From: an uncultured Verrucomicrobia subdivision 3 bacterium
Lineage (GTDB): Bacteria > Verrucomicrobiota > Verrucomicrobiia > Limisphaerales > UBA11358
Length of the DNA stretch: 34,920 nucleotides
Assembly: GCA_903889895.1 (NCBI GenBank)
Contig: CAISYZ010000225.1
Location: 1-34,920 of the forward strand
Direction: 5' to 3'
The notes under the pieces were generated by a model, which was not told the DNA's origin, made no database searches, and worked only from the letters and a program-made list of their open reading frames with translations. The position numbers and the translations under genes were made by a program. Shown here piece after piece: positions 1 through 34,920 of the stretch (its first letter is position 1; each line of letters opens with the position of its first letter).

Positions 1-142
1 GCCCGCCGACGCTTGGGGGACTCCCCCAACCTTCGGCGGACTTCCGCCGGCTCGCGGAAAACCCCCGCCATGGCTCGGAAAACCCCCGCCAGACGGCGGC
101 GGGAGGCGGGGGAAGTGATTGAAAGAGGATGGTTCCAGAAGT
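1..142. repeat. Structured non-coding left terminus: two hairpins and a 21-bp-period direct repeat
   Basis: No gene is seen here. Two adjacent perfect hairpins lie at 13-29 (7-bp arms TTGGGGG/CCCCCAA, loop ACT) and 34-49 (7-bp arms CGGCGGA/TCCGCCG, 2-nt loop). A 16-bp exact direct repeat, CGGAAAACCCCCGCCA, occurs at 55-70 and 76-91, and GGCGGGGG at 105-112 can pair with either copy. The composition is much more GC-rich than the AT-leaning repeats that follow. It could be the extreme phage end or adjoining host intergenic DNA; no TG...CA terminus or target-site duplication can be fixed from this window. Confidence 0.6.
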
Positions 143-313
143 CCTAAACAGCCCGAATAAGCCCTAAAGAGGCCGAATATAAAGGGTTTTTGCAGCGAGG
201 CGGAGGTTTCAGAAGATTTTCCCCAAAGAGGCCGGTTTTGAAATGGTTTATACCCAACGAGGCCGATTTTTAACGACCGCCAGCGCCGGGCTTTAACGGC
301 CCATTAGCGCCGG
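143..313. repeat. Left-end repeat cluster, candidate transposase-binding sites (attL)
   Basis: Non-coding. A degenerate unit of the form CC(T/C)AAAGAGGCCGA-TTT recurs at 143-159, 162-180, 221-239 and 252-270, with a weaker copy around 192-208; most spacings are close to 30 bp, about three helical turns. It is followed by two tandem TTTAACG-type units at 269-287 and 292-311 (both end AGCGCC). Related copies in the same orientation occur near the right end of the window (34789-34799, 34849-34865). Mu-type phages carry arrays of transposase-binding sites at both ends, and this cluster lies outside the last early gene where such sites are expected. The binding role is inference. Confidence 0.55.
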
Positions 314-314
314 C

Positions 315-536
315 TTAATTCCGATCCGGCGTGACCGGACAATAGACCATCATCGCGCCGCTGGTGCGGCACCAGGCGAGCGCGGCCTCGGCCTGGGGAA
401 ACGTCATGGTCGTCGTCCGGCGCTTGCCGGCCTTGTTCGTCAACAGCATGGCGACGGGGTTGCCCTCATTGCAGAAGAGGATTTTTGTTTGACCGGCGAA
501 GTCGGGAGGCGTAAAGCCTCCGTGCGGCGATTTCAT
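315..536 (-). CDS. Small phage protein of unknown function (73 aa)
   Basis: Last gene of the leftward early block, just inside the left-end repeats. The 73-residue product begins MKSPHGGFTPPDF and contains a central basic patch (NKAGKRRTTTM, about 34-44) followed by a helix-forming segment (FPQAEAALAWCRTSGAMMVYC). It has no membrane segment and no motif I recognise. It is separated from the upstream gene by about 75 bases that hold a hairpin. Mu-like phages often place small host-interaction genes here, but nothing in the sequence assigns a job. Reading frame and position support a real gene; function unknown. Confidence 0.55.
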   Translation of the reverse strand: MKSPHGGFTPPDFAGQTKILFCNEGNPVAMLLTNKAGKRRTTTMTFPQAEAALAWCRTSGAMMVYCPVTPDRN

Positions 537-565
537 AGGAGTAAGAGTCCTGTGGTGTTGTCGTA

Positions 566-597
566 GGCTCGCTGGCGATTGGCGTCGCTGGCGAGCC
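566..597. repeat. Hairpin between two early genes
   Basis: Imperfect inverted repeat with an outer 7-bp stem (GGCTCGC/GCGAGCC), a 2x2 internal loop, and an inner 4-bp stem (GCGA/TCGC). No T-run follows on the minus strand, the direction of transcription, so it is not a classic intrinsic terminator for the early operon. A T-rich stretch follows on the plus strand. It may attenuate, protect or process the transcript between the 237-aa and 73-aa genes. Confidence 0.4.
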
Positions 598-612
598 GCT
601 TTTGTTTTCAGG

Positions 613-1326
613 TTAGAACGGGCAAATCGTTTCCTCGGTCAATTCCGCGCCGAGTTCGGGATCAGCGGTGGCATTCCCAGCGACCAACTCATCGTCACCG
701 ACCGTGGCAGCCACGGCCCGGCCACAGCAGACCGCGCAGACGCATTCGAGGCCCGCGCGCAGACGCATATCGTGGATCGTGTCGCCGGCATCTTTGCGGA
801 GCGTGTTGAGACGCGCGGCCATCGTCCATTTCATCTGCTCCAACTGGCTTGGCCAGGTCTTCAGCTCGCCGGTTTTTTTATCGTGGCGATAGACCGGCTT
901 CGCGTCCAAATCCATCAGCGTGATGTCGCGCGCCGGACGGTCAATTTTCCACCAGCGATTTTTGTCCTCCATGATGCTCGTCATGTAGCCGCGAACATCC
1001 GCGACGTAGAGTTCCAAACACGGAACCAAATCGGTCACAATAAAATGGCGGATCGTGCGCGCCTTGTTGATCGTCAAATCTTCCGACTCAATGCCGGCCT
1101 TGACGCTGACACCTTGCAGGACGAGCAGCTCCATTTTCACCTTCGTGAAACCGTCCACGCGATCCACTTTTGTCAGCGAATCAAAACCGCACCGGAGCAA
1201 AAACTCTTTGCGCTTGGCGTCAATCTCCTTGGCCGACATTCCGTTCGCGCGCGTCCAGCCCATCGCCTTGCAGCTCTTCGGCCATTCGCGCCAGAACAAA
1301 TTCACCTGGTCAGTTGAAAGATTCAT
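613..1326 (-). CDS. Early phage protein, possibly GemA/gp16-like (237 aa)
   Basis: The N-terminal ~70 residues (VNLFWREWPKSCKAMGW..., then KEIDAKRKEFLLRCGFDSLTKVDRVDGFTKVKMEL) resemble, in pattern only, Mu GemA/gp16-family regulators, which have a Trp-rich start, an R-rich helix and a 'dsl..l' segment. A Cys cluster, CVCAVCC (C195, C197, C200, C201), near the C-terminus may bind a metal. The rest is unassigned. It abuts the downstream end of the 145-aa gene with no gap, so the two are probably translated together. GemA sits in the Mu early/middle region and affects host gene expression, which fits this position. The similarity is weak by eye; it may simply be a phage hypothetical. Confidence 0.5.
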   Translation of the reverse strand: MNLSTDQVNLFWREWPKSCKAMGWTRANGMSAKEIDAKRKEFLLRCGFDSLTKVDRVDGFTKVKMELLVLQGVSVKAGIESEDLTINKARTIRHFIVTDLVPCLELYVADVRGYMTSIMEDKNRWWKIDRPARDITLMDLDAKPVYRHDKKTGELKTWPSQLEQMKWTMAARLNTLRKDAGDTIHDMRLRAGLECVCAVCCGRAVAATVGDDELVAGNATADPELGAELTEETICPF

Positions 1327-1764
1327 TTAGTTTTTCGGGAGGTAAGTCCGCAGCTCCATGTGGCCACCGCGCCGCCGTAAAACCTTTTGCACCTCTTCGC
1401 CGCACGCGGTGCAGTAGATGAAGCCGTTGCGGTTCACGAGCGCGCCTGGCTCGTTGCACGGCACGAGCCGGCGGTCGTCGTCGCGCTTGAGGAACATGCA
1501 GCAGTCTTTGTCCGCAGCCGGCGTGGTCGGCCTGCTGGTCGCCGCCAGGGGAAACGGCATTTTGATTTCCGGCTCGTTGCCGTAGAGCATCCGCATTTTA
1601 TCCACGGCCACGCGGCGTCCATCCGTCCAGCGGAAGCTCGCGGCCACGCTCTTGAAACTAAAAAGAAATTCACCCTCCCACGTGGAGACGTTCAAATCGC
1701 TGCCGTCGAGTTTGTGCAGGAACGCGGCGCGCTCGGCATCGGTGATGGAAGGGTTCGGGATCAT
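1327..1764 (-). CDS. Hypothetical protein with possible zinc-binding cysteines (145 aa)
   Basis: Unrecognised product. Residues 25-70 look like a small beta/alpha domain (STWEGEFLFSFKSVAASFRWTDGRRVAVDKM). The C-terminal half has cysteines at 88/89, 103 and the pair C118-x2-C121 (YCTACGEE), consistent with a zinc ribbon of roughly 40 residues, followed by a basic tail. Its start codon overlaps the integrase stop by four bases (ATGA on the minus strand, 1764-1761), indicating translational coupling to the recombinase. It is therefore a candidate partner or simply an operon neighbour of the integron integrase. Function unknown. Confidence 0.6.
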   Translation of the reverse strand: MIPNPSITDAERAAFLHKLDGSDLNVSTWEGEFLFSFKSVAASFRWTDGRRVAVDKMRMLYGNEPEIKMPFPLAATSRPTTPAADKDCCMFLKRDDDRRLVPCNEPGALVNRNGFIYCTACGEEVQKVLRRRGGHMELRTYLPKN

Positions 1765-2768
1765 TTTAATAATAACGGCGATGCAAACCCAATTTCAATC
1801 ACCGCCCGCGCCGGCACGCAAACATGATCCGCCGGACTGGTGATTTCCTTGGGCGAAAGTTTATAGACATGCGTGTAAATTTCCGTCGTCTTCACATCCT
1901 TATGGCCGAGTAATTCCTGCACGGTGCGGATGTCATAACCGGCTTGGAGGAGATGCGTAGCGAAACTGTGGCGCAGCGTGTGGCAACCCGCCTTCTTGTG
2001 GATTCCGGCGGCGACATAGGCCGAGTGAATGGCCTTCTGCAATTTTGTTTCCGTGGCGTGCCAGCGCTCGCCGCGCCGCGCGACCGACGAGGCAAAGACA
2101 TATTGCCAGCCAAACTCCTTGCACGCCGAGGGAAACTTTTTCTCCAGACCGTTCGGTATTGGCGCGAAGATGCCATGCTCTAAATCCCGGCGATGCTCGG
2201 CCTGGCGCAGTTGCAGATGCGTCAGCAGCCGGTCACGCACCGACATCGGCAACAGCGTCCGCCGATGACCGCCCTTGCCATCCATCACGATGATTTGTCC
2301 GTTCGCGTAATCCACTTCCTTCACGCGCAGATGGAAGAGTTCCATCAGCCGCATTCCTGAACCGTAAAGAATTTCCGCCTGCAACTGCTCGTCACCGGCG
2401 AGATGCGCCAGCATCGCGCGCACTTCCAGCGGCGAGAGCACCACCGGGATGCCCTTGAATTTTTTCGCACGCGGAATTTCATCCAACTTGCCCAGCTCGA
2501 TTTTGAGAACGTGTTTGTAGAGAAAAATCAGGGCATTGAACGCCTGATCCTGCGCACTGGCCGAGCCATGGCGGAGCGAGGCGAGAAACGATTTAATCTC
2601 CGGCTCGCGCAGATCGCGCACGGATTTTTTGCCGTGGAAATTCCAGAACCGCATCAACCAGGTGTTGTAAGCCTTGAAGGTGTTTTTTTTGAAGTGGCGG
2701 AACTCACATTCAGCTTGTAACAATGCCGGCACGCTGCCAACCGGGTATGATATACGGAACTTTTCCAT
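1761..2768 (-). CDS. intI: Integron-type tyrosine recombinase (IntI family)
   Basis: A 335-aa tyrosine recombinase with an N-terminal core-binding domain (about 15-95) and a C-terminal catalytic domain. Catalytic residues are visible: R140 (YGSGMRLMEL), K165 (DGKGGHRR), H263/R266 (CHTLRHSFATH), H289 (LLGHKD) and nucleophile Y298 (TEIYTHVY). Between K165 and H263 there is an extra segment, about 200-248 (KKFPSACKEFGWQYVFASS...LQKAIHSA), matching the insertion that separates integron integrases from XerC/D and ordinary phage integrases and that contacts folded attC DNA. Length matches IntI proteins (320-340 aa). Upstream lie three attC-like sites and an attI-like junction. It sits in the phage early operon and could be expressed with it. 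Whether it also serves phage integration is open; the MuA/MuB genes suggest that is not its main role. Confidence 0.9.
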   Translation of the reverse strand: MEKFRISYPVGSVPALLQAECEFRHFKKNTFKAYNTWLMRFWNFHGKKSVRDLREPEIKSFLASLRHGSASAQDQAFNALIFLYKHVLKIELGKLDEIPRAKKFKGIPVVLSPLEVRAMLAHLAGDEQLQAEILYGSGMRLMELFHLRVKEVDYANGQIIVMDGKGGHRRTLLPMSVRDRLLTHLQLRQAEHRRDLEHGIFAPIPNGLEKKFPSACKEFGWQYVFASSVARRGERWHATETKLQKAIHSAYVAAGIHKKAGCHTLRHSFATHLLQAGYDIRTVQELLGHKDVKTTEIYTHVYKLSPKEITSPADHVCVPARAVIEIGFASPLLLK

Positions 2769-2785
2769 AGAATCAATGGTTGTGC
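2769..2785 (+). other. attI: attI-like integron insertion junction
   Basis: GTTGTGC at 2779-2785 lies 11 bases from the intI start codon. It is the exact 7-base complement of GCACAAC (3065-3071), the R'' box of the first attC. That is expected where a cassette was inserted between G2779 and T2780, because the cassette brings TTGTGC with it. The phage-side part of attI must be the short gap and/or the 5' end of intI, which is unusually compact compared with class 1 integrons. The box departs from the GTTRRRY consensus at one position (T for R). Confidence 0.65.
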
Positions 2786-3039
2786 AGCGCGGCGGCGCGC
2801 TCTTGGAGTTCCGCGATTTTCACTTCGATTTCTCCGAGGAACGATGTCAGCGGGCGCGGTTGGTCTATCTCGGCATCCGTCAGACCGGACATTGAGGCGA
2901 TGACATTCAGACCGCGTTCGAGTTCGCGCGCCCATTCCGCCAACTTCATCGCTGGTTCGAGGTCGGTCGCATCGAAGCAGAAGGTTTCTTTGTCGCTGAC
3001 GAGGGCGTCGGTTTTTGGTGTTGGTGTTGGTGTTTTCAT
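2773..3039 (-). CDS. Integron cassette 1 gene, unknown function (88 aa)
   Basis: Occupies cassette 1 (2780-3147) on the strand opposite to the inferred attC polarity. The product starts MKTPTPTPKTDALVSD, then has an acidic amphipathic helix region (ATDLEPAMKLAEWARELERGLNVIASM, 24-50) and a second helix (LGEIEVKIAELQERAAALHNH, 68-88), so it is probably a small coiled-coil protein of a kind common in phages. The last two codons (CAT TGA) come from phage DNA beyond the cassette boundary. An A-rich leader without Shine-Dalgarno (AATAAAAA) precedes the start, shared with cassette 2. Stop and intI start are 4 bases apart, so it is co-transcribed with the integrase. Function unknown. Confidence 0.65.
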   Translation of the reverse strand: MKTPTPTPKTDALVSDKETFCFDATDLEPAMKLAEWARELERGLNVIASMSGLTDAEIDQPRPLTSFLGEIEVKIAELQERAAALHNH

Positions 3040-3064
3040 TTTTTATTTGTCTCGTTGACGCTCT

Positions 3065-3153
3065 GCACAACATCTGCATGGAGCGAATCGCCGTTGGCGC
3101 GTTCAGCCGAGGCCACATCCCTAGTCGGCGATTCGCTCATGCAGGCGTTAGAC
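3065..3153 (+). repeat. attC: attC site 1 (ends cassette 1)
   Basis: R'' box GCACAAC (3065-3071) and R' box GTTAGAC (3147-3153) flank a 19-bp stem: left arm 3074-3093, right arm 3126-3144. The arms are perfectly complementary except for one extra G in the left arm (3080/3081), the extrahelical base expected of attC L''. The loop is 32 nt. R' reads GGCGTTAGAC, a very typical attC end. The 5' box GCACAAC is the exact complement of the GTTGTGC that begins cassette 1 at 2779. Total 89 bp, within the normal attC range (about 57-141). Confidence 0.8.
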
Positions 3154-3459
3154 GGCTCGGCCACGCTCACTGACATATTGACGCAAGACAGTTAGCGAGT
3201 CGTCCTCGCCTTCGTTTCCGGTCAGCAGGTGGACGCACTCATCGAATTTAGCCAGAGTTGCTCGCAAGCCGTCATTTTGCTTGAGCAGATTATTTGCACC
3301 CACGATTTCAGCTTTCAGGCGGCGCTCTGCGTCATCGCGTTGTCCGCGAGTCACGCGGAGCAGTCCGAGGACTTCATCCACATAGTCGTGATCCGCACTT
3401 GGTTCGCATTTGATTTCGTCACGGATTCTTTTTTGGCAGTTGCATTTTGGTTCGTTCAT
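3148..3459 (-). CDS. Integron cassette 2 gene, coiled-coil protein (103 aa)
   Basis: I start it at MNEPKCNCQKRIRDEIK (3459), not at an upstream Met (3525) that lies inside attC2. The product has two early cysteines (CNC, 6-8), then a long charged heptad-like helix (about 35-75: LLRVTRGQRDDAERRLKAEIVGANNLLKQND...) and ends GRAV. The TAA stop lies inside the attC1/cassette 2 box GTTAGAC (3147-3153), so the coding region fills the cassette. DNA here is visibly more AT-rich than gam. The leader (CCAATAAAAAAT before ATG) matches the style of cassette 1. Function unknown; small coiled-coil proteins are frequent cassette and phage cargo. Confidence 0.65.
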   Translation of the reverse strand: MNEPKCNCQKRIRDEIKCEPSADHDYVDEVLGLLRVTRGQRDDAERRLKAEIVGANNLLKQNDGLRATLAKFDECVHLLTGNEGEDDSLTVLRQYVSERGRAV

Positions 3460-3488
3460 ATTTTTTATTGGTTGTCGTTGTTCAAGTC

Positions 3489-3578
3489 GTCTAACAAATC
3501 CATGCAGGAAACGCCTATTGTGCATCCTGCTTGCAGTCGGGAGCGCCAGTGACGGCGTTCCTGATGTCTGCGTTGGGC
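3489..3578 (+). repeat. attC: attC site 2 (ends cassette 2)
   Basis: The best attC in the window. R'' GTCTAAC (3489-3495) and R' GTTGGGC (3572-3578) pair over all seven positions if two G-T wobbles are allowed. Both R boxes are separated from the stem by 5-nt spacers (3496-3500, 3567-3571). The arms are 3501-3515 and 3554-3566: 13 bp pair, with two extra bases (a G and an A) in the left arm only, as in the two extrahelical bases of classical attC L''. The loop is 38 nt. GTCTAAC exactly complements GTTAGAC (3147-3153), where cassette 2 begins. Confidence 0.85.
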
Positions 3579-3811
3579 GTGCTTTTACTTTTGGATGCTT
3601 TTATCACTTTTTCCATCTCCTCGGATATGATGTCGCGGCAGGCTTTCCATTCCTCAAGACATATCGGGCCGATGGGTCGCAGGACGGTTTCTCTTTTTAG
3701 ACGCAGCAGTGTTTTCGCAGCAGCACGCCGAACAAGCTCACTGGAGCGAACCTGCGGTTCGCTCTGCGTTCGCCACCACGATTTCTTTTTGATTGGGTTT
3801 TTTGCGCTCAT
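3515..3811 (-). CDS. Integron cassette 3 gene, small basic protein (98 aa)
   Basis: Covers most of cassette 3 (3573-3845). It starts inside attC3 and reads across the cassette boundary to a TAG inside attC2, so its last ~19 codons are formed by the neighbouring cassette's attC. The product has a very basic N-terminus (MSAKNPIKKKSWWRTQ), an Arg/Ala helix (SSELVRRAAAKTLLRLKRETVLRP, 23-46) and a mixed-charge helix (LEEWKACRDIISEEMEKVIKASKSK). No domain recognised. The coding of residues ~12-24 overlaps a 9-bp hairpin in attC3. Because start and stop both lie in attC sequence, the true gene limits are less certain than for the other cassettes. Confidence 0.5.
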   Translation of the reverse strand: MSAKNPIKKKSWWRTQSEPQVRSSELVRRAAAKTLLRLKRETVLRPIGPICLEEWKACRDIISEEMEKVIKASKSKSTPNADIRNAVTGAPDCKQDAQ

Positions 3812-3851
3812 AGGTCAGTTCCCCGCAGGCCGCTCAGTTCGGTCGTTAAAC
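3727..3851 (+). repeat. attC: attC site 3 (ends cassette 3)
   Basis: R'' GCCGAAC (3727-3733) matches the complement of the cassette 3 start (GTTGGGC, 3572-3578) at 6 of 7 bases; R' is GTTAAAC (3845-3851), a perfect GTTRRRY box. The arms are 3744-3757 and 3823-3835, about 12 bp pairing with one extra base in the left arm, again the L'' side. Spacers to the R boxes are 10 and 9 nt, longer than usual. The gam stop codon lies in the R' box. A competing short hairpin inside the site (9-bp arms 3744-3752/3756-3764, 3-nt loop) makes this the least certain of the three. Confidence 0.65.
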
Positions 3852-4415
3852 AGGAACCTCGGTTGCGTCCTTCAGCAGCGCGGCCACGGCTTTCTCGATC
3901 TCGCTGTCGGTCGGTTTGATCACGACCACGTCGCCGGTGTCGGCCACGGTGCAGCCGAGTTTCTTCAGCTCGTTCACCGGCAGCTCGGCGAGCATCTTCT
4001 TATCCGGCGCGTCCGTGGTGCGGATATAGGCGATGGCGTCGTCGCCAAACGTCTTGCGGATCAGGGCGCACACCTTGTCCGCGTCCGCGAATTCGATGCC
4101 GCCCTTGCCCTTCTGGAAGCCGACCTTCACGCCATGGAATATCTGCGTGCGCGGCTTGTCGAACAATGCCGGCGAGCCGGCGATGGCCGTGTGCAGGGTG
4201 AGCTTGGCCTTGGCCGTGCGCCCGACCGCCGCGCGCAGCGCGCCCAGGTATTTCCGTTTGATCTTCTCAAACTCGGCGTCCATGTCGCCGACGATGCCGG
4301 CAAGCTGGCCGTGTTCGTCGGCAAACGTCTTGGTGAGGAGTTCGATGTCGGTGAGCGTGGTGCCAGACCGAGGTTCGGTGGCGCGGCCACCGGCGTTTTC
4401 ATTGGTGCTAATCAT
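3846..4415 (-). CDS. gam: Mu Gam-like host-nuclease inhibitor protein
   Basis: 189 aa, close to the length of Mu Gam (174 aa). The family is a Ku-like dimer that coats double-strand DNA ends and blocks exonucleases such as RecBCD, protecting phage DNA after injection. Recognisable parts are the long N-terminal helix (ADEHGQLAGIVGDMDAEFEKIKRKYLGALRAAV, 33-65), the central beta strands with KPRTQIFHGVKVGFQKGKGGIEF (87-109), and a helix with Asp/Ala residues (ADADKVCALIRKTFGDDAIAYI). It lies downstream of MuB, as in Mu. Its TAA stop is formed by the attC3 R' box GTTAAAC, so the integron cassettes appear to sit immediately after gam. An SD-less leader (CCATCAACCAAAGAAAA) precedes the ATG. Confidence 0.85.
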   Translation of the reverse strand: MISTNENAGGRATEPRSGTTLTDIELLTKTFADEHGQLAGIVGDMDAEFEKIKRKYLGALRAAVGRTAKAKLTLHTAIAGSPALFDKPRTQIFHGVKVGFQKGKGGIEFADADKVCALIRKTFGDDAIAYIRTTDAPDKKMLAELPVNELKKLGCTVADTGDVVVIKPTDSEIEKAVAALLKDATEVPV

Positions 4416-4437
4416 AGTTTTTTCTTTGGTTGATGGT

Positions 4438-4548
4438 TTAGAGACAAATCAAAAACGCGACCAGGACGGCCGCGCAGATCGCCATGCAGACGAACTCTGT
4501 AATCCATTCGCGCGCGGTCGGAGATATCGCTTCGAGCAGAGTTATCAT
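4438..4548 (-). CDS. Tiny single-pass membrane protein (36 aa)
   Basis: ORF of 36 codons whose ATG overlaps the stop of the preceding 58-aa gene by four bases (ATGA, 4548-4545). The product is MITLLEAISPTAREWITEF followed by a hydrophobic stretch VCMAICAAVLVAFLICL (20-36) long enough to cross the membrane, leaving a short N-terminal tail. It ends 22 bases before the gam start. Overlap, strand and spacing argue that it is translated. Very small membrane peptides are common in phage early operons (anti-host or superinfection roles), but no function can be assigned. Confidence 0.55.
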   Translation of the reverse strand: MITLLEAISPTAREWITEFVCMAICAAVLVAFLICL

Positions 4549-4721
4549 ATCGCCTCCTCCAATTGCTGGCTGATGAGCTGCGACGCGCGGCGCCGTTCGC
4601 GGTGGTGTGCCAGTTTCTTTACCGCTTTGACGAAGCGGCGCGCGGTGGATTCCTGCACCGCCCGACCAGCGGGAATGTCATAGTCAGGATTCGGTCGGAC
4701 GTTGGAGTAAGTTTTGCCCAT
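4545..4721 (-). CDS. Small basic protein (58 aa)
   Basis: ORF of 58 codons between MuB and the 36-aa membrane gene, beginning MGKTYSNVRPNPDYDIPAGRAV. It continues with a highly basic helix (STARRFVKAVKKLAHHRERRRASQLISQQLEEAI). The charge pattern suggests a nucleic-acid or protein-binding helix; no known domain seen. It is translationally coupled to the next gene through an ATGA overlap and lies 46 bases after the MuB stop, in the same direction as the whole early operon. Hypothetical, but the arrangement supports expression. Confidence 0.55.
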   Translation of the reverse strand: MGKTYSNVRPNPDYDIPAGRAVQESTARRFVKAVKKLAHHRERRRASQLISQQLEEAI

Positions 4722-4767
4722 AAATTAAGTCGCGTTTAATTGTTGGTTAATGGTGGCCCTGACGCAG

Positions 4768-5742
4768 TCAGTTGAGCTGCCAGTCGCGCAGCAACTTCGT
4801 GTGCGCCGACCGGATGGCCTGCACGCTGGTGATCGGCTTCTTCGCGCCAGCCCGAATTTCCTCGGCCAGCTTGAACTGCTTATAGACGGCACGGTAGCAA
4901 CCCTCGTGGCCGACGATCTGCTCGCCCAGGTCGCAGACCGATTCCAGTTCGCCGTTCAATTCCGGCATCAGACTCGTCGCCAGGTGCGTGATCAACGTGC
5001 GCGGATTGGACGGCTGGATTTCGTTCCAGAGCTGGATGCGGCTGAAGCGTTGCGTGTCGCTCATCAGCAGATCATGGAGCGCCGGCGTGCCGATGAGCGC
5101 GATGGGAATCAAAGTCTCCTCCCAGAAATCCACGAGCCATTGCAGCGCGGCCTTGGTGAGCTTGTGCGCGTCGTCCACGATCAACAGCCGGTCGCTGCCA
5201 GCCAGTTTGGCGATCAAGAACTGCGCGCGCTTAGTCTGACCGTCCCAGCCCGCCTGGCCGACCGCCTTGAAGAGCGCGCCCTCGACGGAATTCTTGTCGT
5301 TGTTCCAGGAGCGGACGTGGAAGTAAATCGCCAGCGGATTTTCGCGCAGATAAAATTCGCCCGCGCGCGACTTGCCGCCGCCGCTCACGATCACCATGCA
5401 GCCGATCTCGTTCAGCTTCCGCAGCGTTTCCAAACCATTGCAGACGGCCCGCGTCTCGTCCGTGCTGATCGTCTCCACGCCGGAGGCCCGGCGGCGCGCT
5501 TCGTTCCGAAAGAAGTCTTCCAGCTTGCGCTCAAACATGGCGAGATCGCCGCTGAATTCCTTTCCGTTGCAATACTGGCTGACGTAGCTCGAATTGACGC
5601 CGAGCTTCTTGGCCAGTTTGTTGTTGCTGTAGTTTTCCTTCGTCGGCCCGGCTCGGAGTTCGAGCAGGCGCTGGCGGAGGGTTTCGTTGAAGTGCGGGGC
5701 CGCACTGGCCACCGGAGTTTTATCTAATGATGTCGCGCTCAT
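4768..5742 (-). CDS. MuB-like AAA+ ATPase, transposition target-selection protein
   Basis: 324 aa from the start chosen here. In Mu, MuB binds DNA as an ATP-dependent filament, delivers target DNA to the MuA transpososome and gives target immunity. Residues below count from the upstream Met at 5790. An N-terminal helix-turn-helix (56-80, NNKLAKKLGVNSSYVSQYCNGKEF) resembles the MuB DNA-binding domain. The P-loop reads VSGGGKSRAG (135-144), lacking the first Gly of GxxxxGK[ST]. Walker B is LLIVDDAHKL (202-211), and a sensor-like IGTPAL follows. I prefer ATG 5742 because an A/C-rich leader like that of other genes precedes it and there is no overlap; ATG 5790 would overlap the previous gene by 14 bases. 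Located after MuA, as in Mu (A then B). Confidence 0.85.
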   Translation of the reverse strand: MSATSLDKTPVASAAPHFNETLRQRLLELRAGPTKENYSNNKLAKKLGVNSSYVSQYCNGKEFSGDLAMFERKLEDFFRNEARRRASGVETISTDETRAVCNGLETLRKLNEIGCMVIVSGGGKSRAGEFYLRENPLAIYFHVRSWNNDKNSVEGALFKAVGQAGWDGQTKRAQFLIAKLAGSDRLLIVDDAHKLTKAALQWLVDFWEETLIPIALIGTPALHDLLMSDTQRFSRIQLWNEIQPSNPRTLITHLATSLMPELNGELESVCDLGEQIVGHEGCYRAVYKQFKLAEEIRAGAKKPITSVQAIRSAHTKLLRDWQLN

Positions 5743-5776
5743 TTGTTTTTGTGTTTTGTTGTTGTGGTTATCACCC

Positions 5777-6184
5777 TCAAGCGAGGGCAAAATCTTGTTG
5801 TTTAGGCACTGGCGGCAGGCCGTGCCGGCGCAGAAATTCAGTGGCGAGCGCCGCGCTGGTGAGTTGATACACGTTCAGCCAGGCGCTCTTGCGGTCTGGC
5901 CGCGTGGACTTGGTGCGCAGCGCATACCATTGCCCCGCGCTGTCGAGATGCCCCACCGGCTGGATCACCTTCGCGTTCTTCAGCAGTTCCACAACGCTGC
6001 CGGCAATCCCGCTGCCCGGCTCGCCGGTGGCACTCCGCAAGGAGTCCGGCACAATGTCCGTGGTGAAATGCCCGCCCTTCGCCAGCGCCTTTTCCACGAG
6101 CGCCACCGCGAACCGTTGCAGCTCGTGATTTTTCCAAATGATCTCCTGGGCGATGGCTTCCTGAAATTTGGCGTCGGGATTCAT
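5777..6184 (-). CDS. Small protein between transposase and MuB (135 aa), possible winged helix
   Basis: Lies between the transposase stop (11 bases upstream) and muB. Residues 1-35 are helical (FQEAIAQEIIWKNHELQRFAVALVEKAL). The middle, HFTTDIVPDSLR...SGIAGSVVELLKNAKVIQPVGHLDSAGQWYALR, has the helix-helix-strand-turn-strand pattern of a winged-helix DNA-binding domain, and the tail is Ala/Leu-rich. Family not recognised. An insertion between A and B is not present in Mu itself, so this may be a lineage-specific accessory factor for transposition or replication. The fold is my reading of the pattern and is not established. Confidence 0.6.
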   Translation of the reverse strand: MNPDAKFQEAIAQEIIWKNHELQRFAVALVEKALAKGGHFTTDIVPDSLRSATGEPGSGIAGSVVELLKNAKVIQPVGHLDSAGQWYALRTKSTRPDRKSAWLNVYQLTSAALATEFLRRHGLPPVPKQQDFALA

Positions 6185-6195
6185 AAACGTGGTGG

Positions 6196-8376
6196 TTAGA
6201 GTTCCAGCGCCTCGCGCGCGATGCGTTCGTCGTCGTCGCGGCGCTGCTGTTGTTTCTTGGTGACTTGTTTCTCCGTCATCACCGCGCGCACCGTGTGCGC
6301 GACCGGCGATATGACCGTCTCGCGGCCAATCAACTTCGGCGCGGTCACGGTGACAAAACCGGCGTTGTATTCGCGCATCTGGACGAGCGACGCATTCTCG
6401 TCACTCGCCAGTTCGGTCGCGCGGGCCTTCGCCACATTGAGCGCCGAGGTGGAGTAGCGAATGGCAGCGGCGAGCGCGTCGCTGTCGCCCTGCTTGACGA
6501 GGCCGCGCCGCAACCACGTTCCGAGGATGCCGCCCCGGCCATCGGTCAAAGTCAGGAAGCGCGGATCATCGGGATTGAAATAGCAGAGGCACTTCGTTTC
6601 CGGCGGCAGGGCGAACTCCGCGCTCGGCGGCGCGTAGCGGAGCACCTTGCCTTCCACCATGATTTGAATCTCGCCGTTATCCTTGACCGGGCATGACCGC
6701 TGCGTGTGCGCGTAAAACGCCGTGAGGATTTCCGGCGAAACTTTGGTGAACGGATCGCAGCCGGCCAGCAGCCAGGCAGCGCGTTCAATCGGGCTTTCCA
6801 TCCGTTGCCGCGTTTTGATGCCGGCCATATCCGCCGGTGCCGTGTTCGCTGGTTGCCAGTTCGCGCCATCAAACCATTCAGCGATGGTATTAAAACCTTC
6901 GAGGTCGTGTTCCGTGCGGCGGTTCTGGATGCCGAAAATTTCAAACAGCCCGCTGCGCGCCTGGGGAATGGTGTAAAACGGATAACGTAAATCCGCGCGA
7001 TCCTCCGGGCGATGGCTCGTCCAAATTTCAATCGCTTCTTTTTCCCGCTGGCGATACTCCGCCGGCAGCTTGGAGTAATTCAAACCGATCTGGCCGGGGA
7101 AATGCGAGGTGAGCAGATGTTGCAGCCGGTTCAAACTTTCCAACATCGCCTTCGCTTTGGAATTGCCCACGGCCTTCTCGCCGTAACCGACCGGCGACTT
7201 CCCGTTGATCATCGAAGAATAGGAAACATGAATCCGCTCCGGCCCGATCATTTCCGTGAGCGCATCCGCCGTGCCTTGAGCCAGCGTGGCGGTGCCGCGC
7301 TCGATCTTCCACGTCATCTGATACGGCGGCAGGCCGTAAGTTTCGAGCAGCCAGCCAGTGAGCTGCTTCATGTCCTGCAACTTCAAATGTTCCTGCGAAC
7401 CATCATCGCGCGCGCGCGCCGGCCGCATCCCGAAGCCGAGCAACATCGAGGTCGCCACATCGCGCGCCACCAGCAGCCAGAGATCGTTCACCTGCCCGCT
7501 GTCCGTGTCCATCACGCGGAAATCGCAACGCACGTCGTCGAACTGCACCAACTCCATGAAGCGGAGTTCTGTCCGCGTGCCGTGGACTTGCGGCGTGAAA
7601 TTTTTCGCGGCGTGAATGCCTTCGTGTAAGAGCGCCTTGACCGGCGCGGAAAACTTGGCGCGTCGCTTCATCTGCTGCCGGATGTTCGATGAAGACCAGC
7701 CGTCCGGCAAAATCGCGCGTGTGCGATTGTCCCAATTCACCTCGTAGCCGGGAATGATTTGCGATTGACCGCGCTGATCGCGACCGGTCGCCCATTGCCG
7801 GTGGATGGAAAGAATCGCCTGCTCCATCGCATCGCCGCGCTTGAACTCACCGCAGCGCGCTGCGAGATAATCCAGGAAGCTATCCGGGAGGCCGCGCTGG
7901 CTCGCCTGCCACGCCGCGCCGGCCTTCGCGCGATTCACCAGCACCAGCCAATCCTGCTGTGCCAGCCACAGGTCATATTTGCCCCGGAACGTTTTCAGCG
8001 GATTGAACTCGCGATAGATGGTGAGCGCCCGCGCGCAGGCGGGTTGGATTTTAATGGCCTCTTTTCCGGTCGTTAAATTGCGGACGAACAGCACGGCGGC
8101 TTGCAGCCGTTTCACCTGGGCGCGCAGATCGAACGGCAACCGGCTGAAGAGCGCCGGCTCCATTTCCCACTTCGGCAGCGGCGCGCGATGCGCGAGGTAG
8201 GTCTTGACGCACGCGACGGGCAAAAGCGCGCTGCCATTTGTGCCACATGGAACAGCGAGCGAAGCAACAACCGGCGAGAGCAACTGGCTTCCGCCAGATT
8301 CGTGCAGGGTGACTGGTAGCGGTTGTCCCTGACTTGAGCTGTTCGCCGGTTGAAAATTGTCGAGGTTGGAGATCAC
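6196..8376 (-). CDS. MuA-like DDE transposase
   Basis: 726 aa, close to MuA (663 aa). It would cut the phage ends and join them to target DNA during replicative transposition, the phage's replication mode. The order is an N-terminal DNA-binding part (about 1-260), a catalytic RNase H-like rve core, then a mu-type beta-barrel region (about 480-640) and a basic tail (KKQQQRRDDDERIAREALEL) like the region of MuA that contacts MuB and ClpX. Active-site candidates are D280 or D281 (LVQFDDVRCDF) and E413 (MLESLNRL). The expected second Asp is E359 (TWKIERGTATL). The start is GTG in a GTGA overlap with the preceding gene, with a clear Shine-Dalgarno (GGAGG, 6 nt upstream), one of few in this operon. 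Confidence 0.87.
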   Translation of the reverse strand: MISNLDNFQPANSSSQGQPLPVTLHESGGSQLLSPVVASLAVPCGTNGSALLPVACVKTYLAHRAPLPKWEMEPALFSRLPFDLRAQVKRLQAAVLFVRNLTTGKEAIKIQPACARALTIYREFNPLKTFRGKYDLWLAQQDWLVLVNRAKAGAAWQASQRGLPDSFLDYLAARCGEFKRGDAMEQAILSIHRQWATGRDQRGQSQIIPGYEVNWDNRTRAILPDGWSSSNIRQQMKRRAKFSAPVKALLHEGIHAAKNFTPQVHGTRTELRFMELVQFDDVRCDFRVMDTDSGQVNDLWLLVARDVATSMLLGFGMRPARARDDGSQEHLKLQDMKQLTGWLLETYGLPPYQMTWKIERGTATLAQGTADALTEMIGPERIHVSYSSMINGKSPVGYGEKAVGNSKAKAMLESLNRLQHLLTSHFPGQIGLNYSKLPAEYRQREKEAIEIWTSHRPEDRADLRYPFYTIPQARSGLFEIFGIQNRRTEHDLEGFNTIAEWFDGANWQPANTAPADMAGIKTRQRMESPIERAAWLLAGCDPFTKVSPEILTAFYAHTQRSCPVKDNGEIQIMVEGKVLRYAPPSAEFALPPETKCLCYFNPDDPRFLTLTDGRGGILGTWLRRGLVKQGDSDALAAAIRYSTSALNVAKARATELASDENASLVQMREYNAGFVTVTAPKLIGRETVISPVAHTVRAVMTEKQVTKKQQQRRDDDERIAREALEL

Positions 8377-9362
8377 TTGGCACCTCCGTTGTGTTTGATG
8401 TAGCCGCGCGCCGTTTCCATCGCCTTGTCCAGCGCCGCGAGTTCCGGCGTGCCGGCAATTTCGCCGAGACCCTTGTCGTCGCTCATCTCAATGAGCCACT
8501 CGGCAATCTCTTGCGCCTTCAGCGTCCGCTCCGTGATGCGTTCCTGCCGTTCCAGCTCCTCGGCATTCGCGCGCTGCTCCTTCGTTGCGCCGCCCTGACC
8601 GGCCAAGCGGCCACGCTTTGGCTTCTCGCCATCGTCCGACTGTTTGAACTCCATGAAGAGCGCCCGCTGGGTCTTACCGTCCACGAGTTCAAAAATTTTC
8701 TCTCGCATTGGGGCAAGGCTTTCCGGCACCTTCTTGTCCGCAATGAGGAGGAACTGGCCGGGTTTCAAATGTGCATCGTTTGCACATTTGGCGATGGTCG
8801 CTAAATACTTTTCGATGGTCGGGCAGCCGCAACTTTCCAAAACATTCTTCGTCAGTTCCATGTAGCCGGACAGCGCCCGCGAGGCGCGTGGCTTGCCGGT
8901 AACGGAATCAAGGGTGGCAAGTTTTGGGCAATGCTCGGCGAGCCATGCGCCGAACTCGCCGTGCTTGAGCTGGCCTTCCTTGATCTCCCAGGCGAACAGT
9001 CCCAGCGCCACCACGCGGCGCATTCCGTTCTGCGCCTCGGTGAACAGCTTGTTCAACTGCTTGGCGGCGGCGGCATCGTTGCCGGATTTCAGATTGGCGG
9101 CGGGTGCCAGTTTGGCGGGTTTCAAAACTTCGACGGCTTGTGATTTGTTGGCGTTGTTTTTCATTTCTTCTCGGTAGTAGGGCGAGGCTTTGAGTTCGGA
9201 TTCCGACCAGATGCTGCCTGGCCGGCCGTTAAGGATTGTGAGTGCCGCATCGCGGTTGATGAACGCCTTGGCATCGGCGAAGTTTTTGCACCAGCCATAA
9301 TTGTTGGACATATACGACCAGTTGCCGGTGGCACCGCGACAGATGTAAAACTTTTCACTCAT
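8373..9362 (-). CDS. DUF3102-like early protein (329 aa)
   Basis: The central region (about 104-172: LNKLFTEAQNGMRRVVALGLFAWEIKEGQLKHGEFGAWLAEHCP...SRALSGYMEL) has the pattern of DUF3102, found in phage and plasmid proteins and often beside partition or replication genes: an invariant-looking helix, the HGEF-WL motif and a helix-turn-helix-like continuation. Residues 1-62 form a separate small N-terminal module ending near a second Met at 67. The C-terminal part is charged (KPKRGRLAGQGG, then EELERQERITERTLKAQEIAEWL) and probably coiled coil. It overlaps the preceding gene by ATGA and the transposase by GTGA, so these are coupled. The role is probably DNA binding in replication or regulation; this is inference. 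Confidence 0.65.
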   Translation of the reverse strand: MSEKFYICRGATGNWSYMSNNYGWCKNFADAKAFINRDAALTILNGRPGSIWSESELKASPYYREEMKNNANKSQAVEVLKPAKLAPAANLKSGNDAAAAKQLNKLFTEAQNGMRRVVALGLFAWEIKEGQLKHGEFGAWLAEHCPKLATLDSVTGKPRASRALSGYMELTKNVLESCGCPTIEKYLATIAKCANDAHLKPGQFLLIADKKVPESLAPMREKIFELVDGKTQRALFMEFKQSDDGEKPKRGRLAGQGGATKEQRANAEELERQERITERTLKAQEIAEWLIEMSDDKGLGEIAGTPELAALDKAMETARGYIKHNGGAK

Positions 9363-9592
9363 GATTTGAGTCCAGCGTCACGCTGGGCTTGGATGATGGT
9401 TACGGGAATAAAAGTGTTGGTATCGACTTCAGCGTTGGGCATCAGCTCATTCACCTGCGCGAGCAGCACCTCGCCGTTCTCGGCCACGATGCAGATTTGG
9501 TCGTCGCCGTTGGCCAGCAACACACCGACGCCGGTGAAACCGCCGACCGGCTGCTTGCGCGTGATGAGTTCGGATTTAAGCTGGCTGCTCAT
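9359..9592 (-). CDS. Small unknown protein (77 aa)
   Basis: Chosen start MSSQLKSELITRKQPVGGF at 9592, because the longer frame upstream is Pro/Gln-rich, lacks a sensible start context and overlaps the neighbouring 52-aa gene. The product is mostly beta-type (VGVLLANGDDQICIVAENGEVLLAQVNELMP, 20-50), suggesting a small barrel or SH3-like fold. It overlaps its upstream neighbour (ATGA, 9592-9589) and downstream neighbour (ATGA, 9362-9359) by four bases each, so it is well embedded in the operon. No function recognised. Confidence 0.6.
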   Translation of the reverse strand: MSSQLKSELITRKQPVGGFTGVGVLLANGDDQICIVAENGEVLLAQVNELMPNAEVDTNTFIPVTIIQAQRDAGLKS

Positions 9593-9747
9593 AAATTTTT
9601 CTTGGCGCGGCTGGGGCGCTGCCGGTTGAGGATTTTGCGCTTGGCGGTTTGTTGCTCCTTGTGTTCGCGCTGCGTCAGGCTGCAGATGGAGCACACGCCC
9701 ATGAACCAGGTGTGGTGTTTGCAGACAGATGAGAGTTGAGTTTTCAT
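9589..9747 (-). CDS. Small putative zinc-finger protein (52 aa)
   Basis: Starts MKTQLSSVCKHHTWFMGVCSICSLTQREHK and ends in a basic tail (KRKILNRQRPSRAKKNL). C9, H11/H12, C19 and C22 form a plausible zinc-binding set (C-x1-2-H ... C-x2-C), as in short HNH-like or zinc-ribbon phage proteins; the HNH catalytic signature itself is absent. The ATGA overlap with the 77-aa gene supports translation. It begins 19 bases after the helix-turn-helix gene. Probably nucleic-acid binding, by composition only. Confidence 0.55.
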   Translation of the reverse strand: MKTQLSSVCKHHTWFMGVCSICSLTQREHKEQQTAKRKILNRQRPSRAKKNL

Positions 9748-9766
9748 GAGGGTCCAGCGTCTGTGG

Positions 9767-10198
9767 TTACTGAATTCGGGAACGCAAAAACTTCCGCAGG
9801 CTTTCCGTCGAGACCTCGCGACCGTGCAGCTTGAATTCGCCGCTGCGGATCAGGCGCATGACGGTGACGTGGCTCATCACCCATTGCACCTCCAGCTCGC
9901 CGCGCCGGTAGGTGGCGCGGTCGCCCAGCACCAGTTGGATGATGGCCTCGTTGCCCAGCCCGGCCACCGTCTCCGGCGCGATCACGCCGCGCATCCAAAA
10001 GCGCAGCTCGCGGATGCCGCCGTCCGCCGAGGCGGACACATCAAACACCCCGCGCAGTTCGCCGGCATCCACGGCGGCAAGCACGCTCTCGGCATCCACG
10101 CCGCGCGCGGCGCGCACGGTGGCGAGGTCCACCAGCACCGTCCGCGCGCTCAACCGGAGGTTGAGGCGCGGCTGGTAGCCGGTTTCAGTCATGCTCAT
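9767..10198 (-). CDS. Helix-turn-helix DNA-binding protein (143 aa)
   Basis: The C-terminal segment 106-140 (WVMSHVTVMRLIRSGEFKLHGREVSTESLRKFLRSR) is a typical small winged/MerR-type helix-turn-helix of the excisionase class: a recognition helix VTVMRLIRSG, then a GR wing and SxESLRxFL. The N-terminal part has repeats of hydrophobic helices (VLVDLATVRAARGVDAESVLAAVDAGELRG) that look like a second, older copy of a similar fold. Located in the early operon upstream of the transposition genes, it may play the Ner-like or excisionase-like role of an early regulator. Which site it binds is unknown. Confidence 0.65.
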   Translation of the reverse strand: MSMTETGYQPRLNLRLSARTVLVDLATVRAARGVDAESVLAAVDAGELRGVFDVSASADGGIRELRFWMRGVIAPETVAGLGNEAIIQLVLGDRATYRRGELEVQWVMSHVTVMRLIRSGEFKLHGREVSTESLRKFLRSRIQ

Positions 10199-10213
10199 AT
10201 TCGGTCGCGCGGA

Positions 10214-10339
10214 TTAAAGTTGCGGTTGGCGGGTTTTTAATTGGCACCCGGCAGCTTGCCGGTGGAAGGCGAGCCATTTGCCGAGGCGATGCCCGCGCCG
10301 GTTGCGCGCAGGAAAGAATTTGCGGAACAGTTTTTTCAT
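10214..10339 (-). CDS. Tiny very basic protein (41 aa)
   Basis: MKKLFRKFFPARNRRGHRLGKWLAFHRQ followed by QAAGCQLKTRQPQL. More than a quarter of residues are Lys, Arg or His. It starts 4 bases after the stop of the preceding 76-aa gene and ends 15 bases before the helix-turn-helix gene, so it fits the tight spacing of the operon. Composition alone cannot prove a coding role; it could be a small nucleic-acid-binding peptide or a chance ORF. Confidence 0.4.
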   Translation of the reverse strand: MKKLFRKFFPARNRRGHRLGKWLAFHRQAAGCQLKTRQPQL

Positions 10340-10343
10340 AAAT

Positions 10344-10574
10344 TCAGTGGACGCGGGTGGTGGTGGGGATGCGCACCGGCGCCGACCAGCGCGGGGTTTG
10401 TTTGCCGATGGCGGCGGCGTTGAGGAGGCAGAACCGGTTACCCACGGCGGCGCAGACTTCCACTCGCTCGCGGGCGTTCAGGTCTGGATCGGTCTGGCAG
10501 TCCACGTTGAAGCCGTGAAGTTCCAGCGCGGACGTGGCGCGGCTGATGCACAGCAGGTAAGTGAGTTGGGTCAT
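10344..10574 (-). CDS. Small unknown protein (76 aa)
   Basis: Chosen start MTQLTYLLCISRATSALELHGF (10574); the longer frame upstream overlaps the neighbouring membrane-protein gene in another frame and is Pro-rich without a plausible start. The product continues NVDCQTDPDLNARERVEVCAAVGNRFCLLNAAAIGKQT, with four cysteines, and ends IPTTTRVH. Unknown family. It lies 7 bases after the membrane gene in the same operon. Confidence 0.5.
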   Translation of the reverse strand: MTQLTYLLCISRATSALELHGFNVDCQTDPDLNARERVEVCAAVGNRFCLLNAAAIGKQTPRWSAPVRIPTTTRVH

Positions 10575-10581
10575 AAATTTT

Positions 10582-10740
10582 TTAACGTCCGTTGAGGGAA
10601 TCCCAAACCCAGTCGGTAAAGGTGGCTTGGGGATATTTGTGGGTGAAGGTTTCGTAATCCTGCCGGGCGGCCAGCCAGAACAGCCCAATGAGCAGCGTCA
10701 CACCCACTACCGAGATTAAAAATTGAAGTGCAGCCTTCAC
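10582..10740 (-). CDS. Small single-pass membrane protein (52 aa)
   Basis: GTG start at 10740 overlapping the previous stop (GTGA) with a strong Shine-Dalgarno, GGAGGTGCGAA, directly before it; this closely matches the start of the transposase gene (GGAGGTGCCAA then GTGA). An N-terminal transmembrane helix (AALQFLISVVGVTLLIGLFWLAA, 3-25) is followed by a polar tail (RQDYETFTHKYPQATFTDWVWDSLNGR) predicted outside the bilayer. The longer ATG frame (10809) is rejected because it would overlap the upstream gene by about 70 bases. Could be a superinfection or holin-like accessory; unassigned. Confidence 0.6.
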   Translation of the reverse strand: MKAALQFLISVVGVTLLIGLFWLAARQDYETFTHKYPQATFTDWVWDSLNGR

Positions 10741-10967
10741 TTCGCACCTCCGATATTCAAATGCCGGCGGATCGTCTGGCCGACTTCTTTGCGGACGCCT
10801 TTGGGGCAATCCATCAAATGACAGCGCAGGATGTTGATTGCGGCATCGCGTCCGCCCAGTGCGCAGCCTTCTAGAAAATTAGTCTGGCCACGATACGGGC
10901 GCAGATAGATCGCGCTGTTGGCCAGTTGGATCGCGGCAGACTTCAGTATTGAACAGGCAAGACTCAT
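10737..10967 (-). CDS. Small unknown protein (76 aa)
   Basis: Begins MSLACSILKSAAIQLANSAIYLRPY with a good Shine-Dalgarno (GGAGG about 5 nt before the ATG), which is unusual among neighbours. The ATGA overlaps the preceding 61-aa gene. The C-terminal half is helical and basic (GGRDAAINILRCHLMDCPKGVRKEVGQTIRRHLNIGGAK). No domain recognised. It sits near the front of the early operon, just after the RHH regulator and a small gene, where phages place immunity and early host-control proteins. Confidence 0.55.
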   Translation of the reverse strand: MSLACSILKSAAIQLANSAIYLRPYRGQTNFLEGCALGGRDAAINILRCHLMDCPKGVRKEVGQTIRRHLNIGGAK

Positions 10968-11149
10968 ACAACCTCCTTTTTGAAATTCGCGTAGCGGAAC
11001 ACGATGACCTCTTCCTTCGGTGCCGGCGGTGCGGTGAAGGCCGCCACCGGCACCGTGCGGATCGCGCGGCTAGGATTGTTCACGGCGTTTTCGGAAAGCC
11101 GGCGGACGGCAGCGAGCGCGGCGGCGGCGTTGGATTTAGTGATGGGCAT
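10964..11149 (-). CDS. Small unknown early protein (61 aa)
   Basis: Start MPITKSNAAAALAAVRRLSENAVNNPSRAI at 11149, two bases after the RHH stop codon; the longer frame runs antisense-like through the RHH gene and is not credible. An Ala-rich N-terminal helix is followed by a Pro-rich linker (AAFTAPPAPKEE) and a short basic end (VIVFRYANFKKEVV). Tight coupling to the RHH gene upstream and an ATGA overlap downstream. It may be a partner of the regulator; nothing more can be said. Confidence 0.5.
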   Translation of the reverse strand: MPITKSNAAAALAAVRRLSENAVNNPSRAIRTVPVAAFTAPPAPKEEVIVFRYANFKKEVV

Positions 11150-11150
11150 A

Positions 11151-11333
11151 TCAGGAAACGCTGCGCTGAACTTTTTCCTTGAGGGCGTCGCGGATGATTT
11201 TTGACCGGTCGCTGTCCAGCGTGGAAACCGCCTGATCAAGAGCGTTAACCAAAGTAATCGGCAGCCACGCGCCGACAAAAACACTTTCCGAAGTCCGAAC
11301 CGCACCACGTTTCATTTGCTTGCGAAGTTTCAT
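11151..11333 (-). CDS. Ribbon-helix-helix regulator, first gene of the leftward operon (60 aa)
   Basis: 60 residues with the Arc/MetJ layout: a basic N-terminus (MKLRKQMKRGAVRT), a beta strand about 17-23 (SVFVGAWL), helix A about 26-38 (ITLVNALDQAVST), and helix B about 42-57 (DRSKIIRDALKEKVQR). RHH proteins bind as dimers, inserting a two-stranded sheet into the major groove at tandem half-sites. The partner encoded across the control region has the same helix B motif (RSxxxRDALxEK). The gene starts at the edge of a region rich in TTTAAC half-sites, so autoregulation is likely. Candidate repressor or Cro-like switch protein of this phage. Confidence 0.7.
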   Translation of the reverse strand: MKLRKQMKRGAVRTSESVFVGAWLPITLVNALDQAVSTLDSDRSKIIRDALKEKVQRSVS

Positions 11334-11414
11334 TTGTTAAACCGACTTTAACTCAATTTAACGCCCTGCCAAGAAAAATCTTGAACAAAATGCAAGGGGC
11401 GTTAAAACTTAATC
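11334..11414. promoter_or_regulatory. Divergent control region with TTTAAC operator-like half-sites
   Basis: This 81-bp gap separates the two divergent gene blocks and lies between two RHH genes. It contains GTTAAA (11336-11341), TTTAAC (11347-11352), TTTAAC (11357-11362) and GTTAAA (11401-11406). The first two make a small inverted pair; the second and third are direct repeats exactly 10 bp apart. TTTAACGCCC (11357-11366) and GGGCGTTAAA (11397-11406) are a perfect 10-bp inverted repeat around a 30-bp spacer. RHH repressors characteristically bind such helically phased half-sites. Promoter elements must be here for both operons; I see no unambiguous -35/-10 pair. Confidence 0.65.
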
Positions 11415-11681
11415 ATGCCGGGTAAACATGACACCGAAAAATTTAAGCTGGTTGGTTGCTATGTGGACGTTGATTTCCTTGCCGAAATTGATGCGGTTCG
11501 CGGCGAGAAGGGACGTTCGCAATTTCTGCGCGACGCTCTTCAGGAAAAACTAGAAGCCGCCGGGGTGACAGTTTTGCGCGACAAGGTAGTGGCACCGGAT
11601 CGTGCCGGCAAAGGCGGACGCAAAGCTGCGCCGGTTTCTTATTTCAAAAAACCGCGCACACAAAAACTCCGCACACCATGA
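11415..11681 (+). CDS. Ribbon-helix-helix regulator, first gene of the rightward operon (88 aa)
   Basis: The N-terminal 50 residues form an RHH unit: a strand about 11-18 (KLVGCYVD), helix A about 19-29 (VDFLAEIDAVR), and helix B about 33-48 (GRSQFLRDALQEKLEA). Helix B matches the facing regulator (RSxxxRDALxEK). A 38-residue basic extension follows (RDKVVAPDRAGKGGRKAAPVSYFKKPRTQKLRTP), which could contact DNA or RNA. The facing gene lacks this tail. The two may compete for the same operators, like CI and Cro. It overlaps the next gene by ATGA. Confidence 0.7.
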   Translation: MPGKHDTEKFKLVGCYVDVDFLAEIDAVRGEKGRSQFLRDALQEKLEAAGVTVLRDKVVAPDRAGKGGRKAAPVSYFKKPRTQKLRTP

Positions 11682-12079
11682 GCGACATCAAATTTGAATG
11701 CCCGAATTGCCACCGTCACATGACCGGCCCGGCAGAGTTGCAAAAAACTTTCGTGGACTGTCCCGAATGCCGCCAGAATTTCAAACCTTGTCCGCGTCCT
11801 GATCCCGCCGTCATCAGCCCGGACGCTGCCGCCAAATGGGAAAGGCATCTAGTTTCTGATCGCGTAGATAAAATCAGGCGCACTGCCAGTGTGTTTTCTG
11901 CCATCGGTGTGTTCTTTGTGGTCATCGGCTTTTTGTTCGGCATCGGTGCCATCCTCGCGAAATTCGCCGCCGAATCGGGAGCTGAAAATTTCACCTGGTT
12001 TATTTACTCGACGGGCATCGGCCTCGGCTTTTATGTCATCGGCCAGATTGTCCATATCCGTGCGAACACGGAAAAATAA
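11678..12079 (+). CDS. Zinc-ribbon, two-helix membrane protein (133 aa)
   Basis: An N-terminal zinc ribbon (C8-x2-C11 ... C28-x2-C31; FECPNCHRHM...VDCPECRQNF) is followed by a linker and two transmembrane helices (about 71-95, SVFSAIGVFFVVIGFLFGIGAILAK, and 106-127, TWFIYSTGIGLGFYVIGQIVHI). The cytoplasmic ribbon joined to a hairpin of membrane helices is a common architecture for small bacterial membrane proteins of unknown role. In a phage this position, expressed from the switch together with an RHH regulator, suggests an early or lysogenic (moron-type) function such as superinfection exclusion; that is inference. Confidence 0.65.
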   Translation: MSDIKFECPNCHRHMTGPAELQKTFVDCPECRQNFKPCPRPDPAVISPDAAAKWERHLVSDRVDKIRRTASVFSAIGVFFVVIGFLFGIGAILAKFAAESGAENFTWFIYSTGIGLGFYVIGQIVHIRANTEK

Positions 12080-12081
12080 TC

Positions 12082-12162
12082 ATGCCCGACTGGTTTATCA
12101 TCTTGGGGATTATTATCTGGGTGCCAATCGGCTGGCTGCTGTTCACGCCGCGCTGGAAATAA
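12082..12162 (+). CDS. Micro-ORF encoding a single membrane helix (26 aa)
   Basis: MPDWFIILGIIIWVPIGWLLFTPRWK starts two bases after the stop of the zinc-ribbon membrane protein. Nearly the whole peptide is one hydrophobic helix with aromatic ends, which is what a genuine membrane micro-protein looks like. It is followed about 80 bases later by an intrinsic terminator. Translation is plausible because of spacing and composition but cannot be shown from sequence alone. Confidence 0.45.
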   Translation: MPDWFIILGIIIWVPIGWLLFTPRWK

Positions 12163-12241
12163 TTGCCCGTGGCGGCTCGCCACAACCCCTTTCTAAAAAA
12201 ACTTGCCGTGGTCGGCCCGGTTGTGGTTAAGTAGTCCCAGA

Positions 12242-12271
12242 AGCGCGCGACCTTCCCGCCGCGCTTTTTTT
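12242..12271 (+). terminator. Rho-independent terminator of the short rightward operon
   Basis: A 6-bp GC-rich stem AGCGCG (12242-12247) pairs with CGCGCT (12260-12265), with a 12-nt loop, followed immediately by a run of seven T (12265-12271). Placed 80 bases after the last small gene of the RHH operon, it separates the switch operon from the late genes starting at 12617. Confidence 0.7.
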
Positions 12272-12616
12272 ATTTCCCCATTGGTTGCGGTTCCCGGAAC
12301 CTCACGCTTTCCGCCCGACTCTGGCATTGTCGTGCCTGTGAACAGCGCGACATCCTCACAACTTCAAACTCTCCCACGGCTGGGGCAATCCTCCGGTGAG
12401 CGGTCGCGCGCTTGCTTCACGTCCCGGTCGTGGGTTTTGATTTCGCGTTCCGTGGCCGGCTTTATCGCCGGTGCGGCTCGCACCCGCCGCAAACTCCCGT
12501 CCGATCTCGCGTCTTTATACAGCGCGTTGTCACGGATGGGGAAGGTCGGTTCTTTGGGTTCCCCGGCCTCGGCGGTTTCTTTCTCGCAGTCAACCATCAA
12601 CCAAAAAATAAACATC
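12272..12616. other. Non-coding gap before the late genes
   Basis: About 345 bases with no convincing gene. The plus frame is open here but without a credible start; the lipoprotein starts at 12617. The minus frame at 12364-12597 could encode 77 residues but its ATG overlaps the leader of the lipoprotein gene. The last ~25 bases (CATCAACCAAAAAATAAAC) are an A/C-rich SD-less leader like those of other genes here. A late promoter and activator site would be expected in this gap; none is recognisable. Confidence 0.5.
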
Positions 12617-13138
12617 ATGAAAAAATTATTCACATCCATCGGCGTCGCGGCCTGTGTGCTGGCGACGGTCATCCTCGGCACCGGCTGCGCGAGCAATACC
12701 AACCTCAAGACGCCGCACGTTTACCAGGCGAGCGGCAAGGGCATCAAGCTCGGCGTCGTGCAAGACCCGGTGACAGGCCAATACAGTCTTGGCTACCAGT
12801 CCATCTTTGCCGGCGCGATGGTCGTGCCGATCAACGTCGCGGTCGGCACCAACGGCCAGGTCTCCGCCGTCGTGCCGGACGCGGTGATGAGTTACGAGAT
12901 CTGCGGCAAGCCGACTTTTTTCGGCAGCGGCGGTAGCACCGTCACCTTCGCGGTCGGGCCGCTCGCAGTCGGCACGCTGCTCGGTGGCCAGCATCCGCCG
13001 ATCAATTCGCCCTACTGGACGAACAGCTCGACGGGAGTTTCCACGCTGCCGATCAATGGCACAGTGACGCCGACTGTGACGAGCCTCGTCGGCACCAACA
13101 GCACGACCGCGCCGATTGTGATCCCGACGCTGAAGTAA
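12617..13138 (+). CDS. Putative exported lipoprotein (173 aa)
   Basis: Start MKKLFTSIGVAACVLATVILGTGCAS at 12617, chosen for the signal peptide: basic start, hydrophobic core 5-20, and a GTGC lipobox-like site ending at Cys24. The mature part is beta-rich with YQASGKGIKLGVVQDPVTGQYSLGYQSIFAGAMVVPINVAVG and a C-terminal Thr/Asn-rich stretch (TNSSTGVSTLPINGTVTPTVTSLVGTNSTTAP). Probably an outer-membrane or periplasmic lipoprotein. Its place just before the lysis-type genes suggests either an o-spanin-like or receptor-blocking role, but length and sequence match neither family clearly. The TN-rich composition resembles exported Verrucomicrobiota proteins. Confidence 0.65.
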   Translation: MKKLFTSIGVAACVLATVILGTGCASNTNLKTPHVYQASGKGIKLGVVQDPVTGQYSLGYQSIFAGAMVVPINVAVGTNGQVSAVVPDAVMSYEICGKPTFFGSGGSTVTFAVGPLAVGTLLGGQHPPINSPYWTNSSTGVSTLPINGTVTPTVTSLVGTNSTTAPIVIPTLK

Positions 13139-13182
13139 TTGCGCCGGAAATTTTTCACCAACATCAGCAACCCAATTTTTTA

Positions 13183-13797
13183 ATGTCCCCGGAACGCACC
13201 ATCTATCTGTTTGTGAACGGCATTGCCACCTGGCCGGGCAACTTCACGAACTGGAACAAGCGCGCCGTGACGTTCACGCATACGACCACGCCGCACAAGG
13301 CGGAGGCGTTCGAGTATTTCTGCACGCCGCTCACGCGACCCTTCCGCGAAGACGAGCGCGCAAAGCATTTCGCCCGCGCCATCCGCGAGTATTCCCGGCT
13401 CGGCTGGAAAATAATTTGCGTCGGACATAGTAACGGCGCGGCGGTGATCCTCGAAGGTCTGAAACGTGCCGAGTGGCCGCGCGTCGAAGCGATCCATCTG
13501 GTCTGCGGTGCGTGCGAAAGTGATTTTGAAAAGAACGGTTTGAACGACGCGCTCTTCGCCCGGTTCGTCGGCGAGGTGTTCGTTTACGGCGGCGAGCGCG
13601 ATTGGGCGCTGCGCCTGGCGCACACGATCACCGGCAAGCTGCTCGGTTATGGCACGCTCGGTTTGACCGGGCCGCAGCGCGTCCGCCACGAGGTTGAAAG
13701 CCGCGTCGGTGAATTGTGGTGGAAAACTTACGGCCATTCCACCTGCTGGGAACCAGCGCACTTCAAATTGACCATGTCGCTTTTTTTGAACCGATGA
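13183..13797 (+). CDS. Alpha/beta-hydrolase in the lysis position (204 aa)
   Basis: Nucleophile elbow G-H-S-N-G (VGHSNGAA, Ser83) after a hydrophobic strand (WKIICV), preceded by an oxyanion-type strand (IYLFVNGIATWPGNF). Candidate catalytic acid D140 (VYGGERDWAL) and His185 (YGHSTC) are in the correct order. Family activities are esterase, lipase and related hydrolases. In Mu-like phages this position, just before the TM/coiled-coil gene and terminase, normally holds the lysozyme. No peptidoglycan hydrolase is recognisable in the window, so this enzyme may help release, like the LysB esterases of mycobacteriophages, or act on the host surface. The stop overlaps the next ATG (ATGA). Confidence 0.72.
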   Translation: MSPERTIYLFVNGIATWPGNFTNWNKRAVTFTHTTTPHKAEAFEYFCTPLTRPFREDERAKHFARAIREYSRLGWKIICVGHSNGAAVILEGLKRAEWPRVEAIHLVCGACESDFEKNGLNDALFARFVGEVFVYGGERDWALRLAHTITGKLLGYGTLGLTGPQRVRHEVESRVGELWWKTYGHSTCWEPAHFKLTMSLFLNR

Positions 13798-14060
13798 TTG
13801 ATCCCACTACCATCACCAACACGGTCAGCCAGGCGGCGTCGGATGTCGCCGCCGTGAAGTCGTCGCTCTCGCCGTATCTCCCGGCGCTCGCCGTCGCGGC
13901 GGCGTGGGCCGGTCGCGAAATCCGCAACGTGAATCTCTATCTCGAAAACATCGCAAGCAAAATCATCGCGCACGGCGGGGTCTGGCAGATCGTGAAAAAA
14001 CTCTGGAACAATCCCGGCGTGCCGCCGGTAGCCACCATCAAAGGAAAGGACGTTGAATAA
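13794..14060 (+). CDS. Small protein with one hydrophobic segment (88 aa), possible lysis accessory
   Basis: Start MIDPTTITNTVSQAASDVAAVKSS at 13794, in an ATGA overlap with the hydrolase gene; the longer frame upstream lies within the hydrolase. One moderately hydrophobic helix (YLPALAVAAAWAG, 28-41) is flanked by polar helices and a C-terminal basic/amphipathic segment (IASKIIAHGGVWQIVKKLWNN). It could be a holin- or membrane-associated accessory given its neighbours, but the segment is short for a classical holin. Function not established. Confidence 0.55.
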   Translation: MIDPTTITNTVSQAASDVAAVKSSLSPYLPALAVAAAWAGREIRNVNLYLENIASKIIAHGGVWQIVKKLWNNPGVPPVATIKGKDVE

Positions 14061-14062
14061 TT

Positions 14063-14461
14063 ATGATACTCGCCGAAACCCTCGCCACCAACATCAACTG
14101 GACGCTGATCGCCACCATCGTCATGGCGCTGGCCACGGCGGGGATGTGGTATGACGCCAAGAAATGCCGCGTCACCCAGATTGAGCAGCCGCTGAACGTC
14201 ACCGGCACGCCGCTCGGCAATGCCGAAATCCAGCGCGACCTCAAGGCCATGAATCACCGGATCGTTTCGCTGGAAGCCTGGCGCGGGCAGTTACTGAACA
14301 AGCTGGACGCGGACAAATCTGAAGTCATTGAAGCCGGCGAGGAGCGCGCCCGGCGCATCTACACCCACGTCGAGGATGTGCGGAAAGAAATTGATAACAA
14401 GATCACCCGGCTGCCGAACGAGCTGGTGGCCTTGCTGAAAAACACCGGAGCCATCGATTGA
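14063..14461 (+). CDS. Membrane-anchored coiled-coil protein (132 aa), Mu gp25/DUF2730- or i-spanin-like
   Basis: N-terminal transmembrane helix (NWTLIATIVMALATAGMWYDA, 12-32) followed by a long coiled coil (IQRDLKAMNHRIVSLEAWRGQLLNKLDADKSEVIEAGEERARRIYTHVEDVRKEIDNKI, about 55-115). This layout matches both Mu gp25-like DUF2730 proteins, which sit just upstream of the terminase genes in Mu-like phages, and inner-membrane spanins (Rz). Position favours the DUF2730 type. No overlapping Rz1-like lipoprotein frame was noticed, which slightly disfavours the spanin reading. Confidence 0.62.
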   Translation: MILAETLATNINWTLIATIVMALATAGMWYDAKKCRVTQIEQPLNVTGTPLGNAEIQRDLKAMNHRIVSLEAWRGQLLNKLDADKSEVIEAGEERARRIYTHVEDVRKEIDNKITRLPNELVALLKNTGAID

Positions 14462-14464
14462 TTT

Positions 14465-14725
14465 ATGATTGAGCAGGACATCAAAAAATTTGTGCTGCGC
14501 CGTTTGATTCAGAAGAACGGCGAGCCGGAGCCGGCTGGCATCATCAAGCTCGGCATCCGCAGCGCGTTCAACGCCGCCTTCACCGAGGGCGAACTGGACA
14601 GCTACCTGCAACAGTTGGCGGATGACAACTTCGTCACCATCGGTCGCGACGATTTCGGCGCGAGCATGATTGACCTTACCGCCAAGGGCCGGAACACCGC
14701 CGCCCGGCTGATCAAACTTGCGTGA
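14465..14725 (+). CDS. Small winged-helix-like protein upstream of terminase (86 aa)
   Basis: MIEQDIKKFVLRRLIQKNGEPEPAGIIKLGIRSAF...FTEGELDSYLQQLADDNFVTIGRDDFGASMIDLTAKGRNTAARL has the helix-helix-helix-strand-wing order of a winged helix: a LxLAxxxFV motif, then a strand-turn-strand and a final helix. Mu-like phages keep a small helical gene (gp26 type) between the DUF2730 gene and the small terminase gene, and this fits that slot. It starts 3 bases after the previous stop and abuts the next gene directly. Confidence 0.55.
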   Translation: MIEQDIKKFVLRRLIQKNGEPEPAGIIKLGIRSAFNAAFTEGELDSYLQQLADDNFVTIGRDDFGASMIDLTAKGRNTAARLIKLA

Positions 14726-15406
14726 ATGAAAACCTCGCCAACAAAATCAGCGGCGTGGGAGGAAGACAGCTTCTGGCGCGAAGTGGTCGCCGTGCTGACC
14801 GGCGGCAAGAAACTGCGCGGCGAACATTATTTGCAAAATTTGTCCGGCGAGGAATTGGAGCAGTTGCGCTCGGCGCTGTCTGCGCCTGGCACGCTGTCGG
14901 ATCAGCAGAAACTTTGCCCGGCGCGGCGCGGGGGCAAGACGGACGGCGAGCTGCCGCCGGCCTCGCTGCTCTCGCCGATCTCCCAGGCGGTGCGCGAGGT
15001 GACGACGCTGCGCGCGCTGCAACGCCAGGACATCATCAGTGCGGCGACGAAGGATCGTTGCGGCCAGTTGGGGATAGATCCGCAACTGACGAACGCGGTC
15101 GTGCGCGTGGTGGCCGAGGAAGCGTTGCGCCAACAGGCGGAGAATCAGGTCGGCAATTTTGCGATCTCGGCGGCGAATGTTTTGCTGCTGGCGGAAGGCT
15201 CGCGCACGAAAGCGAAACAGGAGGAAGTAAAAATCCAACTGCGCAAATCCAAGCTGACGCAGGACGACCGGAAAATTGTGCTGATGGAAAAGAAGGCGGC
15301 CGCCTACGACCGGGCGCAGGCCGCGCTGGCGGCGGCGAAAACACAAAAAGGTGGAATCACACCTGAAACCCTGACTCAAATCGAACGCGAATTGAAGCTG
15401 CTGTGA
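14726..15406 (+). CDS. Terminase small subunit, Mu gp27/DUF3486-like
   Basis: 226 aa, all-helical with long charged helices: AALRALQRQDIISAATKDRCGQLGIDPQLTNAVVRVVAEEALRQQ, then RKSKLTQDDRKIVLMEKKAAAYDRAQAALAAAK and the end GGITPETLTQIERELKLL. The C-terminal 60 residues follow the pattern of DUF3486 small terminases (a KIxxxEKKxAxYDxAxxxL helix ending in a Leu-rich tail). The protein would recognise phage DNA for packaging; in Mu this is followed by the large subunit, as here. A GTGA overlap couples it to the large subunit gene. Confidence 0.68.
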   Translation: MKTSPTKSAAWEEDSFWREVVAVLTGGKKLRGEHYLQNLSGEELEQLRSALSAPGTLSDQQKLCPARRGGKTDGELPPASLLSPISQAVREVTTLRALQRQDIISAATKDRCGQLGIDPQLTNAVVRVVAEEALRQQAENQVGNFAISAANVLLLAEGSRTKAKQEEVKIQLRKSKLTQDDRKIVLMEKKAAAYDRAQAALAAAKTQKGGITPETLTQIERELKLL

Positions 15407-16725
15407 AAAAATCCGAGCAAAAATTCTTCCTGCCGTATCAAGCCGACTGGATCAACGACCAGTCGCCGCTGAAAATTTGCGAAAAAGGTAGGCAGATCGG
15501 GTTGAGCTACGCCGAAGCCTACCGTTGCGTGCGCGCGGTCTCCACTTCCAAGACCAAACTCGACTGCTGGGTTGTGTCGCGTGACGATATTCAGGCGCGC
15601 CAGTTTCTTTTTGCGTGCAAACGGTGGGCGGCGGCGTTGAATTTGGCCGCCGAGGACATTTCCGGCGAGGAGATTTTGCAAAATGAACGCAGTGTCACCA
15701 TGCACATATTGCGTTTCGCGAGTGGTTACTCCATTTACGCCCTATCTTCTAACCCCGACGCTATTGTCGGTAAATCTGGCCATGTGATTCTTGACGAATT
15801 CGCGCTCCATAAAGATCAGCGCCAGCTTTATGCGCTCGCCAAGCCGGTGACGCAATGGGGTGGAACGCTAACAATCATTTCAACTCATCGCGGCACCGGC
15901 ACGATTTTTAATAATTTGATCGAAGACGTTAAAAATCGCGGGAACCCGATGGGGTGGAAGCTGCACACAATCCCAATTCAACTGGCCGTCGAGCAAGGGT
16001 TGGTTGAAAAAATCAACTTGGCGTCTGGTAAAAATGAAACGCGCGAGGAGTGGCTCGCGCGAATGCGGCGTGAGTGCATCGACGAGGAGCAATGGTTGCA
16101 GGAATACTGCTGCATCCCGGCGGATGAATCTTCGGCCTTCATCAGCTATGAGATGATCACCGGCTGCGAGGACGATTCCGCACCGAAGGATTTTGCTTAT
16201 CTCGAAACCTGCACCGGCCAGATTTACCTGGGCTTCGACGTGGCCCGGACAAACGACCTGTCGGTGATTGATGTGGAGGAAAAGGTCGGCGACGTGTTTT
16301 GGGAACGCTGCCGGCTGGAAATGCGCGGCAAGAGTTTCGCCGAGCAGGAATTTGAGCTGGGCCGCTTCATGCGGCTTCCGCAAATCCGCCGCTGCTGCAT
16401 TGATGCGACCGGGCTGGGAATGCAGCTCGCCGAAAATGCCGTCCGTAAATACGGCTCGCGCGTCGAGGCTGTCCGGTTTAGCGCGCCGGTGAAAGAGGAG
16501 CTGGCCTTCCCGCTCCGCGCCGCGCACGAAGACCGCACGCTTCGATACCGCAGGGATGAAAAACTTCGCGCCGACTTGCGCGGAATTAAAAAAGAAACCA
16601 CGGCCAGCGGCAATATCCGTTTCGCCGGGGAAGCCGCCGACTCCCATTGCGACCGTTTCTGGGCCAAGGCGCTGGCGCTCCATGCTGGCAAGAAACTCGG
16701 CGGCATCATCGCCGTCGTGGGATAA
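15403..16725 (+). CDS. Terminase large subunit (packaging ATPase/nuclease), Mu gp28-like
   Basis: 440 aa from a GTG start in a GTGA overlap. ATPase motifs: a Walker A-like CEKGRQIGLSY (26-36, the Arg-for-Lys variant usual in terminases), Walker B VILDEF (128-133, D131/E132) and a coupling motif STHRG (160-164). Nuclease motifs (RNase H-like): D279 in GFDVAR, D334 in CIDATG, and D413/D417 in DSHCDRFWAKAL. The protein pumps DNA into the prohead and cuts it; Mu-type phages package headful from integrated copies, taking host DNA with both ends. All expected motifs are present, so it looks active. Confidence 0.9.
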   Translation: MKKSEQKFFLPYQADWINDQSPLKICEKGRQIGLSYAEAYRCVRAVSTSKTKLDCWVVSRDDIQARQFLFACKRWAAALNLAAEDISGEEILQNERSVTMHILRFASGYSIYALSSNPDAIVGKSGHVILDEFALHKDQRQLYALAKPVTQWGGTLTIISTHRGTGTIFNNLIEDVKNRGNPMGWKLHTIPIQLAVEQGLVEKINLASGKNETREEWLARMRRECIDEEQWLQEYCCIPADESSAFISYEMITGCEDDSAPKDFAYLETCTGQIYLGFDVARTNDLSVIDVEEKVGDVFWERCRLEMRGKSFAEQEFELGRFMRLPQIRRCCIDATGLGMQLAENAVRKYGSRVEAVRFSAPVKEELAFPLRAAHEDRTLRYRRDEKLRADLRGIKKETTASGNIRFAGEAADSHCDRFWAKALALHAGKKLGGIIAVVG

Positions 16726-16730
16726 ATGAT

Positions 16731-16877
16731 ATGACTACCCTCCAAACCTACTTTTCCGGCCTTCAGGATGCCCGCAGGGCGGTTTCCGCCTCTCTCCGTA
16801 GCCATCGGGGCTTCCGGGCGCGGATTTGCCAATCTAGCCCCGTTAATGCCCCGTTAAAAAATGGGGGTGGCCAATGA
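16731..16877 (+). CDS. Small ORF between terminase and portal (48 aa)
   Basis: MTTLQTYFSGLQDARRAVSASLRSHRGFRARICQSSPVNAPLKNGGGQ. It starts 5 bases after the terminase stop and ends in an ATGA overlap with the portal start, the spacing of a real coupled gene. Basic, with no membrane segment. Its last third is coded by the tandem CCCCGTTAA repeat described separately, so the peptide may just bridge a regulatory site. Unknown function. Confidence 0.4.
   Translation: MTTLQTYFSGLQDARRAVSASLRSHRGFRARICQSSPVNAPLKNGGGQ
16838..16857 (-). repeat. Internal copy of the TTTAACGG end motif near the genome centre
   Basis: Two CCCCGTTAA units lie in tandem with an 11-bp period (16838-16846 and 16849-16857). 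Read on the minus strand this is TTTAACGGGGCATTAACGGG, which matches the left-end unit TTTAACGGCCCATTAGCGCC (292-311) at about 15 of 20 positions. The copy lies at 48% of the window length. A hairpin (CCCC...GGGG) can also form with the following GGGGG. Role unknown. Confidence 0.5.
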
Positions 16878-19189
16878 AGTTTGCCCTCACCATCGGCGGC
16901 AAGGAGTTTTCCTTCGGCGCGAAGTCGCTTTCCCCCTCCAGCCAGGCATTCCTGAACGGAACGGATATTGACGATGCCGGGCGCGGCGCGGTGATGTATA
17001 CGCCCTACGCGCAGTCGGCGTGGGTTTATTGCGCGGTATCTATATTGGCGCAGTCGGTCGCGCAAATCCCGTTCCGCATTTCGCGCGTGAGTGGCGGCAA
17101 GGCCAAGAAGGTTCGGTCGCTGCGCGGCTCATCCGATCCGGCCCATCGTAACCTCTGCCGGCGTGCGCTCGGCGAGGACATTCTCGATTCCGGCGACGTG
17201 GTGGATTTGTTCGCGCGCCCGCATCCGAGCATGGATGCCCAGATGTTTTTTGAAATGCTGGTGACGTGGCTCTGCCTGCGCGGGGAATTCTTCGTGCTGC
17301 CGCTGGACCTCGCCGATGAGCCGGTGGATTTGTCCGACCGGCAGCCGCGCATCAAACGGCTGCTGACGCTCAACCCGGAAATGTTCTGGCACGTCGTGCA
17401 GGGCTTTGACCTCGTGGCGTGGCGTTACACCGGCAGCCCGTTGATGTCGCCGCTGCCTTCGATTTACCTCAACCCGTCCGAGGTCATCCAGTCCAAGCTG
17501 CCGAATCCATATTTATATTGGCGCGGCCTTTCGCCGCTGACGGTGGCGCTCACGCCCGCGCAGACGGATTTTGCCGGGGAACAATTTCAAAAAGGTTTGT
17601 GGCTGAACAATGCCGACACCGGCGTGATCGTCACCACGGATCAGATTTTGCAGGACGACCAGCGCCGCGCGATTGAATCCGCCCTGCGCGAGCGCAAGCG
17701 CAAGGCCGGCACGCCGGACCGTCCGTTGTTTCTGTTCGGCGGCGCGAAGATTGAGAAGCCGACACTCTCCATGATGGACATGCAATTTCTGGAGACGCGG
17801 AAATTTCTGCGTCAGGAAATCTTCGCCATCCTGAAGGTGCCGGAAACTTTGGCCGGCTTCACCGCCGATCTGAACGACGGCGGCGCGGGTGGCTCGCTCG
17901 ATGCCCAGAAGGCGAGCTTCATCGAATCCACCATCAGCAGCCTTTGCGGGCGCATTGAAGTTGCGTTTGCCGACGTGGTGGCGAGCTTCGATCCCAATTT
18001 CGTCGGCTGGTTCGACATTGATTCGCTCCCCATCATGCAGGCTACTCGCCGGGCGCGCTGGGACACCGGCACCAAAATGTTTGCGATGGGTGTGCCCGTC
18101 GCCGACATCAACACCAATCTCGACCTCGGTCTGCCGGAACAGCCGTGGTATAAAAACGGCTACCTGCCGTTCAATTTGCAGAACGCGGGCGAACCGCCAG
18201 AGCCGCTACCGAGCGAAGGTGGCCCGTCCGGCACAGACCCGGAGCCTGACGCCGATCCCGATGACGCGGCCAAGTCCAATCCGTTTACGCGGCTGGGGAA
18301 ACTGCTCGCGAATATCAAGGCCAACGAGCCGGCGGTGCGGGAACCTTCCGTGGAAGTGGTCAACCTTTGGAAGAAGCACGTCACGGCGCGCAAGGCGCAG
18401 GTGAACCTGTTCAAAAGCAAGACCAGCAAGGTGCTGATGAAATTCCGCGCCACCGCCTTGGCGAAGCTTGACGAGGTTCATCTGCAAAAGTCTTTGCAGA
18501 CGGCCACCACGAAAGGACTCGTGGATATTATATTCTCCCACCTGGCGTTTGGCCAATCGCTTACGGATGAGCTGGCCGCGCCGCAACGGTCGCTGTTGCA
18601 ATCCGCCGGCAAGGAATTGCTATCCGAAGTGGGTTATGCGGACCCGTGGGAATATCCGCCCGCTGGCGTGAAGGAATTTCTCGCGAAGCGCAAGATCAGC
18701 ATCCTCGGCACCGGCGAGACGGTGCGCAACCAGATCAACACAACTTTGACGGAAGGCATTGAAGCCGGCGAAACGCATCTGGAACTGGCGTCGCGCGTCA
18801 AGGCCGTTTTCAACACGATGACGGATAGCGAGGCGAAGCGCGTGGCGATGACGGAAGTGAACATCGCTTACGAGACTGCGCGCGACCAGGCTTCGCGCGA
18901 TGCCGGCATTGAATACAAGGCGTGGCTTTCCAGTCACGGCCCGCACGTCCGCGAAGCCCACGCCGCCGCCGAGGAAGATTACATCGACAACCCGATCCTG
19001 ATTGACGAGGCGTTCGAGGTGGGCGGCGAGCAGCTCATGTTTCCCGGCGACGATTCACTCGGCGCTTCCCTGGACAATATCATCAATTGCCAGTGCATCC
19101 GGCTGGCCGCGCAGAAAACCGGCGAGGACGAAAAATCCATCACCTTCAAAATCTTTGGTGTCGGCGAAACCAAATTCCTGAAAAAATGA
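16874..19189 (+). CDS. HK97-type portal protein fused to a MuF-type head morphogenesis domain
   Basis: 771 aa. Residues about 35-430 show the HK97-family portal pattern (YAQSAWVYCAVSILAQSVAQIPFRI, later LSPLTVALTPAQTDFAGEQFQKGLWLNN, then FLETRKFLRQEIFAILKVPETLAG). After an acidic Pro-rich linker (PPEPLPSEGGPSGTDPEPDADPDD, 437-462) comes a helical region and a minor head/MuF-like domain (about 600-755: RVAMTEVNIAYETARDQASRDAGIEYKAWLSSHGPHVREAHAAAEEDYI...INCQCIR). The two are usually separate genes (Mu gp29/gp30; SPP1 gp6/gp7). The portal is the dodecameric DNA gate; MuF proteins are injected or help assembly. The stop overlaps the protease ATG by ATGA. Confidence 0.85.
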   Translation: MKFALTIGGKEFSFGAKSLSPSSQAFLNGTDIDDAGRGAVMYTPYAQSAWVYCAVSILAQSVAQIPFRISRVSGGKAKKVRSLRGSSDPAHRNLCRRALGEDILDSGDVVDLFARPHPSMDAQMFFEMLVTWLCLRGEFFVLPLDLADEPVDLSDRQPRIKRLLTLNPEMFWHVVQGFDLVAWRYTGSPLMSPLPSIYLNPSEVIQSKLPNPYLYWRGLSPLTVALTPAQTDFAGEQFQKGLWLNNADTGVIVTTDQILQDDQRRAIESALRERKRKAGTPDRPLFLFGGAKIEKPTLSMMDMQFLETRKFLRQEIFAILKVPETLAGFTADLNDGGAGGSLDAQKASFIESTISSLCGRIEVAFADVVASFDPNFVGWFDIDSLPIMQATRRARWDTGTKMFAMGVPVADINTNLDLGLPEQPWYKNGYLPFNLQNAGEPPEPLPSEGGPSGTDPEPDADPDDAAKSNPFTRLGKLLANIKANEPAVREPSVEVVNLWKKHVTARKAQVNLFKSKTSKVLMKFRATALAKLDEVHLQKSLQTATTKGLVDIIFSHLAFGQSLTDELAAPQRSLLQSAGKELLSEVGYADPWEYPPAGVKEFLAKRKISILGTGETVRNQINTTLTEGIEAGETHLELASRVKAVFNTMTDSEAKRVAMTEVNIAYETARDQASRDAGIEYKAWLSSHGPHVREAHAAAEEDYIDNPILIDEAFEVGGEQLMFPGDDSLGASLDNIINCQCIRLAAQKTGEDEKSITFKIFGVGETKFLKK

Positions 19190-19887
19190 AAACACTCCTT
19201 GAACTCCAAAAAGAATTCGGCGCGCGCGCCGTCACGTTGAACAGCGGCGCGGCGGGCATTCGTGCGGGTCTGCACTTCTCCGTGAAAGATGTCGCGGGCG
19301 ACGCGCCGGTGCTGGATTTCATCGGCAGCGACAACACGGTGGACCGCTACAACGAGGTGATTGACCAGAAGGCGTGGGGCGACATGAAGAATTTCCGCGC
19401 CAACCCCGTGATTCCCGACTGCCACGATTATTCGAGTATCGGCAAAATTCTCGGCAAGGCTGTCAGCGTGGATGTGGTGGACGGCAAACTCGTCAACCGC
19501 GTGGAGTTCTGCCTGGACAATCCGATGGGCGCGCTCGCTTACAAAATGGCCAAGGGCGGCTTCCTGAATTCACAGAGCGTCGGCTTCATCCCTGAAGAAT
19601 GGCAGTCCGGCAAGAATGCCAGCGAACCCGACCGCACCTATACGAAGTGCGAACTATTGGAAATCAGCATGGTCGTTGTCCCGGCCAATCCCGGTGCGAC
19701 GGTCGGCCTTGCCTTGAAATCCGGCGCGATTGAACGCGCCGATTTGAAGGCCGTGGCGGATTACCTCAAACAATTTTCCGGTGAAGAAACAGACCCCGCT
19801 GCCAAAGGTGGCACGTCCGGCGCGGGAGTCCATGACGTGCGGTTGCTGGAATTGGCGCGGTCGCTCCGTCGAGCGCTCGCAAAGTAA
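19186..19887 (+). CDS. Prohead maturation protease (HK97/S78 type)
   Basis: 233 aa, start MKTLLELQKEFGARAV in an ATGA overlap with the portal gene. A herpesvirus-like serine protease fold is suggested by catalytic His80 (NPVIPDCHDYSSIGK) and Ser131 (or Ser129; GGFLNSQSVGFIPEEW), followed by the conserved ELLEISMVVVPANPGA strand. It should cleave the capsid delta domain and the scaffold during head maturation. Position between portal and major capsid is the standard HK97 order. The C-terminal part (about 185-233) is a helical tail with a linker, typical of this family. Confidence 0.85.
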   Translation: MKTLLELQKEFGARAVTLNSGAAGIRAGLHFSVKDVAGDAPVLDFIGSDNTVDRYNEVIDQKAWGDMKNFRANPVIPDCHDYSSIGKILGKAVSVDVVDGKLVNRVEFCLDNPMGALAYKMAKGGFLNSQSVGFIPEEWQSGKNASEPDRTYTKCELLEISMVVVPANPGATVGLALKSGAIERADLKAVADYLKQFSGEETDPAAKGGTSGAGVHDVRLLELARSLRRALAK

Positions 19888-19914
19888 ATCGAAACCAAAA
19901 TCGTAAATAAAATT

Positions 19915-21183
19915 ATGACCACTGAAGCACAAGATAAAGAATTCCAGGAAATTATTGCCAAGGCTGGCAAGTTCGTGGATGAAAACGCTGGCGTTCTTTC
20001 GGAAATCAAGAGCGTCGAAGGCGGCTTCGCCGCCATCAAGGCATTGCCGGAATTGTTCAAGACCGAGCAGAAGCGCGCCGACGAGCTGCACACGGAAATC
20101 AAGAAGCTCTCCAAGCGTCTGGCCGAGGGCACGGATGGCAACCGCGTGAAATGGATCAACGGCATCGGCCATGTTACGGACGACTGCGCGAAATTCATCG
20201 GCAGCATGGCCGTCATCCGCGCCGCGCAGGCGAACAAGCTCAAGGGTGCTTCCGCCGAAGACCTGGTCACGCGCGCCGCCGGGATGCTGGGCATCGAATC
20301 CAAGGCCGCGATTGCCGCGACCGACATTCCGCTGCCGGTGCAATACGCCGCGCAGATCGTCGAACTGGTGTATCAATACGGACAGGCCCGCAAATTCTGC
20401 ACCGTCTATCCGCTCGGCACGGCCACGGTCAAACTGCCCCGTTTGAAAACCGGTGAGCCGGCGTTCGGCTTCATCGCGGTCAGCGGCGCGGTCGGTGAAA
20501 AGGTTCCGCAGATGGAATTCATCACCTTCACGCCGGGCAAATGTGGCGGCATCGTGCGCATTCCGTCGGAAATTGACGCGGACAGCATCATCGCGGTCGG
20601 CCAGTTCGTGGCCCGCTATATTGCGCGCGAAATGGCGAAGCTGGAAGACCTCTGCCTGTTCGCGGGCGATGGCACCAGCACCTACAACAGCATCACGGGC
20701 GTCGGGCTGGCCTCGACGAACGACAGCAGCGTGCTGCAGCTCGCGTCCACCAAGACGCATCCCTCGGACATCACGCTGGCGAACTTGCGCAATCTGCGCG
20801 CCAACGTCACCGGCGCGGTGTTGAAGACGGCGCAATACTATCTCCATCCTTCGATGGAGCAGTTGCTCGTCAGTTTCAATACGTCCGCCACGGTCACGCC
20901 GTATATCCGTTCCGCGGACGGCACGGCCACGCTGGACGGGTTCCCGATCAACTGGGTCAACGTCATGCCGGTCTATACCAGCAGCGCCACCGTGAGCGCC
21001 TACCAGGTGTTCTTCGGTGATTTGAGCTGGTGGTATTTCGGCGAGCGCATGGCCATGAGCGTCGAGACCAGCCGCGACGTGTATTTCGCCACCGACGAAA
21101 TCGGCATCCGCGCGCTCGAACGCATTGACATCCACCAGATGGGCCAGTTGTCCAGCGCCGCGCTGCAACTCGCCGCCAGTTAA
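19915..21183 (+). CDS. Major capsid protein, HK97 fold
   Basis: 422 aa. The N-terminal ~75 residues are coiled coil (TEAQDKEFQEIIAKAGKFVDENAG...EQKRADELHTEIKKLSKRLAEG), a delta domain expected to be removed by the prohead protease. The remainder follows the Phage_capsid pattern, with the segment LPRLKTGEPAFGFIAVSGAVGEKVPQMEFITFTPGKCGGIVRIPSEIDADS (E-loop/P-domain) and the C-terminal AMSVETSRDVYFATDEIGIRALERIDIHQMG. Forms hexamers and pentamers of the icosahedral head. It has an SD-less A-rich leader (AAATCGTAAATAAAATT). High expression expected. Confidence 0.9.
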   Translation: MTTEAQDKEFQEIIAKAGKFVDENAGVLSEIKSVEGGFAAIKALPELFKTEQKRADELHTEIKKLSKRLAEGTDGNRVKWINGIGHVTDDCAKFIGSMAVIRAAQANKLKGASAEDLVTRAAGMLGIESKAAIAATDIPLPVQYAAQIVELVYQYGQARKFCTVYPLGTATVKLPRLKTGEPAFGFIAVSGAVGEKVPQMEFITFTPGKCGGIVRIPSEIDADSIIAVGQFVARYIAREMAKLEDLCLFAGDGTSTYNSITGVGLASTNDSSVLQLASTKTHPSDITLANLRNLRANVTGAVLKTAQYYLHPSMEQLLVSFNTSATVTPYIRSADGTATLDGFPINWVNVMPVYTSSATVSAYQVFFGDLSWWYFGERMAMSVETSRDVYFATDEIGIRALERIDIHQMGQLSSAALQLAAS

Positions 21184-21200
21184 TCCCTGATTAACCAGCC

Positions 21201-21365
21201 ATGATAAATCAACCGCCCCGGGACCGCATGATCAAGCCGCGTGAACTTACCACGCGACCGGCTCCGCGACCCGTGGCGGTTACTTTCCGCGTGGCGGCTG
21301 AAGTTAAGCCGGGCCGGTCGGTAGATCGGCTTACTAATCCGGACAAAGGCCGTCACTCGGTTTAA
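21201..21365 (+). CDS. Small basic protein after the capsid gene (54 aa)
   Basis: MINQPPRDRMIKPRELTTRPAPRPVAVTFRVAAEVKPGRSVDRLTNPDKGRHSV. Arg- and Pro-rich with a single predicted strand (VAVTFRVA). It lies 17 bases after the capsid stop and 5 before the next gene start. Siphophages often have a tiny gene here (head decoration or connector-associated). Nothing in the sequence identifies its role. Confidence 0.5.
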   Translation: MINQPPRDRMIKPRELTTRPAPRPVAVTFRVAAEVKPGRSVDRLTNPDKGRHSV

Positions 21366-21370
21366 TTTTT

Positions 21371-22006
21371 ATGAACACCGGCTTTTCCAATCTCGACACG
21401 CTGAAGAAACATCTGCTCGCCAACAGCGAGAAGAACAGTGTGCGCTTTGATGCCGTCATCACGGCGCTGGGCCTCGGTGTGGCCGGCCAGTTCGCCAATC
21501 TCACGTCGCGGAAATTTGCGCGGCTGGAGAACGCCACGGAAATCTTTCCCGCCGACCGCTGCGAGTTTGTATTGTCACGCGTGCCGCTGGAGTCTGTTAG
21601 CCAGGCGGAAATAAAAAACACCGAGGCGGAAGGCTGGGTGGTGCAGACCGATCCGAATTTCATCCGGGCGATCAATCTCGCCGATGGCATCATCAACACC
21701 GGCCCCGGCGACGCCGGCCCTTATTACGCGCAAGTGCGCTTCACTTTCACCGGCGGCTTCTTTTGGGAAACGCTGGAACCGGACGATGCGAATTTTCCCA
21801 GCACGGTTCCTGATGGCGCGGCGCTTGTCCCGGATGACCTGTTCAAAATCTGGCTGCTGCAATGCCGGCATATCTGGGGACTGATGGACAAGCTCGGCGT
21901 TGACCTTTTGAAAGACGGCGCGGAAAAGAGTCTGCGCTTTCCGCAGGACTACGCGCCGACCGTGAATGAAAGCCTCGGCCAGTTTATCCGCTACAAATTG
22001 ATATGA
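21371..22006 (+). CDS. Probable head-tail connector/adaptor protein (211 aa)
   Basis: N-terminal helical part with the gp6/gp15-type look (LDTLKKHLLANSEKNSVRFDAVITALGLGVAGQFANLTSRKFAR, 8-51), then beta strands (CEFVLSRVPLESVSQAEIK...VVQTDPNFIR...YYAQVRFTFTGGFFWET) and a C-terminal helix. It sits directly after the capsid genes, where head completion proteins are found. It overlaps the following gene by four bases (ATGA). The function is assigned by position and general fold pattern only. Confidence 0.55.
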   Translation: MNTGFSNLDTLKKHLLANSEKNSVRFDAVITALGLGVAGQFANLTSRKFARLENATEIFPADRCEFVLSRVPLESVSQAEIKNTEAEGWVVQTDPNFIRAINLADGIINTGPGDAGPYYAQVRFTFTGGFFWETLEPDDANFPSTVPDGAALVPDDLFKIWLLQCRHIWGLMDKLGVDLLKDGAEKSLRFPQDYAPTVNESLGQFIRYKLI

Positions 22007-22509
22007 ACGCCCAAGTCCATATTCAGCTCACGCCGGAAGCGCAGAAAATCGCCGCCGATTTCCAGACGCTGCCCGACCGCGCGCTCGTCGCGATCCAGAA
22101 GGCCATGTTCAAAGAGAACCAACTGACGGTCGCCCACATCCAGCGCGACTATTTGAGTTTCCCGCGTGGCGGTGCGACCACGCCGCTGGGCCTGCGCAAG
22201 ATGTCCACGCCCGGTTATCAATCCACCTTGTGGTCACCGGAGCCGGTGATCAGCGGTAACACGATTGTTTCCAATATCGGCTCACCGATGAAATCGAAAG
22301 GCGTCAGTTATCCGGCGGTGCATGAGTTCGGCGCGGATTTTCCGTCGCGTCCGACGCGCAGCCAAAATAAAAGCTACGCCAAAAAACATCCGACCACGAA
22401 AGCCTGGTCGCTGCCGGCCCGCGCGCCGGTGCAGAAGGGCATCGCCGACCGGAAGGATAATTACAAGCTGACCATTTCCGCCGCGCTGATCGCGGCCCTG
22501 AAAAACTGA
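22003..22509 (+). CDS. Probable head-tail joining/virion morphogenesis protein (168 aa)
   Basis: MNAQVHIQLTPEAQKIAADFQTLPDRALVAIQKAMFKENQLTVAHIQRDYLSFPRGG..., then a PAVHEFGADFPSRPTRSQNKSYAKKHPTTKAWSLPARAPVQKGI segment. The pattern resembles HK97 gp10/Mu gpG-like tail-completion proteins: an N-terminal helix, a central strand with a VHEFG motif, and the ending 'RPxLxxxI...'. Located between the connector and tail terminator candidates, as in other siphophages. Its stop codon overlaps the next start by one base. Confidence 0.55.
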   Translation: MNAQVHIQLTPEAQKIAADFQTLPDRALVAIQKAMFKENQLTVAHIQRDYLSFPRGGATTPLGLRKMSTPGYQSTLWSPEPVISGNTIVSNIGSPMKSKGVSYPAVHEFGADFPSRPTRSQNKSYAKKHPTTKAWSLPARAPVQKGIADRKDNYKLTISAALIAALKN

Positions 22510-23252
22510 TGAACACTGAAGACATTCTGGATCGGTTGCCTTACGAGCTGGCGGCGCGGCTGGTGAGCGATCCGTTCTTTGACGACATCCCGGTGGTCGT
22601 TGCGGTTAAGGGCAACGTCGCGCAGGAGTATTCCCGGCTGCGCGCGGTCATCGAGGAGACGAGCGGCCATCGCGGCGTGGCGGTCATCGTCCAGCAGATC
22701 GTCGCGGATGATATCTACGAAGGTTTGCCTGGCGGCCCGATGAAATTGTTTCCCGCGTTTCAGATTCTGGAAAACGTCGAGCTGAACAATGACGATGCCG
22801 GCACCAAGAAGTCCTGCCGCAAGGTCGCCCGGCACATCATCAAGAACATGAAGCTCGCCGGTTTCCGTGGTTTGGTGCAGGGCATGAAATGCGCGCAGCC
22901 GGCAATTCACCCGGCCGACATCAAAGACCTGGCGGATGAAGTGGTTGCCGAGCAGGTCAACTTTGAATGTCAGGAGTTTTCCGACGAACAAATTCTTTAT
23001 TGCCTGCCGCCGGTGATCACGGTCATCTCCGATACGCAGGTGACGCTGGCCACGGCCACGCCCAGCGCGGCCATCTGGTTCACGACGGACGATTCCTTTC
23101 CTTTTCCCGGCAAGGCGGCGGACGGCTACGAAGGTAGCACGTCGCAGCTTTACACCGGTCCGATCACGGTTGACCCGGCCAGCTTTGTTATCCGCGCCTG
23201 CGCGTCGCAGGCCGGCTACATAGATTCCAGCATCGAACGATTCCACAACTAA
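22509..23252 (+). CDS. Tail terminator-like protein with a C-terminal CHB_HEX_C/Fn3-associated domain (247 aa)
   Basis: Residues 1-160 (DILDRLPYELAARLVSDPFFDDIPVVVAVKGNVAQEYSRLRAVIEETSGHRGVAVIVQQIVADD...FPAFQILENVEL) resemble tail-terminator/gpU-like proteins found at this position in siphophages. Residues about 165-243 (PPVITVISDTQVTLATATPSAAIWFTTDDSFPF...YTGPITVDPASFVIRACASQAGYIDSS) follow the CHB_HEX_C/Fn3-assoc pattern, a small carbohydrate-enzyme-associated beta domain common in Verrucomicrobiota and Planctomycetes. A tail terminator carrying such a domain would display it at the head-tail neck. The domain assignment is by pattern. Confidence 0.55.
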   Translation: MNTEDILDRLPYELAARLVSDPFFDDIPVVVAVKGNVAQEYSRLRAVIEETSGHRGVAVIVQQIVADDIYEGLPGGPMKLFPAFQILENVELNNDDAGTKKSCRKVARHIIKNMKLAGFRGLVQGMKCAQPAIHPADIKDLADEVVAEQVNFECQEFSDEQILYCLPPVITVISDTQVTLATATPSAAIWFTTDDSFPFPGKAADGYEGSTSQLYTGPITVDPASFVIRACASQAGYIDSSIERFHN

Positions 23253-23273
23253 ACCACCAACTAAAAATAAATT

Positions 23274-24257
23274 ATGAGCGCAATCATCGTCACACCATCC
23301 GTCATCCAGGGGCCGGCGTATATCCTGCACGGCGGCGTTGTTCAATACGTCGAGTCCGACATCCAAGTCGAGGAAATGCTGGAGAGCTGGACGCCGAAGA
23401 CCACTTTCGGCGACGCCGGCCAGCGCCACAAGTCGCGCTATTTCAAACTGAATTACAAGCCGGTGGGAATGCTCACGTCCGGCCTGCTCAATTATTTCTA
23501 CGAGGCGCACCTCGCGCCGCAAACCTATGTCGGCGTGAGCATAATCCCGGTGAGCAACTACGCGGTGACGATCTGCTCGCTCACGGAAAACAAAACCTAC
23601 GGCTATGTGCGCGGCGGACTGGCGGCGGTGCCGGATTTATTTTGCGGCCCGAGCGGCACGCTGTTTGGCTCGGCGTCCATCTGGTGCATCGGCGCGGCCT
23701 CGGTCGTGCCGACCAATGCGAACTTCCTCAAGGCGGCGATTGGCACGATCACGGCGGACACCAGCTTCGACGCGAGCAAGATCAAGACGGACATTTACCA
23801 GGGCGTCCTCGGCGCGCTCTCGGCACCGCTCAATTCGCTCGGTGCCATGAATGGCTTCCTGTTCAAGTTCGGTTTCAAGCCCAAGACGATTCCCGCCGCT
23901 GATACCGGCATCGCGGATGTCATCCTGGATTCGGACGGCTTCAATCTCGCGGTGCAGTTCGCGCCGTCCAACCTCACGGAAGGGCAGATGGACACATGGC
24001 TGAATTATCAAGGCACCAATGCCGTGCTGCCCGGCCAGGCTTACGGCGCTTCCGCCACCGGCGCGGGCGACCTCGTGTTGACCGGCGTCAACTTTGGCTG
24101 GGTGTTCACCGCCAAGTCGGTTGGGCCGCGCTCGCTCAAGCGCATCTACAAGATCGGCGAGCATCGTTATCCCAACGGCGCGCTGGAACTCGTCAACAAT
24201 CTTACCAATACCGCCGGTGTGCCGAACCCGTTGTTCAACTTCACCGCCGGGACGTGA
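23274..24257 (+). CDS. Tail structural protein, candidate major tail protein (327 aa)
   Basis: Start at 23274 after an SD-less leader (CCACCAACTAAAAATAAATT). Gly/Ser/Thr/Asn-rich beta protein without Cys clusters; the middle is rich in small residues (GLAAVPDLFCGPSGTLFGSASIWCIGAASVVPTNANF) and it ends PNPLFNFTAGT. It directly follows the tail-terminator candidate and precedes the tape-measure group, where major tail (tube) genes lie. Length is larger than usual for a tube protein (often 130-250 aa), so it might contain an extra surface domain. Identity not confirmed; see also the 133-aa protein at 24599. Confidence 0.5.
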   Translation: MSAIIVTPSVIQGPAYILHGGVVQYVESDIQVEEMLESWTPKTTFGDAGQRHKSRYFKLNYKPVGMLTSGLLNYFYEAHLAPQTYVGVSIIPVSNYAVTICSLTENKTYGYVRGGLAAVPDLFCGPSGTLFGSASIWCIGAASVVPTNANFLKAAIGTITADTSFDASKIKTDIYQGVLGALSAPLNSLGAMNGFLFKFGFKPKTIPAADTGIADVILDSDGFNLAVQFAPSNLTEGQMDTWLNYQGTNAVLPGQAYGASATGAGDLVLTGVNFGWVFTAKSVGPRSLKRIYKIGEHRYPNGALELVNNLTNTAGVPNPLFNFTAGT

Positions 24258-24312
24258 GCCACGTCGGGCAATTATTTCCGCAACATCAACCATCAACACC
24301 AATAAAAAAAAT

Positions 24313-24570
24313 ATGATACCGAACACACCAGCTCCTATCTGTGACGCCTGCAAGCAGCCGATTGACGCTGCCAAGGGCCTGATCTCGCTCATCCCCTTGC
24401 GCGGCGGCCTGACGCTCGTCGTGGACAACGGCAAGGGCAATGCCGGCAAGGTCATTGACCAACGTGTGGACTTCTGCGACGCGACCTGCGTGCAGGATTA
24501 CCTGAAACAGTTCAGTGAAAAAATCGTAGTGCCGCCCGCGCCCGCTGCCGCCGCCAAGCCGGCGGCTTAA
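24313..24570 (+). CDS. Small zinc-ribbon protein in the tail region (85 aa)
   Basis: MIPNTPAPICDACKQPIDAAKGLISL...VDFCDATCVQDYLKQFSEKIVVPPAPAAAAKPAA. Two cysteine pairs, C10-x2-C13 and C55-x3-C59, are spaced as in a small zinc ribbon/LIM-like fold; an Ala/Pro tail follows. Start at 24313, preceded by an SD-less leader (CAACACCAATAAAAAAAAT). Zinc-binding small proteins occur beside tail genes in some phages; function unknown. The frame continues upstream, but no better start is visible. Confidence 0.5.
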   Translation: MIPNTPAPICDACKQPIDAAKGLISLIPLRGGLTLVVDNGKGNAGKVIDQRVDFCDATCVQDYLKQFSEKIVVPPAPAAAAKPAA

Positions 24571-24598
24571 ACTGGCGATTGGCAATTGAAGATTGGCG

Positions 24599-25000
24599 AT
24601 GTCAAACAAAGGCACATGGAAGATCAGCATCGGTGGATCGGCGTTCGCCGATTATACCGACATCCTCAATCCTGAAGACATCGGCGGCGGCCCGAACATC
24701 ATGGAAGTGCAAGGTTACGGAGCCGCCGCTCCGACCTTCATCAACCTCGGCAACCTGAAAATCGCGCGCAATTTCACCATGACGCGCGAGCATACCTCGG
24801 ACACCGCCGCGCACGCTTGGTATCAGTCGGCCATCGCCACCTGGGCCGGCGTCGCGACCGTGGTGCTCACGCATCTGGATTATTCCGGCAATGAAACCGC
24901 GTTCACCATCACCAACTGCAAAGTCGAACTAAAGGTCGCGGTGCCGCTTGGCCCGACGACTATCACCAAGCTGACCTTCACCGGCGGCGCTGCCTCTTGA
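24599..25000 (+). CDS. Small beta-rich tail protein (133 aa), candidate tail tube
   Basis: MSNKGTWKISIGGSAFADYTDILNPEDIGGGPNIMEVQGYGAAAPTFINLGNLKIARNFTMTREHTSDTAAHAWYQSAIATWAGVATVVLTHLDYSGNETAFTITNCKVELKVAVPLGPTTITKLTFTGGAAS (residue runs split here by domain: strand-helix-strand pattern). The final 'TITKLTFTGG' strand and the repeated strands are typical of tail tube proteins of the siphovirus/HK97 kind, and the size (133 aa) fits. It precedes the tape-measure genes by one gene. ATG at 24599 is preferred to the in-frame TTG upstream. Confidence 0.5.
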   Translation: MSNKGTWKISIGGSAFADYTDILNPEDIGGGPNIMEVQGYGAAAPTFINLGNLKIARNFTMTREHTSDTAAHAWYQSAIATWAGVATVVLTHLDYSGNETAFTITNCKVELKVAVPLGPTTITKLTFTGGAAS

Positions 25001-25002
25001 TT

Positions 25003-25977
25003 ATGAAAAAGCTATTTCTCAAATCCATTTCCAGGTCGGTTTACGTCGGGCTGTTCGCTGGCCTCGCCATCACTGGCTCATTTGTCCTGGCACTGATCAC
25101 TCGTTGCGTGATCCGCGCCTGGCATCTTGGCTGGCTGCTGCTCGCCCTGCTGCTCGCGGTCAATGTCAGCGCGACGCCGGTTTATTTTCCGCTGCTCGGC
25201 ATCACCGGCTCGGCGAACAACCGCGACATCACCGTCATTCCTGATTCATCCCAGGTGCCGCTGATCTACGGCACCAACATCGTCGTCTTGCAGACGGTGA
25301 CACTTCATCCGACTGGCGGATCGGCCACGAACAATCTTTTGCCCTGGGGTTACACAATCCGCGTGGATGGCTGGCCGCCCGCCGCGCACATCAACGTGCC
25401 GAACTCGACGAACCTGATCAATGTCACCTCGCTCATCACCAATGCCGTCGCGGTGGGTTATCCGGTCAGCTTTGGTTTCAACCCGACCGGCTTTACCGGC
25501 GCCGTGACGAACCCGTGGACTGCGATAGCCTTGACCACAAATTTTAACGTCGTCACCAATAACGGCTGGACACTGACACTTTCCGCCCCAGCACCATTTT
25601 ATTTTCAGGCGATCTATTTTGAAAATTCTAACCTGACGGCCACGGCTGGAGGAAATGTTTTCGGCGGCAGCAATAGCCTTGTCACCCTCACTTTGACGAC
25701 AAATGAAGTTCGGGACGGATGGATGAATCTGATGTATCAGGCCGGCGCAACAGAGCTGAACATAGATGTTCCTTTTGTGGGGGTTGCTGGCGTCGGCAAT
25801 TATTCAACGCTTGTCGCCTATACAAATTACACCCAGGTCAACAACGCCATTTCCGGTGCGACATTTTTTTTAACTTGTGTGGCGTCCAATTCGGTGAGCT
25901 ACGCCACCAACCTGGTTACGCATTTCAATTTGACGACGTTCACCAACGGCGTTTGCCTGACCAATATTTTTCAATGA
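25003..25977 (+). CDS. Membrane-anchored or exported TN-rich beta protein (324 aa)
   Basis: Start MKKLFLKSISRSVYVGLF at 25003. Two hydrophobic segments (about 13-31 and 41-54) precede a stretch VNVSATPV resembling a signal-peptidase site, so the bulk is extracytoplasmic. The remainder is Asn/Thr/Gly-rich beta structure (TNLINVTSLITNAVAVGYPVSFGFNPTGFTGAVTNPWTAIALTTNFNVVTNNGWTLTL...), a composition common in exported Verrucomicrobiota proteins. Placed in the middle of the tail genes, it is unusual for a phage virion protein. It could be a moron, or a virion protein displayed at the cell surface. The stop overlaps the next gene (ATGA). Confidence 0.6.
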   Translation: MKKLFLKSISRSVYVGLFAGLAITGSFVLALITRCVIRAWHLGWLLLALLLAVNVSATPVYFPLLGITGSANNRDITVIPDSSQVPLIYGTNIVVLQTVTLHPTGGSATNNLLPWGYTIRVDGWPPAAHINVPNSTNLINVTSLITNAVAVGYPVSFGFNPTGFTGAVTNPWTAIALTTNFNVVTNNGWTLTLSAPAPFYFQAIYFENSNLTATAGGNVFGGSNSLVTLTLTTNEVRDGWMNLMYQAGATELNIDVPFVGVAGVGNYSTLVAYTNYTQVNNAISGATFFLTCVASNSVSYATNLVTHFNLTTFTNGVCLTNIFQ

Positions 25978-26129
25978 CGCCCAATGAATCTAATTACCAG
26001 GCCACCGCGCGCAACGCCAAGGAACTGGCGCGGCTCAAGTGGGAGAATTCTGTCCTGAAGGAAATTCAAGCCGGCGGCTGGCCACCGCCAACCAACTCGG
26101 CAATGCCGGTTCGCCGGAAACGCAAATAG
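25974..26129 (+). CDS. Small tail-region protein (51 aa)
   Basis: MTPNESNYQATARNAKELARLKWENSVLKEIQAGGWPPPTNSAMPVRRKRK. The ATGA overlap with the gene before it and zero-gap contact with the gene after it point to a translated gene. It has an acidic/basic helix and a Pro-rich, Arg/Lys-rich end. It occupies the place of the small tail assembly chaperone genes (G/GT) that precede the tape measure in siphophages; a frameshift site was not identified. Function inferred by position only. Confidence 0.5.
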   Translation: MTPNESNYQATARNAKELARLKWENSVLKEIQAGGWPPPTNSAMPVRRKRK

Positions 26130-26387
26130 ATGGAACTCGAATATAAAATCAAAACCTCGGCGGAGCTGGCCGGCGCGGAAGCGGCGGCGGATTCGCTGGA
26201 GCGTCAGATCGGCAAGGCCAAGGCGCTCAAGCAGGATTACTCCGAACTTGATGCGCAGTTGAAGACGATGCGCGGAAGCATTGATGAATACAAAGCTGCC
26301 ACGAAGTCCGAGACTGATGCCGCCGACGAGCTGAAGCGCGCGAACGATGTGAAGATCAGTCCGTTCAATTTCCTGCGGAAGAAATAA
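26130..26387 (+). CDS. Small charged helical protein before the tape measure (85 aa)
   Basis: MELEYKIKTSAELAGAEAAADSLERQIGKAKALKQDYSELDAQLKTMRGSIDEYKAATKSETDAADELKRANDVKISPFNFLRKK. Almost entirely coiled-coil helix, with Ala/Glu/Lys heptads. It directly follows the 51-aa gene and is separated by one base from the tape-measure gene. In style it resembles the N-terminus of the tape measure (EFKIHVISDADN... versus ELEYKIKTSAEL), so it could be a partner or a duplicated fragment of it. Unknown otherwise. Confidence 0.55.
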   Translation: MELEYKIKTSAELAGAEAAADSLERQIGKAKALKQDYSELDAQLKTMRGSIDEYKAATKSETDAADELKRANDVKISPFNFLRKK

Positions 26388-26388
26388 T

Positions 26389-27909
26389 ATGCCTGATCAG
26401 GAATTCAAAATTCACGTCATCAGCGACGCCGATAACTCCGGCTTCAAATCCTCTGGCGCGGCGACGGATGATCTGACGCAGGCAACAAAGAAAAGCACGG
26501 CGGCGACCGCCGATGATGCGGAGGCATCCAAAAAAACCGCGAAGGAAGTTGAAGGGCTGAACATCAAGAAACGTGAGTTGCTCGAATCCGCCCACACGCT
26601 CACGCGGGAATTTCCGCTGCTCGGAGAAATTATGCGGGCCGTCTATAATCCGATGGCCTTCACCATTTTTGGAATCATCGCGGCTTTTGAAATCTGGACG
26701 ACCAAGGTCAGAACATTAACCGAAGAATTTTCCGAGATGGTGCTGCCGAACTTCGGCGCGCATCTGCGCGATGCCGAGAATGTCGCCACAGCCTACGATG
26801 GTATCGCCAAATCAGTGAAGGGAGCCGACGATGAATTCAACAGCGCGGCCACGGCTTTTGAGCGCCAGCAGAAGGCCATTGAGGCACAGCTCGCGGCCAC
26901 CACGGCGCTCATCGCCGCGCAGAAGCAAAAGGCCATCGCCGATTTGGATATGGAACGCGCGAGCGGCAAGGTCGGCCCGGCAATGTATGACGCGAAGAAA
27001 AGCATCATCGAGCAGGGTTACAACGACAAGACGGTGCAGGCGGAGATCGACGCGCGCAACGCCGACCTGGCCGCGAGGAAGGCCGAGCAGCAACGGGATG
27101 CGGATGACGCCGCCAAGTCAGCCGCGAAAGCGCGGGCCATTAAACTGCCACAAGACGACAAGGCGGTGGACGCGCAGATTGCCGAATTGGATGATTTGAT
27201 AAATGCCCGAAAAAAGGATGCGGAAAAAAAACGCGCGGACGCGGAAAAGCAGCGGGAGATTGCCGGTGATGTTGCCGACACTTTTTCCGGCGGCTTTGGT
27301 CATGGTGTCGCCACCTTCGTCCGCACCGCACCGGAAGTAATCGGCCAGATCGCCACTCACGGTGGTGCTGATCCAGCGCAGCACGCGGCGCTTTTAGATG
27401 CCGAGGCCAAGGCGGCAGATGAGCAGGTGAAAGCCGCCGAACAAGCAAAGGCCCGGATTGAAAAAGAAAAGTCTGACCGGGAAAAACTGCGCAAGGATGC
27501 CGAGAAACAAGCAGCCGATGCCGAAAAACTCCGGCTGGAAAATGCGGGCCAGGACGATCCGAACAAGGTTGGATCGGTCGCCTGGCAAAATGCCCAGGCT
27601 AAAAAAGCGCAGGGCGTCAAAGATTCCGCTGCGCAGGAAAACCGCTTCACTAAGGACATTGATGCTTTCAACAAGGATGCCAACGAATTTCAAAAATATG
27701 CCCGCCAAACTGATCCGCAATCCATCGCTGCTGCCCACAAGGCGATGCAGGATATGCTTGCGGCGGTAACCGACGCGATGAGTGTCGTGACCTCGCTGGC
27801 CGGCACCGGATCTGACGTGGCGCAAATGCGCGCGGACATCGCCATGATGAAAACCATGCTGGCTAATCTGCAACGCCAGACCGCCGCCATGCCCGGCCAG
27901 TCGCGATGA
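26389..27909 (+). CDS. Tape measure protein (short, 506 aa)
   Basis: Long Ala/Lys/Glu/Asp-rich coiled-coil protein with one hydrophobic segment (about 86-103, YNPMAFTIFGIIAAFEIW), a typical layout for tape measures that form the tail-length ruler and are released into the host membrane. Helical repeats rich in AEKQ run from about 120 to 440 (IEAQLAATTALIAAQKQKAIAD... EKKRADAEKQREIAGD...). 506 residues correspond to a tail of about 75 nm if 0.15 nm per residue, i.e. short for a siphovirus. It sits between the small tail genes and the tail-tip genes, as expected. It overlaps the next gene by four bases (ATGA). Confidence 0.78.
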   Translation: MPDQEFKIHVISDADNSGFKSSGAATDDLTQATKKSTAATADDAEASKKTAKEVEGLNIKKRELLESAHTLTREFPLLGEIMRAVYNPMAFTIFGIIAAFEIWTTKVRTLTEEFSEMVLPNFGAHLRDAENVATAYDGIAKSVKGADDEFNSAATAFERQQKAIEAQLAATTALIAAQKQKAIADLDMERASGKVGPAMYDAKKSIIEQGYNDKTVQAEIDARNADLAARKAEQQRDADDAAKSAAKARAIKLPQDDKAVDAQIAELDDLINARKKDAEKKRADAEKQREIAGDVADTFSGGFGHGVATFVRTAPEVIGQIATHGGADPAQHAALLDAEAKAADEQVKAAEQAKARIEKEKSDREKLRKDAEKQAADAEKLRLENAGQDDPNKVGSVAWQNAQAKKAQGVKDSAAQENRFTKDIDAFNKDANEFQKYARQTDPQSIAAAHKAMQDMLAAVTDAMSVVTSLAGTGSDVAQMRADIAMMKTMLANLQRQTAAMPGQSR

Positions 27910-30029
27910 TCTTCGACACCCTCCAATATGTTGACGGCGCTGGCGCGACGCAGGAAGTGGCGTTGAATTTTTCCAACATCGCCAGCGGCCCGGCGGAGGT
28001 GCAGACGAAACACACGCCGCGCTCGCACGCCGCCTCGGAGTTTCAAATCACCTGGCCGCTGCCGCCGGAAACCGCGCTGGTCATTCCGTTCCGTTCCTAT
28101 TGCTACATTCGCGTCAACCGCACTTCGTCCACCGGCGCGGCCAATTCTTTTGCCGGCGGCACAATCTTGTTCCAAGGCCGGCGTTGGGACAATGAAGGCA
28201 CGGCGAGCAATGCCCAAGTCCACACCAGCATCACGCTGTTCGACGCATGGAAGGAGCTGGAAAAAATCACGCTTCAGATCGGCTGGAATTATCCGACCGG
28301 CGGCACCATCGCCAGCCCGACCTACACCACGTTCTACTGGCCGGACTGTGTTTTGTTCCAGCCGTTCCCCGGTGCAACGTATTCGCCCGCGCCTGTCAAT
28401 CTTACCATCACGACGTGGCAGCAGATTCTCGACATCCTGAATTATGCGACCGGCTTCATCACCGGCGCGAACGCCATCCAGTTGCAGGTCGGCAGCACGG
28501 CGGAGTTCTCGCCGCTCTATTGCAACTGGTATCCGGTGCGCTCCATGAAATGTGCGGAGGCGCTGACCGTCTGCCTGCGCCCGCACCCTGGAGTTTATAC
28601 GGAGTTTGATTACAGCACGTCGCCCCCGACGATCCATTTTCGGAACCGCGCAAACCTGACCGCCGTCACGCTGCCTTACAAGTCCACCGACTCCAACGGG
28701 ATCATTCATCTCGCGTCGGATATTCAGCCGTTGAACGAGCTGGTGCCGGACGCCGTGCGGCTGTTTTACAAAATCAACGGCACCTTCAACGGCAAGCCTT
28801 CTATTTCCTTCGGCACGGACTTTTATCCCGGTGGCGCGGCGAACAGTCTGCTCTGCCTGGATTACTCCATTGACATCACCGGCGCGGCCACGGAAGAAAC
28901 CATTGTCAACTTTACCAGCTCATCCTTTGATCCGACCAGCCTGGCGCTGTGGCGTAAGAAGGTGCCGGCGCTGAAGCAGCAGAGCGAAGGCGGACAGGTT
29001 CCCAATGATGGCACCAGCGGCGCGCTGGCGTTCGTTTCCACGGCGGCTTACAACAGCAGCACCAATCCGAAGGGCATTCAGGTCATTGATGACAACGGCA
29101 ACCCGGTGGATTATTCCAGCGGAAATTATGAGTTTATCGCCGAGCAGGATGTGTTCACCTGGTTTCAGGTGTCCGGTGCGCCGGTGCTGGCGACGTTCGC
29201 CACGGTGAAGGCGTTTTTCGCCTACGACAAAATCACGACGGCTGGCGGCGGGAACATCACCGACATTTTTGGCGAACACGAGCATCACTTCCGCGTTCTG
29301 CTGACGAACGCACCGACTGACACCTACATTTTGAAACAGGTGGTGTCCGGCGGTGAGGTCATACCGTCCAATCTGGCGCAGGCTATTTATACCGAGCTGG
29401 CCGACCTGCAATGGAAGCTGCGCCATGAAATCATTCAGGTCGCCGCCGATGGCACGTCGGTGCCGACGCTGATAAAACCCGGCAAGCATAAAATAAATTT
29501 GAGCGGCGGCGCAACCGCGTGGACGACGATGAACGCGGTGCCGGAAAATGTGAGCATCCAACTTTTCCGCACCGGCGATGGCAAGCTCGTGGCCCGGCAC
29601 ACGATCCAATGTGGGCCGGTGCATCACTTGGAACCGGGCTATCTGATCCAGCTCACCAATTTGTTTGTGAACCGCAATCGCAGCGGCATTGATGCGCACC
29701 AAAGATTGTCGCCGAGTTCGACCGCCAGCTCGCAGGTGGATTTGAGCGGCAGCACGGCGCGCGAGAACTCGACGAGCGCCGAGCCGGTGCCGGTCGTGAC
29801 CAATAATGTTTATGTGCCCACGACCGGCCCTGCTGCCGGCACCATCGCCGGCCAGATGGTGAACTCGTCTAAAATCATCGCCGACATTCTCGCCGCCACA
29901 ACCCCGACGCCGGTCGTGGACGCGACGCAGATGATGACGATGCAACCGCGCGAGATCAAGGTGTGTGACGACGCCGGCAATCCTTACTACATCATCGTCC
30001 ACGCGACCGCTGGCCACACCAAACCGTGA
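27906..30029 (+). CDS. Large tail protein, probable distal tail or tail-hub protein (707 aa)
   Basis: Beta-rich protein with no Cys clusters: MIFDTLQYVDGAGATQEVALNFSNIASGPAEVQTKHTPRS..., an internal segment with the look of distal-tail/baseplate-hub proteins (VRLFYKINGTFNGKPSISFG, then SSSFDPTSLALWRKKVPALKQQSEGG), and a Ser/Thr-rich end (SPSSTASSQVDLSGSTARENSTSAEPVPVVTNNVYVPTTGPAAGTIAG). Immediately follows the tape measure (ATGA overlap), where siphophages encode the distal tail and tail-hub proteins that bind the tape-measure end. The exact assignment (Dit or Tal) cannot be fixed from sequence alone. Confidence 0.6.
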   Translation: MIFDTLQYVDGAGATQEVALNFSNIASGPAEVQTKHTPRSHAASEFQITWPLPPETALVIPFRSYCYIRVNRTSSTGAANSFAGGTILFQGRRWDNEGTASNAQVHTSITLFDAWKELEKITLQIGWNYPTGGTIASPTYTTFYWPDCVLFQPFPGATYSPAPVNLTITTWQQILDILNYATGFITGANAIQLQVGSTAEFSPLYCNWYPVRSMKCAEALTVCLRPHPGVYTEFDYSTSPPTIHFRNRANLTAVTLPYKSTDSNGIIHLASDIQPLNELVPDAVRLFYKINGTFNGKPSISFGTDFYPGGAANSLLCLDYSIDITGAATEETIVNFTSSSFDPTSLALWRKKVPALKQQSEGGQVPNDGTSGALAFVSTAAYNSSTNPKGIQVIDDNGNPVDYSSGNYEFIAEQDVFTWFQVSGAPVLATFATVKAFFAYDKITTAGGGNITDIFGEHEHHFRVLLTNAPTDTYILKQVVSGGEVIPSNLAQAIYTELADLQWKLRHEIIQVAADGTSVPTLIKPGKHKINLSGGATAWTTMNAVPENVSIQLFRTGDGKLVARHTIQCGPVHHLEPGYLIQLTNLFVNRNRSGIDAHQRLSPSSTASSQVDLSGSTARENSTSAEPVPVVTNNVYVPTTGPAAGTIAGQMVNSSKIIADILAATTPTPVVDATQMMTMQPREIKVCDDAGNPYYIIVHATAGHTKP

Positions 30030-30030
30030 T

Positions 30031-33000
30031 ATGGCTTTTCTTAACCGATGCTGTGGCTGCGGGGTAGGCGCGGTGATCCCGCGCTGGCAGAATATTTCCA
30101 AGGCCCGGCCTGCCGGCGATACCGGCGGCACTCACTACACCGCGACGCCTTATCCGCGTCACGACACTTCGATCTACAACACGGAAAATCCCGGTGCCGG
30201 CTGCAACACCCTTCCCGCCGGCTCGTGTGGCAACTGGCTGGTCGGCGGCGATCTGAACGGCCTGTCCATTCAGGAGATTGAAGACACGGTGGACGACATC
30301 ATGGCCTGCGCCGGTGACGACACGACGCACGCGAAGAACGATCACAACTGCTATCTGAAGAACGGCGACACCGTGGACATGCGCGCCACGAAGCTGTTCG
30401 GCGGCCAGTGGATTCTGGCGCGGAAAAACTGGCAGGGTGTGTTTGGTTTCATCGACCGTTGCGATCCGGTCATCCCTAGTTCCGTGACGATGGTGTCGGG
30501 AACTTACAATGATGGCGCGGGCGGATTCACCATCAACACAACCTTCAATACTAATCCGCCGCAGGTGAAGTATTTGACAGCGGACTTGAAGGCGACTTCC
30601 AACGAGCAGCACTACAACACCTATTTTGGCGGCAATGGCACCATAGATTATTCCCTCGCCGGCTCTGCCTCGTCAACGAGTTCGGTGGGTCGCACTACGG
30701 GAATTGTTTCGCAGACGTGGAATTTTTCCTACGACACGCATGACGGCAGTTCCAGCCCGGAAGAAGCGAACGCGGTTTTCACCTGGCTGGCTGGTAAAAG
30801 CTTCGCGGATGTGGTCGCCTATTTCTCCGCATGGAAATATGTCGATGTGAACGGCGGCGTGCAAAATCCCGACACCGCATATTACACGCAATCCGGCACG
30901 ACTTTCAAACTGATGTCGGGCGCTTATGTCTTCGACGCCGTCAACGGGATTACGGTGGCCGACCAGCCGTTAGAGGTGTTGGTGATTGACGTGGCCGGCG
31001 GCAGTTTTTCGCGCAGTGTTTATAGCACGCTTCAGGTGCCGCCCGTTCCTCCCGGAAATGCCCCGGCAGTCTATAAGCTGATTTATACGGAATCCTGCCA
31101 AATTTCCAACACCTCCATTTCCTACCAGTATGACGACAACTACGCCTCGCTTGGATTGGTTCAGCCGTGGGATTCGCATGGCAGCGGCACTTTGACTTTG
31201 TCCGACGCATACACTTCGGCGGAATGTTATCAAGATTTCAAAGACGCGCTGGCAGCGTGGGACATGAGCGATCTGAATCTCGCCGCCATGCGCACCGACG
31301 AAGTGCTCGCGCTGGCTCCGCTGTGCATCTTTGACGAGGTTGGCCCTTCGGTTCCCGCCATCAGTTGCGGTTCGCCTTCTGGTTCGGTCTTCTCTGGATC
31401 AGGCCCGACGATGGACGATTATTCCGCGACGCAGAATGGTGATGGCTCGTGGCCGCAGCGCGCCTGGATTGATCCGGACAACTACATTTGGAAATATCCG
31501 AATGGGAGTTACGGCCCGCCGAGCGGCTTTACCGGCGGCGCGACGTTGCTCTCACCGCTGCGCACCGGCGCAATCATCGCGCACACGCAGCCCGGCAGCG
31601 ACCGGCACTTCTGGTTCAACTATACTAAGCAGCAACGCGAGCTTGATCCGACGTGGGGCTATTATGAATGGTTTGCTGACACACACGGCGCATTTTCCGA
31701 ATCACCGCTGCCGCCGGTCACGATGCGCTGGATGGACAATGAGGAAGCGCAATATGACGGCGCGGCGTTTCGTAACGGCGCTGATCCGCATCCGGGGAAT
31801 TATCCGCAGGCGTTCTGGACGCAGCGCGGCGGCGTCATTCGCGGCGCGAAATTTGTCCAGGCGAGTGAGCGCTGGCCGGCGGTGAATTTTGGCCGTCCGT
31901 GCGGTGCCGACAAATATGCGGTGGATCAGCCAAGCGTCTGTTGCATCACCGGCGGCGATGCCACGTCCGGTTTCACCGTCAAGAAAACTGGCAACGCGAT
32001 TGCCCCGCTCGCCAGCGGTGGCCTGGTCGTGAACGATTACATCGTCGTCGAGGCCGATGGCATTTATAAAATCAGCGGAATCACCGACAATGGCGATGGC
32101 ACGTTTGCTGTCACGGTCGGCAGCAAGCTCGATGACTTGCCGACCGGCTACAATTTTGCCGACCCGGAACAAACCGCCGATGGTGTCACGCACCTGGGCC
32201 GGCTGCGTTTCCCGACCGCCAGCGGTATCTGCGGTCGCGCCGCCATCACCACGGCCTACGCCAGCGGCACCGTCACCATCACGCCGGCAGCCGCGCAGCC
32301 GTGGTTGCGCACCGACCCGACGACGGGAACGATCCTCGTGGACGTTTACGATGCGAGCATGACGCTCGTGGCCTCGGCGCTCTCGCTCACGCGCGTGAGC
32401 GACACGAGCTTCACCATCGTCCACGCCGCGCTGGCAAGCGCCGTCTGGATGACCGGCCACGGCGTGGACTGGACGCATTACGATGCGACGCCAAAAAAGA
32501 CCGGCGTGCATCTGGAATGGAGTTTCAATCAGCGGGTAGCGGCGACAGGTTACACCGGCACGGTTCCAACCTGGTATGGCGGCATCACCGGGTGCCTCGC
32601 GTGCAGCGTGACGCAATTCACTTATTCAAGCGGTGCTTGCCCGGCGGCGATTGGCATCGTGCCGTTCTATTCGCCGCCGGCGGATACGAGCGGCGATTTG
32701 CCGGATCAAAACAGCCAGCCGCCCGAAAATGCGCCGGTGGAACAATTCCCGAACCAAGAGATGTTCGACTTTCCGGCCACGGTGATTTTCGACGATGTCT
32801 ATGGCGCGCAATGGCAGGCGGCAGTGATGTTGACGATGCCTGATCCGTTCTGGCAGCAGCCGTTCAAGCCGGACTGCGGCGGCGCGAGCTTCGCATGGTC
32901 GCAAGATGATGGCAGTGGCAACGCCGACGCGAGCGACGGATCGGTGCGTTACTATGCGCATCCCCCGCTCGTGGAGGCGTTGTCCACCATCCCGGCGGGA

Positions 33001-33201
33001 ATGTCGCTGCCAGCGGGCGTCTCGCTCCTTTATGACCCGTCAGTGAACGTCATCGCGCCGCCGTATTATCCGACCGGAATTCCGATTGGCGACAACGCCG
33101 GCAACTATTCGAGCATTGAGATGGATTGGGGCTTTACCTTGCGCGTCTGCGGCAACGTCGGTGGCCGCTTCCGCACTGAATACAATTTCGTGGCATGCTG
33201 A
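30031..33201 (+). CDS. Very large tail-tip/receptor-binding structural protein (1056 aa)
   Basis: Start MAFLNRCCGCGVGAVIP at 30031, one base after the previous gene; upstream in-frame Met residues lie within that gene. The N-terminal ~110 residues are unusually Cys-rich (CCGCG, GCN..., SCGNW, CAGDD, HNC), hinting at metal sites or disulphides. The rest is a long Gly/Ser/Thr/Asp/Tyr-rich beta protein with a low Lys content (many aromatic, Pro and Gly residues: YTATPYPRHDTSIYNTENPG, GTYNDGAGGFTINTTFNTNPP). Probably the central tail-tip or fibre protein. It overlaps the next gene by 7 bases. Confidence 0.62.
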   Translation: MAFLNRCCGCGVGAVIPRWQNISKARPAGDTGGTHYTATPYPRHDTSIYNTENPGAGCNTLPAGSCGNWLVGGDLNGLSIQEIEDTVDDIMACAGDDTTHAKNDHNCYLKNGDTVDMRATKLFGGQWILARKNWQGVFGFIDRCDPVIPSSVTMVSGTYNDGAGGFTINTTFNTNPPQVKYLTADLKATSNEQHYNTYFGGNGTIDYSLAGSASSTSSVGRTTGIVSQTWNFSYDTHDGSSSPEEANAVFTWLAGKSFADVVAYFSAWKYVDVNGGVQNPDTAYYTQSGTTFKLMSGAYVFDAVNGITVADQPLEVLVIDVAGGSFSRSVYSTLQVPPVPPGNAPAVYKLIYTESCQISNTSISYQYDDNYASLGLVQPWDSHGSGTLTLSDAYTSAECYQDFKDALAAWDMSDLNLAAMRTDEVLALAPLCIFDEVGPSVPAISCGSPSGSVFSGSGPTMDDYSATQNGDGSWPQRAWIDPDNYIWKYPNGSYGPPSGFTGGATLLSPLRTGAIIAHTQPGSDRHFWFNYTKQQRELDPTWGYYEWFADTHGAFSESPLPPVTMRWMDNEEAQYDGAAFRNGADPHPGNYPQAFWTQRGGVIRGAKFVQASERWPAVNFGRPCGADKYAVDQPSVCCITGGDATSGFTVKKTGNAIAPLASGGLVVNDYIVVEADGIYKISGITDNGDGTFAVTVGSKLDDLPTGYNFADPEQTADGVTHLGRLRFPTASGICGRAAITTAYASGTVTITPAAAQPWLRTDPTTGTILVDVYDASMTLVASALSLTRVSDTSFTIVHAALASAVWMTGHGVDWTHYDATPKKTGVHLEWSFNQRVAATGYTGTVPTWYGGITGCLACSVTQFTYSSGACPAAIGIVPFYSPPADTSGDLPDQNSQPPENAPVEQFPNQEMFDFPATVIFDDVYGAQWQAAVMLTMPDPFWQQPFKPDCGGASFAWSQDDGSGNADASDGSVRYYAHPPLVEALSTIPAGMSLPAGVSLLYDPSVNVIAPPYYPTGIPIGDNAGNYSSIEMDWGFTLRVCGNVGGRFRTEYNFVAC

Positions 33202-33437
33202 CCGTTCAACACATCATGCCTTTGCTGAACGGAGCGGCCAAGCCGGTGGCCGCGCCGACGTTTGACCGCGCCACCATGATTGCCTCGCCCGCGCTGCAAG
33301 CCGCGCGCCTGGCTGTGTGCGCGCAGTGCCAGTTCAACGATCAGGGAACGTGCCGGCAATGTTGCGGCGGCGTCCCGGTAAAAACGCTCGTCAACCTGAC
33401 CGCCAGCCGTTGCGGTCGCCACTTCTGGAAGGAATAA
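33195..33437 (+). CDS. Small cysteine-rich zinc-ribbon-like protein (80 aa)
   Basis: MLTVQHIMPLLNGAAKPVAAPTFDRATMIASPALQAARLAVCAQCQFNDQGTCRQCCGGVPVKTLVNLTASRCGRHFWKE. C42-x2-C45, C53-x2-C56 (plus C57) and C73 form a zinc-ribbon arrangement similar to small phage structural/assembly proteins with a CxxC-N-CxxCG ending in 'RCP/GxxxW'. It overlaps the tail-tip gene and lies five bases before the fibre gene. Related small Cys-rich proteins often follow tail-tip genes in siphophages; a role in tail assembly or lysis control is possible. Confidence 0.55.
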   Translation: MLTVQHIMPLLNGAAKPVAAPTFDRATMIASPALQAARLAVCAQCQFNDQGTCRQCCGGVPVKTLVNLTASRCGRHFWKE

Positions 33438-33441
33438 AATT

Positions 33442-34776
33442 ATGAAAAAAATCCTGCTCACCCTGCTGCTGCTCACCGGCCTGCGCGCCTCGGCGTTCGA
33501 CTGGACTTATTCGACTAATCTGTTTTGGACGATCACCACGCCGACCAACATTTTCTGCGGCACCAATTCAACCGACCCGGCGCGCGACAGCTACATTGTA
33601 ATTTGGAACAAGCTTAATGCGGACATCAACCTCATGTGGCAGAGCATCCAGAGCAATACTAACGGCGGGGGCACCAACAGCAGTGGCGGCATCACCAACT
33701 TTGTTCTCACCGCCACGAACCTGCCGGCAGGCAGCGCGGCCACTGTCACGAATCTTGGTAGCAGCGGCGGCATTGCTTATTTCCAAATTGGCGTTCCGCA
33801 GGGCGCAACGGGCGCGGCGGGAACGAACACGATAAACTACTACAACCTGTCGAACGCGGTTGTTTCATCGCAGACGTTTCTGGCTTTGAACACAAACTTT
33901 AATTTTGCGCTGTCGAACTCGATTGGAAAGTTCACCAACATCTACTCGGTCATAGTCAATGCGGTGCAAGTTGGCGGCGGCGGTGCATTACCGTCTACCT
34001 CGGCGGCGTATGGCATCCTCTATTCGACAAACGGCACGAGCTACCAGCCGACACTTCCCGCCGCCCCGAATGTTTTATGGCTTTCTGTCACGAGTGCAGT
34101 CGCTGGCGCTGGTGGCGTAAGAGTTACTTGCATCACACATCCAGAGGCACGCGGCAACACCAACGATCTGACCGGACAAACCACGTTCGTGAATCCAGCC
34201 ACCGATGGTAAATCGCCGGTCACTCTCGACCAGATGAACGCAGCAATTGCGAATGCGACGAGTGGACTCCAATTCGACGGCTCGTGGTATTATTTCGCAC
34301 CGAACGGAAACCGTCTTCTTGAGATGCAAATTCCGGCGGTCTTGTTTGCAACAAACTTGAGCATCGCGATTGATGGCAGCGGGACGAATTGGGCCGTGTC
34401 GCTGGCAGCAACAAACTTCGTGAAAGGTTGGCAATTCCAGATGTCAACAAACCTCGCGCTGTTGACCGGATTTCAATTGTTCACAAACTACACACTCTCG
34501 ACGAACAGCGGCGTGGCGACATTCACCGTTCCGATGTATGCCACACCGAATACCTACGCATTCTTCCGGGTGGCATCGTCACAGCTCGGCGCTCTGAAAT
34601 CTGACTACGTGCACGCCTTTGTCTTGGGGACGCTCTATCCCTCAAACACATGGAATCTGGCTGTCATCACCAACGGCATGATGGCGGGGGATATAATCAC
34701 GGTGAACTCGAACGGTTTGAAGCTCGTGGACGTGTGGCTCTCAAACTCGGTGCCGATCCTGAAGCCGCACTGGTGA
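33442..34776 (+). CDS. Tail-fibre-like protein with an N-terminal signal peptide (444 aa)
   Basis: Begins MKKILLTLLLLTGLRASAFDW, a classic Sec signal peptide with a predicted cut after ASA (16-18). Residues about 89-128 (LTATNLPAGSAATVTNLGSSGGIAYFQIGVPQGATGAAGTNT) match the short collagen-like linker seen in many phage fibres (PAGS-xx-V...FxIPxGatGaxG). Later segments (LLEMQIPAVLFATNLS... WQFQMSTNLALLTGFQLFTNYTLSTNSGVATFTVPMYATPNTYAFFRV) resemble the C-terminal modules of exported Verrucomicrobiota proteins. A signal peptide is unusual for a virion fibre. It may be a fibre exported to the surface, or an envelope protein made from fibre parts. Last gene of the window. Confidence 0.65.
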   Translation: MKKILLTLLLLTGLRASAFDWTYSTNLFWTITTPTNIFCGTNSTDPARDSYIVIWNKLNADINLMWQSIQSNTNGGGTNSSGGITNFVLTATNLPAGSAATVTNLGSSGGIAYFQIGVPQGATGAAGTNTINYYNLSNAVVSSQTFLALNTNFNFALSNSIGKFTNIYSVIVNAVQVGGGGALPSTSAAYGILYSTNGTSYQPTLPAAPNVLWLSVTSAVAGAGGVRVTCITHPEARGNTNDLTGQTTFVNPATDGKSPVTLDQMNAAIANATSGLQFDGSWYYFAPNGNRLLEMQIPAVLFATNLSIAIDGSGTNWAVSLAATNFVKGWQFQMSTNLALLTGFQLFTNYTLSTNSGVATFTVPMYATPNTYAFFRVASSQLGALKSDYVHAFVLGTLYPSNTWNLAVITNGMMAGDIITVNSNGLKLVDVWLSNSVPILKPHW

Positions 34777-34920
34777 CGTTGGGAGGGGTTTAATGGCCCG
34801 CTACTGGCACCTTAACGGGATGTTAAAAATGCGCCTACGGGCATCCTGCGAAGCCGGTTTTTACGCTGAAAAGCTGAAACCTTTTCCAAACCTTCTGGAA
34901 CCGGGCGCGTTTTTACAAAA
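34777..34920. repeat. Right-end non-coding region with copies of left-end repeats
   Basis: 144 bases without a gene. TTTAATGGCCC (34789-34799) resembles the left unit TTTAACGGCCC (292-302). TTAACGGG (34812-34819) and GTTAAAAATG follow; the CGAAGCCGGTTTTTACG box (34849-34865) matches CGAGGCCGATTTTTAACG (258-275) with two substitutions and one base missing. The copies run in the same orientation as on the left. Candidate transposase-binding sites of the right phage end; the exact terminus is not visible because the sequence stops at 34920. Confidence 0.5.

Follow-up and report, generated by a model that had tools for sequence, protein, structure and literature searches.

A predicted Mu-type prophage carrying an integron with reversed cassette genes in its early operon

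Integrons are usually presented as devices of bacteria, with cassettes transcribed outward from a promoter close to intI. The stretch of DNA analysed here (34,920 nucleotides of contig CAISYZ010000225.1 from an uncultured Verrucomicrobia subdivision 3 bacterium; the window) raises the question whether an integron can be part of a phage, and in which direction its cassette genes are then read. Judged by its gene content, the window is a Mu-type prophage with an integron in the early operon, which supports an earlier reading of the sequence alone that had proposed a complete integron at this place. Family-profile matches identify a Mu-type gene set on the contig. On the minus strand lie the genes for the Mu Gam-like end protection protein (gam, 3846..4415; phrog_491, E 5e-14, with Pfam Mu_Gam scoring below its own cut-off), the transposition ATPase TnpB (4768..5790; phrog_296, E 1e-37) and the transposase TnpA (6196..8376; phrog_310, E 3e-16), and iterated HMMs join TnpA and TnpB to Mu A and B. 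The plus strand encodes the terminase large subunit (15403..16725; phrog_5909, E 1e-39), a portal with a head-morphogenesis domain (16874..19189; phrog_2662, E 2e-54) and the major head protein (19915..21183; phrog_10, E 5e-34). The phage terminus, 5'-TGATTGAAAGAGG (116..128, plus strand), is the same in the sister prophage L005 and the phage contig L023, and the neighbouring DNA differs between the three contigs compared; bases 1-115 of the window are taken as host DNA. Rfam matches at gathering scores were not found in the window.

The integron integrase gene intI (1761..2768, minus strand) codes for a protein of 335 aa with matches to PF00589 and PF13495. It scores 327.8 bits against TIGR02249, for which the cut-off is 265, and residues 21-313 align to the solved IntI4 (2a3v, E 4.6e-62); the alignment extends over the segment that separates the catalytic blocks. 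R140, H263, R266, H289 and Y298 are invariant within the IntI lineage, so that the IntI family, the catalytic residues and the integron-specific insertion claimed from the letters alone are borne out. In the tree the protein belongs to a clade of 19 rows, together with L017 and 17 metagenomic proteins. Downstream of intI are two conserved early genes on the minus strand: p145 (1327..1764; homologues in L005, L023, L025 and L122), which follows directly, and p237 (613..1326; homologues 41-75% identical in L005 and L023-L027), conserved in this phage group. intI is embedded in the operon, with the stop codon of the preceding ORF1 located 4 nt before its start and the ATG of p145 overlapping its stop by 4 nt. 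A phage/integron chimera generated by misassembly could be imagined for a source genome in 260 contigs that is 75.7% complete, but these tight junctions and the contig L122, which has the same gene order as the window (gam, attC array, intI, p145), make it a practically negligible explanation. LexA control of intI is common in integrons, though not universal. A LexA box (CTGT-N8-ACAG, at most one mismatch) was not found near intI, and the whole window contains 5 compared with 6.6 expected; the LexA box of the host may differ from this consensus.

Three attC sites lie between intI and gam. They had been noticed before, and their coordinates are here corrected to 3065..3153 (attC1; 42.8 bits, E 7.4e-9), 3489..3578 (attC2; 58.5 bits, E 9.3e-13) and 3727..3851 (attC3, the distal array end adjoining gam; 36.0 bits, E 3.4e-7), all on the minus strand, which is the strand matching the bottom-strand model. 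The scores are those of covariance model R1, which was trained on 37 attC sites, none from the window, and run with filters off. The covariance-model check proposed with the earlier reading thus accepts all three sites: they are exactly the top three matches in the window, the next-best is site 1 on the opposite strand (E 0.083), and no others are below E 0.08. With the arm scanner, only these three sites reach a score of at least 6 in 34.9 kb, and 10 shuffles gave one such match, with score 7. Both methods find paired arms and unpaired bases retained in all three sites, and their polarity relative to intI is normal. attC3 is atypical with its length of 125 nt and its imperfect box.

The boxes link the sites into a chain. 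Pairing is 7/7 for cassette 1 (GTTGTGC at 2779, GCACAAC at 3065) and cassette 2 (GTTAGAC at 3147, GTCTAAC at 3489) and 6/7 for cassette 3 (GTTGGGC at 3572, GCCGAAC at 3727). Among 2152 GTT..AAC pairs located 150-450 nt apart in the window, 0.8% reach 7/7 and 6.6% at least 6/7; a single pair is therefore weak evidence and three chained pairs are strong, in agreement with the earlier argument that such complementarity is hard to obtain by chance three times. The first box (2779..2785, plus strand; crossover G|TT at 2779/2780) is the junction between attI and cassette 1: it complements R'' of attC1 in all seven positions, and the identity to L017 stops there. Of 18 arrays tested, drawn from those known at that stage and with L078 and L080 counted separately, 13 had the predicted attI box with 7/7 no more than 200 nt upstream of the IntI match. 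For the five misses (L104, L108, L114, L118, L119), the later R1 scan placed an attC closer to intI than the site that had been used.

Bounded by the G|TT boxes, the cassettes span 2780..3147, 3148..3572 and 3573..3845, and each has one ORF on the minus strand. ORF1 (88 aa, 2773..3039) has three homologues with 51-70% identity in the same frame, ORF2 (103 aa, 3148..3459), with its TAA inside the cassette-edge box, has nine with 65-85% over the alignment, and ORF3 (98 aa, 3515..3811), which starts inside attC3 and ends inside attC2, was assigned by the strand classifier. All three point toward intI, which is backwards compared with ordinary integrons and in line with the phage early genes. Cassette genes leading away from intI from a Pc promoter were not found in the window, as judged by the strand classifier and by the conservation of the reversed frames of ORF1 and ORF2 at the protein level. 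The sequence-only reading was right about the presence of the integron; the reversal of the ORFs inside the cassettes was absent from it. Classifier margins for the window ORFs are modest. A plain codon-usage score was indecisive for the strand (25 vs 20); such a score is too weak for short ORFs and was therefore replaced by the trained classifier, checked by ORF coverage. Profile searches gave no family matches for ORF1-3. The predicted structures of ORF1 and ORF2 are helical, with moderate confidence; the ORF2 model had no match in a viral structure library at E 0.001, and no ORF2 relatives in viral contigs were confirmed.

The reversal would vanish if the attC polarity were misassigned, that is, if the sites went with the ORF 3' ends and a canonical array were joined to intI at its far end. 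The ORFs do end in or cross a box, as canonical cassette ORFs do. However, both the side of the unpaired bases and the covariance model indicate a single polarity, the one also seen in control arrays from Vibrio and elsewhere. A stem is lacking at the intI-adjacent site (attI) and present at the distal site beside gam, and the insertion that distinguishes L078 from L080 is at the intI-proximal box. We consider a misassignment highly improbable.

Related phages show the early region with and without the integron. Neither IntI nor attC was found in the stretches examined of L005/L018, L024, L025, L026 and L027; L005/L018 and L023 are the same phage, to judge from identical match figures. The earlier reading had named two outcomes that would speak against it, rejection of the attC sites and a block conserved with no cassette variation and no empty form; neither was seen, because all three attC sites pass the covariance model and related phages occur without IntI or attC. 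In L017, a different Mu-type phage, only window positions 1761-2781 are in common (87% DNA identity). The identity ends with the GTT of the attI junction, and a covariance-model search found no attC in L017.

The integron might be real but dead, with an IntI or sites that no longer recombine and a block inherited as ordinary phage genes. A variant of the window phage with other cassettes was not found, and attC3 is degenerate. The ORF1 protein has been recorded in 21 contigs and the ORF2 cluster of 5 sequences in 15, possibly a sign of a stable array. Against this stand the intact IntI with its catalytic residues, the retained arms and unpaired bases of the attC sites and the break of the block common to L017 at the crossover point. 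A dead integron therefore seems unlikely.

A further explanation is recent capture of a piece of a host chromosomal integron as passive cargo, as in published Vibrio anguillarum prophages; the published phage cases arose from capture (PMC9892861). Chromosomal IntIs are frequent in the host's order (found in 16 of 59 genomes at E 1e-40, including the genome from which the window comes), but those of relatives share at most 48% identity with the window IntI, and at E 1e-85 none was found in 383 other genomes of the class. The companions of this IntI in its clade are L017 and metagenomic proteins, members of the ORF1 and ORF2 families were not found in 244 and 285 other genomes, respectively, and the cassette genes of the window are reversed, unlike those in most chromosomal arrays tested. 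Recent capture was rejected on identity, tree position and gene direction and is very unlikely.

The reversed layout was also found elsewhere. The strand classifier, which is about 90% correct and misread annotated cassettes of a Vibrio phage array (2 of 3 in one run, 1 of 12 in another), called 137 cassettes toward intI and 5 away in 39 distinct viral arrays (7 undecided, 10 without call), and 4 toward and 40 away in 17 control arrays (4 undecided, 14 without call). attC polarity is uniform in both sets (159/159 viral and 62/62 control array sites). ORF coverage, which needs no training and was restricted to arrays with at least two sites, supports "toward" for 31 of 34 viral arrays and for 2 of 13 controls. 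Ties were seen for L073 and L076 and for three controls (L135, L138, L143). Three isolate-derived, Vibrio-like IMG/VR contigs (L087, L093, L127) were moved to the controls after their direction (away) had been seen; as viral rows they add 1 toward and 11 away, resulting in 138 to 16 for the viral and 3 to 29 for the control arrays. IMG/VR contigs are predicted viruses, and a head, packaging, connector, tail or Mu-transposition gene was seen in 13 of the 39 viral arrays; of the other 26, among them L078/L080, one or two ORFs were tested in 19 (L078 representing L080) and none in 7.

Of the R1 matches on viral loci, 185 of 200 were used in this test. The 15 left out comprise nine on the other strand (two in L095, one in L113, three each in L091 and L092), none of them in an array immediately upstream of intI, four on the downstream side of intI (two in L104, and L114 and L126) and two in L064. 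Two sites (L075, L111), the three of the window and 49 from a further scan were added; the third site of L063 (E 0.37) was not used. Used sites came from 48 of 71 viral loci and 15 of 25 loci of the further scan. Sites were chained into an array up to a spacing of 2600 nt, seven contigs whose IntI exactly duplicated that of another contig were dropped from the 39 viral arrays, and the Rctr41k virus (L022), which has IntI and attC-like sites but none upstream of intI, was left out.

The sequence-only reading knew of no well-characterised transposable phage with its own integrase and cassettes; the guess that there are none is wrong for unannotated data. Mu-type transposition genes together with an IntI match are present in eight further IMG/VR contigs, six of which have attC sites, and in these six all 18 cassettes run toward intI, as do 3/3 in the window; for L063 and L111, two of the six, the Mu-type call was made on TnpB alone.

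Several of the arrays bear signs of recombination. L078 and L080 differ by one 523-bp cassette at attI and are identical over 580 and 1095 bases on the flanks (1.7 kb compared). L070 contains a 305-bp unit in two identical copies with AAC at both edges, and common intI blocks begin at the AAC of attI in L115/L116 and L103/L110 and one base earlier in L083/L082. Cargo was scanned in 131 of 132 listed viral cassette ORFs (the L078 copy omitted), chosen among ORFs toward intI and without the three of the window. It includes C5 methylases (5), Lar (3), N6/N4 methylases (2), and Mom, Acb2/Tad1 and Aca2 relatives, none of which was found in 45 control cassette ORFs. The contrast is marginal (Fisher p 0.07, 0.04 and 0.04 for 11, 12 and 13 of 131 vs 0 of 45).

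We thus favour, with a probability of roughly 0.85, a Mu-type prophage early operon with an integron of normal attC polarity and three reversed cassette genes, likely co-transcribed with intI, in which small early genes, probably for counter-defence, are predicted to be swapped at attI. Cassettes and intI would be transcribed together from a phage early promoter, and an active IntI would exchange the small genes using the bottom strand of attC. ORF1-3 would help the phage, probably in counter-defence, and phage transposition and packaging could carry cassettes between hosts. Since attC folding would fix the insertion polarity, only cassettes with reversed genes would be expressed in step with an operon read toward intI, which would select for a pool of phage cassettes distinct from that of chromosomes. 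Dozens of predicted viral arrays show gene direction uncoupled from attC polarity; this suggests that the direction of a cassette gene goes with the transcription of the platform rather than with the chemistry of recombination. With a layout common to dozens of predicted viral sequences, reversed integrons are a likely means by which viruses exchange small early genes, some of them predicted anti-defence genes. There is probably a class of integrons that is the phages' own and was gained repeatedly, with an IntI module in the early operon, every cassette gene reversed and a phage-only pool rich in counter-defence genes. Such a class would mirror chromosomal integrons, which store anti-phage defences, and would give Mu-type phages site-specific gene exchange beside random transposition. 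Should the cassettes encode counter-defence, one recombination system would serve both phages and bacteria, on opposing sides of their arms race and with two separate cassette pools.

Phage integrons as such are already published (Qi et al., 2023; PMC9892861), with temperate phage examples in the Vibrio phages Va_90-11-286_p16 and Va_PF430-3_p42, a P1 isolate and Shewanella M16-3. They have, like the class described here, IntI and attC inside a phage genome, and cassette methyltransferases were also noted; a difference from the window is that the integrons of the Vibrio phages and of P1 were characterised as fragments of chromosomal or class 1 integrons. In our direction scan, Shewanella M16-3 has 4/4 cassettes away from intI and Va_90-11-286_p16 has 7 away, 1 toward and 4 without call in 12 intervals. 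The record MZ568829 is filed in Peduoviridae and, unlike the window phage, not as Mu-type. Tetrasphaera phage TJE1 gave one site with the arm scanner and no R1 match; the annotated ORF before this site runs into it in the canonical sense. In Polaribacter phage P12002L, neither the arm scanner nor R1 found a site, although the published paper tested two sites there; both methods thus miss some sites. A reversed, operon-embedded integron class, or any integron in Mu-type phages, was not found in the literature searched, and we think that the reversal of the cassette genes relative to attC polarity is a more novel feature than the phage integron itself.

Sedentary chromosomal integrons (Vibrio type, e.g., L093, L127, L134) have the IntI family, the attC fold and polarity and the attI at the intI start in common with the window, but their cassette genes lead away from intI. 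Class 1 integrons on Tn402-like transposons resemble the window in that the integron rides on an element encoding a DDE transposase together with a B-like ATPase; there the carrier is a transposon, whereas here it is a tailed phage and the cassette genes are reversed. In the reverse integrons of Treponema, as outlined in PMC3607928, intI and cassette genes also point the same way. There intI is transcribed toward attI and is thus the turned part, whereas in the window attI is at the intI start as usual and the cassette genes are turned. Flexible gene modules of cryoconite phages (Bellas et al., 2020; PMC7468147) are likewise exchangeable phage genes rich in methyltransferases; the passages of that paper on the modules do not mention an attC or IntI mechanism, and they list five matches labelled integron gene cassette.

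By its sequence, the window is a Mu-type prophage. It is the entire contig C225 of a source genome (G000) that consists of 260 contigs and is 75.7% complete. The early genes TnpA, TnpB and Gam are encoded on the minus strand, and the plus strand codes for terminase, portal and head protein. The phage terminus TGATTGAAAGAGG begins at position 116. It recurs next to different DNA in L005, a sister prophage, and in contig L023. The contig ends (34830-34920) about where the second phage end is expected. Near both ends GGTTCCAGAAG is found, with the two copies inverted relative to each other, and could be a transposase binding site.

The integrase gene intI (1761-2768, minus strand) is located between gam and the conserved early gene p145 and codes for a protein of 335 aa, which scores above the TIGR02249 cut-off and matches IntI4 (2a3v) with an E-value of 4.6e-62. 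Together with three cassettes, intI occupies the gam-p145 interval. An arm scanner, which looks for boxes together with paired arms, detected the cassette sites attC1-3 as the sole sites in the window. The same three sites, all on one strand, were found (E 9e-13 to 3e-7) with R1, a covariance model built from 37 attC sites that all belong to loci other than the window; the R1 scan of the window gave no further attC match below E 0.08. The complementary box pairs of the three cassettes agree at 7/7, 7/7 and 6/7 positions. The sequence-only reading had proposed an integron with three attC sites in a Mu-type phage. The IntI profile, the arm scanner, R1 and the box pairs confirm that this integron is genuine. 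The phage carrying it is of the Mu type. The same genome encodes a tyrosine recombinase of 350 aa (C251:33592-34023) that scores below the cut-off for IntI; over a short stretch its gene matches intI of the phage at 72% DNA identity.

The polarity of an attC site is marked by extra unpaired bases in one arm. The unpaired bases of the window sites are located where an array starting at attI, the junction beside the intI start, should have them. R1 gives the same polarity, and the topology agrees, with a stem at the gam-proximal site and no stem at the intI-proximal junction. The small cassette genes ORF1, ORF2 and ORF3 all point toward intI; ORF1 and ORF2 are kept as proteins in this reversed frame, with three (51-70%) and nine (65-85%) homologues, respectively. 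ORF1 is present on 21 contigs from metagenomes. The ORF1 stop lies 4 nt ahead of intI, and intI overlaps p145. From this direction and spacing it follows that the cassettes are aligned with the early genes and reversed compared to canonical cassettes. The best reading of the window is a phage-adapted integron, with the cassettes reversed such that their genes would be read together with the phage early operon. We infer that the integron may be active and may benefit the phage.

Many predicted viral arrays have this reversed layout as well. Cassettes between attC sites found by covariance model were analysed with a strand classifier trained on long ORFs of the studied loci (cross-validated AUC 0.958, accuracy 0.90). 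Altogether, 39 viral arrays, including the window, remained after removal of seven contigs with duplicate IntI; 137 of their cassettes point toward intI, 5 away, 7 were undecided and 10 gave no call, and by majority 37 arrays are directed toward intI and two are tied. The 17 control arrays (12 chromosomal, two from published phages and three Vibrio-like arrays on isolate-derived IMG/VR contigs, these three assigned to the controls after their direction was seen) have 4 cassettes toward intI, 40 away, 4 undecided and 14 without a call; by majority 14 are directed away and three are tied. If the three isolate contigs are counted as viral, the numbers are 138 toward vs 16 away for the viral arrays and 3 vs 29 for the controls. 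The coverage by ATG-started ORFs, which requires no training, is greater toward intI in 31/34 viral arrays vs 2/13 controls. Polarity of attC relative to intI is uniform (159/159 viral and 62/62 control array sites), and nine sites of opposite polarity all lie outside these arrays. Small opposite-polarity groups several kilobases from intI in the viral contigs L095 (2309-2955) and L091/L092 (903-1674) are perhaps second arrays.

Temperate phages with three complete integrons and one In0, together with 17 CALINs, have been described (Qi et al., 2023; PMC9892861); neither "transposable" nor "Verrucomicrobi" appears in the accessible part of that text. The M16-3 and Vibrio p16 arrays from that study are directed mostly away from intI in our scan, unlike that of the window. 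The reverse integrons of Treponema (PMC3607928), as far as the accessible part of that paper describes them, differ in kind from the window's. Among the matches listed in the open literature no report of reversed cassettes in phages was found, which is weak evidence of absence because only open papers were covered.

Five phages that have p237, another conserved early gene downstream of intI, and other early genes in common with the window were compared: L005/L018 (grouped with L023), L024, L025, L026 and L027. intI is absent from their compared stretches, and attC gave no match at E 1 in L005/L018, L024, L025, L026 and L027. No p145 match was found in L024 and L026 and neither a p145 nor a gam match in L027, therefore the exact integron neighbourhood is matched in L005/L023 and L025. 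L005/L018 is the second Mu-type prophage of the window's genome; its match figures equal those of L023, so the two are taken as one phage. L005/L018 is split over C246 and C255, with overlapping contig ends, and adjoins an ftsH-like gene; in L005/L018/L023 a pentapeptide-repeat-like gene and others are found in place of the window's integron. L017 is a different Mu-type phage with an IntI protein 94% identical to that of the window, and the DNA identity of the two (87%) is limited to window positions 1761-2781, from the intI stop to the junction GTT. R1 found no attC match in L017, so that it looks like an empty platform.

A metagenomic protein set contains 17 proteins related to the window IntI at E 1e-90. 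A search with an alignment of the window IntI lineage identified IntI relatives at 72 IMG/VR loci, of which a few are fragments. Mu-type tnpA or tnpB are present in eight of these (L017, L063, L068, L075, L107, L111, L122 and L129), with L063 and L111 labelled Mu-type from tnpB alone and the L129 IntI match spanning only residues 23-114. Six Mu-type loci (L063, L068, L075, L107, L111 and L122) have attC sites upstream of intI. L122 has the window's order of gam, attC array, intI and p145, and its IntI is just 27% identical. Seven label changes are required in the IntI tree to account for the eight Mu-type rows; the tree is a quick one with 31/103 weak inner branches, in which rows without the label may carry transposition genes beyond the DNA examined and L100 and L063 are identical in sequence. 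Because of these label changes, the integron was likely gained separately by Mu-type phages. A 24-row clade consisting of viral contigs only (L103, L104, L105, L107, L108, L110-L126 and others) is well apart from the chromosomal IntIs of the sample. Virus Rctr41k (L022, KX853513; 4680-5678 and 6641-8813), from a methane-oxidising enrichment, has an integron-type integrase, annotated just as xerD, with attC-like sites downstream.

Traces pointing to recombination were found, all in arrays other than that of the window's phage. The R'' box of the cassette nearest to intI was used to predict the attI junction box. In 13/18 arrays the predicted box is present with 7/7 identity, upstream of the IntI match and at most 200 nt away from it; by our own estimate (200/4^7) an exact chance match in 200 nt has a probability of about 1%. 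L078 and L080 differ by one 523-bp cassette at the attI box, with flanks identical over 580 and 1095 bases; the single L078 ORF tested gave no match to a capsid or packaging gene. In L070 a 305-bp unit is present twice, with AAC at both edges. The intI blocks common to L115/L116 and L103/L110 start exactly at the AAC of the attI box, the one common to L083/L082 one base before it.

A Pfam scan of 131 reversed cassette ORFs yielded, among the matches listed, five C5 DNA methylases, three restriction alleviation proteins (Lar), three PAPS reductases, two N6/N4 methylases and one each of Mom, Acb2/Tad1 hairpin and Aca2. The PHROGs (25 of 88) and PADLOC (25 of 109) matches listed are mostly methyltransferases. 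Among the matches listed for 45 control cassette ORFs there was no methylase, Lar, Mom, Acb2/Tad1 or Aca2 family; the cargo difference between viral and control arrays is statistically marginal. Most cassettes, the window's three among them, have no known domain. The ORF1 relatives P0019, P0020 and P0021 (compared with window 2773-3039) appear mosaic: two match the N-terminal half of ORF1 and have different C-terminal halves, and one matches the C-terminal half. The C-terminus also differs among the ORF2 relatives.
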